This document shows, piece after piece, positions 1-64,000 of a stretch of DNA of 64,000 nucleotides (its first letter is position 1; each line of letters begins with the position of its first letter). The notes below the pieces were generated by a model. It saw only the letters and a program-made list of their open reading frames with translations. It did not search any database and was not told the origin of the DNA. Source of the DNA: Clavibacter zhangzhiyongii (GTDB lineage Bacteria > Actinomycetota > Actinomycetes > Actinomycetales > Microbacteriaceae); NCBI RefSeq assembly GCF_014775655.1, contig NZ_CP061274.1:124001-188000 (forward strand), written 5' to 3'. Both the position numbers and the translations under genes were made by a program.

Positions 1-2123
1 CCGACGAGGATCACCGGCAGGAAGCTCAGGATCGGCCCCGGGCTCTCCAGCCCGATCAGCCCCGCGCCCCAGCCGAACTGGAACACCGCGACGATGAGGC
101 CGTAGGTCGCGAACAGCGACAGCACGAACCCGCCCGTCGCGATGAGCGGCAGGAGGATCGAGCGGAACACGACGATCAGGATCAGCAGCGACAGCCCCAC
201 GACCACGAGCAGGTAGAGCGGCAGCACCGCGGCCAGCGCCTCGGAGATGTCGATGTTGGTGGCGGCCTGCCCGGCGACGCCGAGCGAGATCCCGCCGTCG
301 AGCTCGGGCATCGCGCGGATGTCCTGCACCAGCTGCTCGGTCGACTCGCTGTTCGGGCCCTCCTCGGGGAGCACCTGGAACGCGAGCACGGTGCCGTCGT
401 CGGTGTTCGCGACGGGTGCCACGGCGACCACGTCGTCGAGGTCGTGCAGGGCCTGCGCGACGTCGACCTGGGTGGCGAGGAGGTCGGCCTCGGCGACGCC
501 CGCGGGCACGTCGGCGACCACGAGCAGCGGGCCGTTGGCGCCCTCGCCGAACTCGGCGGCGACCGTGGAGAAGGCGCGCTCGCTGGTGGATCCGGCGGGC
601 TCGCTCGACCCGTCCGGGAGCCCGAGGCGCATCGACAGGCTGGGGATCGCGACCACGAGCAGGGCCACGACCGTGCCGAGCACCGTGAGCACGGCGCGCG
701 CGTTCGACATGGGCTTCAGGGCCTTCGCCGCGTCCTGCGGGCGGGCCGGGTCGGCGGCCGCCGCGCGCTCGCGGTCGCGCTTCCGCAGCACGCGCGCGCC
801 GGCGAGGCCGAGCACCGCGGGCGTGAGGGTGATGGCGACCAGCACCGCGACGAGCACGCAGACGGCGCCCACCGTGCCCATCAGCGCGAGGAACGGCACG
901 CCCGTGATGTTGAGGGCGAGGAGCGCGACGATCACGGTGGATCCCGCGAACACGACCGCCGTTCCCGAGGTGCCGTTGGCGAGCCCGATCGACTCGCGCA
1001 CGCCCGTGCCGGCGAGCATCTGCTTGCGGTGCCGGTTGACGATGAAGAGGGAGTAGTCGATGCCGACCGCGAGGCCGAGCATCACGCCGAGCACCGGGGT
1101 CACCGACGCCATGTCCACGACGCCGGAGAACGCGAGCGAGGCCGTGACGCCGACGCCCACGCCGACCACCGCGGTGACGATGGGGAGCGAGGCGGCGATG
1201 AGCGTGCCGAGCATCACGATCAGGACGATGGCGGCGAACACGAGGCCGACGACCTCGCCGATGCCGAAGATCTCGGGGACGCCCTGCGCCAGGTCGGTCG
1301 CGAAGTCGACGCGCGTGCCGTCGACGGGGGAGTCCTGGAAGTGGGCGATGGCCTCCTGCTTGGTCTCCTCGGAGAGCTCGAGGCGCGGCTCCGTGAAGGA
1401 GACGTTGACGATCGCGGTCGAGCCGTCCTCCGAGACGACGCCGATGCCGTCCGTGAGGCCGAGGAGCGTGCGGCCGAGTTCGGCCTGCTCGGCGCCGGAC
1501 TCGAGCTGCGTGCGGTTCGCGTCGACCGTCGCCTGCTGCTCCTGGAGCGCCTGGGTCTGCTGGTCGAGCTGGGCCTGCTGCGCGTCGAGCGGCGCGAGCT
1601 GGGCCGCCTGCGCGCCCGCGGCCTCGGCCTGCTGGCGCGCGGCGGTGAGCTGCTGCTGGCCGGCCTCGAGCTGCGCCTTCCCGGCGTCGAGCTGCTGCTG
1701 CGCCTGGTCGAGCTGGCTGCGGCCCGCGGTGATCTGCTCGTCGCCGCTCTGCAGCTGCGCGGCCTGGTCGGCGCGCTGCTGGGTGACGGCGAAGGGATCC
1801 ACCACGGAGGCGACGCCATCGAGGTCGCCCGCGCTCGTCGCGAGGGCCGAGATGTCCGCCTTCTGCTGGTCGGTGAAGGCCGAGCCGTCGGTGGTCGTGT
1901 AGACGACCGTGCCGGTGCCGCCCGCGGTGTCCGGGAGCGTCCGGGCGAGCTCGTCGGTGACGGCGCCGGACGCCGTGCCCGGGATGTCGAAGCTGTTGCC
2001 GAGGGTGCCCGCGAAGGCGAGGAACGAGCCCACGCCGATCCCGAGGATCACCACCCACGAGATGATCACGACCCACGCTCGACGCGCGGCCATCGAACCG
2101 AGCCGGTACAGCACTGATGCCAT
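1..2123 (-). CDS. MMPL family membrane transporter (3' end outside window)
   Basis: The first 707 codons of an RND-superfamily MMPL exporter; the stop lies beyond the window start. An N-terminal membrane segment is followed by a periplasm-facing region in which roughly residues 100-205 are a Gln/Ala-rich coiled coil. A helix bundle follows with the family hallmark GLAVGIDYSLFIV, then a second exported domain and further helices. MMPL proteins export lipids or hydrophobic compounds using the proton gradient; the substrate cannot be read here. The ATG at 2123 has a GAGGGAG ribosome site just upstream. A TetR gene is divergent 67 bp away with an inverted repeat between them, so local repression is likely. 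The domain call is secure, the substrate unknown. Confidence 0.9.
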   Translation of the reverse strand, partial: MASVLYRLGSMAARRAWVVIISWVVILGIGVGSFLAFAGTLGNSFDIPGTASGAVTDELARTLPDTAGGTGTVVYTTTDGSAFTDQQKADISALATSAGDLDGVASVVDPFAVTQQRADQAAQLQSGDEQITAGRSQLDQAQQQLDAGKAQLEAGQQQLTAARQQAEAAGAQAAQLAPLDAQQAQLDQQTQALQEQQATVDANRTQLESGAEQAELGRTLLGLTDGIGVVSEDGSTAIVNVSFTEPRLELSEETKQEAIAHFQDSPVDGTRVDFATDLAQGVPEIFGIGEVVGLVFAAIVLIVMLGTLIAASLPIVTAVVGVGVGVTASLAFSGVVDMASVTPVLGVMLGLAVGIDYSLFIVNRHRKQMLAGTGVRESIGLANGTSGTAVVFAGSTVIVALLALNITGVPFLALMGTVGAVCVLVAVLVAITLTPAVLGLAGARVLRKRDRERAAAADPARPQDAAKALKPMSNARAVLTVLGTVVALLVVAIPSLSMRLGLPDGSSEPAGSTSERAFSTVAAEFGEGANGPLLVVADVPAGVAEADLLATQVDVAQALHDLDDVVAVAPVANTDDGTVLAFQVLPEEGPNSESTEQLVQDIRAMPELDGGISLGVAGQAATNIDISEALAAVLPLYLLVVVGLSLLILIVVFRSILLPLIATGGFVLSLFATYGLIVAVFQFGWGAGLIGLESPGPILSFLPVILV

Positions 2124-2144
2124 GTCATCTCCCTCAGACGCTTC

Positions 2145-2165
2145 GACGATACGCTACGTCTCGTC
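2145..2165. promoter_or_regulatory. Imperfect palindrome, candidate TetR operator
   Basis: Two 9-bp arms (GACGATACG and CGTCTCGTC) separated by CTA pair with one mismatch. The site lies between the divergent MMPL and TetR starts, just upstream of the TetR -10-like TACCCT (2179-2184). Size and position fit a TetR dimer site controlling both genes. Binding is inferred. Confidence 0.55.
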
Positions 2166-2190
2166 TAGTTTCTGGAGCTACCCTGTGCAG

Positions 2191-2775
2191 GTGAACGAGC
2201 ACCGAACCGGGCGGGTCCGCAGCGAGGCGGCCCGCGAGGCGATCCTGAGCGCGACGGTGCGCCTCATCCACGCCGTCGGCTACGACCACCTCACGATCGA
2301 GGGCGTCGCCAAGGAGGCCGGCGTCGGCAAGCAGACGATCTACCGGTGGTGGCCGTCCCGCGGGGCGCTCATCGCCGACTGCATGACCGAGGGCCGGCTG
2401 ATCCCCGTGGAGTTCGCGGTGCCCGACACCGGCGACCTCCTCGCCGACATCGAGCGCTGGCTGACCGACGTGCTCGCCGTGCTCGACGCCCCGGCCGGCG
2501 GTCCGCTCGTGCGATCGCTGGTGGCCGCGGCCGCGGAGGACGAGGCCGTCGGCGACCGCCTGGGCGCGAGCCTCGGCGTCGACCGCGACCTGTCCGAGCG
2601 CCTCGCCTCGGGGATCCGCGCGGGCCAGCTCCCGCCCGACGCCCCCGTCGAGGAGCTGGGCCAGGCGATCCTCGGCGTCATCGTGCTGCGCGTGCTCGGC
2701 CGGAAGGCCGACCACGCGGAGAGCGTGACGCGGCTGGTGCGGTTCGTGCTGGGGTCGGGCGGGGCGCACGGCTGA
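2191..2775 (+). CDS. TetR/AcrR family transcriptional regulator
   Basis: A 194-residue TetR-type repressor. The N-terminal helix-turn-helix reads LTIEGVAKEAGVGKQTIYRWW at about residues 29-49, followed by an all-helical ligand/dimer domain. GTG at 2191 is preferred because a TANNNT hexamer (TACCCT, 2179-2184) ends six bases before it, the pattern of a leaderless start; an in-frame ATG at 2122 would add 23 residues and overlap the MMPL start. Divergence from the MMPL exporter and the shared palindrome suggest it represses that exporter and itself. Confidence 0.88.
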   Translation: MNEHRTGRVRSEAAREAILSATVRLIHAVGYDHLTIEGVAKEAGVGKQTIYRWWPSRGALIADCMTEGRLIPVEFAVPDTGDLLADIERWLTDVLAVLDAPAGGPLVRSLVAAAAEDEAVGDRLGASLGVDRDLSERLASGIRAGQLPPDAPVEELGQAILGVIVLRVLGRKADHAESVTRLVRFVLGSGGAHG

Positions 2776-2810
2776 GCGGACCGCTGTCGGAGGCGCGGCC
2801 TAGGCTTGCG

Positions 2811-2824
2811 TTACAACGTTGTAA
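2811..2824. promoter_or_regulatory. Perfect 14-bp palindrome TTACAACGTTGTAA
   Basis: A perfect inverted repeat 12 bp before the MFS permease start and just downstream of a -10-like TAGGCT (2801-2806). A repressor bound here would sit at the transcription start. The cognate regulator is not evident; the adjacent upstream TetR is one candidate. Confidence 0.5.
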
Positions 2825-2835
2825 TCGGAGGCACC

Positions 2836-4044
2836 ATGGACCGGCTCGATCCCGCGTGGGCACGACGGCGGTGGCTCCTCGCCATCCTCGGCGGGTTCGC
2901 CCTCGGCGGCTTCACCCTGTCGAGCTGGGCGGCGCGGCTGCCCTCCATCCGCGCGGCCCTCGAGCTGGGCGACGCGGAGCTCGGCTTCGTCCTGCTGGCG
3001 ACGACCGCGGGATCCGGCGCGGGGCTCCTCGCCTCCCGCCTGCTGCTCAGCGGCGGGGGAGCGCGCAGGGGGCTCGCCACGGCGGCCCTCGCGATGGCCG
3101 CGGGCGTCGGGACGGTGGGGGCAGGGGCCGCGATCGGCAGCGTGGCCGTCCTCCTCGCGGGCTTCGCCATCGCGGGAGTCGGCCTCGGCTCGCTGGACGT
3201 GCTCCTCAACATCGACGGCGCCGTCATCGAGCGTCTGTCGCGCCGCACCCTCATGCCGCTGATGCACGCGGCCTGGCCGGCGGGCGCGGTCGTCGGGGCG
3301 GGCGTCGGCGCGGGGTGCGCGGCGCTCGGGGTCGCGCCGTCGGTCCAGCTGATCGGACAGGCGGCGGTCATCGCGGCCGCTGGGCTGGTGCTGGTGCGGG
3401 CGGTGCCGTCCGGGAGCCGGGGGACGCGTCGTGCGCGGCGCCGGCGCAGGGACGCACGTGCCCGGCGGGCGCCGCACGTCGACGCCCGGCTGCTGGCGAT
3501 CGGCGTCGTGATGCTCGGGGCCGAGTTCGGCGAGGGCGCGGCCAACGGCTGGATCAGCGTCGCCGTCCGCGACGCGATGGGCCGGCCCGAGGCCTTCGCG
3601 GCCGCCGCGATCGCGATCTACGCGGCGGCGCAGGTGGTCGTGCGGGTCGCCGCGGGACCGCTCGTCGACCGCCTCGGACGCGCGGCGATGATCCGCTGGA
3701 CCTCCGCGCTCGGCCTCGCGGGCGTCGTCCTCTTCATCCTCGACCTCGGCACGGTGCCGCTCGTGATCGGCGTGGTCCTCTGGTCCGTCGGCGTCTCGAT
3801 GGGCTTCCCGCTCGGGATGTCCGCCGCGGCTGAGGGCGACGACCCGACCGCGCGCGTGACCCTCGTCGCGAGCGTCGGGTACGTCGCCGGCTTCGTGGGA
3901 CCGCCGCTCATCGGCCTGCTGGCCCAGGGCTTCGGGATCCTGCCCGCGCTGTGGCCGGTGGCCGTGCTGTTCCTGGTGGGTGCGCTGCTGGCGCCCGCGT
4001 TCCGGTCGCGGCGCGGGGAGGCGTCGGCCGCGCCGGTCGGGTGA
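2836..4044 (+). CDS. MFS transporter, YbjJ-like
   Basis: A 402-residue major facilitator permease with about twelve hydrophobic segments in two six-helix halves. The opening region (SSWAARLPSIR followed by an ELGFVLL stretch) resembles the YbjJ/fucose-permease-like group; the substrate is unknown. An Arg-rich cytoplasmic loop near residues 190-215 separates the halves. ATG 2836 is chosen because GGAG lies six bases upstream; an in-frame ATG at 2806 would place the palindrome inside the coding region. It follows the TetR gene by 60 bp on the same strand and may be a separate unit with its own operator. Confidence 0.85.
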   Translation: MDRLDPAWARRRWLLAILGGFALGGFTLSSWAARLPSIRAALELGDAELGFVLLATTAGSGAGLLASRLLLSGGGARRGLATAALAMAAGVGTVGAGAAIGSVAVLLAGFAIAGVGLGSLDVLLNIDGAVIERLSRRTLMPLMHAAWPAGAVVGAGVGAGCAALGVAPSVQLIGQAAVIAAAGLVLVRAVPSGSRGTRRARRRRRDARARRAPHVDARLLAIGVVMLGAEFGEGAANGWISVAVRDAMGRPEAFAAAAIAIYAAAQVVVRVAAGPLVDRLGRAAMIRWTSALGLAGVVLFILDLGTVPLVIGVVLWSVGVSMGFPLGMSAAAEGDDPTARVTLVASVGYVAGFVGPPLIGLLAQGFGILPALWPVAVLFLVGALLAPAFRSRRGEASAAPVG

Positions 4045-4086
4045 CGGCTGCCGGCCGCACGAGGCCCCGCGTCACCCGGCCCCGCA

Positions 4087-4944
4087 TCACCCGTACGCGT
4101 AGAACCCCTCGCCGGACTCCACGCCGAGCTTGCCCTTGTCGAGGTACTCGCTCTTGAGGTGCGCCGCCCACGCCTGCGCGCCCGGGTCGTCGCTCGCCGC
4201 GGAGATGGCGTGGGCGGTGCGGAGGCCCACCACGTCGTAGATCTGGAACGGGCCGAGGGGCGCGCCGGTGGCGATGCGCCAGGTGGTGTCGACCGTCTTG
4301 GGATCCGCGACACCCGTCAGCACGAGGCCCGCGGCTGCATCGAGCAGCGGCACGAGCAGGGAGTTGAGCACGTAGCCGGGCTGCTCCTTCTTCAGCGGGA
4401 TCGGGACCATGCCGATCTCCTCCGCGAACGCGACCACCCGGTCGAACACCTCGGGCGACGTGCGCTCGGTGCCCATGATCTCGGCCGTGTTCTGCCGCCA
4501 CACGTGGTTCGCGAAGTGCAGGGCGAGGAAGCGGTCGGGGCGGCCGGTGGAGTCGGCGATCGCGCTCGGCAGGAGCGTCGAGGAGTTGGTCGCGAAGACC
4601 GTGCGCTCGGGGGCGGCGTCGGCGATGCGGCGGTAGACGTCCTGCTTGAGGTCGAGGCGCTCGGGGACGGCCTCGATCACGAGGTCGGCGTCGGCGACGG
4701 AGGCGGCGAGGTCGCTCGTCAGCGTGATCCCGGCGGCGGCCGCGGTCGCGGACTCCCGGGTCTCCTCGCCCGACTCGGACACGTACTGCGCGACGATCGC
4801 GTCGAGCCGCCCGCGTGCGGCCTCGAGTGCGGAGTCATCGACGTCGTAGCTCGTCACGGTCTTGCCGTGGTTCGCGGCCTGGAACGCGATCTGCGCGCCG
4901 AGCACCCCCGCGCCGAGGACGGTGACCTTGGTGATGTCGGGCAT
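4087..4944 (-). CDS. 3-hydroxyacyl-CoA dehydrogenase family protein
   Basis: A 285-residue NAD-dependent 3-hydroxyacyl-CoA (3-hydroxybutyryl-CoA type) dehydrogenase. The Rossmann glycine motif GAGVLG is at residues 11-16, the NSST segment at 120-123, the catalytic His in HFANHVW at residue 143 and the partner Glu in NTAEIM at residue 155. The C-terminal helical dimer domain is complete. It interconverts 3-hydroxyacyl-CoA and 3-oxoacyl-CoA, as in fatty-acid oxidation or butyrate metabolism. ATG 4944 is preceded by GAAGGAG. It is monocistronic, with a convergent MFS gene downstream. The exact chain-length preference cannot be read. Confidence 0.88.
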   Translation of the reverse strand: MPDITKVTVLGAGVLGAQIAFQAANHGKTVTSYDVDDSALEAARGRLDAIVAQYVSESGEETRESATAAAAGITLTSDLAASVADADLVIEAVPERLDLKQDVYRRIADAAPERTVFATNSSTLLPSAIADSTGRPDRFLALHFANHVWRQNTAEIMGTERTSPEVFDRVVAFAEEIGMVPIPLKKEQPGYVLNSLLVPLLDAAAGLVLTGVADPKTVDTTWRIATGAPLGPFQIYDVVGLRTAHAISAASDDPGAQAWAAHLKSEYLDKGKLGVESGEGFYAYG

Positions 4945-5289
4945 GCGGACTCCTTCGTCGGCGGACGCGGGCGGCGGCGGGCGGGTCCCGCGGGCGGCGT
5001 CCCCTCCAGCGAAGCACCGGGCGGTGCGCGGCGGCCCGCGCGTGCGGGGAGCGGACATCGAGCGGACGCGCGGAGAGAGGGGCAGTGGGGATCGGCCGAC
5101 GGTGCTGCCGGTCATTCGAGCCGCCCGAACTGGGGGCCACTCGGCCCCTTCGCGGGACCACGCAGCCTCATAGGCTCTAGCCGGTTACCCGCCAGTCAAG
5201 CCCCCCACGAGTTCCGTCGAGTTCCGCGCTGCCCGCGCTGGAGCGATGCGCAGATCTGCGCTCCGGCTCGTCATGGAAGAGAAGATGTG
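4945..5289. other. Intergenic region between divergent genes
   Basis: 345 bp between the dehydrogenase and the coiled-coil protein. It contains a tandem pair of the 10-mers CGAGTTCCGT/CGAGTTCCGC (5208-5227) and a perfect 14-bp palindrome GCGCAGATCTGCGC (5248-5261) about 25 bp before the downstream start. A five-codon ORF (ATG 5273) stops with TGATG overlap at 5290. No convincing gene or structured RNA is visible. Confidence 0.5.
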
Positions 5290-6216
5290 ATGGTCCACGA
5301 GAATCCCGAACCCGATGTCGCAGCGCTGCCCGCGGAGGTCGAAGGAGAGGTGACGCCAGCGCGCCACAAGGTCTCTCGAAGGACCTGGATCATCGTGGGC
5401 TCGTCCGTGCTGGCGTTGGTCCTCCTCGTAGTGGCCGCGCTCATCGTGGCGAACCTCCTCCGGGAGCAGGCCGAGGCCAAGGCGGAAGCCGTCTCCGCGT
5501 ACACGTCAGCGCAGACCTCGCACGGGAGTGCGCTGGAGGGCCTCCGCACCGCCATCGCCAACGCCGAATCGCTCACGGGGGTGACGGGAGATGACGAGGT
5601 CGACGACGTGGATCTCCTCGTCGAGCTGAGGGCACAGGTCGACGCGGCGCAGGAGAGCCTCACCGGGACGGATGTGGAGTACATCGACTCCGCCGCTCGG
5701 AGCAGGGAGGAAGTGGAAGCCGCCGCCGCCGAGCTCACGGAGGCTCAGGAGGAGGCGCGGGGCGCGTCGAAGAGCGTGAACGATGCGCGCGTCGCCGTGG
5801 CGGACGACGTGTCGGCGCGCACGGAACGGATCGCCGAGGAACAGCGAGCGGCCAAGACCGCTGCGGCGAAGGCGGCTGCAGGACCGGTCGCATTCGAGGA
5901 TCTGTTCCGTTCCGGCAACAGCGTCATCGGCACCTACTACCGCTTCGAAGGGCGCATCATCCAGGATGCGGGTTCGGGGAGCTACCGAGTCAACATGACC
6001 AAGGACCCCGGATACTCGCGCGTGTTCTGGGAGGACACCATCCTCGTGTCCGTCGCGGGGACCCCGGGCACCCGTCTCCTGGAGGACGACATCATCTCCT
6101 TCACGGCGGCATCGGGGGGAGTGCAGAGCTACACGACCGTCTTCGGAGCGACCGTCACGCTGCCCCTGGTGATCGCGGAAGCGGGGGACATCTCGGTCAC
6201 GGGACGAGCGGACTAG
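5290..6216 (+). CDS. Membrane-anchored coiled-coil protein of unknown function
   Basis: A 308-residue protein that I do not recognise. A short acidic cytoplasmic N-terminus is followed by one transmembrane helix (residues about 30-56), an Ala/Glu-rich helical coiled-coil region (about 57-200), and a C-terminal beta-rich domain beginning FEDLFRSGNSV that looks like a small OB-fold or beta-barrel. Topology would place the coiled coil and C-terminal domain outside the membrane. Codon use is somewhat less GC-extreme than the neighbours. ATG 5290 has a purine-rich GGAAGAGAAG upstream. It is monocistronic; no neighbour suggests a pathway. Confidence 0.75.
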   Translation: MVHENPEPDVAALPAEVEGEVTPARHKVSRRTWIIVGSSVLALVLLVVAALIVANLLREQAEAKAEAVSAYTSAQTSHGSALEGLRTAIANAESLTGVTGDDEVDDVDLLVELRAQVDAAQESLTGTDVEYIDSAARSREEVEAAAAELTEAQEEARGASKSVNDARVAVADDVSARTERIAEEQRAAKTAAAKAAAGPVAFEDLFRSGNSVIGTYYRFEGRIIQDAGSGSYRVNMTKDPGYSRVFWEDTILVSVAGTPGTRLLEDDIISFTAASGGVQSYTTVFGATVTLPLVIAEAGDISVTGRAD

Positions 6217-6341
6217 CTCGGCAGGCGACCTGCTCCTCCCGCTCGCCGTGGGCGTGCGATCACACACTTCGATCGGGCCGTCCCCGGCCGGCACTGGGTA
6301 GCGTCGAGGGGCGGATCCCTCCGCGGAGCACGGAGGACCAC

Positions 6342-7199
6342 ATGACCGACACCCCGAGGCGGAAGCCCCTCGAGCCCCTCGACCCGACCGAGCAGGGCGT
6401 GGAGGGCGAGCTCCGCCGCGACCGCTTCCTCGGCGACCGCGACCTCACGCGCTGGGTGACGCCGGTCGGGCGCGTGCTCGCCCGCGTCGTGCAGCGGATC
6501 ATGCGCGTGCTCGGCCCGCACGCCGCCCTCGTCATCACGCTGCTGGTGGGCCTCGCGCTCGCCGTGGGCCTCTCGGCGATCGCCGCGCAGGTCTACGACA
6601 ACGTGACCGACGCCGACGGGGTCGCCGGCCTCGACAAGCCGCTCCTCACCTTCATGCTCGGTCTCCGGTCGCCGGGGCTCGACACCGCGGCGACCGCGTA
6701 CACGGACATCGCGGGCGTCGTGATCATGCCGATCATCGCGGTCGTGACGATGCTGTTCCTGGCCATCCGGCGCCGCTCGTGGACGCCGATCATCCTCGTG
6801 ACGGCAGCGGGCGCCGGATCCCTGCTGCTCACCATCGCGGGGAAGAACATCATCGGCCGCGCCCGCCCCGACCTGGCCGACGCGGTGCCGCCGTACGAGA
6901 CGTCGCCGTCGTTCCCCAGCGGTCACACGCTGAACGCGGTCGCGATCGCCGGGATCCTCGCCTACGTGCTCCTCCTCCGCCAGCACCGCCGCGCGACCCG
7001 CGTGCTCTCGATCACCGTGGCGGTGGTCTTCGCCGTGACCGTCGGCATCTCCCGCGTGTACCTCGGCCACCACTGGTTCACGGACGTGCTCGCGGCCTTC
7101 TTCCTCAGCGGCGCGTGGTTGGCGCTGGTGATCACGGCGCATCGGCTGTACCTGACGGCCAGGCGGCCGGAGGCGGTGGAGGCGGGCCCGACGCGCTGA
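6342..7199 (+). CDS. PAP2 superfamily membrane phosphatase
   Basis: A 285-residue integral membrane phosphatase with about six helices. All three PAP2 signature blocks are present: K168 to RP at 174-175, SGH at 193-195 (His attacks as acid/base partner), and R238 with H244 and D248 in SRVYLGHHWFTD. Family members dephosphorylate lipid phosphates such as phosphatidic acid or undecaprenyl pyrophosphate on the outer membrane face. ATG 6342 follows CGGAGGA. The N-terminal 55 residues are charged and cytoplasmic. The specific lipid substrate is not determinable. Confidence 0.9.
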   Translation: MTDTPRRKPLEPLDPTEQGVEGELRRDRFLGDRDLTRWVTPVGRVLARVVQRIMRVLGPHAALVITLLVGLALAVGLSAIAAQVYDNVTDADGVAGLDKPLLTFMLGLRSPGLDTAATAYTDIAGVVIMPIIAVVTMLFLAIRRRSWTPIILVTAAGAGSLLLTIAGKNIIGRARPDLADAVPPYETSPSFPSGHTLNAVAIAGILAYVLLLRQHRRATRVLSITVAVVFAVTVGISRVYLGHHWFTDVLAAFFLSGAWLALVITAHRLYLTARRPEAVEAGPTR

Positions 7200-7227
7200 C
7201 CCGCCGGTCGTGTGCGACGGTGGACCC

Positions 7228-7467
7228 ATGGCAGACCGACGCATGTTCGAGGACGACTCCGCGGCACGGCTGCAGCTGACGGGTGATCTGTCGCCTCGTC
7301 AGGTACTCGTGCTGATCGCGGTGACCGCTTTCATGTCCGCGTCCGCCCTCGCATTCGTCGAGCTCGACCTCGTCATGCGCGTCGTCGTCATGGCGGTCGT
7401 GATGCTCGTGCTCGTATTGATCGGGCGGGTGATCATCCGGCGCATGAACCTCCGCCGGCACCGCTAA
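7228..7467 (+). CDS. Small two-helix membrane protein, hypothetical
   Basis: A 79-residue protein with an acidic N-terminus, two hydrophobic segments (about residues 25-45 and 48-68) and a basic Arg-rich C-terminus ending RRHR. No family is recognised. ATG 7228 is preferred over the upstream in-frame ATG 7210; there is no clear ribosome site, but a nAnnnT hexamer six bases upstream would fit a leaderless message. It follows the PAP2 gene by 28 bp and may be co-expressed. Confidence 0.55.
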   Translation: MADRRMFEDDSAARLQLTGDLSPRQVLVLIAVTAFMSASALAFVELDLVMRVVVMAVVMLVLVLIGRVIIRRMNLRRHR

Positions 7468-7506
7468 CCGGAGCACGCTCGGGTAGACCCGTGCGACCCT
7501 TGCCAC

Positions 7507-7929
7507 ATGGATTTAGAGGTCGGCCCCGCGCTGACCATCCCCGCGGCGGAGCTGCAGTGGCGGTTCTCGCGGTCGTCCGGTCCCGGCGGGCAGCACGTCA
7601 ACACCTCGGACAGCCGGGTGCAGCTCACGTGGGACGTCGTGGGATCGCTCGTGCTGAGCGAGGCGCAGCGGGAGCGGATCCTCGAGCGGATCGGCCGGCG
7701 CCTGGTCGCGGGGACGGTCACGGTGACGATGTCCGAGCAGCGGTCGCAGCTGCGCAACCGGGTCGCCGCGATCGACGCGCTCCGCGAGATCGTGGCCGAT
7801 GCGCTCGCACCGGCGGCCGCGGAGCGCCGCGCGACACGTCCCACGCGCGGCTCGCAGCGCCGCCGCCTCGCGGCCAAGACGCAGCGGTCCGCGACGAAGC
7901 AGCAGCGCAAGCGGCCGACCGGGGAATGA
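7507..7929 (+). CDS. arfB: Alternative ribosome-rescue factor ArfB (peptidyl-tRNA hydrolase)
   Basis: A 140-residue release-factor-like hydrolase. The catalytic GGQ lies at residues 27-29 within SSGPGGQHVNTSDSRVQL, and the C-terminal tail is Lys/Arg/Gln-rich, as needed for insertion into the empty mRNA channel. ArfB frees ribosomes stalled on messages without a stop codon by hydrolysing peptidyl-tRNA. Length and architecture match the YaeJ/ArfB family rather than full release factors, which have additional codon-recognition domains. It is single-gene, convergent with the flavin oxidoreductase. Confidence 0.93.
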   Translation: MDLEVGPALTIPAAELQWRFSRSSGPGGQHVNTSDSRVQLTWDVVGSLVLSEAQRERILERIGRRLVAGTVTVTMSEQRSQLRNRVAAIDALREIVADALAPAAAERRATRPTRGSQRRRLAAKTQRSATKQQRKRPTGE

Positions 7930-7931
7930 GA

Positions 7932-7967
7932 GCGGGCGCCACCTCCGGAGAAGGAGACGGCGCCCGC
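7932..7967. terminator. Inverted repeat between convergent genes
   Basis: Perfect 9-bp arms GCGGGCGCC and GGCGCCCGC flank an 18-nt loop. It lies just past the arfB stop and before the convergent oxidoreductase stop, so it could end transcription from both sides. There is no U-tract, as is usual in GC-rich actinobacteria. Confidence 0.5.
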
Positions 7968-7979
7968 GTCAGCGACGGA

Positions 7980-9029
7980 TCAGGCCGACGCGCCCACGGA
8001 CACGTCAGTCCGGTCCCACCCCAGCGCCTCGCCGATCTGCTTGATCGCCGCGAGCGACCGCAGGTTGAAGTCCACCCCGAGCTGGTTCGGGATCGTGACG
8101 AGCAGCGTGTCCGCCGCGGCGATCGCCTGGTCGGCGCCGAGCTCCTCGATGAGGCGCTCGGCGGTGCCGATGTAGGAGCGGCCGAAGCGCCACTTCTCGC
8201 CGCCGACCTCGCCGACCTGGTCCTGGCCCTCGATCTGCGCGCGGATGCCGAAGTAGCGCTCCGACTCGTCGTCGACGATCGGGATGATGCTGCGGCTCAC
8301 GCTCACGCGCGGCTCCCACGCGTGCCCGGCGGCAGCCCAGCCGTCGCGGAACAGCTGGATCTGCTCGGCCTGGAGCACGTCGAGCGGCACGCCGGTGTCC
8401 TCCGAGAGGAGCGTCGACGACATGAGGTTCATGCCCTGCTCGGCCGCCCACTGGCCGGTGGCGCGCGTGCCGGCGCCCCACCAGATCCGCTCGCGGAGGC
8501 CCGGCGACTGCGGGGTGAGCGCGACGCCGCCCGCGATCATGCCGCGCTGCGGGGCCGCGGTCGCGAGCTCCTCGCCCTCGAGCGCGCGGAGGAAGAGGCC
8601 CGTGTGGCGGCGGGCCATGTCGGCGTCGGTCTCGCCGTCCTGCGGCACGTAGCCGAATGACTCGTAGCCGGCCTCGACCTGCTCGGGCGATCCGCGGCTG
8701 ATGCCGAGCTGCACGCGGCGGTTGGAGATGAGGTCGGTCATGGCCGCCTCCTCCGCCATGTAGAGGGGGTTCTCGTAGCGCATGTCGACGACGCCGGTGC
8801 CGATCTCGATCCGGCTGGTGCGGCTCGCGATGGCGGCCAGCAGCGGGAACGGCGCCGCCTGCTGGGGCGCGAAGTGGTGCACGCGGAAGTACGCGCCGTC
8901 GATGCCGATCTCCTCGGCCGCGACCGCGAGGTCGATCGACTGGAGCAGCGAGTCCTGGGCGGTGCGCACGCGGGATCCGCGCACGTCCTGCCAGTGGTTG
9001 AACGACAGGAAGCCGATCTTCGTGGCCAT
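7980..9029 (-). CDS. LLM-class flavin-dependent oxidoreductase
   Basis: A 349-residue luciferase-like monooxygenase with the TIM-barrel pattern of the family (opening GFLSFNHW, then IEIGTGVVDMRYENPLYMAEE near residues 75-95, and the RRVQLGISRGSP block). Members use reduced F420 or FMN to oxidise aldehydes, alkanes, sulfonates or other small molecules; the substrate is not readable. ATG 9029 is preceded by GAGGAGCGCC. The neighbouring upstream gene on this strand is a short antitoxin-like fragment, apparently unrelated. Confidence 0.88.
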   Translation of the reverse strand: MATKIGFLSFNHWQDVRGSRVRTAQDSLLQSIDLAVAAEEIGIDGAYFRVHHFAPQQAAPFPLLAAIASRTSRIEIGTGVVDMRYENPLYMAEEAAMTDLISNRRVQLGISRGSPEQVEAGYESFGYVPQDGETDADMARRHTGLFLRALEGEELATAAPQRGMIAGGVALTPQSPGLRERIWWGAGTRATGQWAAEQGMNLMSSTLLSEDTGVPLDVLQAEQIQLFRDGWAAAGHAWEPRVSVSRSIIPIVDDESERYFGIRAQIEGQDQVGEVGGEKWRFGRSYIGTAERLIEELGADQAIAAADTLLVTIPNQLGVDFNLRSLAAIKQIGEALGWDRTDVSVGASA

Positions 9030-9108
9030 GGGGCGCTCCTCGGTGCTCGACGGCGACGGATCCGGGTGGATGCGTCTGCATGGAACGGAACCGCGCCGGG
9101 GCGCCCGC

Positions 9109-9264
9109 CTATTCCCGCGTCCGCTGCGCTTCGGTCGTGATCTGCGGCTCGCTCAGCTCGCGCTCCTCGAACTCACCGCGCCGGGCGCGTTCGAGGGCGG
9201 CGAGCAGTCGCCGCGCGCCGCCCGGGTTCCGGAGCAGGTGGGAGGTCTCGTCTTCGGCGGACAT
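9109..9264 (-). CDS. 51-residue Phd/YefM antitoxin-like fragment
   Basis: A 51-codon ORF with a good ribosome site (GAGAGGA, five bases before ATG). Its sequence, including ETSHLLRNPGGARRLL and GEFEERELS, resembles the C-terminal toxin-neutralising tail of Phd/YefM antitoxins (typically a LLRSPxNAxRLL block ending in an acidic segment). The N-terminal DNA-binding half of that family is absent. No toxin ORF is found between it and the oxidoreductase start 80 bp downstream. It may be a degenerate remnant or a small orphan antitoxin. The family link is by eye. Confidence 0.5.
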   Translation of the reverse strand: MSAEDETSHLLRNPGGARRLLAALERARRGEFEERELSEPQITTEAQRTRE

Positions 9265-9334
9265 GGGAGGTCCTCTCGTCGGGATGAGGCGACGGTACCT
9301 GTACCTCCCGCGCCCGTCGGCCTACGCTCCGGAC

Positions 9335-9679
9335 ATGCACCGCATCTACACGACGTCGTTCGCGTCGGTCCACGTGCTCTACGTCAAGAAGGTCGAGCGC
9401 AAGGGCCGCACGCGCGCGGAGGTCGACGAGGCGATCACCTGGCTCACCGGCTTCGATCAGGCCGAGCTCCAGCGCCACCTCGACGCGGAGACGACGTTCC
9501 AGGACTTCTTCGCGGCGGCCCGCCTCACCCCGCTCGCCGACCAGGTGCGCGGCGTGATCTGCGGCGTCCGCATCGAGGAGATCGAGGATCCGCTGATGAA
9601 GGAGATCCGGATCCTCGACAAGCTCGTGGACGAGATCGCGCGCGGCCGGCCGATGGTGAAGGTGCTGCGAGGCAGCTAG
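9335..9679 (+). CDS. DUF2200 family protein
   Basis: A 114-residue protein with the DUF2200 pattern (MHRIYTTSFASVHVLYVKK at the start, AITWLTGFD and a central TTFQDFF segment, and IRILDKLVDEIARG near the end). The family has no established function. A TANNNT hexamer (TACGCT, 9323-9328) ends six bases before ATG 9335, suggesting a leaderless message. The stop overlaps the convergent DUF2283 stop by 4 bp. Confidence 0.8.
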   Translation: MHRIYTTSFASVHVLYVKKVERKGRTRAEVDEAITWLTGFDQAELQRHLDAETTFQDFFAAARLTPLADQVRGVICGVRIEEIEDPLMKEIRILDKLVDEIARGRPMVKVLRGS

Positions 9680-9903
9680 CCGATCCGCTCCGCCTCCGCC
9701 AGCACCGCCGCCGGCAGCGCGGCGCTCGCGTGCAGCACCTCGATGCCGAGGAGGCGGCCGTCGGCGTCGAAGTCGAGGGCGACCTCGCCGCGGTCGCCGG
9801 GGGTCATGATCGAGTGGATCGTCGTGGCCGCCTCGCCGTCCCCGATCGGTTCCGCCAGCGCGATGTACGCGGCGTCCGCGGCCGGGTCGTACGTGACCCG
9901 CAT
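9676..9903 (-). CDS. DUF2283 family protein
   Basis: A 75-residue protein with the DUF2283 fold pattern: YDPAADAAYIAL at the start, then a central FDADGRLLGIEVL strand pair. Family function is unknown. Its ATG overlaps the preceding TetR stop as TGATG, so it is probably translated by coupling to the regulator. Confidence 0.8.
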   Translation of the reverse strand: MRVTYDPAADAAYIALAEPIGDGEAATTIHSIMTPGDRGEVALDFDADGRLLGIEVLHASAALPAAVLAEAERIG

Positions 9904-10478
9904 CACGCGCCCGCCGCCATGACCCGACGGAACGCGGCGAGCGTCTCGCGCAGCACGTCGGCGAGGTCGGTGGCGCCGCCCTCGTCCGAGAGCCAGCGCC
10001 CGATGGAGACGCCGAAGACCGTCGCGGTGGCGTGGGCCACGAGCACGGCCGTGAGCGGATCCACCCCGCGCTCGACGAAGCCGGCGCGCACCGCCTCCTG
10101 CATCGCCTGGACCTTGCGCATCTCGCGCTCCTGCAGACCGGCGTCGGCGACGATGATGCGCTTCCGCGCGAGCAGCGTCGCGCGCCCCTCCGCGAACTGC
10201 GACGCGACGACCTCCGGGAAGCCGTCCTCGACGACCTGGAGCGGCGAGCGGTCGGGCGCGGCCTCGCGGATGATGCGCGTGACGAGCGCCGGCAGCTCGT
10301 CCTCCTCGGCGAACAGCACCTCGCGCTTGTCGGCGAAGTGGCGGAAGAAGGTGCGCGTGGTGAGGCCGGCGCGGGCGGTGATCTCGGGCACGGTCGTCTC
10401 CGCGAAGCCCTTCTCACGGAACAGCTCGAGCGCGGCGGCGGCCAGGCGCTCGCGCGTGTCCGGCTGCCATCTGCTCAT
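9903..10478 (-). CDS. TetR/AcrR family transcriptional regulator
   Basis: A 191-residue TetR regulator with helix-turn-helix TTVPEITARAGLTTRTFFRHF at about residues 28-48. A TAGGAT hexamer (10485-10490) ends six bases from ATG 10478, so the message may be leaderless. Two inverted repeats lie between it and the divergent medium-chain reductase; the first is immediately upstream of its -10, the second overlaps the reductase start region. It probably represses itself (with the coupled DUF2283 gene) and the reductase. The inducer is unknown. Confidence 0.9.
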   Translation of the reverse strand: MSRWQPDTRERLAAAALELFREKGFAETTVPEITARAGLTTRTFFRHFADKREVLFAEEDELPALVTRIIREAAPDRSPLQVVEDGFPEVVASQFAEGRATLLARKRIIVADAGLQEREMRKVQAMQEAVRAGFVERGVDPLTAVLVAHATATVFGVSIGRWLSDEGGATDLADVLRETLAAFRRVMAAGA

Positions 10479-10492
10479 GCGTCGATCCTAGT

Positions 10493-10511
10493 GATGACAC
10501 GGCGTGCCATC
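10493..10511. promoter_or_regulatory. Candidate TetR operator 1
   Basis: GATGACA-CGGCG-TGCCATC, arms pairing with one mismatch. It is the same motif and spacing as operator 2, with centres 31 bp apart (about three helical turns). It sits at the upstream edge of the TetR -10 and covers the -35-like TGACAC of the reductase promoter. Confidence 0.6.
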
Positions 10512-10523
10512 GATGTGTATGGT
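10495..10523 (+). promoter_or_regulatory. Candidate promoter for the medium-chain reductase
   Basis: TGACAC (10495-10500), a 17-bp spacer and TATGGT (10518-10523) point toward the reductase. Both flanking palindromes overlap or abut it, which suits steric repression. Confidence 0.45.
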
Positions 10524-10542
10524 GATGACACGCGATGTCATC
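10524..10542. promoter_or_regulatory. Candidate TetR operator 2
   Basis: GATGACA-CGCGA-TGTCATC, a perfect 7-bp inverted repeat with a 5-bp spacer, placed at the expected transcription start of the reductase. It includes the ATG at 10535, which makes that codon an unlikely start. Confidence 0.65.
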
Positions 10543-10573
10543 GGATGTCGCGATGACCGGATGGAGATCCGCC

Positions 10574-11698
10574 GTGCCCACCGCATCCCCCGAGTCCGCC
10601 GCCTGGCTCGCCTCGTCCGCCGCCGACCTCACCGTCGGCCCGGCGCCGCGGACCGCTCCCCGGGAGGGCGAGGTCGCGATCCGCGTCCGCGCCGTCGCGA
10701 TCAACCCGCTCGACACCATGAAGCAGCACATGGGCGACCTCATGTACCGCTGGCTGCCGCACCCCGCGGTGCTGGGGGAGGACGTCGCGGGCGTCGTCGA
10801 GGAGGTCGGCCCGGGCGTCACGCGCTTCGCCGTCGGCGACCGGGTCGTCGCGTACGCGGTCGGCATGGAGAAGGGGCGGCGCCACGCGCCTGAGGGCGGC
10901 TTCCAGACGCGCGCGATCGTGCGCACCGACCTCGCCGCCCCGATCCCCGACGCCCTGCGCTTCGAGGACGCCGCCGTCCTCCCGCTCGGCATCTCCACCG
11001 CCGCGTCCGGCCTCTTCGGCGCCGGCCAGCTCGGCCTGCGGATGCCCGACGCGACCATGCCGGCGACGGGGGAGACCGTGGTGGTGTGGGGCGGATCCAC
11101 GAGCGTGGGCATGAACGCGATCCAGCTCGCCGTCGCCGCCGGCTACGACGTCGTGACCACCGCGTCGCCGCGCAACCACGAGCTCGTGCGCTCGCTCGGC
11201 GCGAGCCGCGCGTTCGACTACCGGAGCCCGACGGCAGTGCAGGACATCGTGCAGCACCTGGCCGGGCGACGCGTGGCGGGCGTGCTCGCGATCGGCACCG
11301 GATCCGGCGGCCCGGCCGTCGACGTCGCCATCGCCACGGGCGCGACGCGCGTCAGCATGGCGAGCCCGCCCGTCTCGTTCGAGACCCTGCCGCGCGGCGG
11401 CCGCATCGGCCTGCCGCTCGTGCGCCTCGGCCTGCGCATGGGCACGGCCACCCCGGCGCTGATGCTGCGGGCGCGCGTCCGCGGGATCCGCGCGACCTTC
11501 ATCTGGGGCAGCGCCCTCATGCACGACGAGGTCGGCCCGATGCTCTGGGAGCGCTTCCTGCCGGCCGCGCTCGCCGAGGGCCGCTACGTCGCGGCGCCGC
11601 AGGCGGAGGTCGTGGGCGAGGGGCTCACGAGCATCCAGCCCGCGATGGACCGGCTGCGCCAGGGCGTCTCGGCGCGGAAGCTCGTGGTCGCGCTCTAG
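10574..11698 (+). CDS. Zinc-binding-type alcohol dehydrogenase family protein (medium-chain reductase)
   Basis: A medium-chain dehydrogenase/reductase of about 374 residues, with the GroES-like N-terminal half (AVAINPLDTMKQH, then GEDVAGVVEEVGPGV and VGDRVVAY) and a Rossmann half beginning VVWGGSTSVGMNAIQLA. Classical catalytic zinc ligands are not evident, so it resembles quinone-reductase/enoyl-reductase-like members using NADPH. GTG 10574 has GGAG seven bases upstream and lies outside the operator; ATG 10553 or 10535 are alternatives. It is likely repressed by the divergent TetR. The substrate is unknown. Confidence 0.85.
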   Translation: MPTASPESAAWLASSAADLTVGPAPRTAPREGEVAIRVRAVAINPLDTMKQHMGDLMYRWLPHPAVLGEDVAGVVEEVGPGVTRFAVGDRVVAYAVGMEKGRRHAPEGGFQTRAIVRTDLAAPIPDALRFEDAAVLPLGISTAASGLFGAGQLGLRMPDATMPATGETVVVWGGSTSVGMNAIQLAVAAGYDVVTTASPRNHELVRSLGASRAFDYRSPTAVQDIVQHLAGRRVAGVLAIGTGSGGPAVDVAIATGATRVSMASPPVSFETLPRGGRIGLPLVRLGLRMGTATPALMLRARVRGIRATFIWGSALMHDEVGPMLWERFLPAALAEGRYVAAPQAEVVGEGLTSIQPAMDRLRQGVSARKLVVAL

Positions 11699-11728
11699 GG
11701 GACGGCGGTCATCCGTAGCATCGGACCC

Positions 11729-12313
11729 ATGCCCGCCGCCGTGCACGACCTCCTCACCGTCCCCGACCGGGCCGCCTGGCGCACCTGGCTCGACGGGCAC
11801 GAGGAGACGTCCGACGGGGTGTGGCTGGTGCTCGCGAAGAAGGGCACGACGGATCCGACCTCGCTCACCTACGCCGAGGCGCTCGACGAGGCGCTGTGCA
11901 GCGGGTGGATCGACGGGCAGACCGCGAGCATCGACGAGCGCATCTTCCGGCGCCGCTTCACCCCCAGGCGGAAGGCGTCGCTCTGGTCGGAGCGCAACAT
12001 CGGCCTGGTCGCGACGCTCACCGCGGAGGGGCGGATGCGGCCGCGCGGCGTGATGGAGGTGGAGCGCGCGCAGGCCGACGGTCGCTGGGAGCGCGCCTAC
12101 GCGGGCCAGGCCTCCGCCGCCGAGCCCGAGGACCTGCTGGCCGCGCTCGCCGCATCGCCCGCCGCCGCGGCCACCTTCGCGACGCTCACGAAGGTCAACC
12201 GCTACGCCGTGATCCACCGGGTCGCGACCGCGCCGAACGCGACCGTGCGCGCGAACCGACTCGCCAAGCTCGTCGCGATGCTCGAGCGCGGGGAGTCGCC
12301 GCACCCGCAGTAG
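11729..12313 (+). CDS. YdeI/OmpD-associated family protein
   Basis: A 194-residue protein of the YdeI (bacteriocin-protection-like) family, recognised from WRTWLDGHEETSDGVWLVL at the start, the EALDEALCSGWIDGQ block, and the FTPRRKASLWSERN segment. The biochemical role of the family is poorly defined. A TAGCAT hexamer (11716-11721) ends seven bases before ATG 11729, suggesting its own leaderless promoter despite the short gap after the reductase. It is convergent with the GNAT gene. Confidence 0.85.
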   Translation: MPAAVHDLLTVPDRAAWRTWLDGHEETSDGVWLVLAKKGTTDPTSLTYAEALDEALCSGWIDGQTASIDERIFRRRFTPRRKASLWSERNIGLVATLTAEGRMRPRGVMEVERAQADGRWERAYAGQASAAEPEDLLAALAASPAAAATFATLTKVNRYAVIHRVATAPNATVRANRLAKLVAMLERGESPHPQ

Positions 12314-12328
12314 GGGACAGGCGGGCGG

Positions 12329-12916
12329 TCAGCGCGCGGCTGCGGACCACTCCCGCGCCAGCACCGACATCACGACCTCGTCGTGGAACGCGCCGTCGTG
12401 GAAGACCCTCTCGCGGAGCACGCCCTCCTCGACGAAGCCGACCTTCGCGTACGCGGCCCGGGCGCGCGCGTTGAACGCGAAGACGTGCAGCTCGATCCGG
12501 TTCAGCCCCATCTCGCGGAACCCGTAGTCGACGAGGGTGCGCACCGCATCCGTGCCGTAGCCCGCACCCACGTGCTCGGCTCCGATCATCACCGTGAGCG
12601 TCGCCGCGCGCGTGAGGAGGAGGGCGCCGAAGAGGGTGACGTGGCCGACGAGACGGCCGGAGGTGCGGTCCACGACGCTGAAGCCCACGTCCCCGCCGGC
12701 GCCGGAGTTGGCGCTCCACTTCCGGAACTGCTCGACGACGTCGCCCTCGGGCCGAGGCCGCACCGTGAGCTGCTGCAGAACCGCCCACTCCGGATCCCGC
12801 CACCAGCGCACGAGGTCGGGGAGGTCGGCGTCCTCGAGCGCCCGCAGGCGGATCCGCTCGCCCTGCAGGATGCCCGCCCCGTACCGCTGCGGGTCGCCCG
12901 CGTCCGTCCATGCCAT
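12329..12916 (-). CDS. GNAT family N-acetyltransferase
   Basis: A 195-residue acetyltransferase of the RimJ/RimL type. It has the usual opening (GERIRLRALEDADLPDLVRWW), the strand-4 region ending in the acetyl-CoA loop (GAEHVGAGYGTDAVRTL), and the C-terminal VFAFNARARAAYAKVGF block where the Asn and Tyr of the family are present. It transfers an acetyl group to an amine of a protein or small molecule that cannot be identified here. The ATG at 12916 lies 278 bp from the divergent binding-protein gene. Confidence 0.88.
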   Translation of the reverse strand: MAWTDAGDPQRYGAGILQGERIRLRALEDADLPDLVRWWRDPEWAVLQQLTVRPRPEGDVVEQFRKWSANSGAGGDVGFSVVDRTSGRLVGHVTLFGALLLTRAATLTVMIGAEHVGAGYGTDAVRTLVDYGFREMGLNRIELHVFAFNARARAAYAKVGFVEEGVLRERVFHDGAFHDEVVMSVLAREWSAAAR

Positions 12917-13194
12917 GCGGTCATCGTCCCATCCGGGCGCGGCGCCCGGTCGCGCGGCCCGACATCCCGCGGGCGTCTCTTTCGTCTTGCTGACGGTCCC
13001 GAGGCGATTCCGACCGAGACCATGAGGGCACCCGTAGTTTGTGGACCAACGGCCCTTTGTCGCGGGTCGGGGGAACGCGGCCGGCGTCCCTCCGGCACGA
13101 GAGCCCGCCGGGGCCGGGCACCACCCGGACCGCACGCCCGCGTGCATCCTCCTCGTCCCGTCGCCTCGCGCGACCCGCACCCCGAAGGACTCCG

Positions 13195-14544
13195 ATGCGC
13201 GACACAGCCCCCTCGACCACCCGCCGGCGACGCCGCCCGATCCGCCTGGCGCTCGGCGCCGCGGTGGCCGCCGCGACCGTCGCCCTCACCGGCTGCGGTG
13301 CCGGCGCCGACGTGGGAGGAGCCGGCGTCGCCTGCGACATCCCGCAGCCCGACGCGAAGACCACCGTCAACGTGCTCTCGTACAACAGCCCGTCGACGAA
13401 CCCGTTCACCGACGCGATCGCCACCGGCTGCACGGGCGGGAACCTCACGGTCAACGCCCCCACCACCGACTTCGGCGGCCAGAACCAGCGCGCCGTGCAG
13501 TCCATGTCGGGCGCCAACCCGAGCTACGACCTCGTCGAGGTCTACGGCACCGTCTACCCGCTCTACGCGGAGCGCGGCTGGATCGAGCCGCTCGACGACC
13601 GCATCGCGGACAAGGGCGACGAGCTCGGGATCGACGACATCGACCCGACCCTGCTGGAGTCGCTGCAGTACGACGGCGAGCAGGTCGGCATCCCCACCTT
13701 CTGGGGCACGATCATCTTCATCTACCGCGAGGACATCCTCTCCGACCTCGGCATCGAGGTGCCGACGACGTTCGAGGAGATGTACGCGGCGGCCGACCGG
13801 ATCCGCACGGAGACCGGCATGGAGAACCCGCTGGCCCTCCCGTTCAACGCCGCGGGCGACAACTCGAGCGCCTACAACCAGTACCTCGGCTCGCTCGGCG
13901 GGACCTGGTTCGAGGACGGCAGCGCGACGCCGACGCTCGACAGCCCCGAGTCGATCGCCGCGCTCGACACCCTCCGCGCCACGTACCAGCAGATGAGCAC
14001 GCAGTCGACCTCGTGGTCGTCGCCCGAGGTGATCACGCAGCTGCAGACCGGCCAGGCCGCCATGTCGATGCTGTTCGCCGGCCGCGTGTCCGCGCTCCTC
14101 GACGAGGGCCAGACCGAGAACTTCGACAAGTTCGCGTTCGCCGTGCCGCCGTCGGTGCAGGAGGGCGGCACGCCCGCCACGAGCCTCTCGGTCGACGGCC
14201 TCTCCATCGCCGCGAACTCGAAGGTCGACAAGGACCTCCTCTTCGACCTGCTCGGCGTCGCGACAGGCGCCGACGCCGCGACCGAGGCCGCCAAGGCCAC
14301 GATCCCGGCCCGCACCACGCAGGCGCAGGCCGCCGACCTCCCGTTCGAGGAGGCCGCGCGCGACGTGCTCGAGAGCGAGAAGCCGAACGGCCTGCCGCTC
14401 GTGCCGTACATGTCCGACGTGTTCGCCGCGATGGCCCCGATCCTCGCGCAGGTCGTCGACGGCACGCTCTCCTCGGCCGACGGCGCCGCACAGCTCCAGG
14501 CGGCGGCCGTGCAGGCCATCGCCACGGCGGGCTTCGCGCCCTGA
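13195..14544 (+). CDS. Sugar ABC transporter substrate-binding lipoprotein
   Basis: A 449-residue extracellular solute-binding protein (family 1 style). It has an Arg-rich N-region, a hydrophobic stretch and the lipobox LTGC with the lipidated Cys at residue 34. The mature protein has the two-lobe MalE-like pattern, including WGTIIFIYREDIL and repeated Asn/Asp/Trp sugar-binding positions. It delivers a sugar or polyol to the two permeases that follow. ATG 13195 has GAAGGAC upstream. No ATPase gene is nearby, so a shared MsiK-like ATPase elsewhere is the likely partner. The sugar is unknown. Confidence 0.9.
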   Translation: MRDTAPSTTRRRRRPIRLALGAAVAAATVALTGCGAGADVGGAGVACDIPQPDAKTTVNVLSYNSPSTNPFTDAIATGCTGGNLTVNAPTTDFGGQNQRAVQSMSGANPSYDLVEVYGTVYPLYAERGWIEPLDDRIADKGDELGIDDIDPTLLESLQYDGEQVGIPTFWGTIIFIYREDILSDLGIEVPTTFEEMYAAADRIRTETGMENPLALPFNAAGDNSSAYNQYLGSLGGTWFEDGSATPTLDSPESIAALDTLRATYQQMSTQSTSWSSPEVITQLQTGQAAMSMLFAGRVSALLDEGQTENFDKFAFAVPPSVQEGGTPATSLSVDGLSIAANSKVDKDLLFDLLGVATGADAATEAAKATIPARTTQAQAADLPFEEAARDVLESEKPNGLPLVPYMSDVFAAMAPILAQVVDGTLSSADGAAQLQAAAVQAIATAGFAP

Positions 14545-14584
14545 TGCGCGCACCCGGCACCCCGTCCCGCCTCCGCCCCCGGGC

Positions 14585-15448
14585 ATGAGGCTCAAGACCT
14601 TCGCCGCGTTCACGGCCCCCGCCATCATCCTGATGGCGGGGCTGTTGATCGTGCCGCTGATCACCACGCTCGTCTGGAGCTTCCAGAACGTGCCGGTCGG
14701 CCAGCCGGGCGTCTTCAACGGCATCGCGAACTACGTCGAGATCTTCACCGACCGCCGCTTCGGGCGCGACGCCGCGTTCACGATCACCTACGCGATCGTC
14801 ATGACGACCGCGAAGCTCATCGTCGGCTACGGCATCGCGCTGCTGCTCAACCGCATCGAGCGCGGCCGCATGGTGATCCTCGGGCTCCTCATGGCGAGCT
14901 ACGTGGTGCCCACCGTGATCGGCGCGCTCAACTTCTCCTGGCTCTTCAACGACATCTTCGGCGGCGTCGTGAACCAGGGCCTCGCCGTGTTCGGGATCCA
15001 CGTGGACTGGCTGACGGAGACCGGGCCCGCCCGCGTGCTCATCGGCCTGCACGCGCTCTGGCACGAGACGCCGTTCGTGATCCTCGTGCTGCTCGCCGGC
15101 CTGCAGACGCTCCCCGAGGAGCCGCTCGAGGCCGCGCAGCTCGACGGCGCCGGCTGGTGGCAGCGCCAGCGGTACATGATCGTGCCGCTGCTCGCGCCGC
15201 TGTTCTCGTTCGTGACGCTGATCAGCCTCATGGACAGCCTCAAGGTGTTCGACTCGATCCGGATCATCACCCCGGCGGCCGGCAGCGTCGGCACCGAGTC
15301 GCTCATGGTGTTCGTGTACCAGGTGGCCCTCGGGGAGTCGTACCGGCTGGGGGTGGCGAGCGCGGTGAACGTGGTCACCATCGTCATCACGCTCGTGCTG
15401 CTGATCCCGTTCCTCCGACAGACCTGGAAGGGGGCGCGGGCCGCATGA
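14585..15448 (+). CDS. Sugar ABC transporter permease (MalF-like)
   Basis: A 287-residue inner-membrane permease with six hydrophobic segments and the cytoplasmic EAA loop (EAAQLDGAGWWQRQRYMIVPLL, around residues 180-200) that docks the ATPase. It starts 40 bp after the binding-protein stop, and its stop overlaps the next permease as ATGA, so the two are translationally coupled. It pairs with the MalG-like subunit to form the import channel. Confidence 0.92.
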   Translation: MRLKTFAAFTAPAIILMAGLLIVPLITTLVWSFQNVPVGQPGVFNGIANYVEIFTDRRFGRDAAFTITYAIVMTTAKLIVGYGIALLLNRIERGRMVILGLLMASYVVPTVIGALNFSWLFNDIFGGVVNQGLAVFGIHVDWLTETGPARVLIGLHALWHETPFVILVLLAGLQTLPEEPLEAAQLDGAGWWQRQRYMIVPLLAPLFSFVTLISLMDSLKVFDSIRIITPAAGSVGTESLMVFVYQVALGESYRLGVASAVNVVTIVITLVLLIPFLRQTWKGARAA

Positions 15449-16371
15449 CCGCTTCCACCCCGCTCGTGCCCACCGGACGCACCCGCCTCCCGCAGGAGGG
15501 CCGCCCCACGGGATCCGGCCGCACGCTGACCGCGAGGGAGCGCCGCCGGCGCGAGCGCATCGGCTCGCTGTGGGCCGGCGCCGCGCTGATCGTGGTCGTG
15601 ATCGTCGCGCTCAGCCCGTTCCTCTGGGCGCTGCTCACCGCGATCAAGCCGTTCCAGGACGCCTTCACGAACCCGCCGACGTGGATCTTCGAGCCGCGCC
15701 TCGACGCGTTCGTCGACCTGTGGCGCGGCACCCGGTTCGCCGAGGTGCTGGTCAACACGTTCATCGTCGCGGGCCTCACCGTGGTGGTGGCGCTGGTCGT
15801 CGGCGCACCCGCCGCGTACGCGTTCGCCCGGTACGCGGGCGTCGTGGGGCCGATCCTGCTCCTGCTCGCCGTCGTGCTGCGCACCATCCCGCGCTTCGCC
15901 GTGGTGCTGCCGTTCTACGAGATGAGCCAGGCCCTCGGGATCTACGACACCAAGCTCGCGCTCACCGCCGCCCTCGTGGCGGTGAACATGCCGTTCACGC
16001 TGCTGCTGCTCGTCGGGTTCTTCCGCGACATCCCGACCGAGCTCGACGAGGCCGCGATGATCGACGGCTGCAGCCGCTTCGGCGCCTTCCGCCGCGTGAT
16101 CGTGCCGCTCATGGGGCCGGGACTGGTGACGGCGGGCGTGTTCACGCTGCTCGTCGCGTTCCAGGAGTACCTCGTGGCGCTGACGCTCACGCAGAACCAG
16201 GCCGTCACGATCCCGGTGTTCATCGCCGCGCAGAAGGGCGCCGACGACATCTCGACGTACCAGACGCTCGCCGCGGCCAGCATCGCGCTCGTGATCCCGG
16301 TGGTCCTCATCGCGGTCTTCGCGCGGAAGTACCTCGTGGCGGGGCTCGGCGGGGGAGCGGTCAAGGGCTGA
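15445..16371 (+). CDS. Sugar ABC transporter permease (MalG-like)
   Basis: A 308-residue permease. A 45-residue basic cytoplasmic N-terminus precedes six helices; the EAA loop (ELDEAAMIDGCSRFGAFRRVIVP) is near residues 198-220. ATG 15445 lies within the ATGA overlap with the upstream permease. It is the last gene of the importer operon. The sugar phosphatase on the opposite strand is convergent, so it is not co-transcribed even though a functional link is possible. Confidence 0.92.
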   Translation: MTASTPLVPTGRTRLPQEGRPTGSGRTLTARERRRRERIGSLWAGAALIVVVIVALSPFLWALLTAIKPFQDAFTNPPTWIFEPRLDAFVDLWRGTRFAEVLVNTFIVAGLTVVVALVVGAPAAYAFARYAGVVGPILLLLAVVLRTIPRFAVVLPFYEMSQALGIYDTKLALTAALVAVNMPFTLLLLVGFFRDIPTELDEAAMIDGCSRFGAFRRVIVPLMGPGLVTAGVFTLLVAFQEYLVALTLTQNQAVTIPVFIAAQKGADDISTYQTLAAASIALVIPVVLIAVFARKYLVAGLGGGAVKG

Positions 16372-16378
16372 CGCGGGC

Positions 16379-16398
16379 GGCCGCGCGGCCGCGCGGCC
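16379..16398. terminator. GC palindrome between convergent genes
   Basis: A perfect 20-bp palindrome made of GGCCGCGC repeats lies eight bases after the permease stop and three before the convergent phosphatase stop. It may act as a bidirectional terminator; there is no U-tract. Confidence 0.45.
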
Positions 16399-16401
16399 GG
16401 G

Positions 16402-17061
16402 TCAGTCGTCGGGGAGCGTGAGCGTGAGGATCCCGTCGTGGACCTCGACCGTCGTGCCGCGGTGGTCGCGGACGCGGGGGAGGCCGACGGTGGCGTCGCT
16501 CGCGTGGTCGCCGACGACGACCACGCGCATGCCGGCGGCGAGTCCCGCGCGGATGCCGGCCTCGGCGTCCTCGTAGACGATCGCGTCGGCGGGATCCACG
16601 CCCAGGCGCTCCGCCGCGAGCAGGTAGCCGTCGGGGTGCGGCTTGCCGGCCTCCACGTCCTCGGCGGTGACCAGGGTGTCCGGCACGCGGACGCCGGCGC
16701 CGGCGAGGCGGGCGCGCGCGAGGGCGAGGCCGGCGCTCGTGACCAGGGCGTGGGATCCGGCGGGCAGCGCGGCCACGAGGTCGCGGGCGCCGGGGATCTC
16801 GACGGTGGCGGGGCTGCCGTCGAGCTCGAGCCGGTCGAGCTCGGCGAGGAGCGCGGGCACGTCGCTGCCGGCGGGGGCGAACCGGGCGATGCTGTCGGCG
16901 GCGCGGACGCCGTGGATCCGCCGGATCAGCTCCTCGGGATCGTGTCCGAAGCGCCTCGCGAGCATCGTCCAGATCTCCTCCACGAGCGCGGTCGAGTCGA
17001 CGAGCGTCCCGTCCATGTCGAGCAGGAGCGCGCGGGCGGTGAGCGTGACGGGGAAGGGCAT
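16402..17061 (-). CDS. HAD-superfamily sugar phosphatase
   Basis: A 219-residue HAD subfamily IA hydrolase. Motif I LLLDMDGTLVDS places the nucleophile and general-acid Asp at residues 15 and 17. Motif II is the TSAG segment, the motif III Lys is in AGKPHPDGY, and motif IV is VYEDAEAGIRAG. The helical cap after motif I is typical of beta-phosphoglucomutase/sugar-phosphate phosphatases such as HxpA/YfbT. It probably dephosphorylates a hexitol or hexose phosphate. The convergent sugar importer supports, but does not prove, a sugar role. Confidence 0.88.
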   Translation of the reverse strand: MPFPVTLTARALLLDMDGTLVDSTALVEEIWTMLARRFGHDPEELIRRIHGVRAADSIARFAPAGSDVPALLAELDRLELDGSPATVEIPGARDLVAALPAGSHALVTSAGLALARARLAGAGVRVPDTLVTAEDVEAGKPHPDGYLLAAERLGVDPADAIVYEDAEAGIRAGLAAGMRVVVVGDHASDATVGLPRVRDHRGTTVEVHDGILTLTLPDD

Positions 17062-17159
17062 GCGTCCATCCTCCCGGACGGGTGGCAGCCGGGCGGTCCC
17101 GCGTCGGCCACGATGGAGGGGATGCCGCGATCCGACGCGGGGCGAGCGGAGGCGGACGC

Positions 17160-17354
17160 GTGGGCGACGGCTTCGAGAAGGCCGTGCTGGTGGCGTACCT
17201 CGTGTGCGCGGTCGGCGCGATGGCGATGTTCGTGCGCCTCATGGCGAGGCGCATGGTCACCGAGGAGCGCGCCTCGCGCCGCACGCTCGTGATCACGGGC
17301 GTCTTCGCGGCCGGGTACGTCGTCACCGGGGTGATCCGCGTGTTCCTGCTCTAG
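17160..17354 (+). CDS. Small two-helix membrane protein, hypothetical
   Basis: A 64-residue protein with a short N-terminus, one helix (about residues 7-25), a basic loop RLMARRMVTEERASRR and a second helix to the C-terminus. No family is recognised. GTG 17160 is selected because GGAGG lies seven bases upstream; an in-frame ATG at 17082 would give 90 residues with an Arg/Gly-rich head and no ribosome site. Confidence 0.55.
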   Translation: MGDGFEKAVLVAYLVCAVGAMAMFVRLMARRMVTEERASRRTLVITGVFAAGYVVTGVIRVFLL

Positions 17355-17485
17355 GTCCCGCCCCGCTCGGCCCCGGGCGGCGCCGCGCCGGCCCGAGGAT
17401 GGAGGTCCGCCCACCGCTTACGGCTCCCGCCGGTCCCGGTCGTGGGCGACGTGCGCCCGTACCCTGGACCGATGCGGGGATCACG

Positions 17486-18613
17486 GTGAGGGCGCGCGCA
17501 GCGCACCACGTGGTCATCGGCGCCGGGCTCGCCGGGGCGGCCACCGCGTGGCAGCTCGCGAGCCGCGGGCACGAGGTCACGGTGCTCGAGCGCGACCGGC
17601 CGGCGAGCATGCTGGGCAGCTCGCACGGATCCGCCCGCATCCTCCGCTACGCCTACGACGACCCCTTCTACGTGCGCCTCGTGCGCGACGCCCGCGTGCT
17701 CTGGGACCGCCTCGAGCGCACCGCGGGCGCCCGGCTCGTGACCCCGACCGGATCCGTCGACTCCGGCCTCGTGCGCCGCCCCGCCGAGCTCGCCCGCGTG
17801 CTCGAGCGCGTCGGCATCGAGCACGAGCTGATGAGCGCGCGCGAGGCGGAGGACCGCTGGCCCGAGATGTCCTTCGACTCCGACGTGCTGTTCCACCCGG
17901 CCGCGGGCGTCGTCGACGCGGAGTCCTCCGTGCGCGCGATGCTCGACCTCGCCGTCGCGCACGGCGCCGTCGTGGTCAGCGGCTGGGAGGCGGCGTCCGT
18001 GGAGCGGGTCGGCGCCGGCTTCGTCGTCACCTCCCACGACGGGCGCCGCGTCGCGGGCGACAGCGTGGTGGTGGGCGCGGGCGCGTGGCTGCCCGACCTC
18101 CTCGGGGCGCTGCCGCTCCCGCGCGCGGCGCTCGACCGGATCCCGCCGCTGCGCGTGCGCCAGGAGCAGGTGTTCCACTTCCCCTACATGGACGGGCCGC
18201 CCGCGCGGCCCGTGCCGACCTCCATCCACGCCGACGAGCGCATGCAGGTCTACGCGCTCCCCGGCGGCCGCGACGTGGAGGGCCGCGGCCACAAGGTCGC
18301 CGAGTTCGACGGCGGGCGGGTGATCCCGTCGGCCGCGCACCAGGACGGCGTCGTGGATCCCGCCAACCGCGCCCGCGTCGTCGACTGGGTGCGCCGGAAC
18401 CTGCCGGGCGTCGACCCGGTGCCGTACGCGGAGTCCACGTGCCTGTTCACGAGCACGCCCACGGAGGACTTCGTGATCGACCGGGTCGAGGGGATCACGC
18501 TCGTCTCGCCCTGCTCGGGCCACGGCGCCAAGTTCGCGCCGCTCATCGGCAGCCTCGCGGCGGATGCGGCGACGGGCGAGCGCGTGGAGCCGCGGTTCGC
18601 GCTCGCCCCCTGA
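17486..18613 (+). CDS. FAD-dependent oxidase, sarcosine oxidase / N-methyltryptophan oxidase (SolA) type
   Basis: A 375-residue monomeric-sarcosine-oxidase-family flavoenzyme. The FAD dinucleotide motif GAGLAGAATAWQLA is at residues 12-25 and the SSHGSARILRYAY block at 45-57. C319, within ESTCLFTSTPTEDFVIDR, is at the position of the Cys that covalently holds FAD in SolA/MSOX. Such enzymes oxidatively demethylate N-methyl amino acids, releasing formaldehyde and H2O2. GTG 17486 is the best start: it overlaps the stop of a five-codon ORF (ATG 17472) that sits six bases after a TACCCT hexamer. The substrate is unproven. Confidence 0.87.
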   Translation: MRARAAHHVVIGAGLAGAATAWQLASRGHEVTVLERDRPASMLGSSHGSARILRYAYDDPFYVRLVRDARVLWDRLERTAGARLVTPTGSVDSGLVRRPAELARVLERVGIEHELMSAREAEDRWPEMSFDSDVLFHPAAGVVDAESSVRAMLDLAVAHGAVVVSGWEAASVERVGAGFVVTSHDGRRVAGDSVVVGAGAWLPDLLGALPLPRAALDRIPPLRVRQEQVFHFPYMDGPPARPVPTSIHADERMQVYALPGGRDVEGRGHKVAEFDGGRVIPSAAHQDGVVDPANRARVVDWVRRNLPGVDPVPYAESTCLFTSTPTEDFVIDRVEGITLVSPCSGHGAKFAPLIGSLAADAATGERVEPRFALAP

Positions 18614-18634
18614 GGCGCGGGGCGCGATCCCCGG

Positions 18635-19306
18635 TCAGACCTTCTGGGGCCGACCCCGCCCGGCGGGGCGCACGCGTCCCGGACCACGGGCCTCCGCGCG
18701 CTCCGCGGTCCGCTCGCGCTCCGCGGCCAGCCGCGCCAGCTCGTCGCGGAGCTCGTCGACCCGGTCGGCCCGGCCCTCCTCGGGGACGGCGCCGGGCAGC
18801 AGCTGCGGGGCGAGCCGCGCGCGCACGATCTGCTCGAGCGCCGAGTCGCGCGCGATGACGAGCACCTCGCGGAGCGCCTGCGGATCCCGCGAGAGCGCGC
18901 CCAGCCGCTCCACGATCTCCTCGGCGATCTCGGCGCGCAGCCGGAGGCCGGGCACGTCGCCCTCGCGGTAGTCGTCGGGACGCCGCCCCTTCCCGTCGCG
19001 GAGGGCGGCGCGGTCGCGGGTCATCCGGAGGCGTTCGGCCTCGCCGCGCTTCTCGCCGATGAGCTCGGCCAGCTCGCCGCGGAGCGCCTCGATGAGCGAC
19101 TCCTCGTCGTACGGGCGGCGCTCCCGGAGGGTGCGCAGGATGATGAGGTTCTCCATCTGCAGCCGGAGCGCGACGCCCACGAGCAGCAGCGCCTCCTCGA
19201 TCAGCACCTCCTTCTGGGCCGGATCCGCGGCGACGCGGGCGGCCACGGAGGGCGGCGGGGCGCCCGGCTTGGAGGGCTTCGCGGGGCGGATGCGGGGCCG
19301 GGGCAT
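18635..19306 (-). CDS. Conserved-looking coiled-coil protein of unknown function
   Basis: A 223-residue, highly charged, mostly helical protein rich in Arg, Glu and Leu, with a Pro-rich basic head and a basic Gly/Arg/Pro tail. No membrane segment, signal peptide or catalytic motif is visible. Coding statistics (GC at third positions) support a real gene. I do not recognise it. It is convergent with the flavoenzyme and 140 bp downstream of the esterase stop on the same strand. Confidence 0.65.
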   Translation of the reverse strand: MPRPRIRPAKPSKPGAPPPSVAARVAADPAQKEVLIEEALLLVGVALRLQMENLIILRTLRERRPYDEESLIEALRGELAELIGEKRGEAERLRMTRDRAALRDGKGRRPDDYREGDVPGLRLRAEIAEEIVERLGALSRDPQALREVLVIARDSALEQIVRARLAPQLLPGAVPEEGRADRVDELRDELARLAAERERTAERAEARGPGRVRPAGRGRPQKV

Positions 19307-19446
19307 GACGTCCTCCCGCTCCGCTCGCGCGATCGGCGAGGTGCTCCCAGGGTACGCGGAACCACCGTCCGTCGGGCGGGTCGCGCGCCCGATCCGGGGT
19401 GCCGCCGCGACCCGTCCGGAGCCGCCGGGACGCGGCGAGCCCGGCC

Positions 19447-20406
19447 TCAGCCCATCCGCCGCCGGAGGAACGCGAGCGTCCCGAGCTCGTCGTCGATGCC
19501 GCCGCCGTCGTGGCCGTTGTACTCCCACTCGACGATCTCCTTCTCGCCCGCGTACGCGTTGAAGGCCCCGTAGACGGTGGAGGGCGGGCAGGTCGCGTCC
19601 ATGAGCCCGACCGAGAAGCGGGCGGGCGCGGTGGCGCGGCGCGAGAACGCGACGCCGTCGAAGTAGCGCAGCACCGCGTGCACGTCCTCGCCGCGGCCCC
19701 GGTGCGTCTTCAGGTAGTCGACGACCTCGTGGTACGGGTACGCGTCGGTGATGTGGGTGGCCCGCTCGATGTCGCAGAGGAACGGCACGTAGGCCGAGAC
19801 CGCGGCGAGGTCGTCGCGGAGGCCCGCGACCGCGAGGGCCATGCCGCCGCCCTGGCTGCCGCCCTGCACCGCGATGCGCGACGGATCCACGACGTCGAGC
19901 GACCGGGCCACGTCGACCGCGCGCACCGCGTCGGTGAAGAGGCGGCGGTAGTAGTAGGTGTCGCGGGAGGCGATCCCGCGGGTCATGAAGCCGGGGATCG
20001 CGGGGCCCGCCTCGCCGTGGTCGGCCGTGGCGCCGGCGCTCCAGTAGGAGCCCTGGCCGCGGGTGTCCATCTGCAGGTGGGCGAAGCCGGCGGCCGCGTA
20101 GATCAGCGTCTCCTCGGCGCGTCCCCGCCCGCCGCCGTAGCCGACGTACGAGACCACGGTGGGCAGGGGGCCGGTGGCGCCGGCTGGGGTGCGGAGCCAG
20201 GCGCGCACGTCGGTGCCGCCGGATCCCGCGAAGGTCACGTCCTGCACGTCGACGAGCGCGAGGTCCGTCTCGACCGGAGCGAGGCGCACGTCGAGGTCGT
20301 GCTGCCCGGCCTCCTCGAGGGTGTCGGCCCAGAAGGCGTCGAAGTCCTCCGGGTCGACGTGGCTGCTGACGTGGGCGCGGGCGGCGTCGACGGGTTCGAT
20401 GAGCAT
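19447..20406 (-). CDS. Acetylxylan esterase / cephalosporin-C deacetylase family (CE7)
   Basis: A 319-residue alpha/beta hydrolase of carbohydrate esterase family 7. Family blocks are the RGQGS at 116-120, the nucleophile in GGSQGG (S184), the acid in GLMDATCPP (D270) and the base in NGHDGG (H299). CE7 enzymes remove acetyl groups from xylo-oligosaccharides and other small acetylated compounds. There is no signal peptide, so it acts on imported molecules. ATG 20406 follows GGAGG. It lies on the same strand just past the TetR of the peptide-importer operon, with a 110-bp gap. Confidence 0.92.
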   Translation of the reverse strand: MLIEPVDAARAHVSSHVDPEDFDAFWADTLEEAGQHDLDVRLAPVETDLALVDVQDVTFAGSGGTDVRAWLRTPAGATGPLPTVVSYVGYGGGRGRAEETLIYAAAGFAHLQMDTRGQGSYWSAGATADHGEAGPAIPGFMTRGIASRDTYYYRRLFTDAVRAVDVARSLDVVDPSRIAVQGGSQGGGMALAVAGLRDDLAAVSAYVPFLCDIERATHITDAYPYHEVVDYLKTHRGRGEDVHAVLRYFDGVAFSRRATAPARFSVGLMDATCPPSTVYGAFNAYAGEKEIVEWEYNGHDGGGIDDELGTLAFLRRRMG

Positions 20407-20516
20407 GGGTCCTCCGGGCGTTCGGCGGTGGGCGGTGGCGGGTCGGCGTCCCGCGTGCCGATGGGCCGCGTCGCCTCGATCATCATGGCCCGGGTCGGCG
20501 CCCCGTCGCGCGCGCG

Positions 20517-21194
20517 TCAGCGGAAGAGCGGCTCCCCGACGGCGAGCTCGGCGTCGAGGAAGGTCCAGATCCACGCGAGCGCCCGCGCGTTGTCGAGGCC
20601 CGGCACCTTCTGGGAGAGCTGCGTCGCGATCCCGTCGCTGTAGGCCGCGAGCTTGAGCGCCACCTCGGACGCGTCCACCGCCCGGAACGCGCCGCCCGCG
20701 ACGCCCCGGCGGATCGTGCGGACGAGGCACGCCTCCCAGACGCGGATGCGCTCCAGGCGGTCGGCGGAGAGGCCGGGCTGGCGGGCCACCGCGGTCCAGT
20801 AGTCCGACCAGAGCCGCCAGTGCGCCTCGGCCTCGTCGCCGCCCGTGAAGAGCGGCTCCACCAGCAGGCGGATGCCGTGCACGGGATCCGGATCCGCGTC
20901 GACCTCCTGGACGATCGACGCGTAGAACCGGTCGGTCTCGAGCACGACCACCTCGTCGAGGATCTCCGCGACGCTGCCGAAGTGGTACGTGACGGTGCCG
21001 ACCGACACGTGGCCCTCGGCCGCGATGTCGCGCAGGCCGGTGGCGGTGAGGCCCTGGCGGAGGATCACCGCACGGGCAGCCTCGACGATCATCGCCCGCC
21101 GCACCTCGGGCTTCTCTCGCTTGCCGCCGCGGCGGGCCGCGGAGACGGGCGCGGGCGCGTGCACGTGTGGGTCGCCCGTCGCGTCGCCCGTCAC
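20517..21194 (-). CDS. TetR/AcrR family regulator at the end of the peptide-importer operon
   Basis: A 225-residue TetR protein. A 35-residue basic head precedes the helix-turn-helix (TATGLRDIAAEGHVSVGTVTYHF, about residues 51-73). The ligand domain is long and Trp-rich. GTG 21194 overlaps the hydrolase stop as GTGA, so it is coupled to the operon. The perfect 20-bp palindrome at the operon promoter is the obvious binding site, giving autoregulation of importer, hydrolase and regulator together. Confidence 0.88.
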   Translation of the reverse strand: MTGDATGDPHVHAPAPVSAARRGGKREKPEVRRAMIVEAARAVILRQGLTATGLRDIAAEGHVSVGTVTYHFGSVAEILDEVVVLETDRFYASIVQEVDADPDPVHGIRLLVEPLFTGGDEAEAHWRLWSDYWTAVARQPGLSADRLERIRVWEACLVRTIRRGVAGGAFRAVDASEVALKLAAYSDGIATQLSQKVPGLDNARALAWIWTFLDAELAVGEPLFR

Positions 21195-23227
21195 GCGGAG
21201 GTCCGCGGCACGAGGTCGTCGAAGACGCGGTCGGCGATCAGCACCTCGGGCGCGTCCGGCCCGCCGTCGCGCGCCCAGGCCCGGAGCGTGTTGACGACGC
21301 GGTAGGCGTCCGCATCCGCCGTGACGCGCGAGGTCGTCTCTAGCCGCGCGCGCCAGCCGGGCTGCTCCAGGCTGATGGCCCAGCGCGACTCCGCGACGGC
21401 CGACAGCGGGTCGCCGTCGGTGATCCGGTACGTCTCGCGGCTCGACTCCGTGAAGACGAGGCCGTCGGGGTAGACGCGGGATCCGCCGTAGCCGGGGTCG
21501 ACGTCGAGCGTCCACTCGCCCGTCGCGACGTCGTGCGTGACGCTCCGCTCGGGCAGGCCGGAGTCGTCGGGGATCCGCTGGATCGCGAGCGGCGTGGACT
21601 GCACGGCCTCCTCGAAGCGCACGCCGTCGTCCTCCGTGCGCGTCCAGACGGGCAGGGTCACGAGGCTGCGGGCGGGCGCGACCTCGAGCGTCGCCTCGCG
21701 GGCATGCGGCCAGATCCACGGCCAGTACGCCGACGACACGGCGATCCGCAGGCGGTGCCCGGCCGGGAATGCGTGGCCCGTGGAGACGAGCGGCACGCGC
21801 ACGACGGCCTCCTCGCCCGGGACCATCGGGTCGATGCGGGCGCGGTCGATCCGCTTGTTCAGGTTGAGAGCGCCGCGGGTCACGAGGGTGGAGGCGCCGT
21901 CGGGGGCGACGTCGCAGAGGCGCACGACGACGTTCGCGTCGGGCAGGTCGCTCGTGATCGCGAGGTCGACGAGCACGTTGCCGAGCACGTCCAGCCGCTC
22001 GTCGAGCAGCAAGTCGAAGCAGACGGAGAGGCCGTCCTCCGCGCGCTGGTCCGGAGGCAGGTCGGTGGCGTTGCCGAAGGGGAAGAACCGGCCGGCGTCG
22101 AGCCCGGTGCGCTGCGGGGAGCGCACCACGACGGCGTCGCCCGCGGGGACGGGCCCGTGGAACACGGTCAGCGGCAGGACGGGCGAGGCCGCGACGGACG
22201 CCGGCGGCGGCCACGACGCGGCGGCGACCCAGCGGCCGGTGCGCTCGGGGTAGCTCGTGGCGGGCGGCTCGGAGTCGCTGAGGAAGGCGCGGAGCGCGGG
22301 ATCCGCCTCCACGCCGGTGTCGACGCCCTTCAGCCAGCGGTCCCACCAGCGCAGGGTCTCCTGCAGGAAGCCGATCGACGGTCCGGGTGCGAGCCCGCGG
22401 TCCGGGTACTGGTGCGACCACGGGCCGATGATCCCCTTCACGGGCGCGGACACGTTCTCCACCAGCCGCAGCACGGCGTCGCGGTACGGATCCGCCCACC
22501 CGCCGACCGCGAGCACGGCCGCGCTGATGCTCGCGTAGTCCTCGCACACGCTGCCGTGCCGCCAGTAGTCGTCGCGCTCCTGGTGGGCGAGCCAGGTGGG
22601 CGTCATCGGCCGGTTGGCCTCGAGCCGCTCGCGCCAGCGCTCCACCCAGCCGTCGCCCACGACCTCCGGCCGCGGCGGGCGGGAGTTGAAGGCGAACATC
22701 GTCGCGCCCCACGCGGCCATGTCGATGCCGAGCACGGCACCGCCCATGTAGTGCACGTCGTCGTCGTAGCGGTCGTCGGTGGAGCAGACCGTGACGACGG
22801 CCTTGAGGGCCGACGGCGCGCGGGCTGCGAGCTGCAGGCCGTTGAAGCCGCCCCACGAGATGCCGAAGACGCCGACCGCTCCGGTGCACCAGTCCTGCGC
22901 GGCGATCCACTCGATGACCGCGACGCCGTCGTCGAGCTCCTGCGCGGAGTACTCGTCGACGAACAGGCCGTCGGAGGATCCCGTGCCGCGGATGTCGACG
23001 CGGATGGAGGCGTAGCCGTGCGCCGCGTACCAGGGGTGGCGCTCGCTGTCGCGCGGGGCGGTCCAGTCGTCGAGCCGGTAGGGGAGGTACTCGAGGAGCG
23101 CGGGGACGGGCGCGTCGGTCGCGGGCGCCCAGATGCGGGCGTGCAGGCGGGCGCCGTCGGGCATCGGGATCCACACGTCGCGGGTCGTCACGGCGGCCTC
23201 GGTCGTCCCTCGTGCGGCGTCGGTCAT
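21191..23227 (-). CDS. CocE/NonD family alpha/beta hydrolase (X-Pro dipeptidyl-peptidase S15 type)
   Basis: A 678-residue serine hydrolase of the CocE/S15 class. The nucleophile elbow FGISWGG gives S124, and D246 (GGWADPY) and H272 (GPWSHQY) complete the triad. A C-terminal jelly-roll domain (the PepX_C type) follows from about residue 370. Members are X-prolyl dipeptidyl peptidases, cocaine esterase or glutaryl acylases. There is no signal peptide, so it acts in the cytoplasm on material brought in by the co-transcribed importer. Both ends overlap neighbours (ATGA upstream, GTGA downstream). Confidence 0.92.
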   Translation of the reverse strand: MTDAARGTTEAAVTTRDVWIPMPDGARLHARIWAPATDAPVPALLEYLPYRLDDWTAPRDSERHPWYAAHGYASIRVDIRGTGSSDGLFVDEYSAQELDDGVAVIEWIAAQDWCTGAVGVFGISWGGFNGLQLAARAPSALKAVVTVCSTDDRYDDDVHYMGGAVLGIDMAAWGATMFAFNSRPPRPEVVGDGWVERWRERLEANRPMTPTWLAHQERDDYWRHGSVCEDYASISAAVLAVGGWADPYRDAVLRLVENVSAPVKGIIGPWSHQYPDRGLAPGPSIGFLQETLRWWDRWLKGVDTGVEADPALRAFLSDSEPPATSYPERTGRWVAAASWPPPASVAASPVLPLTVFHGPVPAGDAVVVRSPQRTGLDAGRFFPFGNATDLPPDQRAEDGLSVCFDLLLDERLDVLGNVLVDLAITSDLPDANVVVRLCDVAPDGASTLVTRGALNLNKRIDRARIDPMVPGEEAVVRVPLVSTGHAFPAGHRLRIAVSSAYWPWIWPHAREATLEVAPARSLVTLPVWTRTEDDGVRFEEAVQSTPLAIQRIPDDSGLPERSVTHDVATGEWTLDVDPGYGGSRVYPDGLVFTESSRETYRITDGDPLSAVAESRWAISLEQPGWRARLETTSRVTADADAYRVVNTLRAWARDGGPDAPEVLIADRVFDDLVPRTSA

Positions 23228-24957
23228 CGTGCGTCCTCCCAGTCCCGGATCCGGTGCCCGTCGCCGAGCTCCCTCCACCCTCCACCCGCGGCGTCGCGCC
23301 AGGTGGCGCGCGCGTCCTCGACGACCGGCAGCTCGGTGGCGCCGGGCTCCAGCGTCGCGTCGAGCAGCTGCCGCGTGTACGGGTGGTTCGGCCCCGCGAA
23401 GATGCGCTCGGTCGGGCCGATCTCCACGATGCGCCCGCCCGTCATCACGGCCACGCGGTCCGCGACCCCCCGCACGACGGCGAGGTCATGGCTGATGAAG
23501 AGGCAGCTGAGGCCCTTGTCGCGGCGCAGGCCGGCGAGGAGCTCGAGGATCTCCGCCTGCACGCGCACGTCGAGCGCCGTCGTGATCTCGTCGGCGATCA
23601 CGAGCTGCGGCCCGGCCGCCAGCGCCCGCGCGATCCCGACGCGCTGCCGCTGCCCGCCCGAGAGCTGGCTCGGCAGCCGCACCGCGAAGTCGGGCGACAG
23701 GCCGACCTCGGTGAGGATCTCGCCGACGCGTGCCGGCGTCGCGCGTCCCGTGAAGAGCTTCAGCGGCCGCGCGACGGCGGCGCCGACCGTGCGCCGCGGG
23801 TTGAGCGAGGTGTCCGCGTTCTGGAACACGAGCTGCACCGCGCGGCGCAGGTCGAGCGGCCGGTGCGCGACCGCGGAGGTCAGGTCGCCGGCGACGCCGT
23901 CGCCCTGGAACCGGAAGGCGCCGGACTCCGTGGGCACGAGCCCGGCGAGGGCCGCCGCGAGCGTGGACTTGCCGCTGCCGGACTCGCCCACGACGGCGAG
24001 CGTCTCGCGCGGCCCGATCGTGAAGGACACGTCCGCGACGGCGGGCGGCAGGCCGCGGCCGTAGCGGATGACGAGGCCGTCGGCGACGACGACCGGGGGC
24101 GCGGACGCGGCCGTCGCGGCGTCCGCGGATCCGCCGCGCGGGCCTCCCGGGATCGCCGCCAGCAGCTCCCGCGTGTACGGGTGCCGCGGCGACGCGAACA
24201 GCTCGGCCGTCGGCCTCTGCTCCACGATGACGCCGTCGCGCATCACGGCGATCTCGTCGACCATCGTCGAGACGACGCCGAGGTCGTGGCTGACGAGGAG
24301 CACCGCCATGCCGAGCTCGATCGCGAGGTCGCGGATCAGGGTCAGCACCGCCGCCTGCGTGACGACGTCGAGCGCCGTCGTGGGCTCGTCGAGCACGAGC
24401 AGGCGGGGACGCGCGGCGACGGCCATGGCGATCGCGATGCGCTGCTGCTGCCCGCCGGACAGCTGGTGCGGGTACCGCCGCACGATGGCCGCCGGGTCGG
24501 GCAGGCGCACGAGGCGGATCAGCTCCTCCACGCGCTCGTCGTCGCTCGGCAGGCCGTGGCTCTCGAGCGCCTCGCGGAGCTGGCGGCCCACGCGCATGGA
24601 GGGGGTGAGCGCCTGGCCGGCGTTCTGCGCGACGACCGCGGCCGTCCCGCCGCGGAGCTCGCGCCTCGCCTGCGGGGACAGCGCGAAGACGTCGTCGCCG
24701 CCGACCTCGACCGAGCCGCCGACCACGCGGGATCCCCGGCGCAGGTGCGCGAGGAGCGTCCGGGCGACCGTGGACTTGCCGCTGCCCGACTCCCCGACGA
24801 GCCCGAGGGCGCGTCCGGCGCGGATCTCGAAGCTGACCCCGCGGACCACGGGCACGTCGGTGCGCCCCGCCGCGTAGGAGATCGCCAGGTCGGCGACGCG
24901 CACGACGGTGCCGAGCCGCACCTCCCCGGTCAGCGCGTCGCGGAAGCTCGCGGGCAT
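23224..24957 (-). CDS. Fused dual-ATPase ABC subunit of peptide importer (DppD-DppF type)
   Basis: A 577-residue protein with two complete ABC ATPase domains. Domain 1 has Walker A GESGSGKST at residues 55-63, the LSGGQQQR signature and the LLVLDEPTTALD Walker B. Domain 2 repeats GESGSGKST, LSGGQRQR and LVIADEITTALD. Each has the oligopeptide-type C-terminal motif (ASPRHPYTRELL, AGPNHPYTRQLL). It energises peptide/nickel-type import. In domain 2 the residue after the Walker B Asp-Glu is Ile, still with the catalytic Glu. ATG 24957 overlaps the permease stop as TGATG. Confidence 0.95.
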   Translation of the reverse strand: MPASFRDALTGEVRLGTVVRVADLAISYAAGRTDVPVVRGVSFEIRAGRALGLVGESGSGKSTVARTLLAHLRRGSRVVGGSVEVGGDDVFALSPQARRELRGGTAAVVAQNAGQALTPSMRVGRQLREALESHGLPSDDERVEELIRLVRLPDPAAIVRRYPHQLSGGQQQRIAIAMAVAARPRLLVLDEPTTALDVVTQAAVLTLIRDLAIELGMAVLLVSHDLGVVSTMVDEIAVMRDGVIVEQRPTAELFASPRHPYTRELLAAIPGGPRGGSADAATAASAPPVVVADGLVIRYGRGLPPAVADVSFTIGPRETLAVVGESGSGKSTLAAALAGLVPTESGAFRFQGDGVAGDLTSAVAHRPLDLRRAVQLVFQNADTSLNPRRTVGAAVARPLKLFTGRATPARVGEILTEVGLSPDFAVRLPSQLSGGQRQRVGIARALAAGPQLVIADEITTALDVRVQAEILELLAGLRRDKGLSCLFISHDLAVVRGVADRVAVMTGGRIVEIGPTERIFAGPNHPYTRQLLDATLEPGATELPVVEDARATWRDAAGGGWRELGDGHRIRDWEDAR

Positions 24958-25853
24958 CAGGCCATCCCCTTCTGCGCGCGGTCGACGCCGAGCGACTTGC
25001 TGAGCCCGTCGGCGCTGAGGTTGAGGCCGATCACGAGGGTCGCGAGCGCGACGATCGGCGCGAGCGTGCCCATCGGCACGACCGTGAGCGCGGTGCGGTT
25101 CTCCTGCACCATGAGCCCCCAGTCGGGCGTCGGCGGGTTCGCGCCGAAGCCGAGGAACGAGAGCGAGGAGATGAGCAGCACGATCCACGACGCGCGCATC
25201 GCGTACTCCACGAGCACGACGTCGAGCACGTTCGGCAGGATCTCGCGGAACACGATGCTCAGCGGTCGCTCGCCCCGGGCGCGGGCGGCGGTGACGTAGT
25301 CCTGCGTGATCACGGTCCGCGCGGCGCCGCGCACCACCCGGGTCACGGCGGGCGCGTAGACCACGGCCGCCGCGAGCACGATCACCCAGAGGCCGGATCC
25401 GAACACGGTCACGACCACGAGCAGCGCGAGGATCGACGGGATGCTGAGCAGCGCGTCGACGACGCGCATCACGACCTCGTCGGCCCAGTCGTCGGCGTAG
25501 GCGGTGACGCAGCCGACGACCGTGCCGATCGCGACCGCGATGGTGGTCGCCAGGAACGTGACGACGAGCGCGTACCGGCCGCCGTTGAGCGTGCGGGAGA
25601 GGATGTCGCGCCCGTACTGGTCGGTGCCGAGCCAGTGCGCCCAGGTGGTGCCGGAGAGCACGTCGGCGGAGTCGGTGGCCACGGGGTCGTGCCCGGCGAT
25701 CCACGGCGCCAGCACCGCGAGCACCACGTGCAGCGCGATGAGGGCGAGGCCGATCGCGAGCGCCGTGGATCCCCGGAGCGGCGCGGTCCACGCGCGGAGG
25801 CGGTCGGCGGGGCCGGTGCGGCCGGCGGGCCGGGCGGGAGCGGGGGCGGTCAT
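24957..25853 (-). CDS. Peptide ABC transporter permease (DppC-like)
   Basis: A 298-residue permease with a proline-rich cytoplasmic head, six helices, the DppC hallmark LGTDQYGRDILSR near residues 75-87, and an EAA-type loop around YVTAARARGERPLSIVFREILPN. Its ATG overlaps the DppB-like stop as ATGA. It forms the membrane channel with the DppB-like subunit. Confidence 0.93.
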   Translation of the reverse strand: MTAPAPARPAGRTGPADRLRAWTAPLRGSTALAIGLALIALHVVLAVLAPWIAGHDPVATDSADVLSGTTWAHWLGTDQYGRDILSRTLNGGRYALVVTFLATTIAVAIGTVVGCVTAYADDWADEVVMRVVDALLSIPSILALLVVVTVFGSGLWVIVLAAAVVYAPAVTRVVRGAARTVITQDYVTAARARGERPLSIVFREILPNVLDVVLVEYAMRASWIVLLISSLSFLGFGANPPTPDWGLMVQENRTALTVVPMGTLAPIVALATLVIGLNLSADGLSKSLGVDRAQKGMA

Positions 25854-26848
25854 GCGCGGGCCTTCCGTCGGGCGCCGCGCGGCAGGCGGCGGGGGCGCTG
25901 CCGGGTGCGGAGCCGGGGATCCAGTGCGAGGGCGATGAGGTCGGCGGCGAGGTTGCAGACCACGTACACGCCGGCGCTCAGCAGCGCGATCGCCTGGATG
26001 GTCGGCAGGTCGCGCGTGGAGACGGACTCGAGCATGAGCTTGCCCATGCCCGGGTAGTTGAAGACGTTCTCGACCACGACGACCCCGCCCAGCAGCCACG
26101 CGACGTTCAGCGCGACCACGTTGAGCGTCGGCAGCAGCGCGCTCGGCACCGCGTGCCGCCACACCACCTGGCGGGTCGTGAGGCCCTTGAGCTCGGCGGT
26201 GGTGATGTACTCCGACGCCATCACGTCGATGGTCGCCGAGCGCATGGTGCGCACGATGTACGCGGCCATGGCCAGGGTCAGCACGATCACCGGCAGCCAC
26301 ACCGAGGGCAGCAGCTCCGCGATCGTCGCGTCGCTCCCGCGGAGCACCACGGCCGGGAACACCGGCAGGGCGATGGCGAAGGCGAGCACCAGCACGGTCG
26401 CGACCATGAACTCGGGCACGCTCATCACCACGAGGCTGACGACGCTGATCACCGAGTCGCTCCGGCGACCGCGGCGGACGCCCGCGACCACGCCGAGCGC
26501 GAGCGACACCGTGACGCCCACGAGCATCGCCGGGACCGCGATGAGCATGCTGTTGCGGAAGGCGCCGAGGAGCCGCGGCCCGACCGGGTCCCCGCTCACC
26601 AGCGACGTGCCGAAGTCGCCGCGCGCGGCGCCCAGCAGCCAGTCGCCGTAGCGGAGCCACACGTTCCGGTCGAGGCCGAGCGACTCGCGCAGGGTCGCGA
26701 CGGCCTCCGGCGTGGCGTCCTGGCCGAGGAGCTGCTGCGCCACGTCGCCGGGCAGCAGCTGCACCGCGAGGAACACGAAGAGGGAGGCGAGCACCACCGT
26801 GAGGAGCGCGGTGCCGAGGCGGCGCAGGACCTGCGCGATGACGGTCAT
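25850..26848 (-). CDS. Peptide ABC transporter permease (DppB-like)
   Basis: A 332-residue permease with an N-terminal helix, the LPGDVAQQLLGQDATPEAV exported loop typical of DppB/OppB, and the cytoplasmic loop YITTAELKGLTTRQVVWRHAVP. The C-terminus is a basic Arg-rich tail. It starts within the binding-protein stop (ATGA). Confidence 0.93.
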   Translation of the reverse strand: MTVIAQVLRRLGTALLTVVLASLFVFLAVQLLPGDVAQQLLGQDATPEAVATLRESLGLDRNVWLRYGDWLLGAARGDFGTSLVSGDPVGPRLLGAFRNSMLIAVPAMLVGVTVSLALGVVAGVRRGRRSDSVISVVSLVVMSVPEFMVATVLVLAFAIALPVFPAVVLRGSDATIAELLPSVWLPVIVLTLAMAAYIVRTMRSATIDVMASEYITTAELKGLTTRQVVWRHAVPSALLPTLNVVALNVAWLLGGVVVVENVFNYPGMGKLMLESVSTRDLPTIQAIALLSAGVYVVCNLAADLIALALDPRLRTRQRPRRLPRGARRKARA

Positions 26849-28491
26849 CGTCGGAACCCGATCCGGAGGTGGTCGAACTCGAAGCCGTGCTCGCGGTAGT
26901 TGACGACGTCGCGGGAGATGCCCACGAGCCGGTCGCCGAACATGGGGGTCATGTCCGCGCTGTCCTCCACGACGAGCCGCTGGGCGTCCTGGTAGAGCAT
27001 CAGCCGCCGGTCGTCGTCCATCTCCGCGCGGGCGTCGTCGAGGAGGGCGTCGAAGGCCGGGTTCGACCACGCGCTCTCGTTGTAGGAGGAGCCCGTGCGG
27101 AACACCTGGTTGAGGAGCTGGTCGACGGGCCGGCCGGTGAACCAGTAGCTCACCATCAGCGGCTTCTGCATCCAGATCTCCGTGTAGTAGGAGTCGGCGG
27201 AGGAGTTCCGCACCGTGAGGTCGATGCCCGCCGCCTTCACCTGGTCGCGGTAGGCGACGGCCATGGGCGTGAACACCGACTCGTAGCTCGAGGTGTGGAT
27301 CTCGGTCCGCAGCCCCGCCATGCCGGCCCGCGCGAGCAGCGCCTTGGCCTCGTCGGGGTCGTACCGCCGCTCCACGTCGACGAACGCGGCGAGGGCGGGC
27401 GGCACGGGGTTGTCGCGGGCGGGGGTGCCGGTGCCCTGGAGCGCGGTCGCGACGATCTGCTCGGGGTCGTACGCGAGCTTCATCGCCTGGCGCACGAGCG
27501 GGTCCTGGAACTCGGCGCTCGTGGCGAGCATCGGGATCGTGTACCACTGCGCGTCGACCACGCGCGCGACCGTGGCGCGGCTCGACGCGGAGACGACGCG
27601 GGCCGTCGCGAAGTCGAGGTTCGTCTGCGAGATGAGGTCGATCTGCCCGGCGAGCAGGGCGTTGACGCGGGCCGTCGTGTCCTGGATGGAGGAGAAGTCG
27701 ATGCCGTCGAGCACGGGCCGGCCGGCGAAGTGGTCGTCGAAGGCCTCGACGCTGCCGGATCCCGCCGGCGCGAAGGACGACAGGCGGAAGGGGCCGGTGC
27801 CGATGCCCGTGCGGCCGATCGTGGCGACCGCGGCGGCGGGCACGATGTAGCACTGGTACGCCGTGAGCAGCGACGGGAACTCCGCGTTGGGGGTCTTCAG
27901 CTCGAAGCGCAGCGTGTGCGGATCCGGCGCGCGCATGCTGCCGGAGGCGATCATGTCGCCGAGCACGCCGCCCTGCGGGGAGGCGGTGGCCGGGTCGATG
28001 ATGTGCTCGATCGAGGCGATGGCGTCGTCGGCCGTGAAGCGGGATCCGTCGTGGAACCGCACGTCGCGACGCAGGCGGAAGGTCCACGTCGTGGCGTCGG
28101 CGCTCGCCGACCAGTCCTCGGCGAGGTCCGGGATCGTCCGGCCCTGCTCGTCGAGCCGCACGAGCCGGTTGTACAGCGCGCCGAGGTACTCGTAGGCCGA
28201 GAGGGAGCTGGCCGGGTCGAGGGTCTCGGCGGCGGATGCGGCCGGCCGGGCCACGCGCAGCCGGCCGCCGGGCGCCGCCTCGCCGGTGGCGGCGCCCTCG
28301 GGGATGGTCGTGCTGTTCGCGCCGGTGCTGCACCCGGTGAGGGCGAGCAGGCCGAGCCCGGCGACGCCGAGGGTGCCGGTGACGACGGCGCGGCGGCTGG
28401 GCGTCCGGGGACGCTCGGGGCGGTCGGCGATGCGGACGGTGCGTGCGCTCGCGGCGGGGAGCGCGGAGCGGGTGGTGACGATCGATGGCAT
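26845..28491 (-). CDS. Peptide/nickel-type ABC substrate-binding lipoprotein
   Basis: A 548-residue SBP family 5 protein. The export signal has a twin-arginine (SRRAVV, R33-R34) and ends in lipobox LTGC with Cys54, so a Tat-exported lipoprotein is plausible. The body has the family-5 pattern (AEDWSASADATTWTFRLRRDVRFHDG near residues 125-150). Ligands in this family include oligopeptides, opines, sugars and metal chelates, so 'peptide' is a family label. It is the first gene of a six-gene operon; SD GAGGAGG lies upstream, and a perfect palindrome lies farther up. Confidence 0.93.
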   Translation of the reverse strand: MPSIVTTRSALPAASARTVRIADRPERPRTPSRRAVVTGTLGVAGLGLLALTGCSTGANSTTIPEGAATGEAAPGGRLRVARPAASAAETLDPASSLSAYEYLGALYNRLVRLDEQGRTIPDLAEDWSASADATTWTFRLRRDVRFHDGSRFTADDAIASIEHIIDPATASPQGGVLGDMIASGSMRAPDPHTLRFELKTPNAEFPSLLTAYQCYIVPAAAVATIGRTGIGTGPFRLSSFAPAGSGSVEAFDDHFAGRPVLDGIDFSSIQDTTARVNALLAGQIDLISQTNLDFATARVVSASSRATVARVVDAQWYTIPMLATSAEFQDPLVRQAMKLAYDPEQIVATALQGTGTPARDNPVPPALAAFVDVERRYDPDEAKALLARAGMAGLRTEIHTSSYESVFTPMAVAYRDQVKAAGIDLTVRNSSADSYYTEIWMQKPLMVSYWFTGRPVDQLLNQVFRTGSSYNESAWSNPAFDALLDDARAEMDDDRRLMLYQDAQRLVVEDSADMTPMFGDRLVGISRDVVNYREHGFEFDHLRIGFRR

Positions 28492-28510
28492 CGGGACGGG
28501 CCCTCCTCGT

Positions 28511-28530
28511 TATCGTTCAGGTGAACGATA
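28511..28530. promoter_or_regulatory. Perfect 20-bp palindrome, candidate operator of the peptide-importer operon
   Basis: TATCGTTCA-GG-TGAACGATA: 9-bp perfect arms with a 2-bp centre, ending 20 bp before the binding-protein ATG and just before its ribosome site. No other operator-like element is seen before the operon. The TetR encoded as the last gene is the best candidate to bind it. Confidence 0.7.
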
Positions 28531-28616
28531 GGCGAGATGTCGGCCCGTGGCGAATGCGGGGGCGGACGCGGCCCTCCGCGTCCGCGCCCGAGCAGCCCCT
28601 CCTGCGGCCCGTCGGA

Positions 28617-29084
28617 TCAGCCGGCGGACGGCGCCTGCACGTCGATGACCCAGGTCACGCCGAACCGGTCGGTGAGCATCCCGAAGCCCGCCGACCAGGC
28701 GGACGCGGCGAGCGGCTCGATCACGGTCGCGCCCTCGGCGAGCCCCGCCCAGCAGCGCTCGACCTCGGCGAGGGACGCGCCCCGCAGCGACTGGAAGAAG
28801 GTGCGGTCGGTGATCGTCGCGCCCTGCTCGCGCGTCGTCGTGCCGGCGACCGCGCTGCCGTCGGCGTCGTCGTGGCCGGGCACGTCGTAGGCCATGAGCC
28901 GGAGGCCGTCGGCGGTCTCGAGCTGGCCGAAGACGACCTTGTCCGCGCCCGGCGCCCCGGCCGGCATGCCGAGGTCGGCGTACGTGGCGACGACGACGTC
29001 CCCGCCGAGGACGCTCCGGTAGAGCTCGAGCGCCTGGCGCGCGGTGCCGCGGAAGTTGAGGTGGGTGGTGGTCGTGATGCTCAC
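28617..29084 (-). CDS. VOC family protein (PhnB-like)
   Basis: A 155-residue vicinal-oxygen-chelate fold protein of the PhnB/3-demethylubiquinone-like group, seen from LNFRGTARQALELYRSVLGG at the start, LMAYDVPGHDD in the middle and a C-terminal FGMLTDRFGVTWVID. The family is diverse (glyoxalase, resistance, unknown). GTG 29084 has GAGGAGA upstream. It is divergent from a WYL regulator, the usual arrangement for such pairs, so that regulator may control it. Confidence 0.88.
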   Translation of the reverse strand: MSITTTTHLNFRGTARQALELYRSVLGGDVVVATYADLGMPAGAPGADKVVFGQLETADGLRLMAYDVPGHDDADGSAVAGTTTREQGATITDRTFFQSLRGASLAEVERCWAGLAEGATVIEPLAASAWSAGFGMLTDRFGVTWVIDVQAPSAG

Positions 29085-29191
29085 GGTGTCTCCTCGTGCT
29101 GGGTGGTGCGGCTCCGGATCCGGCCCGCTGAGGAGCACCCTCCCGGCAGTGGCGGACAGTCGCGGTCCTCCACTCCCGCGAGACTGGGTCC

Positions 29192-30160
29192 ATGATCGGG
29201 AGCTCGTCGCGGATGCTGTCCCTCCTGTCGCTGCTGCAGACCCGTCGCGACTGGCCGGGACGGATCCTCGCCGAGCGCCTCGAGGTCACGCCGCGCACCG
29301 TCCGCCGCGACGTCGAGCGGCTCCGCGAGCTCGGGTACGAGATCCGCTCGGTGAAGGGGCCGGACGGCGGCTACCGGCTCGCCGCCGGGTCGGAGCTGCC
29401 GCCGCTGCTGTTCGACGACGAGCAGGCCGTGGCGATCGCGGTCGCGCTCCAGGCCGTGCCCGCGATGGGCGTCGACGTCGACGAGGCCGCGGAGCGCGCC
29501 CTCGCGACCGTGCGGCAGGTCATGCCGTCGCGGCTGCGGCACCGGATCGACGGCGTCCGCTTCACGGGCGCGGAGCCGGCCGCGGGCGCTCTGCCCCGGG
29601 TGGATCCGGCGGTGCTGGAGGCCGTGAGCGCGGCGGTCCGCGACCGGCTGACCCTCCGCTTCGACCGCGCCGGCGCGGAGGCGGGGCCGCCCCGGCGCGT
29701 GGAGCCGCACGCGATCGTCGCCCGGCGCTCGCGGTGGTACCTCGTGGCGTGGGACCTCGACCGCGACGACTGGCGCACCTTCCGGCTCGACCGGATGCTG
29801 CCGCGCACGCCCACCGGCCCGCGCTTCGCGCCGCGGGAGCTGCCCGCGGCGGACGCGCGGACGTTCCTCGCGGCCCGGGCGAAGGGATCCGCGGGGGAGG
29901 ATCGCTGGCCCTGCACGGGCGAGCTGGTCGTCGAGCTGCCCGCCCGCGCGGTCGCCCCGTGGATCGGCGACGGCGAGATGGAGGAGGTGTCGGCGACGTC
30001 GACGCGGATCACCGTCGGCTCGTGGTCGTGGACCGGGGTCCTGGCCGCCGTGGCCCGCTTCGACGCCCCGTTCACGGTCGTCGGGCCGGAGGAGCTGCGC
30101 GCGGCGGCCGGGGTGCTGGCCGCGCGGCTCCGCTCCGCGCAGGAGCCGCCGCGCGCGTGA
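29192..30160 (+). CDS. YafY-type transcriptional regulator with HTH and WYL domains
   Basis: A 322-residue regulator. Residues 5-60 form a winged helix (ILAERLEVTPRTVRRDVERL with the wing KGPDGGYRL). A WYL domain follows at about 140-235 and contains SRWYLVAWDLDRDDWRTFRLDRM, and then a C-terminal WCX region. WYL domains bind nucleic acid or small ligands and switch the HTH. A nAnnnT hexamer (GAGACT) lies six bases before ATG 29192, possibly leaderless. The divergent VOC gene is a probable target. Confidence 0.9.
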   Translation: MIGSSSRMLSLLSLLQTRRDWPGRILAERLEVTPRTVRRDVERLRELGYEIRSVKGPDGGYRLAAGSELPPLLFDDEQAVAIAVALQAVPAMGVDVDEAAERALATVRQVMPSRLRHRIDGVRFTGAEPAAGALPRVDPAVLEAVSAAVRDRLTLRFDRAGAEAGPPRRVEPHAIVARRSRWYLVAWDLDRDDWRTFRLDRMLPRTPTGPRFAPRELPAADARTFLAARAKGSAGEDRWPCTGELVVELPARAVAPWIGDGEMEEVSATSTRITVGSWSWTGVLAAVARFDAPFTVVGPEELRAAAGVLAARLRSAQEPPRA

Positions 30161-30175
30161 CGGCACCGCCGCACG

Positions 30176-32305
30176 TCAGCTCACGTGCACGTCCGGCCGC
30201 CGCGCCCGCACCGGCTCGGCCCGCCGCAGCACCTCCCGCGTGACCGGGGCGACCTCGCCCGTGCCCGTCACGAGGAAGCGGAGGAGGTTGCCCACGGGCG
30301 ACCCCTCCGTCCACTCGAAGTAGACGCCGGGCTTCACGCCCGTGAGGTCGCGCACGGCGAGGAGCACGGCGGCGATCGTGTTGGGGACGTTGCCGCTCGT
30401 GACCTGGAGCACGCGGAACCCGCAGCGCACGCTGCCGCGCACCACGAGGTCCTCCTCGAACTCGGAGGAGTCGCCCGGGGTCACCTCGAGGAAGATCACG
30501 GGGGCCCGGGCCGGGATCCCGCTGTCGCGCCGCTCGTCGCTCGCCTTGCGGCGGTACTCGGCGATGCGCTCCTCCTCCGTCAGCGCCTCGTCGGGCTCGT
30601 CCGGCTCATGGGCGATGATGCTCACCGCGCCGTAGTCCTCCGCGTCCTCGACGACGAAGGCGCGCGCCCGCTCGTCCATCGTGAGCGAGGTCGCGCGCAG
30701 CTGGAACGAGCGCTGGACGCGGCTGACGATCGAGACCACGAGGATCCCGAGGATGAACAGCGCCGCGATCCGCACGCCGTCCGGCCGCTCGATCACGTTC
30801 ACCACGGTCGTGTACGCGAACACCGCCGCGATGGCCGCGAAGCCGACCGTGCGCTTGCGCTGCCCGGCCTTCCGCGCCGACAGCGTCACCGCGACCGAGG
30901 CCGAGGTGATGAGCACGAGCACGCCCGTCGCGTAGGCGCCGGCCTGCTGGTCGACGTCGGCCTGGAAGACGATCGTCACGAGCACGGCGATGGCCGTGAA
31001 CACGAGCACGAGCGGGCGCACCGCCGCGGCCCAGTGCGGCGCCATGCCGTAGCGCGGGAGGTAGCGCGGCACGATGTTGAGGAGCCCGGCCATCGCGGAG
31101 GCGCCCGCGAACCAGAGGATGCAGATCGTGCTGATGTCGTAGAGGGTGCCGAAGCCGTCGCCGAGGAAGTCGTGCGCGAGGTACGCGAGCGCGCGGCCGC
31201 TCGCCTTGCCGCCCTCCTGGAACTCGGCCTGCGGGATCAGCAGGGTCGTCACGAAGCTCGACGTGATGAGGAACGCGCTCATGATGAGCGCCGCCGTCGC
31301 GAGCAGGCGCTTCGTGCCGTGGATCCGCATGCGCGGCACCCCGTCGGCGTCGTCCTCGCCGCGCACCTGCGGCATCACGGCCACGCCCGTCTCGAAGCCG
31401 GAGAGGCCGAGCGCGAGCTTCGGGAACACGATGAGCGCGATGCCCACCATCACGAGCGGGTTGCCGTGCTGCGCCGTGAGCGCGAGCCACCAGTCGTCGA
31501 TGACCTGCAGATTCCCGGCGACGTGGAAGAGGGAGACGACGATCACGACCGCGTTGAGCGCGAGGAACACGGTCACGAGCACGACCGCGATCGAGATGGC
31601 CTCCTTGAAGCCGCGGAGGAACACGAACGCGAGCGCGGCCAGCAGCACGAGGGTGAGCAGCACCTCGTTGCCCTGGAACCAGTCGGGCGCGAAGGGGTTC
31701 TCGACGGCGTGCGCGGTCGCGTCCGCAGCCGACAGCGTGATGGTGATGAGGAAGTCCGTCGCCGCGAACCCGAGCAGCACGAGCACGAAGAGCTTCCCGC
31801 CCCACCAGGGGAGGAGGCGCTCGAGCATGGCGATGGATCCCTCGCCGCGCGGGCTCTCGCGCGCCACCCGCCGGTACACGGGCAGGGCGCCGAGGAGCGT
31901 CAGGAGGATGAGGACGAGCGTCGCGAGCGGCGACAGCAGGCCCGCCGCGACGGCCGCGATGGCCGGCTGGTAGCCCAGCGTGGAGAAGTAGTCGACGCCC
32001 GTGAGGCACATGACGCGCCACCAGGAGTGCGTCCTGCCGACGGTCTCGGCGTGCGGGCCGGGGTGCGCGCCGGATGCGCCGGGCAGGCCGTCGAGGAGCC
32101 ACGCGGTGATGCCCGCGCGGGCTCGGCGCTGCTCGGGCGCGCGCAGCAGCTTCGGCGCGCTCACGACCGGGCCGCCGAGGTGGCGGAGCGGAGCGGGGAC
32201 GTCATCTGACCGTGGTCCGGGCAGTGCACGGGGATCCTCCTGAGGCGGCGCCGGGACCCCGTCTCGCGGATGCGACGGTCGGGCCCGGCAGCATCGTCGG
32301 CTCAT
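30176..32305 (-). CDS. APC superfamily amino-acid permease-like protein with large C-terminal cytoplasmic domain
   Basis: Up to 709 residues, with about 12-13 membrane helices (first block [26 protein letters not shown]) and a cytoplasmic tail of roughly 200 residues with mixed alpha/beta character. It resembles the large APC/KUP-like amino-acid or potassium transporters of actinobacteria; the cargo is unknown. Two starts compete. ATG 32305 has a near-perfect SD (GGAGGTG, five bases upstream) and adds a 47-residue Pro/Arg-rich head. GTG 32164 overlaps the stop of a small upstream ORF. The first is reported because its SD directly serves this frame. Confidence 0.85.
32161..32229 (-). CDS. Possible 22-residue leader ORF overlapping the APC permease
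   Basis: GTG 32229 has a perfect AGGAGG (32236-32241) six bases upstream, and its ORF ends in TGA overlapping the in-frame GTG 32164 of the permease as GTGA. It lies inside the longer permease frame but in a different frame. This looks like a translational-coupling leader, or may be chance in GC-rich DNA. Confidence 0.35.
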
Positions 32306-32612
32306 CGTGCCACCTCCGGTCGGGAGCGGGGTGCGCGTGCAGGGTGCGGTCATGCCGGCGGGCGTCCACGGACACCCCAGTACAGGGGCGATCGGCGCGT
32401 GAGATCCGCATGCTTCCGGGCGACGGCGGCGCACGTGCTACTCGGGGCAGGCGAACGTCATCCTCGGGGAGGAGGGGCCGATCCATACAGTCTGCGGTGG
32501 GGAGCTGATCCTCCCCACCGCGTCGCCGAGGCCCTGGGACGCGTCCCCTCTCCCGCGCGTCCGCGGCACAGCCATGGTGCGGACACGCGGTCCTGCACAC
32601 CTTGGAGATGCC
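32306..32612. other. Intergenic region between divergent APC permease and LPVTG protein
   Basis: 307 bp. The left part carries the permease ribosome site (32311-32317); no clear promoter for the permease is seen. The right part, from 32486, holds the conserved promoter and leader of the LPVTG gene, described separately. Confidence 0.6.
32486..32612 (+). promoter_or_regulatory. Conserved 5' leader of LPVTG protein 1 (-10 element plus hairpin)
   Basis: TACAGT (32486-32491) is a -10-like element. Two bases later a perfect 10-bp hairpin begins: GCGGTGGGGA (32494-32503), loop GCTGATCC, TCCCCACCGC (32512-32521). A roughly 90-base stretch with a shared CGCGTCCCCTCTCCCGC core follows, ending in GGAG before the ATG. 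The same arrangement at nearly identical spacing precedes the second LPVTG gene. It could be a regulatory or stabilising mRNA leader; it matches no riboswitch I can name. Confidence 0.55.
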
Positions 32613-33941
32613 ATGACCCGCACCACCACGACCGCCGTTCGCGGCCGGTCCTTCCGCCGCGCAGCGGTGGGCGCCTGCCTCTCGGCGTCGCTCGTCCTGC
32701 TGCCCCTCGCAATGGCGCCCGCCGCCCACGCCGAGACCGCGGCCGCCGCCGAGACCGAGGCCGTCCCCCAGGGGGCAGCTCCCGCCGAGGACGCGACCGC
32801 CGCGCCCGCCGCGCCCGCCGCCCCCGCCGAGGGATCGGCGCCCCTCGCCGACGCCCCGGTCGAGGTCAGCCCCACCCCCGTGCCCGCGCCCACCGCCGCG
32901 CCGGACCTCGCGGCCACGCCGGCCCCTTCCGCCGCGGCCGACGCATCCGCCCCCGCCGCGGCGGCCCCCGCCGCGGACGCCCCCGCCGTCGACCTGCCCT
33001 TCACCTGGACCGGGCCCGACCTCGGATCGCCCCTCACCATCTCGAAGGACGTGCCCTTCACCGGCACCGGGCACCCGGGCAGCCTCGTCTCGGCCTCGTA
33101 CACCAACGCCGACGGCCAGCTCGCGATCGCGGGCTACGGCTTCGTGGCGGCCGACGGCGCGTGGTCGTTCTCGGCCGGCTTCGGCGACCTGACGGAGGGC
33201 GCCAGGACCGCCCGCGTCGAGGTCACGCAGGTGCTGCTCGAGACCGAGGAGCCCGTGACGGAGTCGCTCGCGCGCACCATCCGCTTCGCCGAGGCCCCCG
33301 TCGGGCCGTTCGTGCGCGGCGAGATGGGCTTCACCCTCGAGCGGACCACGCTCAGCATCTCCGAGGCCAGGGACAAGCGGATCGGCATCCGCCCCGCCGC
33401 GACGGGCTTCCTCCGGTACGAGTCCGTCGAGGTGACCATCCAGGACGAGGACGGGCAGTTCGTCGGCATCAGGATCGACAGCGTCGCCGGCATCGACCCC
33501 GGCATCCCCGTCGACGAGCGCATGAGCACCCGCTCGCTCGACGACCGCGTCCGCGCGGACGAGGACGGCACCTACCGCCAGGACCTCTCCCTGTACGGCC
33601 CGCTCCAGCCGGGCAAGTACTTCTTCGTCGTCCGCGGTCTCGAGTCCGGCATGGCGCAGGGCATCGACTTCTTCCTCACGGAGGACGAGGCCGGCTCGCC
33701 CGCGGACCCGGCGGTCCCGTCGCTGCCCGGCACGCCGGTCCCCGTGCCGTCCGCGCCGGCGATCGTCCCCGCGGGCACGGCTCCGAAGCCGATCGCGAAG
33801 CCCTCGGCCCACGGCGACCAGCTCCCCGTCACGGGCGCGGACGGGACCGCGGCCCTCGGCCTCGGCACCCTCGGCGCGGTGCTGGCGCTGGTCGGCGCGG
33901 GTGCCCTCGTCGCCCGTCGCCGCCTGCGCTCCGCGGAGTAG
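32613..33941 (+). CDS. LPXTG-anchored surface protein 1 (paralogue of the gene at 45241)
   Basis: A 442-residue secreted wall protein. The signal peptide ends AHA-ET at residue 40. An Ala/Pro-rich linker (about 41-140) follows, then a core of about 230 residues beginning PFTWTGPDL and containing FAEAPVGPFVRGE, and a second Pro linker. The sorting tail has LPVTG at 404-408, a hydrophobic helix and ARRRLRSAE. Sortase would cleave at Thr and attach it to peptidoglycan; no sortase gene is in the window. The core matches no family I know. Leader, core and terminator recur at 45116-46620. Confidence 0.85.
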   Translation: MTRTTTTAVRGRSFRRAAVGACLSASLVLLPLAMAPAAHAETAAAAETEAVPQGAAPAEDATAAPAAPAAPAEGSAPLADAPVEVSPTPVPAPTAAPDLAATPAPSAAADASAPAAAAPAADAPAVDLPFTWTGPDLGSPLTISKDVPFTGTGHPGSLVSASYTNADGQLAIAGYGFVAADGAWSFSAGFGDLTEGARTARVEVTQVLLETEEPVTESLARTIRFAEAPVGPFVRGEMGFTLERTTLSISEARDKRIGIRPAATGFLRYESVEVTIQDEDGQFVGIRIDSVAGIDPGIPVDERMSTRSLDDRVRADEDGTYRQDLSLYGPLQPGKYFFVVRGLESGMAQGIDFFLTEDEAGSPADPAVPSLPGTPVPVPSAPAIVPAGTAPKPIAKPSAHGDQLPVTGADGTAALGLGTLGAVLALVGAGALVARRRLRSAE

Positions 33942-33969
33942 CGCGCGCGACACCGCTCCCCGCACGCCA

Positions 33970-34001
33970 CGACGGCCGGACCCCTCGGGATCCGGCCGTC
34001 G
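33970..34001. terminator. Hairpin terminator after LPVTG protein 1
   Basis: Perfect 11-bp arms CGACGGCCGGA and TCCGGCCGTCG with a 10-nt loop, 28 bases past the stop and before the convergent exporter. It shares its stem sequence with the hairpin after the paralogous gene. Confidence 0.7.
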
Positions 34002-34049
34002 CGTCGTGGGGCGCTGCCGCCGCCGGGACCCGGCACGCGCGGACCGCGG

Positions 34050-35279
34050 TCATCCGCCCGCGCGGGCCCGCGATGCCCAGAGCTGCGCGGCGAGTCCCAC
34101 CACGATGAAGCCGCACATCAGCGCCCCCATCGCGGTCGCGGTGCCGCCGAGCGCGCCCGCGAGCGGCGTCGCCAGCCCCCCGAGGCCGAACTGGAGCCCG
34201 CCGACGAGCGCCGAGGCCGTGCCGGGGTGCCGGTGGCCGAGCGCCTGCGTGAGGGTGATGGATCCGGGGATCACCCACCCCCAGCCCGCGGTGACGAGGG
34301 CGAGGGCCGGCCAGACCAGCGCGGGACCCGAGCCCGTGACCGCGCCGACGAGCACGAGGGTCGACCCGACCGCGCAGGTGGCCAGGCCGATCGTGAAGAG
34401 GCGGTCCTCCTCGAAGCGCCCGATGAGGCGGCGGAAGACGAGCGTCGACGCGATCATGCAGGACGCGTTCGAGGCGAACACCAGCGTGTAGAGGCCCTCG
34501 CCGAAGCCGTACTGCTCCTGGAACACGAACGAGGAGGTGGCGATGTAGGAGAAGAAGCCGATGGTCGCGGTGCAGCCGGTGACGAGGTACCAGCGGAAGC
34601 GGGGGATCCGGAGCAGCTCCGCCATGCGGCCGAGGACGGCGCGGGGCGAGGTGCCGCCGGCGCCGCTGCGGACGAGCGTCTCCGGCAGCAGGCGCGCCGC
34701 GGCGAGGGTGAGGGCCAGTCCGAGCGCGGCCAGCACGACGAACGCGGCGCGCCAGGACGAGAAGGTCAGCACGAGGCCCCCGACGAGCGGGGCGACGACC
34801 GGGCCGACGGAGTTGACGACGGCGAGCGTCGCGAAGAGGCGGCTGCGGAGGGCGCCGGTGGAGGCGTCGCCGACCATCGCACGGGCCGAGACCGCGGCGG
34901 CCGCACCGCCCAGGCCCTGCACGACGCGGGCGAGGATCAGGGTCGTCGCGTCGGGGGAGATCGCGCAGACCACGCTCGCCACGGTGAAGAGCGCGGTCCC
35001 GGCGAGGAGGATGCGGCGGCGACCCACGCCGTCGCTGATCGGCCCGATGACCAGCTGCCCGACGGCGAACGCGACGAGGAACGCGGTCAGCGTGAGCTGC
35101 ACCGAGGCCGTCGAGGCGTCGAGGTCGGCGGCGATGGCCGGGAGGCCCGGGATGTAGAGGTCGGTCGCGAAGGGCGAGATGCCGACGATGAGCGCGACGG
35201 TGAGGAGCGGGCCGCGGCGTGCGGTCCACGACGTCCGCGGGTCGGGGTCGGGATGCGGGTGCGGGGCGTCGTCGCTCAT
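34050..35279 (-). CDS. Bcr/CflA family multidrug efflux MFS transporter
   Basis: A 409-residue MFS drug/proton antiporter of the Bcr/CflA group. It has twelve helices, the DLYIPGLPAIAADL segment in helix 1, motif A GPISDGVGRRRIL in loop 2-3, and RVVQGLGGAAAAVSARAMVGD in helix 4 with the conserved motif B/C residues. Members export bicyclomycin, chloramphenicol, sulfonamides or cysteine. It is monocistronic, divergent from hsdM, with no adjacent regulator. Confidence 0.92.
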   Translation of the reverse strand: MSDDAPHPHPDPDPRTSWTARRGPLLTVALIVGISPFATDLYIPGLPAIAADLDASTASVQLTLTAFLVAFAVGQLVIGPISDGVGRRRILLAGTALFTVASVVCAISPDATTLILARVVQGLGGAAAAVSARAMVGDASTGALRSRLFATLAVVNSVGPVVAPLVGGLVLTFSSWRAAFVVLAALGLALTLAAARLLPETLVRSGAGGTSPRAVLGRMAELLRIPRFRWYLVTGCTATIGFFSYIATSSFVFQEQYGFGEGLYTLVFASNASCMIASTLVFRRLIGRFEEDRLFTIGLATCAVGSTLVLVGAVTGSGPALVWPALALVTAGWGWVIPGSITLTQALGHRHPGTASALVGGLQFGLGGLATPLAGALGGTATAMGALMCGFIVVGLAAQLWASRARAGG

Positions 35280-35374
35280 CCGTCCCGACAGTAGACCGGT
35301 CGCCGCCGGAAGGCGTCAGCTGCAGCAGCGTGCGGCGCCACGTCCAGCGGCCATGGTGCGGATATCGTCAATGC

Positions 35375-36835
35375 GTGATCACTGGAGAGCTCAAGAGCAA
35401 GATCGACCGGGTCTGGGACGCGTTCTGGTCAGGGGGCATCTCGAACCCGCTCGAGGTGATCGAGCAGATCACCTACCTGCTGTTCGTGCGGCGGCTCGAT
35501 GACCTGCAGACGCTCGCCGAGAGGAAGGCACGCGCCACCGGCGTCGCGCTCGAGAAGCCGATCTACCCGCCGCGGCAGAGGGAGCTGCGCTGGAGCCGCT
35601 TCAAGAACATCGACGCCGAGGTCATGTTCGAAGTCGTGCGCGACGAGGTGTTCCCCTTCCTGCAGGACCTCGGCGGCGACGGGTCGACGTACGGCGAGCA
35701 CATGCGCGACGCCCGCTTCACGATTCCGACGCCCGCGTTGCTGTCGCGGGTCGTCGACATGCTCGATGACATCCCCATGGCCGAGCGCGACACCAACGGC
35801 GACCTGTACGAGTACCTGCTGTCGAAGATCGCGTCCGCAGGAGTGAACGGGCAGTTCCGCACGCCCCGGCACATCATCGAGTTGATGGTCGCGATGACGG
35901 CGCCGCAGCCGGAGGACGAGATCTGCGACCCCGCGTGCGGCACGGCCGGATTCCTCGTCGCCGCATCGGAGTACGTGCGGCGCGAGCATCCCGGAGTGAT
36001 GACGAACGCGGCGCAGCGCTCGCACTTCCACTCGAGCATGTTCCACGGGTTCGACTTCGACTCGACCATGCTGCGCATCGGCAGCATGAACATGCTGCTG
36101 CACGGCGTCGAATCGCCCGACATTCGCTACCGCGACTCGCTCTCCGAGGGCGTGAGCGCCGATTCGGAGCGCTATTCGCTGATCCTGGCGAACCCGCCGT
36201 TCGCCGGTTCGCTCGACTATGAGTCGACGTCGAAGGACCTGCAGCGCGTCGTGAAGACGAAGAAGACCGAGCTGCTCTTCATGGCCCTGTTCCTGAAGCT
36301 GCTGAAGCCGGGCGGCCGCGCCGCCGTGATCGTGCCGGACGGCGTGCTGTTCGGGTCGTCGACGGCGCACAAGGCAATGCGGCGCATGCTCGTGGAGGAC
36401 CAGAAGCTCGACGCGGTCGTGAAGCTGCCCTCCGGTGTCTTCCGCCCGTACGCGGGTGTCTCGACCGCGATCCTGTTCTTCACGAAGACGGACTCCGGCG
36501 GCACCGACGACGTCTGGTTCTACGACGTGCGCGCCGACGGCTTCTCGCTCGACGATAAGCGCAACCCGATCGAGGCCAACGACCTGCCGGATGCGCTCGC
36601 TCGCTGGGCGGACCGTCGGACCACGGAGCGCGACAGGGCTCGCACCGACCAGTCATTCACGGTCCCCAAGGCGGACATCGTCGCGCAGGGCTACGACCTT
36701 TCCATAAACCGTTACAAGGAGGTCGTGCACGATGAGGTCGAGCACAGGCCACCGCTGGAGATCATCGCGGACATCGAGGCCCTCGAGGCCGAGATAGCGG
36801 AGGGGCTCTCTCAGCTTAAGGCGATGCTCGCGTGA
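35375..36835 (+). CDS. hsdM: Type I restriction-modification system DNA methyltransferase subunit HsdM
   Basis: A 486-residue N6-adenine methyltransferase. The N-terminal HsdM_N helical domain (about 5-140) is followed by the catalytic domain with SAM-binding DPACGTAGF at 185-193 and catalytic NPPF at 273-276. It modifies the recognition sequence specified by HsdS and is a core part of both the methylase and restriction complexes. GTG 35375 fits the family start (ITGELKSKIDRVWDAFWSGG) and follows TATCGT (35363-35368) by six bases, so it is probably leaderless. Its stop overlaps hsdS as TGATG. Confidence 0.95.
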   Translation: MITGELKSKIDRVWDAFWSGGISNPLEVIEQITYLLFVRRLDDLQTLAERKARATGVALEKPIYPPRQRELRWSRFKNIDAEVMFEVVRDEVFPFLQDLGGDGSTYGEHMRDARFTIPTPALLSRVVDMLDDIPMAERDTNGDLYEYLLSKIASAGVNGQFRTPRHIIELMVAMTAPQPEDEICDPACGTAGFLVAASEYVRREHPGVMTNAAQRSHFHSSMFHGFDFDSTMLRIGSMNMLLHGVESPDIRYRDSLSEGVSADSERYSLILANPPFAGSLDYESTSKDLQRVVKTKKTELLFMALFLKLLKPGGRAAVIVPDGVLFGSSTAHKAMRRMLVEDQKLDAVVKLPSGVFRPYAGVSTAILFFTKTDSGGTDDVWFYDVRADGFSLDDKRNPIEANDLPDALARWADRRTTERDRARTDQSFTVPKADIVAQGYDLSINRYKEVVHDEVEHRPPLEIIADIEALEAEIAEGLSQLKAMLA

Positions 36836-37974
36836 TGACTGCACGGCTCGGCGACGTGGCGCTCATTCAGCGTCAATCTGTTAACCCAAACAAAATCGAC
36901 CCAAATACGATCTATCTTGGACTCGAGCACCTCGCTCGAGGCGGTCGAATAATCGGCCATGAGACGGTGGGTAGCGCCGCTCTATCCAGCTCAAAGTTCA
37001 CTTTTTCTGCCAAACATGTCCTTTATGGGAAGCTCCGTCCAAATCTTGGCAAGATCAGTAGACCGACATTCAGTGGCGTCTGTAGCACGGATATTCTTCC
37101 CGTGCTCCCTGGCCCGCACCTCGATCGCGATTACCTTGCCCATTATCTGTCTCAGCCAGTAATGGTGGAATTCGCTTCGTCCCGAGCGGCTGGCGCCAAC
37201 TTGCCTAGACTAAGCCCATCTGTCCTTAATGAATTCGAGATTCCTGTTCCGCGGCTAGAGGAGCAACGGCGGATCGCCGCGATTCTCGATCACGCCGAAA
37301 CGCTGCGCACTAAGCGCCGCCGGCTACTAGCTTCTCTAGATTCCCTAGCGCCACGTCGATTTGACGAGGTCTTCGCAGACCGAGCTGGACACCGTGTCCC
37401 GATGGGCCGCTTAATTGATGAGCAACAGATTGGTTTGGATCGTCGTTCTAGTGAGCAGGGCGCCGATCGCTCGCACGGTTATATAAAGATGGACGCCATA
37501 ACTCGGGATGGCCACATGGATTTAGCGCGTCTTACTTACGTCAATGCATCGGTCGACGAAGTGAGCAAATATACGGTCCACAATGGCGACCTACTCCTAA
37601 ATACCAGGAATTCTCGGGAGCTGGTAGGTAAATCTGCAATCTTCCATGGGCTGCCGTGCCTATATAATAATAACATCAGTCGCATTCGTTTCACTGAGCA
37701 AGTGGATTCACGGTACATACACGCCTTTTTGTGGTCGCGCGAAGGGCGCCGGCAGCTCGAGTCTCGGAAGTCGGGAACCACGAATGTAGTTGCGATGTAC
37801 GCGAAGGACTTCGCGACGATCTCGGTCCCGGTGCCTGATCTCGAGGAACAGCAAGCGTTCAGCGCCATGGTTGCGGCGGTCGACATTCGACGGATTCAAG
37901 TGAGGCGCTCATTGCAGTTGGATGACAGCTTGTTTGCGTCACTGCAAGCACGGGCATTCCGGGGCGAGCTGTGA
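36835..37974 (+). CDS. hsdS: Type I restriction-modification specificity subunit HsdS
   Basis: A 379-residue specificity subunit with two target-recognition domains (about 1-145 and 185-340). Each is followed by the conserved helical spacer: EEQRRIAAILDHAETLRTKRRRLL in the middle and EEQQAFSAMVAAVDIRRIQVRRS at the end. The two domains together read a bipartite DNA target. Base composition drops sharply relative to both neighbours, with many A/T third positions and runs such as TATATAATAATAAC, so this gene, or its recognition domains, has a different origin. ATG 36835 lies in the TGATG overlap. Confidence 0.95.
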   Translation: MTARLGDVALIQRQSVNPNKIDPNTIYLGLEHLARGGRIIGHETVGSAALSSSKFTFSAKHVLYGKLRPNLGKISRPTFSGVCSTDILPVLPGPHLDRDYLAHYLSQPVMVEFASSRAAGANLPRLSPSVLNEFEIPVPRLEEQRRIAAILDHAETLRTKRRRLLASLDSLAPRRFDEVFADRAGHRVPMGRLIDEQQIGLDRRSSEQGADRSHGYIKMDAITRDGHMDLARLTYVNASVDEVSKYTVHNGDLLLNTRNSRELVGKSAIFHGLPCLYNNNISRIRFTEQVDSRYIHAFLWSREGRRQLESRKSGTTNVVAMYAKDFATISVPVPDLEEQQAFSAMVAAVDIRRIQVRRSLQLDDSLFASLQARAFRGEL

Positions 37975-40900
37975 CCGCCAACTTCGCCTTCGCGCGCGCC
38001 GCCTGGCCGGACGTCTTCGAGGACGCATCCCGAGCGGAGTCCTACCTCTCCAGCGACCCCCGGTCGGCGTGCTTCTACAGCCGCCGCGCGGTGGAGCAGC
38101 TCGTGGGTCACCTCTACGACGTGCTCGACCTGCCCGTCCCGTACCAGGACGACCTCGCCGCCCGCATCAACGACGCCGGCTTCGCACGGGTCGCGGGTGT
38201 GGGCATCGGGCAGAAGCTGAACCTGATCCGCAAGCTCGGCAACCAGGCGGTGCACGCGCAGCATGCGATCCGACCCGACATCGCGCTCGCGGCGCTGCGC
38301 GAACTGCACCACGTGCTGGTGTGGGCGACGTTCCGGCACTCGGCACACCCGGAGGCCGTGCCGACTGGTGAGCAGTTCGATCCGCAGCTCGCCGCGCGCG
38401 CGGCACCGCTGACCCGTGACGACGTGCAGCGGCTGGCGGCCAGGTTCGCTGCGCAGGACCAAGCCCACGCCAGGGCTCTCGCCGACCGCGACGAGTTGGC
38501 GGCCGAGCAGGCCGCGGAGATCGAGCACCTGCGCGAGCAGATCGCTGCGGCTCAGGCGACGAACCACGGTCCCGACGACCACGACTACTCCGAGGCCGAG
38601 ACCCGGGACCTCTTCATCGACGTGCTGCTGGCCGAAGCGGGCTGGCCCCTCACTGACCCGCGTGATCGCGAGTTCCAGGTCACGGGCATGCCCAACGGGC
38701 CGGGAGTCGGTTTCGTCGATTACGTGCTGTGGGGCACCGACGGACTGCCGCTCGCCGTCGTCGAGGCGAAGCGCACGAGGGCGAGCGCGCAGGTCGGGCA
38801 GCAGCAGGCGAAGCTCTACGCCGACAGCCTGGAGGTGGCCTACGGGCGGCGCCCTGTCGTGTTCTTCACGAACGGGTACGAGCACTGGCTGTGGGACGAC
38901 GAGGCGGGGTATCCGCCGCGGCAGGTCGCCGGGTTCTACACGCGCAGCGAGCTCGAGCTGATGATCCAGCGCCGCTCGACCCGCCTGCCGCTGTCGGGGG
39001 CCGCGGTCGACGCGGCCATCGCGGGCCGGCACTACCAGGCGCAGGCGATCCGAGCGGTGGGGGACGCGTTCGACCGCAAGCAGCGGCAGGCGCTGCTGGT
39101 CATGGCGACCGGGTCCGGCAAGACGCGGACGGTCATCGCGCTGACCGATCAGCTCACGAAGGCCAATTGGGCGAAGCGCATCCTGTTCCTCGCGGATCGC
39201 ACCGCGCTGGTGAAGCAGGCTGCGAACGCGTTCAAGGCCCATCTGCCGGGAGCCACGACGGTCAACCTGGTGACCGACAGGAACGCCGAAGGGCGCGTCT
39301 ACGTGTCGACGTATCCCACGATGATGAACCTGATCAATGAGACCTCGGACGGCGAGAGCGGTTCGATGCGGCGATTCGGGCCGGGGTTCTTCGACCTGAT
39401 CGTGATCGACGAGGCGCACCGGTCGATCTACCAGAAGTACGGGGCGATCTTCGACTGGTTCGACGCCCTGCTCGTCGGGCTGACGGCCACGCCGAAGGAC
39501 GAGGTCGACCACAACACCTACCGGCGTTTCCACCTCGAGGATGGCGTGCCGACGGACTCCTACGGCCTCGATGAAGCGGTCGAGGAACGATTCCTCGTAC
39601 CGCCGCGCGGGGTGTCTGTCGGCACCCGATTCCTGCGTCAGGGCATCCGGTACGACGAGCTCAGCCCGGCGGAGAAGGAGGACTGGGACGCACTTGACTG
39701 GGGTGAAGACGGCACCCCGACCTCGGTCGAGGCGGACGAGCTGAACCGGTTCCTCTTCAACGAGGACACCGTCGACAAGGCGCTGGCCACCCTCATGACG
39801 CGCGGGTACAAGGTCGCGGGCGGCGACCGACTCGGCAAGACCATCGTGTTCGCGAAGAACCAGGCGCACGCCGAGTTCATCCAGCGTCGCTTCGACGAGC
39901 AGTACCCCGAGCACGCGGGGCACTTCGCGCGGACCATCACGCACAGCACGCCGTACGCGCAGAGCTTGATCGACGACTTCTCGATGGCCGACCACGCGCC
40001 GCACATCGCGATCTCCGTCGACATGCTCGACACGGGCATCGACGTTCCCGAGATCGTGAACCTCGTGTTCTTCAAGCCGGTGCGGTCGAAGTCGAAGTTC
40101 TGGCAGATGATCGGCCGCGGCACGCGACTGCGCCCGGACCTGTTCGGCGAGGGCCAGGACAAGCAGGACTTCCTCGTCTTCGACTTCTGCGGCAACCTCG
40201 AGTTCTTCAGCCAGGACCTGCCCGGCAGCGAGGGCTCCATCCAGAAGTCCCTCACCCAGCGGCTGTTCGAGGCGCGCCTCGGACTGATCACCGGGCTCGA
40301 CCGGGTGCAGCTGGATCGGGAGCTGCGTTCTTCGACCGCCGACACCCTCCATCGGATCGTGGCGGGGATGAACCTCGACAACTTCCTCGTGCGCCCGGCG
40401 CGGCGGTGGGTCGAGCGGTTCGCCGAGGCGGCGGCGTGGGATGAGCTGACGCTCGAGGACGCGGGCGAGGTGCTCATGCATCTGGCCGGGCTGCCATCGA
40501 GCGTCACCGACGACGACACCGACGCCAAGCGCTTCGATCTGCTGATCCTGCGGCGGCAGCTCGCGCAGCTCGACGGCGACCTGGTCGCCGCCGAGCGCAT
40601 CCGCCAGCAGGTGCAGGCGATCGCGACGGCGCTGCTGTCGAAGTCGGCGATCCCGTCGGTCGCGGAACAGCTCGTGCTGTTGGAGGAGATCGCGGGCGAC
40701 GACTGGTGGGTCGACGTGACCCTCGACATGCTCGAGGCCGTGCGTCTCCGCATCCGCGCTCTCGTGCGCTTCGTGCCGAATGTGACCCGCCCGCGCGTCT
40801 ATACGGACTTCATCGACGAGCTCGGCGAAGTCACCGAGATCGTGCTCCGCCAGACCACGCCGGGCACCGACCTCGAACGGTTCCGGGCGAAGGCGACCGT

Positions 40901-41351
40901 GTACCTGCGGCAGCACGAGGACCACCTCGCGCTTCAGCGGCTACGGCGCAACCGACAGCTGACGCCGGACGACCTCAGCGCGCTCGAGACGATGCTGCTC
41001 GCCAGCGGAGCGGGCTCGAAGGCCGACATCGAGCTGGCGGCCGCACAGGCGCAGGGGCTCGGGCCGTTCATCCGCTCGCTCGTCGGCCTGGATCGCGAGG
41101 CGGCGCTCGAGTCCTTCGCTCGCTTCCTCGACGGGTCGCGCTTCTCGGTCGATCAGATCCGCTTCATCCACCTGATCGCCGACGAGCTCACGGCGAACGG
41201 CGTGATGGACGCGGGGCGCCTTTACGAATCGCCCTATACCGACCGGGCCCCGAGCGGCATCGACTACCTCTTCGACGAGACCGACGTGACCGCCATCGTG
41301 AAGATCCTTGACGACGTCAAGGCGCACGTCCGGCCCGAGGACGTGGCCTGA
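37971..41351 (+). CDS. hsdR: Type I restriction-modification endonuclease/translocase subunit HsdR
   Basis: A 1126-residue restriction subunit. Residues 1-125 look like a DUF4145 helical domain, followed by a short coiled coil. The nuclease core has D250, E265 and K267 (VDYVLW, VVEAK), and the SF2 motor has Walker A ATGSGKT near 379-385 and DEAH at 480-483, with motif VI GRGTRLRPDLFG. A C-terminal EcoEI-type domain binds the methylase. It translocates DNA and cuts when the target is unmethylated. GTG 37971 overlaps the hsdS stop. All key residues are intact. Confidence 0.95.
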   Translation: MTANFAFARAAWPDVFEDASRAESYLSSDPRSACFYSRRAVEQLVGHLYDVLDLPVPYQDDLAARINDAGFARVAGVGIGQKLNLIRKLGNQAVHAQHAIRPDIALAALRELHHVLVWATFRHSAHPEAVPTGEQFDPQLAARAAPLTRDDVQRLAARFAAQDQAHARALADRDELAAEQAAEIEHLREQIAAAQATNHGPDDHDYSEAETRDLFIDVLLAEAGWPLTDPRDREFQVTGMPNGPGVGFVDYVLWGTDGLPLAVVEAKRTRASAQVGQQQAKLYADSLEVAYGRRPVVFFTNGYEHWLWDDEAGYPPRQVAGFYTRSELELMIQRRSTRLPLSGAAVDAAIAGRHYQAQAIRAVGDAFDRKQRQALLVMATGSGKTRTVIALTDQLTKANWAKRILFLADRTALVKQAANAFKAHLPGATTVNLVTDRNAEGRVYVSTYPTMMNLINETSDGESGSMRRFGPGFFDLIVIDEAHRSIYQKYGAIFDWFDALLVGLTATPKDEVDHNTYRRFHLEDGVPTDSYGLDEAVEERFLVPPRGVSVGTRFLRQGIRYDELSPAEKEDWDALDWGEDGTPTSVEADELNRFLFNEDTVDKALATLMTRGYKVAGGDRLGKTIVFAKNQAHAEFIQRRFDEQYPEHAGHFARTITHSTPYAQSLIDDFSMADHAPHIAISVDMLDTGIDVPEIVNLVFFKPVRSKSKFWQMIGRGTRLRPDLFGEGQDKQDFLVFDFCGNLEFFSQDLPGSEGSIQKSLTQRLFEARLGLITGLDRVQLDRELRSSTADTLHRIVAGMNLDNFLVRPARRWVERFAEAAAWDELTLEDAGEVLMHLAGLPSSVTDDDTDAKRFDLLILRRQLAQLDGDLVAAERIRQQVQAIATALLSKSAIPSVAEQLVLLEEIAGDDWWVDVTLDMLEAVRLRIRALVRFVPNVTRPRVYTDFIDELGEVTEIVLRQTTPGTDLERFRAKATVYLRQHEDHLALQRLRRNRQLTPDDLSALETMLLASGAGSKADIELAAAQAQGLGPFIRSLVGLDREAALESFARFLDGSRFSVDQIRFIHLIADELTANGVMDAGRLYESPYTDRAPSGIDYLFDETDVTAIVKILDDVKAHVRPEDVA

Positions 41352-41550
41352 GCTCACCGAATGCTGATGAGGTCACTCGCTACCTCGCCGACGGAGGGCT
41401 CGCGCATGTTCGAGATCCGCAATCCGACCACCCGCATCGGATGAGCGGGCACGCCGTCCGCCCGGCCACCGCCCGTCGATGCGCCTAGCCTCGACGGGGG
41501 CGCACCGCACCGGCCGCGCCCACCCGCATCCACGAGGAAGAGGAACGCGC

Positions 41551-42381
41551 ATGACGACCTGGCTGATCACGGGATGCTCCACGGGGCTCGGGCGCGCCTT
41601 CGCCGAGGAGGCGCTGTCGCGCGGGAACGACGTCGTCGTCACCGCGCGCGACGCCGCGAACGTGCAGGACCTCGCCGACCGCTACCCCGAGCACGTCCTC
41701 GCGCTCGACCTCGACGTGACCGACCAGGCGCAGGTGTCGCTCGCCGTGGACGAGGCGACCGCCCGCTTCGGCGGCGTCGACGTGCTCGTCAACAACGCGG
41801 GCTACGGCTACCGCGCGGCCGTCGAGGAGGGCGACGAGGCCGACGTCGCGCGCCTGTTCGACACGCAGTTCCACGGCAGCGTCCGCATGATCAAGGCGGT
41901 GCTGCCCGGCATGCGTCAGCGTCGCAGCGGCACGATCGTCAACCTCTCGTCCATCGGGGCCGCCCGCACGGGCGCGGGATCCGGCTACTACGGCGCGGTC
42001 AAGGCGGCCATCGAGCAGATGACCATGGCGCTCCGCACCGAGCTCGAGCCGCTGGGGATCGTCGCCACGGTCGTGGCGCCCGGGTCCTTCCGCACCGACT
42101 TCTCGGGCCGCTCGCTCACGCAGTCGGCCACGGTGATCGACGACTACGCCGAGACCGCAGGCAAGCGCCGCAAGGAGAACGACACCACCGACGGCACGCA
42201 GCCGGGCGACCCCGCGCGCGGCGCGAAGGTGCTCGTCGACGCGGTCGAGGCGGGTGCTCCCTACTACCTGCTGCTCGGCGGCGACGCGATCGAGATCGTC
42301 ACGGGCGCCCTCGACGACCTGCGCGCCGACATCGACGCGTGGGCGGAGCGCAGCCGGTCGACGGGGTACGGCGCGAGCTGA
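41551..42381 (+). CDS. Short-chain dehydrogenase/reductase (SDR) family oxidoreductase
   Basis: A 276-residue classical SDR. The cofactor motif TGCSTGLG is at residues 7-14, followed by NNAG, the catalytic Ser in NLSSIG and the YxxxK pair in YYGAVKAA. It uses NAD(P)H to reduce or oxidise an unknown alcohol/ketone. ATG 41551 follows GAGGAAGAGGA; a TAGCCT -10-like hexamer is at 41486-41491. It is the first ordinary chromosomal gene after the restriction locus. Confidence 0.92.
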   Translation: MTTWLITGCSTGLGRAFAEEALSRGNDVVVTARDAANVQDLADRYPEHVLALDLDVTDQAQVSLAVDEATARFGGVDVLVNNAGYGYRAAVEEGDEADVARLFDTQFHGSVRMIKAVLPGMRQRRSGTIVNLSSIGAARTGAGSGYYGAVKAAIEQMTMALRTELEPLGIVATVVAPGSFRTDFSGRSLTQSATVIDDYAETAGKRRKENDTTDGTQPGDPARGAKVLVDAVEAGAPYYLLLGGDAIEIVTGALDDLRADIDAWAERSRSTGYGAS

Positions 42382-42389
42382 TCCGCGGG

Positions 42390-42416
42390 GGCGGCGCCGG
42401 TCATCGCGGCGCCGCC
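42390..42416. terminator. Hairpin between convergent SDR and small membrane protein
   Basis: Perfect 10-bp arms GGCGGCGCCG and CGGCGCCGCC with a 7-nt loop, located between two convergent stop codons. It is likely a bidirectional terminator. Confidence 0.6.
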
Positions 42417-42418
42417 GC

Positions 42419-42676
42419 CTACGCCGCGGGAGGCGGGGGCTGCTCGCCGTCCGCGGTCGTGCGGCCGGCCGTGCTACCGGCGGGGCGGATCCCCATCACG
42501 AAGAAGGTCACGCCGAGCACGAGGAACGGCAGACCGGCGACGCGGGTGTCCTCGAGGGTGAGCATGAGGGCCAGGCCGAGCATGCCGAACACGATGCCGA
42601 GGGCGGTGTTCTGGTTCGTGTCCTCGGCGGCCGCGGCCGGGTCGTCGGGATCCGCGGGCGTCCTCGGTTCGCTCAT
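42419..42676 (-). CDS. Small membrane protein, hypothetical
   Basis: An 85-residue protein with an acidic Pro/Asp-rich head, two adjacent hydrophobic segments (about 25-42 and 48-65) and a polar, proline-rich tail ending PPPPAA. No family is recognised. Start ATG 42676; an ATG three codons upstream is possible. It lies 57 bp downstream of ogt on the same strand and may be co-transcribed. Confidence 0.6.
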   Translation of the reverse strand: MSEPRTPADPDDPAAAAEDTNQNTALGIVFGMLGLALMLTLEDTRVAGLPFLVLGVTFFVMGIRPAGSTAGRTTADGEQPPPPAA

Positions 42677-42733
42677 GCCGTCCACGCTAGGGAGCCGGGC
42701 CCGCGGAGCGCGTCCGCCTCGTGGGGGATGCGG

Positions 42734-43369
42734 TCAGCGCCCGGATCGGCGCCCCTCCAGCTCCAGCAGCGTCGTCTTCGCCGCGAGCCCGCCGATGTAG
42801 CCGCCGAGCGTGCCGTCGGAGCGGAGGACGCGATGGCAGGGGATCACGACGGGCAGCGGGTTCGTCGAGCAGGCCGTGCCGACCGCGCGCGTGGCGGCCG
42901 GGCTGCCCGCGGTCTCGGCGACCTCGCGGTAGGTGCGCGTGGATCCGTACGGGATCTCCGGGAGCAGCCGCTGCACGCGGTCGCGGAAGCCGGTGGAGAG
43001 GCGGCGGTCGAGCGGGAGGTCGAAGGAGCGGCGGCGGCCGGCGAAGTACTCGTCGAGCTCGCGGGCGGCCTGGTCGAGGCGCTTCGGCGCGCGCAGGATC
43101 CGCGGGCCGAGCCGGCGCGCGAGGTCGCCGAGCACGGTGTCGTGGTCCTCGCGGGAGTAGGCGACGCGGATCAGGCCGCGCTCGGTCGCGGCGAGGAGCA
43201 GCGGGCCGACGGGCGAGTCGACGGTCGTGAAGCCCACGTCGAGGGCGCCGTCGGCCTCGGCCGCGTCGGCGAGGCGGAGGCGGAGGGCGTCGAGGGCGGG
43301 CGCGGTGGGATCCGCCCGCTCCAGCGCGTCGGGGTCGAGGAAGCGGGTGGTGTCGTCGGGGTCGGTCAC
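42734..43369 (-). CDS. ogt: Methylated-DNA--protein-cysteine methyltransferase
   Basis: A 211-residue O6-alkylguanine-DNA alkyltransferase. The acceptor cysteine is C178 in VVIPCHRVLRSDG, with the preceding helix-turn-helix IPYGSTRTYREVA and the arginine finger region. It repairs O6-methylguanine by irreversible transfer to its own cysteine. The head is about 40 residues longer than E. coli Ogt. GTG 43369 overlaps the stop of the sigma factor gene as GTGA, so the two are coupled. Confidence 0.93.
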   Translation of the reverse strand: MTDPDDTTRFLDPDALERADPTAPALDALRLRLADAAEADGALDVGFTTVDSPVGPLLLAATERGLIRVAYSREDHDTVLGDLARRLGPRILRAPKRLDQAARELDEYFAGRRRSFDLPLDRRLSTGFRDRVQRLLPEIPYGSTRTYREVAETAGSPAATRAVGTACSTNPLPVVIPCHRVLRSDGTLGGYIGGLAAKTTLLELEGRRSGR

Positions 43370-43899
43370 GGTCGTCCTCCAGCGGTCGCGGCGGGTGCGG
43401 ATGCGGATGCGCGGTCGGTCCCCGGCGGGCCCGCCCCCATCGTCCGCCGCAGGTTCGCGACCCCGTCGGCCGCCGCGCGCCGCGCGGCCTCGGGCGTCCC
43501 GCCGACGATCGCCGCCACCTCCGCGTACGGCAGCCCGCCGAGGTGGCGGTACGCGACCGCGAGCCGCTGCCGCTCGGGCAGGCGCGCGACCGCGGCCCAC
43601 AGGTCGGGGTCGCCGGATCCGGGGACGCCCATGTCGGAGACCCGCTCGGGCACCTCCTCGACGGGGAGCGCGCGGCGGCCGCGGGCGCGGATCGCGTCGA
43701 GGGCCTTGCGGTGCGCGATGGTGACGAGCCAGGCGCGCACGTCGGCCCGCGGCCCGAGCCGCGGGTACGCGACGAGCGCCGACAGGAACGTCTCCGACCA
43801 CGCGTCCTCGGCGTCGGCGTGCCCGCCGAGCACGGCCCGGCACACGCGGAGCACCACGGCGCCGTGCTCGGTCACGACCCTGTCGAACGGCTGCATCAT
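43366..43899 (-). CDS. ECF-type RNA polymerase sigma factor
   Basis: A 177-residue sigma-70 family protein with region 2 (VLGGHADAEDAWSETFLSAL) and region 4 (LPERQRLAVAYRHLGGLPYAEVAAIVGGTPEAARRAA). There is no obvious anti-sigma gene. It is followed with overlap by ogt, so it probably serves, or is expressed with, alkylation-damage repair. Start choice is uncertain: tandem ATGs at 43899 and 43896 follow GGAG closely. Its C-terminal 25 residues are Ala/Pro-rich and may be unstructured. Confidence 0.85.
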   Translation of the reverse strand: MMQPFDRVVTEHGAVVLRVCRAVLGGHADAEDAWSETFLSALVAYPRLGPRADVRAWLVTIAHRKALDAIRARGRRALPVEEVPERVSDMGVPGSGDPDLWAAVARLPERQRLAVAYRHLGGLPYAEVAAIVGGTPEAARRAAADGVANLRRTMGAGPPGTDRASASAPAATAGGRP

Positions 43900-44233
43900 C
43901 TCCACACCGGGTAGACGCCGGGGCGGGGTGATCCGTGAGGTCGGCGTGCGGATCAGTCTCCCGGATCCTCCGCCCGGGCCGGTAGGCCGACGCCGCGCCG
44001 CGCACGCGGGCAGCCCCGCCTGCGGACGCGCCGTGCGCCTCCTGGCGGTCTCCGATCCGTCGCCCGTGCAGTCCGTAGGGACCACCCGAGACGGTCCCGA
44101 CGGATGACGACCCGGCGCCCCGCGGCCCGGAGGATGGAGGAGCGGCCCACCCCCGGCCGCGCCGCTCCGCGAGGAGCGACCGCCGCCGGCCCGGCCCCCA
44201 CGGGTCGGCGGCCACGACGACACGAGGATCCGC
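43900..44233. other. Intergenic region between sigma factor and response regulator
   Basis: 334 bp between divergent genes. The only strong element is the inverted repeat at 44072-44104, listed separately. No ORF with its own ribosome site stands out. Confidence 0.5.
44072..44104. repeat. Long inverted repeat upstream of the response regulator
   Basis: 12-bp arms TCCGTAGGGACC and GGTCCCGACGGA pair with one mismatch around a 9-nt centre. It lies 130 bp before the response-regulator start, and could be an operator or the end signal of an unseen transcript. Confidence 0.5.
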
Positions 44234-44977
44234 ATGACCGGCACCGTCAGCCCCGCAGCCCGCGACGACGAGCAGACCGCGCCCGGCGTGCCCGGCGTGC
44301 CGCGCGTGATCCGCGTGTTCGTGGTCGACGAGGAGGCGCCCATCACGCAGCTCCTGTCGCTCGCGCTCCGCATGGAGGGCTGGGACGTGCGCGTCTTCGC
44401 GACCGGCCGGGCCGCGATCGACGCCGCCGTCGAGGCCGCGCCCGACGCGATCCTGCTCGACATGACGCTCCCCGACGTCTCGGGCGTGGAGGTCGTCGCC
44501 GAGCTCCGCCGCGCGGGCGTCGCGTCGCCCGTCCTCTTCCTCACCGGCCGCGACTCGCTCGAGGACCGGCTCGCGGCGTTCGGCGCCGGCGCCGACGACT
44601 ACGTGACCAAGCCGTTCGGCCTCGAGGAGGTCGTCGAGACCCTCCGCGTGCTCTTCCGCCGCCGCGGCCTGGCCCCGGCCCTCGTCACCGCGGGCGACCT
44701 CGTGCTCGACCCGGCCTCGGGCGAGGCGTGGCTCGCGGGCGTGCCGCTGACGCTGGATCCGAGGGACCTCGCCGTGGTGGCCGCGCTCGCCGAGGAGCCG
44801 ACCCGCCGCCTGTCCCGACGCGAGCTGACGCACCGCCTGGCGGACGGCGGCTGGGGCGTGGTCGCCCCGCGCGCGCTCCTCGACCTGCCGTCCGTGACGG
44901 GTCGCGTGGCCGGTCGCGACCAGGTCGTGCTGGTCCGCGTCGCGGGCGACGACCTCGTGCTCGCCCCCTCGTCCTGA
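44234..44977 (+). CDS. Orphan response regulator, OmpR-like architecture
   Basis: A 247-residue protein. Residues 26-140 form a complete receiver domain: acidic pocket D32/E33, phospho-acceptor D76 in LLDMTLPDVSG, switch T104 and K126 in YVTKPFGL. The rest has the length and opening (GDLVLDPASGEAWLAGVPLTLDPRDLAVV) of an OmpR winged helix, but the usual DNA-recognition block (about VRVHVSRLRRKL) is not recognisable. So it may be degenerate or bind something else. No histidine kinase lies nearby. ATG 44234 follows ACGAGGA. LPVTG protein 2 is next on the same strand. Confidence 0.82.
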   Translation: MTGTVSPAARDDEQTAPGVPGVPRVIRVFVVDEEAPITQLLSLALRMEGWDVRVFATGRAAIDAAVEAAPDAILLDMTLPDVSGVEVVAELRRAGVASPVLFLTGRDSLEDRLAAFGAGADDYVTKPFGLEEVVETLRVLFRRRGLAPALVTAGDLVLDPASGEAWLAGVPLTLDPRDLAVVAALAEEPTRRLSRRELTHRLADGGWGVVAPRALLDLPSVTGRVAGRDQVVLVRVAGDDLVLAPSS

Positions 44978-45115
44978 CGCGGGCCGTCCGCGGCCCGCTG
45001 GCGCCCACCCCAGTCCGGGGGTCGATCCCGCGTGTCACCCCCGCAACTCCGGGGATCACGAGTCACACGCGTCACACTGCCCCGAATATTTCCCCAGGTG
45101 GGTAGCGGAAATCAA

Positions 45116-45240
45116 TACAGTCGGCGGTGGGGAGCTGATCCTCCCCGCCGCGTCCCCGAGACCCCGGAGCGCGTCCCCTCTCCCGCACGGCCGCGGCACA
45201 GCATCGACGCGGACGGGCGGTCGGCACCACTGGAGATGTC
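45116..45240 (+). promoter_or_regulatory. Conserved 5' leader of LPVTG protein 2 (-10 element plus hairpin)
   Basis: TACAGT (45116-45121) is followed by the hairpin GCGGTGGGGA (45124-45133), loop GCTGATCC, TCCCCGCCGC (45142-45151). Relative to leader 1, one A-to-G change turns a base pair into a wobble, leaving the fold intact. The remaining leader keeps the CGCGTCCCCTCTCCCGC core and the terminal GGAG before ATG 45241. The region upstream of TACAGT is not conserved. Confidence 0.55.
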
Positions 45241-46554
45241 ATGACCCGTCCCACCCCCGCCGCCGGCCGCGGCAGGTCGTTCCGCCGCGCTGCCGCGGGC
45301 GCCTGCCTCTCGGCATCGCTCGTGATCCTGCCGCTCGCGATGGCGCCCGCCGCCCACGCCGAGACCCTCCCCGCGCCCGTCGCCGAGGCGACCCCCGCCG
45401 CGGAGCCGACCCCCGCCGTCGAGGCGCCCGTCGAGACCCCCGCCGCGACCCCGACCCCCGCGGTCGAGGCCCCCGCCGAGGACGCCGCCCCGACGCCCGC
45501 GCCGACCGAGGAGCCGACGCCCGCCGTCGACGCCCCGGCCGAGACGACGCCCGCGCCGACCCCGTCCACGGGTGCCCCGACGCCCGGCGCGCCCGCGACC
45601 GGCCTGCCGTCGCTCGAGCCGACCGCGCCCGTCGTCGAGCTGCCCTTCACCTGGACCACGCCCGACCGCGGCGTCGCCCTCCCGATCAACGAGGCCGTGC
45701 CGTTCGCCGGCACCGGCACCGCGGGCAGCATCGTCACCGCCAGCTACTTCAACGCCGTGGGCGTCAAGTCGATCGCCGGCATCGGCATCGTCGGCGCGGA
45801 CGGCGCGTACGCCTTCCCCGCGAGCTTCACCGAGCTGCTGCAGGACTCCAAGACCGCGAGCGTCACCCTCACGCAGGTCGGCCTCGACCTCACCGTGAAG
45901 GGCGAGATCCGCGGCCTCGTGCGCTTCGCCGAGGCGCCCGTCGGCCCGTTCGTGCGCGCCGAGGCGTCGTTCTCGACCATCTCGCCGATCACCGTCACCG
46001 AGGCGACCAGCATCCTCGGCGGCCTCAAGGTGAACGCGACCGGCTACCTCCGCTACGAGGCCGTCGAGGTCACCGTGACCGCGCCCGACGGCCGCGTCAT
46101 CCAGCTCAGCGACGCCAACGGCGGCGTGGGCGTCGGCACGCGCTCGCTGAAGGACCTCGTGCGCGCCGACGTCGACGGCACCTTCGCGCAGCCGATCATC
46201 CTGTTCGGGGACATCCAGCCGGGCACCTACCAGGTCTCCGTCGCGGGCCTCGAGTCGGGCCTCACGCAGGGCGGCACCGTCGAGCTCACCGGCGCGGACG
46301 CCGGCGGACCGGTCATCCCGGGCCTGCCGACGCTCCCCGGCACGCCCACCCCCGCGCCGACCGCGCCCTCGATCGACCCCGCGGGCACCGCCCCGAAGCC
46401 GATCCACAAGCCGGCCGCGCACCACGACGACACGCTGCCCGTCACGGGCACCGACGGCGCCGCGGCCCTCGGCCTGGGCGGCCTCGGCGCGCTGCTCGCG
46501 CTCGTCGGCGCCGGCTCGCTCGTCGCCCGCCGCCGCCTGCGCTCCGCGGAGTAG
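45241..46554 (+). CDS. LPXTG-anchored surface protein 2 (paralogue of the gene at 32613)
   Basis: A 437-residue secreted wall protein. The signal peptide is nearly identical to that of protein 1 and also ends AHA-ET at residue 40. An Ala/Pro/Thr/Glu linker (about 41-130) leads to a 225-residue core beginning PFTWTTPDR, with RFAEAPVGPFVRAE, TGYLRYEAVEVTV and GLESGLTQGG matching protein 1. The tail has LPVTG at 399-403, a helix and ARRRLRSAE. The two differ most in the repetitive linker. A sortase elsewhere must anchor it. Function is unknown; adhesion or host contact is speculation. Confidence 0.85.
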   Translation: MTRPTPAAGRGRSFRRAAAGACLSASLVILPLAMAPAAHAETLPAPVAEATPAAEPTPAVEAPVETPAATPTPAVEAPAEDAAPTPAPTEEPTPAVDAPAETTPAPTPSTGAPTPGAPATGLPSLEPTAPVVELPFTWTTPDRGVALPINEAVPFAGTGTAGSIVTASYFNAVGVKSIAGIGIVGADGAYAFPASFTELLQDSKTASVTLTQVGLDLTVKGEIRGLVRFAEAPVGPFVRAEASFSTISPITVTEATSILGGLKVNATGYLRYEAVEVTVTAPDGRVIQLSDANGGVGVGTRSLKDLVRADVDGTFAQPIILFGDIQPGTYQVSVAGLESGLTQGGTVELTGADAGGPVIPGLPTLPGTPTPAPTAPSIDPAGTAPKPIHKPAAHHDDTLPVTGTDGAAALGLGGLGALLALVGAGSLVARRRLRSAE

Positions 46555-46580
46555 CGGCACGGCACCACCCGCACCACGCA

Positions 46581-46620
46581 CGACGACGGCCGGATCCCCG
46601 AGGGGATCCGGCCGTCGTCG
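46581..46620. terminator. 19-bp perfect hairpin after LPVTG protein 2
   Basis: The arms 46581-46599 and 46602-46620 are perfectly complementary around GA, starting 27 bases past the stop. The inner sequence CGACGGCCGGA is shared with the terminator of protein 1. It lies between convergent genes, so it probably stops both transcripts. Confidence 0.75.
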
Positions 46621-46651
46621 CGTGCGGGTGCGTCCGGGGGACGCGGGGGGA

Positions 46652-47404
46652 TCAGGCGCGGCGGGGGCGCGTGGCGTCCTGCGCCTTCTGCTGGGCCTGC
46701 TTCGCCTGCTGCTGCACGCTCGGGGCGTCCTTCGCGTGCTGCTGGATCTTCGGGGCCTCCTCCTCGGCCTTCGTCAGCATCGCCTCCCAGCGGGCCTGCA
46801 TCGGCTTGATGAGGCCGCCGCCGGCGCCGACGATGATGACGCCGGCGATGATCGCGAGCACGGCGATGAGGATCGGGGTGGTGACGGTCGTCGCGACCTC
46901 GATCTGGTTGAGGGCCGCGGTGATCCCGAGGAACAGGATGAAGACGGCGACGACGTTGCCGAGCACCTTCCCGTAGGACAGGCCGCCCAGCGTGTTCTGG
47001 ATGAGGCCCTTGGCGCCGGCGGCGATGGCCGACGCGATGACCACGATGATGATCGCGACGATGATCTTCGGCAGGAAGCCGATGATCCCCTGGAGCAGGT
47101 CGCTCACGGGGTTCGGCCCGAAGACGCCGAAGGCGAACTGCAGGACGAAGAGCACGAGCGTGTAGTACACGATCTTCGCGACGATGTCGGAGGCGTCGAG
47201 CTTCGATCCGGCGAGGGCCTTCTTGATGCCGCCGCGCTCGACCAGGCGGTCGAAGCCGACCTTCTCGAGCAGCTTGTCGAGGGCCTTCGAGATGACCTTC
47301 GCGACGATCAGGCCGACGACGAGGATGAGCAGGAAGAGCAGGGCGAGGGGCACGAACGCGATGACCGCGGCGAGCCCGTCCTGGAGTACGGCGGGGAAGT
47401 TCAT
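46652..47404 (-). CDS. Conserved TM-helix (MscS-like/CmpX) membrane protein
   Basis: A 250-residue protein with about five membrane helices, containing two repeats of the conserved TM-helix pattern (LVVGLIVAKVISKALDKLLEKVGFD and IIVVIASAIAAGAKGLIQNTLGG) and a Gln/Ala/Lys-rich coiled-coil tail. It resembles the CmpX/mechanosensitive-channel-related family, lacking the MscS beta domain. A role in osmotic or membrane-stress response is inferred from the family. It is downstream of the PRC-barrel stress gene on the same strand. Confidence 0.85.
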   Translation of the reverse strand: MNFPAVLQDGLAAVIAFVPLALLFLLILVVGLIVAKVISKALDKLLEKVGFDRLVERGGIKKALAGSKLDASDIVAKIVYYTLVLFVLQFAFGVFGPNPVSDLLQGIIGFLPKIIVAIIIVVIASAIAAGAKGLIQNTLGGLSYGKVLGNVVAVFILFLGITAALNQIEVATTVTTPILIAVLAIIAGVIIVGAGGGLIKPMQARWEAMLTKAEEEAPKIQQHAKDAPSVQQQAKQAQQKAQDATRPRRA

Positions 47405-47459
47405 GGGGTGGCCCTTTCAGGGTCGGGTGGGTCGACGCGGGGCGTCGGCGGAGGGTGCT

Positions 47460-47499
47460 GCGGTGGTGCGGTGGTGCGGTGGTGCGGTGGTGCGGTGGT
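47460..47499. repeat. Five exact tandem copies of GCGGTGGT
   Basis: An 8-bp unit is repeated five times without change between the DUF2382 gene stop and the TM-helix gene start. Slippage could vary the copy number. It is noncoding. Confidence 0.9.
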
Positions 47500-47579
47500 G
47501 CTCGGCCGGGCGGGCTGGATCCGCCCGGCCGGTGGCGGGACGACCGGCGGTCGTCCCGGCACCGGGGTCGTGCGGTGGA

Positions 47580-48428
47580 TCAGCGGCGGGTGGTGCCGTC
47601 CGCGTCGCCGTCGACGTCGATCTCCTCGTGGCGGACGTCCTCGGTGACGGTGCGCTCATCCGTCACGGTCTCCGTGCCGAGCTTCACGCGCTCGACGGGG
47701 ACGGTCTCCATCTGGACGACGGGGCGCTCCTCGGTGAGGACGACCTCGTGCTCCTCGTCGGAGAGGTCGGGGCCGGAGGTCGCCGCGCCCACGTTGCCGT
47801 CCGTGATCGGCTCGCGCTCGAGGCGGACCTCCTCGTGGCTGACGGGGACGGTCACGGTCTGCTGCTCGGTGACGACGTGCTTGCGCAGGCGCGCCCGGCC
47901 GGTCTCGACGCGCTCGGTGCCCACGTGGAGCTGCTCCTCGGAGCGGGTCATGGCGTCGTCGGTCGTGGGGCCGGAGGTGTCGTGGCCGACCACGCCGTCG
48001 CGGTCGCGGTCGCGGTCCGCGTCGACGCCGCGGTCGCCGTCGACGCCCGCGTGCTCGTCCTGGTCGAAGAGGCCCTGCGTGCCGGCGGCGTCGCCGGTCG
48101 TGGCGGTGGAGGATCCGCCGCCGAGGCCGTAGTGCGCGTACAGGGCGTCCTCCTCCTGCTCGCTGAGGGCGCCGTCGGCGTCGACGCGCGGGGCGTCCTT
48201 GACCTTCGCCTTGTCGTAGCGGACCGTGAGGGTCTCGCGATCCCAGTCCGCGCCCTCGAGCGGGACGAAGGACTCGGACGTGCCGAAGAGGCCCGTCTTG
48301 ACGGTGGCCCAGAGGGGCGCGTTCGTCTCGGGGTCGACGTAGACCTGGCCGACTGTGCCGACCTTGTCGCCGTCCGCGTCGTGCACGGTGGCGCCGACGA
48401 TGCTGCCGATGTCGCGGGAGTCGATCAT
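47580..48428 (-). CDS. PRC-barrel and DUF2382 domain stress protein
   Basis: A 282-residue protein. An N-terminal PRC-barrel (residues 5-75; GSIVGATVHDADGDKVGTVGQVY) is joined by an Asp/Gly-rich linker to a C-terminal DUF2382 (YsnF/AvaK-type) domain (about 165-275; EEQLHVGTERVETGRARLRKHVV). Such proteins are linked to general stress. ATG 48428 follows AGGAG. It is divergent from a TetR gene with two palindromes between, so repression by that TetR is likely. Confidence 0.92.
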   Translation of the reverse strand: MIDSRDIGSIVGATVHDADGDKVGTVGQVYVDPETNAPLWATVKTGLFGTSESFVPLEGADWDRETLTVRYDKAKVKDAPRVDADGALSEQEEDALYAHYGLGGGSSTATTGDAAGTQGLFDQDEHAGVDGDRGVDADRDRDRDGVVGHDTSGPTTDDAMTRSEEQLHVGTERVETGRARLRKHVVTEQQTVTVPVSHEEVRLEREPITDGNVGAATSGPDLSDEEHEVVLTEERPVVQMETVPVERVKLGTETVTDERTVTEDVRHEEIDVDGDADGTTRR

Positions 48429-48482
48429 GGTGATGCTCCTATTCCCCGGCGGGGTGGCCGGAGGGTCGTGGTTTCGGGTGGC

Positions 48483-48495
48483 CTTACGGTGTAAG
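48483..48495. promoter_or_regulatory. Candidate TetR operator, copy 1
   Basis: CTTACGGTGTAAG: 5-bp perfect arms around GGT. It is 55 bp from the DUF2382 start, with the same outer half-sites as copy 2; centres are 25 bp apart. Confidence 0.6.
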
Positions 48496-48507
48496 CCCGA
48501 TGCCGAC

Positions 48508-48520
48508 CTTACGCCGTAAG
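48508..48520. promoter_or_regulatory. Candidate TetR operator, copy 2
   Basis: CTTACGCCGTAAG: 6-bp perfect arms around a single C. It sits just upstream of the -10-like TACCGT (48527-48532) of the TetR gene, where bound protein would block its promoter. Confidence 0.65.
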
Positions 48521-48602
48521 CCGCGCTACCGTGAAGCCCTCTGATGCGCTCGCCCTCAGCACCGCGCTGCCCGGGCCGCGCATCCGCTGGGAGGCATCCG
48601 CC

Positions 48603-49319
48603 GTGGCAGGACGCGAGAGGGCGAGCAGGTCGGGCGCAGCGGCGACCAAGCTCAGCCGCGAGCTCATCGTCGAGACCGCGCTCGCGCAGGTCGACCGCTC
48701 GGGCACCCAGGGCCTCTCGATGCGGTCCCTCGCACAGGAGCTCGGCGTCGAGGCCATGTCCCTCTACCGGTACGTGCACGGCAAGGAGGACCTGCTCGAG
48801 GGCATCGTCGCGACGCTCATGGGCGACCTCACCACGCACCTCGCCGAGGCCCAGGGGGAGCACTGGCAGGCGTTCCTGCAGACCGTCGCGCACGAGGTCC
48901 GCCGCATCGCCACCGACCACCCGAAGGCGTTCCCGCTCGTGGCGACCCGGCACCCGGCGGCCCCCTGGCTGCGTCCGCCGCTGCGCAGCGTCGAGGTCGT
49001 CGACACCTTCCTCACCGCGCTCACCGGCAACGGGTTCACGGACGCGCAGGCCGTCAACGCGTACCGCGCCTTCAGCAGCTTCCTGCTCGGCCAGCTCCTC
49101 CTGCAGTCCGTGGTCCGCGGCGCCGAGGCGGGGCCCGCCGAGGAGCCGCTCGACGAGGGCGGCGCGGACATCCCGCAGGGCGACGGCAGCATGACCCTCG
49201 ACTCCGCGCCCGAGGTGCGCCGCCTCCGCGAGCTCCTCAGCGAGGACCGCAGCGACGAGGAGTTCGAGGTCTCGCTCGAGGCGCTCCTCGACCGGCTCGA
49301 CCGCGAGCTCTCGCAGTAG
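48603..49319 (+). CDS. TetR/AcrR family regulator with TetR C-terminal domain
   Basis: A 238-residue regulator with helix-turn-helix LSMRSLAQELGVEAMSLYRYV at about residues 36-56 and a C-terminal domain of the tetracycline-repressor type. It has an acidic segment late in the protein (EEPLDEGGADIPQGDG). GTG 48603 has GGGAGG eight bases upstream; a TACCGT promoter element lies at 48527-48532, giving a leader of about 60 nt. The paired palindromes suggest it represses itself and the divergent PRC-barrel gene. Confidence 0.9.
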   Translation: MAGRERASRSGAAATKLSRELIVETALAQVDRSGTQGLSMRSLAQELGVEAMSLYRYVHGKEDLLEGIVATLMGDLTTHLAEAQGEHWQAFLQTVAHEVRRIATDHPKAFPLVATRHPAAPWLRPPLRSVEVVDTFLTALTGNGFTDAQAVNAYRAFSSFLLGQLLLQSVVRGAEAGPAEEPLDEGGADIPQGDGSMTLDSAPEVRRLRELLSEDRSDEEFEVSLEALLDRLDRELSQ

Positions 49320-49338
49320 CGGATCCGGCGGCGGCGGA

Positions 49339-50268
49339 TCAGGGGAGGACGATCACCTTCCCGACGATGCGCCCCGACTCGGCCTCCGCGTGCAGCGCGG
49401 GCAGCTCGTCGAGCGCGATGCGCCGCGTGACCTCCACCGTCAGCGCGCCGGCGTCGACGAGCGCCACAAGCTCCGCGAGCCGCTCCCGGTCCGGCCGGAC
49501 GAACACGGTGGCCGCGCGCACGTCGCGCGCGTCGTCGCCGGGGGTCGCCATGAAGGCCGTCGTGCTCACCACGGCGCCGCCGTCGCGCACCGCGGCGACG
49601 TAGGAGGCGAACAGCTCCGGCTCGATCGGCGCGAGGTTGAGCAGCACGTCGACCCGGCCGTCGAGCGCGCCGAGCAGGTCGGTGGTCGTGCGGTCGACGA
49701 CCTGGTCCGCTCCGGCGGCGCGGACGGCCGCCTCGCTGCGGGGGCTGGCGGTCGCGATCACGTGCACGCCGAGGCGCTTCGCGAGCTGGACGGCGTACTT
49801 GCCGACCACGCCGCCGGCGCCGACGATCAGCACCCGCTGGCCCCGCTCGAGGCGGCCGTCGTCGACGAGCGCCTGCCACGCGGTCAGCGCGACCGAGGGC
49901 AGGCCGGCCGCGTCGGCCAGCGGGATGCTCGTCGGCGCCGCGACCACGGACTCGGCCGGCGCGACGACGAGCTCGGCGGCGGCGCCGTCGCGCTCCATCG
50001 GGAGGAACGCGATCACCGCGTCGCCGACCGCGACGCCCGTCACCCCGTCGCCGACCGCGTCGACCGTGCCCGCGACGTCGTAGCCGGGGATGTGCGGGAG
50101 CTCGATCGGGATGGGCAGGAACCCGCCCCGCATCCCGGCGTCCGCCGCGCTGTACGCCGACGCGGCGACGCGGATCCGCACCTGCCCGGCACCCGCCTCG
50201 GGCGCGGCGACGTCGACGACGTGGAGGACATCGGGTCCGCCGATCTCCTGGAACTGCACTGCCTTCAT
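49339..50268 (-). CDS. NADP-dependent quinone oxidoreductase-like protein (medium-chain reductase)
   Basis: A 309-residue zinc-free medium-chain reductase. It has the GroES half (MKAVQFQEIGGPDVL, then PGYDVAGTVDAVG and VGDAVIAF) and a Rossmann half with GAGGVVGKYAVQLAK at about 151-165. Such enzymes reduce quinones or alkenals with NADPH and are often under MarR control. The divergent MarR gene and two TGCTTCG-type palindromes in the shared promoter region support that here. Confidence 0.9.
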   Translation of the reverse strand: MKAVQFQEIGGPDVLHVVDVAAPEAGAGQVRIRVAASAYSAADAGMRGGFLPIPIELPHIPGYDVAGTVDAVGDGVTGVAVGDAVIAFLPMERDGAAAELVVAPAESVVAAPTSIPLADAAGLPSVALTAWQALVDDGRLERGQRVLIVGAGGVVGKYAVQLAKRLGVHVIATASPRSEAAVRAAGADQVVDRTTTDLLGALDGRVDVLLNLAPIEPELFASYVAAVRDGGAVVSTTAFMATPGDDARDVRAATVFVRPDRERLAELVALVDAGALTVEVTRRIALDELPALHAEAESGRIVGKVIVLP

Positions 50269-50287
50269 GGTCTTCCCCTTCGCATTG

Positions 50288-50305
50288 TGCTTCGAGTTCG
50301 AAGCA
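50288..50305. promoter_or_regulatory. Candidate MarR operator, copy 1
   Basis: TGCTTCGAGTTCGAAGCA, 8-bp perfect arms around a 2-bp centre, 19 bp from the oxidoreductase start. Confidence 0.65.
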
Positions 50306-50322
50306 GTACCAGGACGCTAACA

Positions 50323-50342
50323 TTGCTTCGAATCCGAAGCAA
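50323..50342. promoter_or_regulatory. Candidate MarR operator, copy 2
   Basis: TTGCTTCG-AATC-CGAAGCAA, 8-bp perfect arms. It shares the TGCTTCG/CGAAGCA half-sites with copy 1; centres are 36 bp apart. It overlaps the -35-like TTGCTT of the MarR promoter (-10 TAGGAT at 50347-50352). Confidence 0.7.
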
Positions 50343-50359
50343 CACCTAGGATGGGATCC

Positions 50360-50857
50360 ATGACGGAGACGCCCCGATCCCTGACCCCGACCCAGCTCGG
50401 CGCCTACCTCGCCTTCACCGAGGTCGGCAGCCTGCTGCGCCCGGCGGTCGAGGCCCAGCTCCGCGACGCGGGCGGCCTCAGCTACGTCCAGTTCCAGCTG
50501 CTCGCACGGCTCGGCGACGCGCCGGACGTCCACCTGCGCATGACCGACCTCGCCGACGGCGTCGTCTACAGCCGCAGCGGCCTCACCTATCAGGCGCAGC
50601 TCCTCGCGCAGCGCGGGCTCGTCACCCGGTCGCCGTCGCCGGACGACGAGCGCAGCACCGTGGTCGCCCTCACCGACGAGGGCCGCGAGGTGCTCGCCGC
50701 GGTGTTCCCCGGGCACATCGAGACCGTGCACGGGCTCCTCTTCGCGCCGCTGTCGGACGCCGATGCGGGGCACCTCGCGCGGATCCTCGGCCGGGTCACC
50801 GAGCACCTGCGCGCTGCGCCGCCGCGCTCCGCGGGCCGCCGCCGCCGGAAGGCCTGA
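50360..50857 (+). CDS. MarR family transcriptional regulator
   Basis: A 165-residue winged-helix regulator: recognition region LADGVVYSRSGLTYQAQLLAQRGLVTRSPSPDDERSTVVALT, with the MarR wing (DDERS) intact. ATG 50360 is preferred: TAGGAT ends seven bases upstream, so the transcript may begin at the start codon. An ATG three codons earlier lies inside that hexamer. It probably represses itself and the divergent oxidoreductase in response to an electrophile or phenolic compound; the ligand is inferred from the family only. Confidence 0.9.
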   Translation: MTETPRSLTPTQLGAYLAFTEVGSLLRPAVEAQLRDAGGLSYVQFQLLARLGDAPDVHLRMTDLADGVVYSRSGLTYQAQLLAQRGLVTRSPSPDDERSTVVALTDEGREVLAAVFPGHIETVHGLLFAPLSDADAGHLARILGRVTEHLRAAPPRSAGRRRRKA

Positions 50858-50889
50858 CCCCTCACGTCGACCGCCCTCCGCGGTCGGGG

Positions 50890-51435
50890 CTAGGGCCGGG
50901 CGGCGTACGCCACGGCGCACGCGACGCCCACGGCGAGCAGGGCCGGGGCGCCGAGGATCCCGCACCAGAAGCTCGGCGCCTGCCGGCCCCGCGGGAGGAG
51001 GGAGGCCGCGATCCCGACCAGGAGGCACCAGGCGGCGATGAGCGCGAGCACGGGCTGCTGGAACACCCAGATCATCGGGATCCAGTGGATCCCGACGACG
51101 ATCATGATGACGGGGGCCACGAGCTCCGGCGTGCCCCGACGCACGAGGACGGCGGCGGCGATCCCCCCAGCGACGAGCTCGACGGCGACCATCGCGACGT
51201 AGACGGTGAACGGCGCCGAGTCCACGACGAGCGCGGTCGGCGTGCCCCAGTCGCGGATCGCGGCGGGCAGCGTCAGCCCCACGACGGCGACGCCGGCCAG
51301 CGCGAGGGCCCCGAGCACGATGCGCCAGGCGGTGCGCGGCGGACGCTCCTGCGCCCACCCGGCCCAGGCGAACGTCGCCACCCCGAAGACGGCGGCCATG
51401 AAGGCGACGTCGCGCGGGAAGTCCAGCGGGATCAT
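50890..51435 (-). CDS. Polytopic membrane protein, hypothetical
   Basis: A 181-residue protein with about six hydrophobic segments, including an HWIPMIWVF block in the middle. I do not recognise a family. ATG 51435 has GGAGGGGG upstream, supporting expression. It is convergent with the MarR gene and divergent from the MocA-type oxidoreductase. Confidence 0.75.
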   Translation of the reverse strand: MIPLDFPRDVAFMAAVFGVATFAWAGWAQERPPRTAWRIVLGALALAGVAVVGLTLPAAIRDWGTPTALVVDSAPFTVYVAMVAVELVAGGIAAAVLVRRGTPELVAPVIMIVVGIHWIPMIWVFQQPVLALIAAWCLLVGIAASLLPRGRQAPSFWCGILGAPALLAVGVACAVAYAARP

Positions 51436-51603
51436 GCCGCCCCCCTCCGGCCGGGTCGCCTCCACCCTAGGACGGCGGTCGTCCCGGGGCGAGGGGTCGG
51501 GCGGTCGCCTTGTCACGCCGCGCGCCCGACCCGTACATTTGACGCGACCCGCAACGAATCACCCGCACGCGGATCCGCACCCCGTATGAGACGAAGGAGT
51601 CCC

Positions 51604-52818
51604 ATGTCCGACACGCAGCCCGCAGCCCCCGCCACGGAGACCGGAGCCGCCCTCGGCGTCGCGATGATCGGCCACGGCTTCATGGGCGCCGCCCACTCGC
51701 AGGCCTGGCGCGTGGCGCCCGCGTTCTTCGACCTGCCGCTCGCGCCGCGCATGGTGTCCGTCGTCGGGCGCGACCGTGCCCGCACGCAGGAGTCCGCGGA
51801 CCGCTGGGGCTGGGACCGGGCGGAGACCGACTGGCGCGCCGCCATCGAGCGCGACGACATCGACGTCGTCGACATCTGCTCGCCCGGGAGCACGCACGTG
51901 GAGATCGCCGTCGCCGCGCTCGAGGCCGGCAAGCACGTGCTGTGCGAGAAGCCGCTCGCCAACACGGTCGAGGAGGCCGAGGTCATGGCGGCGGCCGCGG
52001 AGAAGGCCGCCGCGAAGGGGATCCGCGCGATGGTCGGCTTCAGCTACCGCCGCGTGCCCGCCATCACCTTCGCCCGCGACCTCGTCGCCCAGGGCGCGAT
52101 CGGCGAGCTGCGCCAGGTGCGCGCGCTCTACCTCCAGGACTGGCTGACCGACGCCGAGGGCCCCATGACCTGGCGCCTCGACAAGGAGGCGGCGGGATCC
52201 GGCGCGCTCGGCGACATCGGCGCCCACATCGTCGACGCCGTGCAGTTCATCACGGGCGACACGCTCGACGCGGTGAGCGGCCTGCTCCGCACCTTCGTCG
52301 AGGAGCGTCCGCTGCTCGCCGAGACGCGCGGCCTCGGCGGCGTGGCGTCGAGCGAGCGCGGGAAGGTCACGGTCGACGACGCGGCGTACTTCACCGGCAA
52401 GCTCGCGGGCGGCGCGCTCGCCAGCTTCGAGGCGACCCGCATGGCCACCGGCCGCAAGAACGCGCTGCGCCTGGAGTTCAGCGGATCCGACGGCGCCATC
52501 TCCTTCGACCTCGAGCGCCTCAACGAGATCGAGCTGTACGACGCGACCGCGCCCGCCGACAAGCTGGGCTTCCGCCGGATCCTCGTCACCGAGCCCGAGC
52601 ACCCCTACACGGCCGCGTGGTGGCCCACGGGCCACGGCCTCGGCTACGAGCACGCGTTCACCCACCAGGTGCGCGACCTCGTGCACGACATCGCCGCGGG
52701 CCGCGAGCCGCAGCCGTCGTTCGCCGACGGCCTCCGCGTGCAGCGCGTGCTCGACGCCGTGGAGCGCAGCTCGGCCGACGGCAGCGCCTGGGTGCAGGTG
52801 GATCCCGCCGCGAGCTGA
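51604..52818 (+). CDS. Gfo/Idh/MocA family oxidoreductase
   Basis: A 404-residue dehydrogenase. It has the N-terminal Rossmann domain (GVAMIGHGFMGAAHSQAW), the CEKPLANTVEEAE block containing the conserved Lys-Pro, and a C-terminal beta-sheet domain with the GDIGAHIVDAVQF segment carrying the family Asp and His. It acts on sugars or inositols with NAD(P). ATG 51604 follows AAGGAG. It is monocistronic with no sugar genes adjacent, so the substrate is unknown. Confidence 0.92.
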   Translation: MSDTQPAAPATETGAALGVAMIGHGFMGAAHSQAWRVAPAFFDLPLAPRMVSVVGRDRARTQESADRWGWDRAETDWRAAIERDDIDVVDICSPGSTHVEIAVAALEAGKHVLCEKPLANTVEEAEVMAAAAEKAAAKGIRAMVGFSYRRVPAITFARDLVAQGAIGELRQVRALYLQDWLTDAEGPMTWRLDKEAAGSGALGDIGAHIVDAVQFITGDTLDAVSGLLRTFVEERPLLAETRGLGGVASSERGKVTVDDAAYFTGKLAGGALASFEATRMATGRKNALRLEFSGSDGAISFDLERLNEIELYDATAPADKLGFRRILVTEPEHPYTAAWWPTGHGLGYEHAFTHQVRDLVHDIAAGREPQPSFADGLRVQRVLDAVERSSADGSAWVQVDPAAS

Positions 52819-52866
52819 CGCGCGGCCCCTCGCGTACCCTGGCCAGGACGACCGGGAGGCGGACGG

Positions 52867-53568
52867 GTGCAGGCACGGCAGGAGCGGACGCTGCGCGCCG
52901 CGCTGTCCGCGCTGGTCTGCACGCTCGTCACGGCCACCGCGCACGCGGCGGCCGGCGGCGGCATCCCGCATCCGCTCGTCCTCGGCCTCGCGCTCGTCGC
53001 CGGCGTCGCCCTGTGCTTCGCGCTCGGCGGACGCCGGGTGACGCTCGCCCACCTCGTGCTCGCGATCGGCGCGACCCAGGGGGTGCTGCACGCGGCGTTC
53101 ACGTTCGGCGGGAGCGGCCTCGGCGTCGACGGCCCCGGCATGGCCGCGGGCGCGGCCGGGGCGACCGACGGATCCGCGGCCCACGACCACGCGCACGCCG
53201 CGGGCGCCGCCGCCCGCGCGCTCGCCGCGCCCTCGTCCGCGATGGCGATGCCCGCCGACCACGACGGAGCCATGCTGCTCGCGCACGTGATCGCGGGGAT
53301 CCTCAGCATCTGCTCGCTGCGCGTCGGAGCCGACGCCGTCCGCCGGGTCGCGCGGGCCCTGGCGCTGCGCGTCGGCGGGGCGATCTCCGGCGCCGCGGGC
53401 GCGCTCGTGGCCGCCGCCGTCGCCGTGGCGGCCGCGCTCGCCGAGCCCCTCGTCACGCCGCGCCCCCGCCGGATCCGCGCGGACACCCGCCCCCGCCGCC
53501 TCGTCGCGCTCCTCGCCGCGCGCATCCGGGGCCGCCGCGGCCCGCCGCTCGGCGCGCTCGCCGCCTGA
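52867..53568 (+). CDS. Hypothetical His-rich membrane protein in copper-type cluster
   Basis: A 233-residue protein with about five hydrophobic segments. Between the third and fourth lies a loop rich in His and Ala (AHDHAHAAG, then MPADHDGAMLLAH), which could bind metal. The C-terminus is basic. GTG 52867 follows GGGAGG. It precedes a YcnI-like DUF1775 gene and a PepSY gene on the same strand, the setting of copper acquisition loci. No named family is recognised. Confidence 0.7.
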   Translation: MQARQERTLRAALSALVCTLVTATAHAAAGGGIPHPLVLGLALVAGVALCFALGGRRVTLAHLVLAIGATQGVLHAAFTFGGSGLGVDGPGMAAGAAGATDGSAAHDHAHAAGAAARALAAPSSAMAMPADHDGAMLLAHVIAGILSICSLRVGADAVRRVARALALRVGGAISGAAGALVAAAVAVAAALAEPLVTPRPRRIRADTRPRRLVALLAARIRGRRGPPLGALAA

Positions 53569-53740
53569 TCCCGCGCCCGCCGCGTCCCCTCGGGGCGTCC
53601 GGGCGCGGTCCCGCGTCGTCACCCGCCGACCCGGTCCGCCCGCGCCTCCGCGCCGCCGGACCGGTCGCCGTCGCGTCGCCGCGCCCCCGCACGCCCGGAC
53701 ATCCGCACGGCCACGCCCGTGCCCCCACCGAAGGACCACC

Positions 53741-54466
53741 ATGCCCTCCCGCACCGCCCGCCTCCCCGTACCCGCCCGCGCCGACGGGCCCGCCCGTCGT
53801 CCCGTCCCGCGCCGCACCCGCGTCGTCGCCGGCGCCGCCCTCGGCCTCGGCCTCGCCCTGTCGGCGCCGCTCGCCGCATCCGCCCACGTCGAGCTCGACG
53901 CCTCCTCCACGGCGCCCGCCGCCCTCAGCGTCCTGACCTTCGCGGTCGGGCACGGCTGCGAGGGATCCGCCACCACGGCCCTCGCGATCCGCTTCCCCGC
54001 CGACGTGCAGGCCGTGAAGCCGACGCTCGCGCCCGGCTGGAGCGTCGCCGAGCAGGAGGCGGCCGACGGAACGACCGTCACCTACACGGCCGACACCCCG
54101 CTGCCCGACGCCCTCCGCGCGACCGTGCAGGTCGAGGCGCTGCTCCCCGTCGACGGCGCCGCCGGCGACGTCGTGGCGTTCCCGACGCTGCAGACCTGCG
54201 TGGAGGGATCCACCGACTGGGCCGAGACGCCCGCCGCGAGCGCCGAGCCGGACCACCCGGCGCCGACCGTCACGCTCACCGACGCGACGAGCGCGACCGG
54301 CACCGGCACCGCCCCCTCCGCCGACGCCGCGTCCGCGACCCCCGCCGCCGCGCCCGTCGACCCGGTCGCGCGCCTCCTCGGCCTCGGCAGCCTGGTCGTC
54401 GGCGTCGTCGCCGTGATGCTCCTCACCCTCGGCATGCGCCGCCCGCAGCAGGGCGCCCGCCGATGA
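53741..54466 (+). CDS. YcnI-like DUF1775 copper-binding membrane protein
   Basis: A 241-residue exported protein. The signal peptide ends at ASA, so the mature protein begins with His (HVELDASS), the residue that ligates Cu(II) in the 'monohistidine brace' of YcnI. The DUF1775 domain covers about 50-170, an Ala/Thr/Pro linker follows, and the protein ends in one membrane helix and an Arg-rich tail. It likely binds copper at the cell surface. Its stop overlaps the PepSY gene as ATGA. Confidence 0.88.
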   Translation: MPSRTARLPVPARADGPARRPVPRRTRVVAGAALGLGLALSAPLAASAHVELDASSTAPAALSVLTFAVGHGCEGSATTALAIRFPADVQAVKPTLAPGWSVAEQEAADGTTVTYTADTPLPDALRATVQVEALLPVDGAAGDVVAFPTLQTCVEGSTDWAETPAASAEPDHPAPTVTLTDATSATGTGTAPSADAASATPAAAPVDPVARLLGLGSLVVGVVAVMLLTLGMRRPQQGARR

Positions 54467-55914
54467 CCGCCGTGGAGGACCGCGCCGCCCGCGATCGGCC
54501 GGCCGAGCCCGGCCCCGCCGCGACCGTCACCCGCCCGCGGCGCGGCTGGTTCCTGCCGCTGCTGCTCCGCCTGCACTTCCTCGCGGGGATCCTGGTGGGC
54601 CCGTTCATCCTCGTGGCGGCGCTGAGCGGCGCGGCCTACGCCCTGTCGCCGTCGATCGAGCGCGTCGTCTACGCGCACGAGCTGCGCGCGCCCGCCACCG
54701 ATGCGACCGTCCCGCTCGCCGCCCAGGTCGAGGCGGCGGAGGCCGTGGTGGGCGGATCCGGCACCCTCGTCGCCGTGCGCCCCGCGCCCGCGCCCGGCGA
54801 CACCACGCGCGTGATGTTCACGGGCGAGGGCCTCCGCGCGAGCGAGAGCCGCGCGATCTTCGTGGATCCCGCCGACGCCTCCATCCGCGGCGACCTCCCG
54901 GTCTACGGCACGAGCGGCGCCCTCCCGCTGCGCTCGGCGATCAGCGACGTCCACCGCACCCTCGGCCTCGGCGACGTCGGCCGGATCTACAGCGAGCTCG
55001 CCGCCAGCTGGCTCGGCATCGTCACGCTCGCGGGCCTCGGCCTGTGGATCGCGCGCTGGCGCCGGTCGCCGCGCCGCCGTGACCTCGTGCGGCCGGATCC
55101 GCGCGCCACGGGCTACCGGCGGGTCCTCTCCTGGCACGCCGCGACGGGCGTGTGGCTGGTCGCGGGCGCGCTGTTCCTGTCGGCCACCGGCATCACGTGG
55201 TCGCAGTCCGCCGGCCAGAACGTGACCGACCTCCGCGCGGCGCTCAGCTGGCAGGCGCCGGCCCTGCCGACCGCGCTCGGCGCTGAGGCGGGCACGGGCG
55301 GGGGAGCGGCGGATCCGCACGCCGGCCACCACGCGTCCGCCGCGCCCGCAACGGCCGCCGCCGTGGATCCCGCGACCTTCGACGACGTCCTGCGCGTGGC
55401 GCAGGGCGTGAACGTCGACACCGGGCTCGTGGAGATCACGCCCCCTGCCACGGCCGGCACGGCGTGGACGGTGAGCGAGATCCAGCGCTCGTTCCCCACG
55501 CAGGTCGATCAGGTGGCCGTTGACGGCAGCACGCTCCAGGTCGTCGGCCGCACCGACTTCGCTGAGTACCCGTTCCCCGCGAAGCTCGCCCGCTGGGGCG
55601 TCGACACGCACCAGGGCACGATGTTCGGCCTGCCGAACCAGATCCTGCTCGCGGTGACGGCGCTCGGCGTCGCCGCGATGGTGGTCTTCGGCTACCTGAT
55701 GTGGTGGAAGCGCCGGCCCGGCGTCGCCCGTGCCGGCAGCCCGGCGCCCGCGGGTGCGCTCGTACGGGCGCCGTGGTGGGGGATCGCGGCGGTCGTGGCC
55801 ACCGGCGTCGTGGTGGGCCTGTTCCTGCCGCTCGTCGGGATCCCGCTGGTCGGCTTCGTGCTGCTCGACGCCCTGGTCACGGCCGCCCGCGTGCACCGCG
55901 CGCCCGCCGGCTGA
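54463..55914 (+). CDS. PepSY-associated TM domain protein
   Basis: A 483-residue membrane protein with the PepSY_TM architecture. An N-terminal helix (RLHFLAGILVGPFILVAALSGAAYAL) is followed by exported domains, the central SDVHRTLGLGDVGRIYSELAASWLGIVTLAGLGLWI block, HAATGVWLVAGALFLSATGITW, and a C-terminal helix pair. A His-rich loop (DPHAGHHASA) lies near residue 285. The family is associated with metal or ferric-siderophore reduction and transport. Coupling to the YcnI-like gene suggests copper. Confidence 0.88.
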   Translation: MTAVEDRAARDRPAEPGPAATVTRPRRGWFLPLLLRLHFLAGILVGPFILVAALSGAAYALSPSIERVVYAHELRAPATDATVPLAAQVEAAEAVVGGSGTLVAVRPAPAPGDTTRVMFTGEGLRASESRAIFVDPADASIRGDLPVYGTSGALPLRSAISDVHRTLGLGDVGRIYSELAASWLGIVTLAGLGLWIARWRRSPRRRDLVRPDPRATGYRRVLSWHAATGVWLVAGALFLSATGITWSQSAGQNVTDLRAALSWQAPALPTALGAEAGTGGGAADPHAGHHASAAPATAAAVDPATFDDVLRVAQGVNVDTGLVEITPPATAGTAWTVSEIQRSFPTQVDQVAVDGSTLQVVGRTDFAEYPFPAKLARWGVDTHQGTMFGLPNQILLAVTALGVAAMVVFGYLMWWKRRPGVARAGSPAPAGALVRAPWWGIAAVVATGVVVGLFLPLVGIPLVGFVLLDALVTAARVHRAPAG

Positions 55915-55918
55915 TCCC

Positions 55919-55941
55919 GCGGCCGAGCCGGTGCCGGCCGC
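55919..55941. terminator. Hairpin after the copper-type cluster
   Basis: 7-bp perfect arms GCGGCCG and CGGCCGC with a 9-nt loop, between the PepSY stop and the convergent LacI stop. Confidence 0.4.
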
Positions 55942-55948
55942 CCGCGCG

Positions 55949-56962
55949 TCAGCGGCCGGCCGGCGCCGGCCCGGTCGACGCCGCCACGTGCAGCGCGCAC
56001 GGCAGGAGCGCGTGCGGCAGCTCGGCGACCGTGCCGTCGAGGCGCGCGAGCAGCGTCTCGACGGCGAGCCGCCCGAGCTCCGGTCCCGGCGCGTCCATGG
56101 TGCTGAGGGCGGGCTCGACGAGCGCGCCCACCTCCGTCGACGACGCGAGCGACAGGATCGACACGTCGTCCGGCACGCGCCTCCCGGCCGCGTCGAGCCC
56201 CGAGATGAGGCCGCGCGCCGCCTGGTCGTTGAGGAGCATGACCGCGGTGATCCCCGGATCCGCCGCCAGCAGCTCGGCCGCCGCCTGGCGCCCGCCCGCG
56301 GGCGTCGGTGCGCAGCGGACGACGGCGCCGCCCAGCCCCCGCGCCTCGGCCTCGACGCGGAACGCGCGCTCGGTGCGCGTGGTCGGTCCGTAGCCGCGCA
56401 GGGGCCCGCCCTCGAGGTCCTCCACCATGAGGCCGAAGCGCCGGTGCCCGAGGCCCTCGAGGTGGTCGATGCCCTCGGCGACGGTGCGCTCGAAGTCCAT
56501 GTCGACGAAGGGCAGGTCGCGGGTGTCGGCCGTGCGCCCGATGGAGACGAAGGGCACGTCGAGCTCGGCGAGCTCGGCGATGCGGGTGTCGTCCATGCGC
56601 ACCTCCATCACGATGACGCCGTCGACGAGCCGCCCGGAGACGAGGTCGGACACGTCCTCCGGCGACGTGCCCGTGGGCCAGAGCACGAGGTGGTAGCCGA
56701 GCTCGGACGCGCGCGTGGCCGCGTTCATGAAGATCTCGAGCGCGATGCGGCTGAGGCGCTGCACGTCCGCGGGGAACAGCAGCGCGATGATCCGGGTGCG
56801 CTTGCTGGCGAGGGCCCGCGCGACGACGTTGTTGCGGTACCCGAGCTCCTGCATCGCCTCGGTGACGGCCCGCCGCGTCTGGTCGGACACGGCCTTCGTG
56901 CCGTTGACGACGAAGGAGACCGTGGCGATCGAGACCCCCGCGCGTGCGGCGACCTCTCGCAT
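55949..56962 (-). CDS. LacI family transcriptional regulator
   Basis: A 337-residue repressor. The HTH (MREVAARAGVSIATVSFVVNG) begins almost at the first residue, followed by the hinge helix (NNVVARALASKR) and a periplasmic-binding-protein-like sugar sensor. The head is four to five residues shorter than usual LacI proteins; GAGGAG lies 13-18 bases upstream of ATG 56962, and no upstream in-frame start exists. It presumably governs carbohydrate genes elsewhere; neither neighbour is a sugar gene. Confidence 0.9.
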   Translation of the reverse strand: MREVAARAGVSIATVSFVVNGTKAVSDQTRRAVTEAMQELGYRNNVVARALASKRTRIIALLFPADVQRLSRIALEIFMNAATRASELGYHLVLWPTGTSPEDVSDLVSGRLVDGVIVMEVRMDDTRIAELAELDVPFVSIGRTADTRDLPFVDMDFERTVAEGIDHLEGLGHRRFGLMVEDLEGGPLRGYGPTTRTERAFRVEAEARGLGGAVVRCAPTPAGGRQAAAELLAADPGITAVMLLNDQAARGLISGLDAAGRRVPDDVSILSLASSTEVGALVEPALSTMDAPGPELGRLAVETLLARLDGTVAELPHALLPCALHVAASTGPAPAGR

Positions 56963-57074
56963 GGTCGGGATGGCTGCTCCTCGCGGTCGGCGGTCGCGCG
57001 CGGTCGCGTGCGGGCGGGATGCGCCTCAGCGTAGCCCGGCGGACCGCCGCGCCGGTCGCGGCGGTCGCGCGGGA

Positions 57075-57797
57075 TCAGACGCGCTCGGGTGCGCGGAGCG
57101 GCGCGTGCGGTGCCCGCGGTGCGCCGGCGCCCGCGCCGATGCGCGAGACCAGCACGAGGCCGCCCGCGAGGGCGCAGACCGCGACGGTGAGCCCCACCAC
57201 GTACTCCGCGACCGTGGTGTACCCGCCGGGCGAGGACGCCGGGTCGAGGAAGCCGTACGGGTAGTAGGTGGCGCTGCCGGTGGCCTGGTCGCCCGTGAAC
57301 GGCCCGCGGCCGAGGGTGACGGCCATCCACGCGAGCGGGAAGACGATGAGGCGGCCGATGGCGCCGCCGCCGAGCGGCCGGCGGTCCGGCGCGACGAACC
57401 AGTCGAGGAGCATGACGACGGGCACCGCCACGTGCACGATCTGGTTGGCCCAGTCGAGCTCGAGGGCCGGCGGGCCGGGGACGCCGCGCAGCAGCAGGTT
57501 CCACACGATGCCCGTGATGAGCAGGTAGACGGTCGACGCGAGCCGCAGCGTGACCCACGCGACGCTCGGATCCGCGACCCGGCCGCGCAGGAGGCGCACG
57601 CCGCCGACGGCGAGGACGACCACGCCGATCAGGTTGGCCTCGGTCGTGAAGAAGAGCGCGAAGTCGAGCGACTTCCCGGCGATGCCCGGCAGGCCGAGGC
57701 TCGTCCAGTAGTCGAGGTTGACGCGGTACTGGGCGATGACGCCGACGAGGGCCGCGGCCGCCGTGGCGAACCGGACGAGGGAGAGGAGGATGCGCAC
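57075..57797 (-). CDS. Pr6Pr family membrane protein
   Basis: A 240-residue polytopic protein with about six helices, showing Pr6Pr/FAR-17a-like features (FALFFTTEANLIGVVVLAVGG, ANQIVHVAVPVVMLLDWFVAP and YPYGFLDP). The family function is unknown; distant eukaryotic relatives are lipid-related. GTG 57797 lacks a strong ribosome site, so the start is approximate. It lies 113 bp upstream of the LacI gene on the same strand. Confidence 0.8.
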   Translation of the reverse strand: MRILLSLVRFATAAAALVGVIAQYRVNLDYWTSLGLPGIAGKSLDFALFFTTEANLIGVVVLAVGGVRLLRGRVADPSVAWVTLRLASTVYLLITGIVWNLLLRGVPGPPALELDWANQIVHVAVPVVMLLDWFVAPDRRPLGGGAIGRLIVFPLAWMAVTLGRGPFTGDQATGSATYYPYGFLDPASSPGGYTTVAEYVVGLTVAVCALAGGLVLVSRIGAGAGAPRAPHAPLRAPERV

Positions 57798-57883
57798 GGG
57801 ATACCGTCGCACTTCCGCCCGCGCGCGGGAGCCGACCGTCCACGGGCGGATAGGCGGGGACCCGGGCGCGGCCGCGCGGGCCG

Positions 57884-59083
57884 TCACGCGGTCGCCGCTC
57901 CCCGGGCCGCGCGGACGATGCGGAGGCGCGCCTCCTCGAGGGACCGGGCGTGCGCGGCCGGCGCGACCGCGGCCGCCGTGCGGGTGGCCTCCGCGGCCGG
58001 CGCGTCGAGCAGGCGCCGGTCGGCGGCCAGCCGGAGGATCGTCGCGGCCAGCCCCTGCGCGTCCGTCGCGTCGGCGAGCAGCGCGGCGCCGCCGAACTCC
58101 GTGGCGAGCACGGGATCGCTCACGATCGCGGGCCGTCCCTCCGCGAACGCCTCCATGGCGATCATGGGCTGGTTGTCGAAGCCGAGCGAGGTGATGACCG
58201 CCGCGTGCGCGCCGCGGAGCAGCGCGGCGACCGCCGCCGTGGGGACGCGCCCGTGCGCGGTGACCCCGGCGGGCACGGCCGCGCGCGGCTCGCCGCCGGC
58301 CAGGTCGAGGTGCACGGTGCCGGGATCCGCGCGCTCGGCGACGAGGGCCATCGCGTCGAGCATCACCGCGAGCCGCTTCTCGGGCGCGAACCGCGCCGCC
58401 CAGACGAGCCGCAGCGGACCGCCCTCCGGGAGCGCCGCGGCCGGTCCACGCGCGGCGCAGCTCGTGTTCGACAGCACCTCCACGCCGGCGAGGCCCGCGC
58501 GGCGCAGCTCGACGGCCTGGTGGCGGGACGGCGAGAGGACCAGGTCGGCCTCCCGGCCGATCGCGACGGTCATGCCGCGGAGGGCGCTGTCGAGCGGGCG
58601 CGGGGCGAGCCGCACCCGCGGATCCGGCAGCCCGGTGAACGCGCGGTGCATGCCCCGCGCGACGGGCGCGAGGAACCCGGCCCACTCCGGCCCGCGGAGG
58701 AAGAACGTGTGCACCGTGTGCATCGTCGGGATCCCCCGCCCGCGGCCGACGCGCAGGGCGGCGGCGGCCAGCCCGTGCTCGGAGTGCGTCAGGACGAGGT
58801 CGGTGCCGGCGGCGTCCATCAGCCGCTCGAGGCGCGCCCGGGTGGCGGCGCCCGCGCGGACGAGCGGCAGGCCGAGGAGCGGGAACGGGCAGCTGGGCGG
58901 CACGTCGTGCAGCGCGATGCCCGTGCCCTGCAGCTCCGCGCACGAGGTGGCGTCGGGCGCCGCGACCGTGACCGCGTGCCCCGCCCGCGCGAGCGCGAGC
59001 GCCTGCTGGACGACGGCCGTCTGGGCGCCGCCCAGGTAGGAGAAGGCGTAGTCCATGACGAGGAGCGGGCGGAGCGTGGGCAT
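57884..59083 (-). CDS. Glycosyltransferase family 4 protein
   Basis: A 399-residue GT-B fold glycosyltransferase. The N-terminal half holds the acceptor site (MDYAFSYLGGAQTAVVQQALALA), and the C-terminal half holds the donor site (ARFAPEKRLAVMLDA, then QPMIAMEAFAEGRPAI with the E-x7-E pattern). It transfers a sugar from a nucleotide donor onto a lipid, glycan or secondary metabolite. It is alone, without a cell-envelope cluster, so the acceptor is unknown. Confidence 0.9.
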   Translation of the reverse strand: MPTLRPLLVMDYAFSYLGGAQTAVVQQALALARAGHAVTVAAPDATSCAELQGTGIALHDVPPSCPFPLLGLPLVRAGAATRARLERLMDAAGTDLVLTHSEHGLAAAALRVGRGRGIPTMHTVHTFFLRGPEWAGFLAPVARGMHRAFTGLPDPRVRLAPRPLDSALRGMTVAIGREADLVLSPSRHQAVELRRAGLAGVEVLSNTSCAARGPAAALPEGGPLRLVWAARFAPEKRLAVMLDAMALVAERADPGTVHLDLAGGEPRAAVPAGVTAHGRVPTAAVAALLRGAHAAVITSLGFDNQPMIAMEAFAEGRPAIVSDPVLATEFGGAALLADATDAQGLAATILRLAADRRLLDAPAAEATRTAAAVAPAAHARSLEEARLRIVRAARGAATA

Positions 59084-59204
59084 CGCCTGACGCTAGCCGT
59101 CCGGGCCGCCGGGCGACGGCCGCCTGGGGAGACGGCTCCCGCCCTCGGGAGGGATCGCGCGGGCGGATGCGGGATGCGGTACGGGAGCTCGCCGCCGGCC
59201 CGCC

Positions 59205-59233
59205 TTGACATCCCGCGCCGGGACCCCCATGCT
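59205..59233 (+). promoter_or_regulatory. Candidate promoter of the TRAP/RraA operon
   Basis: TTGACA (59205-59210), 17-bp spacer, CATGCT (59228-59233). A palindrome follows immediately downstream, and the TRAP ATG lies at 59300. Confidence 0.55.
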
Positions 59234-59249
59234 CATCAAAACGAACTTT

Positions 59250-59268
59250 CAGTTCACCAAGTGAACTG
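59250..59268. promoter_or_regulatory. Perfect palindrome, candidate IclR operator
   Basis: CAGTTCAC-CAA-GTGAACTG, 8-bp perfect arms. It overlaps a second inverted repeat, GAACT-TTC-AGTTC (59243-59255). It is placed just after the promoter, and is likely bound by the IclR protein encoded in the operon. Confidence 0.65.
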
Positions 59269-59299
59269 CACCACTCAATGGAGAGCGGAAGGATCACTC

Positions 59300-60646
59300 A
59301 TGGGGTTGGCTGTCTGGGCCCTCATCTCGTACATCGGGATCATCGTCGTCTGGAGCGTCGCGCTGAAGCGCGGCATCGGCGAGGCGATGGTCGTCGGGTT
59401 CCTCGTCGTCTGCGCGTTCGGCGGCGGGGAGTTCCCCCGCCTCGTCCTCACCGGCATGCAGGCCGCGTTCGACCAGGAGATCGTCTTCGCGGCGCTCGCC
59501 TTCACGTTCATCGGCTTCCTGCTCGCCTCCACCGGGGTGATCGACCGGCAGGTGGACCTGCTCAACTCGCTGCTCGGCCGGCTGCGCGGCGGGGCCGGGT
59601 ACGTGGCCACGGTCGGGTCGGCGCTGTTCGGCGCGGTCGCCCACTCGGGATCCGCCAACGCCGCGACCATGGGGTCCGTCGCGATCCCGTGGATGAAGCG
59701 CTCGAACTGGCCGCCGCACGTCGCCGCGACGCTCATCGCCGGCAACGCGGGCAACGGCACGGTCATCCCGCCGAGCGCCTCGTTCTTCATCCTCATCGGC
59801 ACCGCGACGGTCGCGCCGTACGTCTCCATCGACGAGCTGCTGCTCGCGATGTTCGCGGCCGCGGCCTGGTGCATCCTCTGGCGCCTCGTCGTCGTCTTCT
59901 ACTTCGTGCGGAAGCACGGGATCGGGCGGGTGTCGGCCGCCGACATCCTGCCCTTCGGCCGCAGCTTCCGGCAGGGCTGGTCGTCGCTGCTGGTGTTCCT
60001 CGGCATCGTGATCCCGGTGCTCGTCACCCTCGGGCCGACCGGCGACTCGCTCACGGGCGTGCTCGGCGAGGAGGTGATGGAGTCCATCAGCATCATCGTC
60101 TGGATCCCCGTCCTCCTCGGCCTGTTCGCCGCCGCGCTCGGCTGGCGTCGGCTGCCGAGGTCGGGCCGCGAGTGGTACGGCTTCGTGGCGAAGACCGCGC
60201 CCCGCTACCGCGACATCGGCGCGACCCTCGTGTTCGCCTTCGCCGGTGGCGCCGTGCTCACCGAGCTCGGCCTCGCGGAGCAGCTCTCCAGCGTGCTCAA
60301 CGGGCTGGACGCGTCGCCTGTCGTGATGTCGATCATCGTCGCCGTCATGGTCGTGCTCGTCGCCGGGCCGCTCAGCTCGACGGCCACCATCGCGACCATC
60401 GGCGGCATCGGGTTCAGCGTGCTGGTGGCCTCCGGGGTGGATCCCGTGCTCGCGGCCTGCGTCGTGCTCGTCGCCGCCTCGACCGAGGGCGCGTCCCCGC
60501 CCGGGGCGTCGGCCATCTACATCGCGACCGGCATCGCGCAGGTGAACCCGGTGAAGACGTTCGTGCCGCTGATCGTGCTGTACGTGCTGCCGATCCTCGT
60601 GATCGCCGCCCTCATCGGACCCGGCTGGCTGCCGGTGCCGCACTGA
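59300..60646 (+). CDS. TRAP transporter large permease subunit (DctM-like)
   Basis: A 448-residue transporter with about twelve helices and the DctM hairpin repeats: GSANAATMGSVAIPWM and AGNAGNGTVIPPSASFFI in the first half, SSTATIATIGGIGF and ASTEGASPPGASAIYIATG in the second. It drives sodium-coupled carboxylate uptake. ATG 59300 follows GGAAGGA. There is no DctP binding protein in the window, so substrate binding must be supplied elsewhere or is not needed. The stop overlaps a tiny ORF (TGATG). Confidence 0.9.
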   Translation: MGLAVWALISYIGIIVVWSVALKRGIGEAMVVGFLVVCAFGGGEFPRLVLTGMQAAFDQEIVFAALAFTFIGFLLASTGVIDRQVDLLNSLLGRLRGGAGYVATVGSALFGAVAHSGSANAATMGSVAIPWMKRSNWPPHVAATLIAGNAGNGTVIPPSASFFILIGTATVAPYVSIDELLLAMFAAAAWCILWRLVVVFYFVRKHGIGRVSAADILPFGRSFRQGWSSLLVFLGIVIPVLVTLGPTGDSLTGVLGEEVMESISIIVWIPVLLGLFAAALGWRRLPRSGREWYGFVAKTAPRYRDIGATLVFAFAGGAVLTELGLAEQLSSVLNGLDASPVVMSIIVAVMVVLVAGPLSSTATIATIGGIGFSVLVASGVDPVLAACVVLVAASTEGASPPGASAIYIATGIAQVNPVKTFVPLIVLYVLPILVIAALIGPGWLPVPH

Positions 60647-60720
60647 TGGCCGCCGCCCGCGTCCCCGCCGCGCATCCCCGTCCCGTCCCCGCCCGCACGA
60701 CCGCCCCGAGGAGGAGCTGA
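60646..60720 (+). CDS. 24-residue bridging ORF
   Basis: ATG 60646 overlaps the permease stop as TGATG, and its TGA at 60718-60720 overlaps the next gene's ATG the same way. The peptide is Pro/Arg/Ala-rich, and its last codons contain the GAGGAG ribosome site of the next gene. It could relay ribosomes through the junction; the peptide itself may have no function. Confidence 0.4.
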   Translation: MAAARVPAAHPRPVPARTTAPRRS

Positions 60721-60998
60721 TGTCGGAAGAGAAGACCCCCGCCGAGACGACCCACGGCCCGGCCCGCCTGCGCGCCATCCGCGTGATGACCGCCGTCTTC
60801 GTCGCCCTGCTCGTCGCGATGCTCGTGCTCGGCACGGTGCTGGTGCTGCTGCAGATCGCGGGCCTCGTCGTGGTCGACGGCGGCCTCATCGCCGGCGCCT
60901 CGGCGGCGCTCAGCCCCTGGACGTTCGGCGTCGCCGGCGTGCTCGGGATCTGGACCCTCCTGCTCTCCTACGTCCACGGCTGGAAGCCCGCCGACTAG
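60720..60998 (+). CDS. Small membrane protein, possible TRAP small-subunit analogue
   Basis: A 92-residue protein with two or three hydrophobic segments (about 24-48 and 55-80) and an aromatic tail LLLSYVHGWKPAD. Its place directly after a DctM-like permease is where the DctQ small permease normally sits, but it is shorter than DctQ and has no recognisable DctQ motif. GAGGAG lies just upstream of ATG 60720. Confidence 0.65.
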   Translation: MSEEKTPAETTHGPARLRAIRVMTAVFVALLVAMLVLGTVLVLLQIAGLVVVDGGLIAGASAALSPWTFGVAGVLGIWTLLLSYVHGWKPAD

Positions 60999-61038
60999 GC
61001 GGCACGGCCACCCGCATCACCGGAAGAAGAGGCACGAC

Positions 61039-61623
61039 ATGACGGACGCATCCTCCCTCGCGCGGCTCGCCGCCCTCCCCGTCGCCAACGTGGGCGACTC
61101 CATGGACCGCCTCGGCGTCGTCGACGCCGGGATCCACGCGGTGTGGCGCGGCGCGCGCGTCGCCGGCCCCGCCTTCACCGTGGAGGTCGCGGGCGGCGAC
61201 AACGCCGGCATCCACGAGGCCCTCGGGCGGTTGCGACCCGGCGACGTCCTCGTCGTCAACGGCCACGGGCTCCGCGACCGCGCGCTCGTCGGCGAGCTCA
61301 TCGGCGAGAGGCTGCGGTCCGCCGGCTGCGCGGGCATCGTGATCGACGGCGCCCTCCGCGACGTCGACGACCTCGAGGAGATGGGCTTCCCCGCCTTCGC
61401 CCGCGCCGTGACGCCCGCGGGCCCGTACCGCAACGGGCCGTACCGGATCCAGGTCCCCGTCGCCATCGGGACCGTGGTCGTGAGCCCGGGCGACATCGTG
61501 CTGGGCGACTCCGACGGGCTCGCGATCGTGCCCGCGGCGGAGGCGTCGGCCGTCGCCGACCGGGCCGAGGCCAAGCACGCGGACGAGTCCGCGACCCGGG
61601 CCTCGATCGTCGCCGCACGATGA
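61039..61623 (+). CDS. RraA family protein (4-hydroxy-4-methyl-2-oxoglutarate aldolase type)
   Basis: A 194-residue RraA-fold protein. Key positions of the aldolase/decarboxylase branch are present: the G-E-L-I loop at 85-88, and R107-D108 in DGALRDVDD, which bind the substrate carboxylate and divalent metal. The family cleaves 4-hydroxy-4-methyl-2-oxoglutarate or decarboxylates oxaloacetate; other members regulate RNase E. The catabolic operon favours an enzyme. A GGAAGAAGAGG sequence precedes ATG 61039. Confidence 0.87.
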   Translation: MTDASSLARLAALPVANVGDSMDRLGVVDAGIHAVWRGARVAGPAFTVEVAGGDNAGIHEALGRLRPGDVLVVNGHGLRDRALVGELIGERLRSAGCAGIVIDGALRDVDDLEEMGFPAFARAVTPAGPYRNGPYRIQVPVAIGTVVVSPGDIVLGDSDGLAIVPAAEASAVADRAEAKHADESATRASIVAAR

Positions 61624-61641
61624 CACCCGGCGCCTGGGACG

Positions 61642-62430
61642 ATGGGGAGCATGCCAGCCACCCCCGCGGACAGCGCCGCGACCCCCGCGGAGACCACCTC
61701 GTCCACCGTCCGCAGCGTCGACCGGGCGCTCGACCTCCTCGAGCTGCTGGAGCGGGGGGACGGGCCGCTCAGGCTCGTGGAGCTGAGCCGCGGGTCGGGG
61801 CTGCAGAACGCGACCGTGCTGCGGATCCTCGGATCGCTGCAGCGCCGCGGCTGGGTGACGGCGGAGAACGGCGAGTACCGCGTCGGGCCGGCGGCCCTCG
61901 GGATCGCGAACGGCTTCCTCACCACCGACCGGCTGAGCGGCAGGGCCCGCCCCGTGCTCCAGCAGCTCGCGGACAGCACGCGGCTCACGGCGTCGCTGTA
62001 CGTGCGGATCGGGGAGGAGAGGATCCTCACGGTGCGCGTCGACGGCGAGGACCCGCTGCGGTACCAGCTGCCCCTCGGCCGGCGGCTGCCGCTGCACGTG
62101 GGCGCGGGGAAGAACATCCTGGCGGCCTTCCCGGAGCAGGAGCGCGAGCGGGTGCTCGCCCGGATCGGCAGCACGGACACGGCCGGCGGCACGACGGTGT
62201 CGGCCGACGAGCTGCGGGCGCAGCTCGAGACGGTGCGCCGGGACGGCTTCCACATCTCGATCGACGAGAGGGAGACGGGCGTCGCCGCGGTGAGCGTCCC
62301 GATCCACGACCGGTCCGGCGACGTCGTCGCGGCGATCTCGGCCTCCGGGCCGTCGGAGACCATCACGCACGCGCGCCTCGAGGCGCGCGTGCCGGAACTG
62401 CGCCGAGCGGCAGCCGCCGTGGAGCGGTAG
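61642..62430 (+). CDS. IclR family transcriptional regulator
   Basis: A 262-residue regulator: winged helix about 22-85 (LVELSRGSGLQNATVLRILGSLQRRGWV) and an IclR effector domain from about 90, ending GPSETITHARL. It sits inside the operon it probably controls; the palindrome at 59250-59268 is the candidate site. Start is ATG 61642 or 61651 (GGGGAG is close to the latter). The ligand is probably the operon's carboxylate substrate. Confidence 0.9.
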   Translation: MGSMPATPADSAATPAETTSSTVRSVDRALDLLELLERGDGPLRLVELSRGSGLQNATVLRILGSLQRRGWVTAENGEYRVGPAALGIANGFLTTDRLSGRARPVLQQLADSTRLTASLYVRIGEERILTVRVDGEDPLRYQLPLGRRLPLHVGAGKNILAAFPEQERERVLARIGSTDTAGGTTVSADELRAQLETVRRDGFHISIDERETGVAAVSVPIHDRSGDVVAAISASGPSETITHARLEARVPELRRAAAAVER

Positions 62431-62473
62431 ACGCCGGGTCGCGAGAGGCGGCCGGCAGAGGAGGAGACGCACG

Positions 62474-63256
62474 ATGAGGACAGCGTTCATCGGACTCGGC
62501 GAGGCCGGAGCCATCTACGCGGCGGCGGCCGCTGCCCGCGGCGACCAGGTCGCCGGCTTCGACCCGGCCGCCCCCACCACGCCGGACGGCGTCGAGCGAT
62601 CCGCCACCCTCGCCGAGGCCGTCACCGGCGCCGACCTCGTGGTCGTGCTCACGGGCGCGGCGCTGAGCGAGCGCATCGCCGCGGATGCCGCCCCCCACCT
62701 GGGCGCCGACGCCGTCTACGCGGACTTCACGACGGCGTCGCCCGAGGTCATGGCGCGCGTCGCGCAGCTCGTGCAGGACGCGGGCGCGCGCTTCGCCGAC
62801 GTCGCGATCCTCGGTCCGGTGCCGGCCGAGGGGGCGCGCACGGCGACGATCGTGAGCGGATCCGCCGCGCAGGACGTCGAGGAGTACCTCGTCTCCCTGG
62901 GCGCGGAGGTCGAGCGGATCGACGGGCCGGCCGGCGAGGCCACCAGCCGGAAGCTGCTGCGCAGCGTGCTGATGAAGAGCCTGGCGGCCGTCGTGGTCGA
63001 GGCCGTGACCGCGGGACGCGCGGCCGGCTGCGAGGAGTGGGTGCGCGATCAGATCGCCGGCCAGCTGTCGGGCGACGTGGCCGCGAAGATCGAGCGCTAC
63101 GAGTCGGGCAGCCGGAAGCACGCCGTGCGGCGCGGCCACGAGATGGGGTCGGTGGTCGAGCACCTCGGCGCGCTCGGGGTCCCGTCGGAGATGTCGGAGG
63201 CCTCGATGCGGTTCCTCGGCCGGCTCGCCGAGGAGGAGGCCGCACGCGGGGCCTAG
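62474..63256 (+). CDS. NAD(P)-dependent dehydrogenase, 3-hydroxyisobutyrate dehydrogenase-like with DUF1932
   Basis: A 260-residue beta-hydroxyacid dehydrogenase. The Rossmann motif GLGEAG is at residues 7-12. The usual substrate loop and the catalytic-Lys region (SRKLLRSVLMKSLAAVVVEA, about 157-176) are followed by a DUF1932-type helical domain. It oxidises or reduces a 3-hydroxyacid. With the TRAP permease and RraA aldolase it suggests breakdown of an imported hydroxy-dicarboxylate. Its stop overlaps the convergent YdcF stop by 4 bp. Confidence 0.87.
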   Translation: MRTAFIGLGEAGAIYAAAAAARGDQVAGFDPAAPTTPDGVERSATLAEAVTGADLVVVLTGAALSERIAADAAPHLGADAVYADFTTASPEVMARVAQLVQDAGARFADVAILGPVPAEGARTATIVSGSAAQDVEEYLVSLGAEVERIDGPAGEATSRKLLRSVLMKSLAAVVVEAVTAGRAAGCEEWVRDQIAGQLSGDVAAKIERYESGSRKHAVRRGHEMGSVVEHLGALGVPSEMSEASMRFLGRLAEEEAARGA

Positions 63257-63882
63257 TCGTCCGGTCGGCCGCGCGACGCCTCGCGGGCCCGGCGCAGCAG
63301 CGCGACCGCGATGGCGAGCGGCTTCATCCACGTGACCTCGCCGAACCGGTACTCCCGGCCGCGGGCCAGCCGGTCGGCGAGGTCGGGGCGGGCGGCGCGC
63401 AGGTGGACGCGGGCCTCCTCGGCGTGCACGGGGTCGGAGACGATGCGGATCGTGTCGGCGTCCTCGACGAGCGGGATCGCGTTCGCGACGTTCTCGCGCG
63501 TGCTCCGGCTCGCCTCCTCGAGGACGACCGGGCCGCGGTAGCCGAGCTCGCGGGCGTACCGGGCGAGGATCCGGGCCTCGGGCTCGTCGCCCATCACGGA
63601 TCCGCCGCACAGCACGAGCGCGGTCGACGTGGCGCTCGGGTCCATCGAGCGGAGCGCCGCGCGCACGCGGTAGCGGTTGACGCGGTTCGCGCGCGCCCCC
63701 GCGTTGCCGAAGCCGAGCACGATGACGGCCTCGCGGCCCACCGTGCCGTCGGGCCGGCCGGGGGAGATGCCGAGCCCGCGCGTGCTGGCGGCCCGGTGGA
63801 TCCCCTCGCTCGCCAGGAGCACCGCGGCGACGGCGGCGCCGAGCGCGGCCGGCAGCGCGACGAGGATCCGGCGGGTGCGCAT
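63253..63882 (-). CDS. YdcF family (DUF218) protein
   Basis: A 209-residue protein with an N-terminal hydrophobic anchor (about 6-28) and a DUF218 domain: AVIVLGFGNAGARANRVNRYRVRAA, then LCGGSVMGDEPEA and the LEEASRSTRENVANA block, which is the most conserved part of the family. YdcF-type proteins bind nucleotide cofactors, and some process cell-envelope sugars; the role is unknown. ATG 63882 starts the last complete gene of the window. Confidence 0.9.
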   Translation of the reverse strand: MRTRRILVALPAALGAAVAAVLLASEGIHRAASTRGLGISPGRPDGTVGREAVIVLGFGNAGARANRVNRYRVRAALRSMDPSATSTALVLCGGSVMGDEPEARILARYARELGYRGPVVLEEASRSTRENVANAIPLVEDADTIRIVSDPVHAEEARVHLRAARPDLADRLARGREYRFGEVTWMKPLAIAVALLRRAREASRGRPDD

Positions 63883-63912
63883 GCGCCCAGGCTACGGGCG
63901 CGGTCGGCGGCC

Positions 63913-63944
63913 GGCGGGCGGGCGGTGCGGCGGGCGGGCGGTGC
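63913..63944. repeat. Tandem duplication of a 16-bp GC-rich unit
   Basis: Two exact copies of GGCGGGCGGGCGGTGC in the gap upstream of the YdcF gene. Probably replication slippage; noncoding. Confidence 0.85.
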
Positions 63945-63976
63945 GGCGGCGCGGCTGCCCGATCACCCGGTTCCCG

Positions 63977-64000
63977 TCAGCCGGCGCGGGCCGCCTTCAC
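63977..64000 (-). CDS. Possible C-terminal end of a gene entering from the right edge
   Basis: Read on the minus strand this gives VKAARAG followed by TGA. Codon style fits the genome, but eight codons cannot identify a gene. Confidence 0.25.
   Translation of the reverse strand: MKAARAG

What the first reader, a model, noticed from the sequence alone, without database searches (positions are those of the whole stretch)
32486..46620. Duplicated LPVTG surface-protein cassette with matching leader and terminator
Two secreted wall-anchored proteins (32613-33941, 45241-46554) share a near-identical signal peptide, a roughly 225-residue core I cannot assign to a family, and the same LPVTG tail. 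The noncoding parts are also shared: TACAGT plus hairpin leader and a CGACGGCCGG-based terminator. A whole transcription unit was duplicated about 12.6 kb apart, with the repetitive Pro/Ala linkers diverging most. This looks like a small surface-protein family with co-inherited regulation.
Basis: partly seen in the sequence, partly recalled or inferred. Interest (0 to 1): 0.7.

Follow-up and report, generated by a model that had tools for sequence, protein, structure and literature searches.

The report
Ancient paired wall-anchored surface proteins
Two related proteins that a plant-associated bacterium probably fixes to its cell wall come from an old gene duplication that kept the same start and end signals, while only one copy keeps a control site also seen in front of a cell-wall gene; it is a modest, testable case rather than a new kind of system.

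Summary
Copies A (32613-33941) and B (45241-46554) share signal peptide, two-module core, LPVTG tail, a TACAGT element with a 119-121-nt leader, and a terminator hairpin. The window is a Clavibacter chromosome. B is the genus gene: 17 of 18 genomes match it (14 full-length, 3 broken). A is in 2 of 18, at the same permease/MFS junction. On the protein tree A is sister to the 14 B tested, and A/B core synonymous sites are saturated, so the duplication is old. The leader still averages 78% A/B identity, implying selection on it. The core is not a new fold type: module 1 resembles bacterial Ig domains (Big_6), module 2 MG2-like Ig sandwiches, all sub-threshold or modest scores. 'Co-inherited regulation' is half right: shared sequence begins at TACAGT. 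Upstream, B alone has a conserved direct repeat, GTCACAcgcGTCACA, matching the published mycobacterial MtrA box; 18 of 19 exact sites (GTCACANNNGTCAC) in 18 genomes lie before B (14) or a LysM protein (4). Best reading: a wall-anchored Ig-stalk protein tied to wall-remodelling control, plus a faster-evolving paralogue lacking that site. Binding, expression and anchoring were not tested.

The parts
32613..33941 (+). Copy A, 442-aa predicted wall-anchored protein (signal peptide 32613-32738, Pro/Ala linker 32739-32993, Ig-like module 1 32994-33302, MG2-like module 2 33303-33677, second linker 33678-33818, LPVTG anchor region 33819-33941)
   Evidence: module borders are mine, used
32486..32491 (+). 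TACAGT, probable -10 element of A
   Evidence: identical in 18 of 18 aligned upstream regions, 16 B and 2 A; -10 role inferred
32492..32612 (+). Leader of A (121 nt) with 5' hairpin
   Evidence: folding predicted only
33970..34001 (+). Terminator-like hairpin of A (no T run)
32373..34047 (.). Approximate extent of the A cassette as present/absent unit; in G007 the two flanks meet with a 20-bp overlap
45241..46554 (+). Copy B, 437-aa predicted wall-anchored protein (signal peptide 45241-45366, Pro/Ala linker 45367-45639, Ig-like module 1 45640-45936, MG2-like module 2 45937-46290, second linker 46291-46428, LPVTG anchor region 46429-46554)
   Evidence: module borders are mine, used
45116..45121 (+). 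TACAGT, probable -10 element of B
   Evidence: role inferred
45122..45240 (+). Leader of B (119 nt) with 5' hairpin
45043..45079 (+). B-only upstream block, 95% mean identity among 16 B, 42% A against B
45062..45076 (+). Direct repeat GTCACA-CGC-GTCACA, MtrA-box-like; exact in 14 of 16 B, 0 of 2 A; the only exact copy of GTCACANNNGTCACA in this genome
46579..46622 (+). Terminator-like hairpin of B (no T run)
44234..44977 (+). Response regulator gene just upstream of B (receiver domain; no DNA-binding family reached E 1)
   Evidence: found upstream of B in 15 of 15 other genomes examined

Best explanation
A and B are paralogous sortase-type surface proteins: a Sec-type signal peptide, a Pro/Ala-rich linker that would span the wall, two Ig-like beta modules (bacterial-Ig-like, then MG2-like) and an LPVTG tail. 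B is the old, near-universal Clavibacter gene. Its promoter carries an MtrA-box-like direct repeat about 47 nt upstream of the TACAGT element; the same repeat sits before a LysM-domain protein gene in four genomes, so B is most likely made together with wall-remodelling proteins under MtrAB or a related OmpR-type regulator. A is an old duplicate that kept the display parts, the core promoter, the leader and the terminator, lacks that repeat, evolves faster in its core and survives in 2 of 18 genomes. Shown: anatomy, distribution, conservation, loss or absence of the block in A. Inferred: anchoring, regulator identity, structural or adhesive role at the surface.
For: Full-length homology. B matched in 17 of 18 Clavibacter genomes, 14 with a full-length frame; A in 2 of 18 at the same permease/MFS junction. 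G000/G006 dS: A 0.24, B 0.23, MFS 0.25, so A came down vertically with its neighbours since these two split. Protein tree: A pair sister to 14 B, 97/90 and 99/97 support. Codon ML with F3x4: core A/B dS 2.3-7.5 (4 pairs), B/B 0.49-0.94 (4 pairs); omega A/A 0.13, B/B 0.02-0.06. Leader A/B 78% and TACAGTC 100% against 42% for the B-only block. Box: 14 of 16 B exact, 0 of 2 A; genus scan 19 exact GTCACANNNGTCAC sites in 18 genomes, 14 before B, 4 exactly 96 nt before the ATG of the LysM gene, 1 elsewhere; backward control 0. mtrA present, 381.2 bits over a cut-off of 300. [quoted passage not shown] Fold class: Big_6 and MG2 leads in relatives and MG2-containing complement/macroglobulin chains at the top for module 2. 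Two sortase genes, one class E over its cut-off, 238.7 against 160.
Confidence: 0.55

Rival explanations
1. The direct repeat before B is the site of the response regulator encoded right upstream (44234-44977), making a local regulator-target pair rather than an MtrA target.
For: The gene is upstream of B on the same strand in the window and in 15 of 15 other genomes examined; it matches the MtrA model over positions 1-174 of 219 at 110.1 bits, so it is OmpR-like.
Against: No DNA-binding family reached E 1 in Pfam; the same repeat stands before a LysM gene elsewhere on the chromosome in 4 of 18 genomes, and it matches the published MtrA box.
Confidence: 0.3
2. The leader similarity between A and B is kept by gene conversion rather than by selection on the leader.
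For: In G000 the hairpin 21-mer is identical in A and B, with a loop unlike that of most other B; signal-peptide plus anchor dS between A and B (0.63-1.84) is lower than core dS (2.3-7.5).
Against: Leaders group by copy, not by genome: A0/A6 116 of 128 and B0/B6 111 of 126 identical columns, against A0/B0 103 of 127 and A6/B6 102 of 128; the leader is 87% identical among 16 B of different species, where conversion with A cannot act in the 14 genomes lacking A.
Confidence: 0.15
3. A was acquired from outside the sampled genus after the genus diversified, instead of being an old duplicate lost by most species.
For: A sits in 2 of 18 genomes; G007 has a clean empty site; A/B divergence is far deeper than B/B. 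The neighbour-gene tree is too poorly resolved to show whether the two carriers are sisters.
Against: Both carriers hold A at the same junction with dS equal to that of neighbours; none of the 12 matching genomes outside the genus has a closer relative of A (249 family genomes searched, best outside match 2.0e-28).
Confidence: 0.3
4. The palindrome right after TACAGT is a DNA operator for a repressor, not an RNA element.
For: GGGGAG-N6-CTCCCC is the most regular part of the leader and lies at the expected transcription start; covariation gives no support for an RNA structure (covariation term 0.04).
Against: Conservation runs through the whole leader up to the start codon, including stretches outside the palindrome.
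Confidence: 0.3

Closest known systems
LPXTG / LAXTG sortase-anchored surface proteins of Gram-positive bacteria (TIGR01167, NF058582, PF00746)
   Same: Signal peptide, repetitive linker, folded modules, LPVTG-hydrophobic-RRR tail
   Different: Tail models score at or under their curated cut-offs with these proteins; no known binding module named
Bacterial Ig-like modules, Big_6 (PF17936) and MG2 (PF01835)
   Same: Relatives in other Microbacteriaceae match Big_6 in module 1 and MG2 in module 2; module 2 model aligns best to MG2-containing chains
   Different: All matches are under Pfam's cut-offs; the window proteins themselves do not match Big_6 or MG2 at E 1
[quoted passage not shown]
   Same: GTCACA-CGC-GTCACA before B, same 9-bp period
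   Different: One exact site per genome or few, no binding shown; ChIP-derived and Streptomyces forms have wider spacing
Clavibacter SrtA-dependent surface display
   Same: Same genus; a review passage says SrtA is needed for leaf blisters in C. michiganensis (PMC10501053, passages)
   Different: Nothing in the passages seen names these two proteins

Membership tests
Sortase-anchored LPXTG surface protein | N-terminal signal peptide | tested here: inconclusive
   By eye: RGRSFRRAA - hydrophobic stretch - AHA; helix 14-33 in the model; no signal-peptide predictor was run
Sortase-anchored LPXTG surface protein | C-terminal LPXTG, hydrophobic helix, basic tail | tested here: met
   LPVTG plus hydrophobic stretch plus RRRLRSAE in A and B; genome scan with TIGR01167 gives B 20.7 and A 18.2 bits over the 15.9 cut-off, but that scan rings over the cut-off in 9 of 14 control genomes; NCBIfam scan of the whole B gives 15.7, just under
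Sortase-anchored LPXTG surface protein | A sortase in the genome | tested here: met
   Two PF04203 matches over the cut-off; one class E over its cut-off, one class-F-like at 154.7 against 166
Sortase-anchored LPXTG surface protein | Covalent attachment to peptidoglycan | not testable with these tools
   Needs wall fractionation
Big_6 bacterial Ig domain (module 1) | Pfam match over the gathering score | tested here: not met
   Window proteins: no match; relatives 21.0-23.7 bits against 27.6
MG2 domain (module 2) | Pfam match over the gathering score | tested here: not met
   Relatives 18.5-19.1 bits against 32.8
MG2 domain (module 2) | MG2-like beta-sandwich fold | tested here: inconclusive
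MtrA regulon member | MtrA box in the promoter | tested here: inconclusive
   Exact match to the footprint-derived repeat in 14 of 16 B promoters; 0 of 2 A
MtrA regulon member | mtrA present | tested here: met
   NF040689 at 381.2 bits over 300, C1:1017084-1017740
MtrA regulon member | Binding or MtrA-dependent expression | not testable with these tools
   No expression or binding data held
Known Rfam leader RNA | Rfam match at the leaders | tested here: not met
   Two matches up to E 1 in 32000-47000, both under gathering score and outside the leaders

The most novel reading that the evidence does not exclude
The 119-121-nt leader is a new structured 5' mRNA element specific to this surface-protein family, kept through a duplication older than the sampled species, and B together with a LysM wall protein forms a very small, dedicated wall-remodelling regulon defined by the GTCACA-N3-GTCACA repeat, from which copy A has been uncoupled.
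Probability: 0.2. Interest if true: 0.55.

Novelty: new member of a known kind. Interest (0 to 1): 0.4.

Why it matters
It gives a clean natural comparison: two copies with the same display parts, leader and terminator but different upstream control and different core evolution rates. It points to a specific regulatory link in Clavibacter (surface protein B and a LysM wall protein sharing one rare repeat) that can be tested directly, and it places an unassigned surface-protein core among Ig-like modules.

Tried and rejected
Positive selection in the core: simple NG86 counts gave dN/dS 0.81 and 0.69 for A/B overall and pN above pS in parts of the core. With codon ML and F3x4 frequencies all omegas were under 1, so this was dropped as a base-composition effect. 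One fit there (Ig2, G000_A/G000_B) ran off to an unusable branch length.

RNA structure by covariation: 26 predicted pairs, 1 with changes on both sides, covariation term 0.04; the leader is too conserved to test. Rfam gave nothing at the leaders. PDB by sequence gave only chance-level hits. The neighbour-gene tree (SDR, ogt, response regulator) was too poorly resolved to tell loss from gain of A. The long-branch warning of the protein tree applies to the outgroups. DUF4197 in B (E 0.028 and 0.0082, under cut-off) was taken as chance. A leader-encoded peptide was considered by eye only and not pursued. Plain Foldseek searches never ran because the machine was full; only the VIA-align second look ran, and it barely tests module 1.

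Literature: seven searches. None of the listed titles concerns this protein pair, and (Clavibacter with MtrA) listed two unrelated papers. I saw listings and passages only, no whole paper. The library lacks most subscription journals.

Full report
Where it is. The window is C1:124001-188000 of a single-contig genome of 3,098,336 bases. The five loci returned by a protein scan of named genome contigs are all titled Clavibacter, and the genus search finds relatives in 17 of 18 genomes.

The observation. A (442 aa) and B (437 aa) are 52% identical by BLASTP, E 9e-117. Shared repeats in register cover leader, signal-peptide end and anchor end. The TACAGT+hairpin pattern with up to 3 mismatches is present only at these two places in the genome. 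The complete hairpin is not: 2 in the window, both behind A and B. In 15 loci of 20 kb from other genomes there are 12, of which 11 lie right behind A or B and 1 (G015) about 0.8 kb beyond B; 4 of the 15 loci have none. 21 other loci of the own genome have none (distances).

Distribution and age. B is matched in 17 of 18 genomes; 14 have a full-length frame of 408-437 aa, G007 and G002 are split between frames, G009 lacks the 5' part, and G017 has no match. A is in G000 and G006 only, 76% identical, both between the same permease and MFS genes. In G007 the two flanks meet with a 20-bp overlap. In five others (G003, G005, G010, G011, G013) 74 to about 2,340 bp of other sequence lies between them. 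In six (G001, G002, G008, G009, G012, G015) only the left flank was found in the stretch held, and in two (G014, G016) neither. Between G000 and G006, dS is 0.24 for A, 0.23 for B and 0.25 for MFS; other neighbours range from 0.13 to 0.36. A therefore descended with its surroundings. The protein tree puts the two A beside, not within, 14 B. Codon ML gives saturated A/B core dS (2.3-7.5, four pairs) against 0.49-0.94 among B, with omega 0.13 for A/A and 0.02-0.06 for B/B. The duplication is thus older than the sampled B divergence, or A came from outside; the neighbour-gene tree cannot decide.

Regulatory parts. Upstream regions of 16 B and 2 A were aligned. TACAGTC is identical in all 18. The leader averages 87% among B, 91% between the two A and 78% A to B. 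Just upstream, window 45043-45079 averages 95% among B but 42% A to B and 47% between the two A. Inside it the repeat GTCACACGCGTCACA is exact in 14 of 16 B; G015 and G002 have one change each, and both A lack it. GTCACANNNGTCACA is found exactly once in the own genome. At one mismatch there are 4 sites against 2 for the backward control. Genus-wide, GTCACANNNGTCAC gives 19 sites in 18 genomes, with at least one in 15; 14 lie before B, 4 (G000, G002, G007, G010) lie 96 nt before the ATG of one orthologous gene, and 1 lies elsewhere in G010; the backward control gives 0. In G000 that gene has three LysM matches. A review passage describes the M. [quoted passage not shown] Other passages give wider spacing or another motif. 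mtrA is present. A response regulator lies upstream of B in 15 of 15 other genomes examined, a rival binder of the repeat.

The leader. Single sequences fold into a strong 5' hairpin in most copies, and the alignment is 89% identical by column. Covariation gives no support and Rfam nothing. That the leader is a structured mRNA element is inference from its conservation through a saturated duplication.

How it most likely works. B is exported, anchored by a sortase (two present), and shows two Ig-like modules on a Pro/Ala stalk. It is probably expressed with wall remodelling under MtrA or the neighbouring regulator. A is a duplicate with the same display route, no such site and a faster-changing core. 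Anchoring, regulator and role are inferred. Interest is modest: the protein kind is known, while the conserved leader and the very small set of repeat-bearing promoters are the parts worth testing.

Noticed in passing
window 35366-41351: Type I restriction-modification genes (hsdM, hsdS, hsdR) lie between A and B; hsdM and hsdR relatives were found in 2 of 15 other loci (G010, G014), with more divergent hsdS (46-60%).
   Followed up: partly
L086 / L118 around 1501; G000 C1:1985253: A GTCACATCCGTCAC repeat stands 96 nt before a LysM-domain gene; same place in G002, G007 and G010.
   Followed up: partly
window 44234-44977: Response regulator with a receiver domain but no recognised DNA-binding domain, always upstream of B in the genomes examined.
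   Followed up: partly
L005, G000 C1:267473-268963: Third LPVTG protein, 496-aa open frame, with two module-2-like repeats by eye.
   Followed up: partly
L027/L029 (G007), L030/L025 (G002), L026/L043 (G009): B is broken in three genomes: split frames in G007 and G002, 5' part and leader missing in G009. Could be real or assembly error.
   Followed up: no
window 32574: In A an ATG in the leader is in frame with the gene and would give a 455-aa product.
   Followed up: no
window 46652-50268: The gene after B varies: an MscS-helix protein follows in the window and G015, a quinone-reductase-like gene follows directly in G002, G010 and G013.
   Followed up: no
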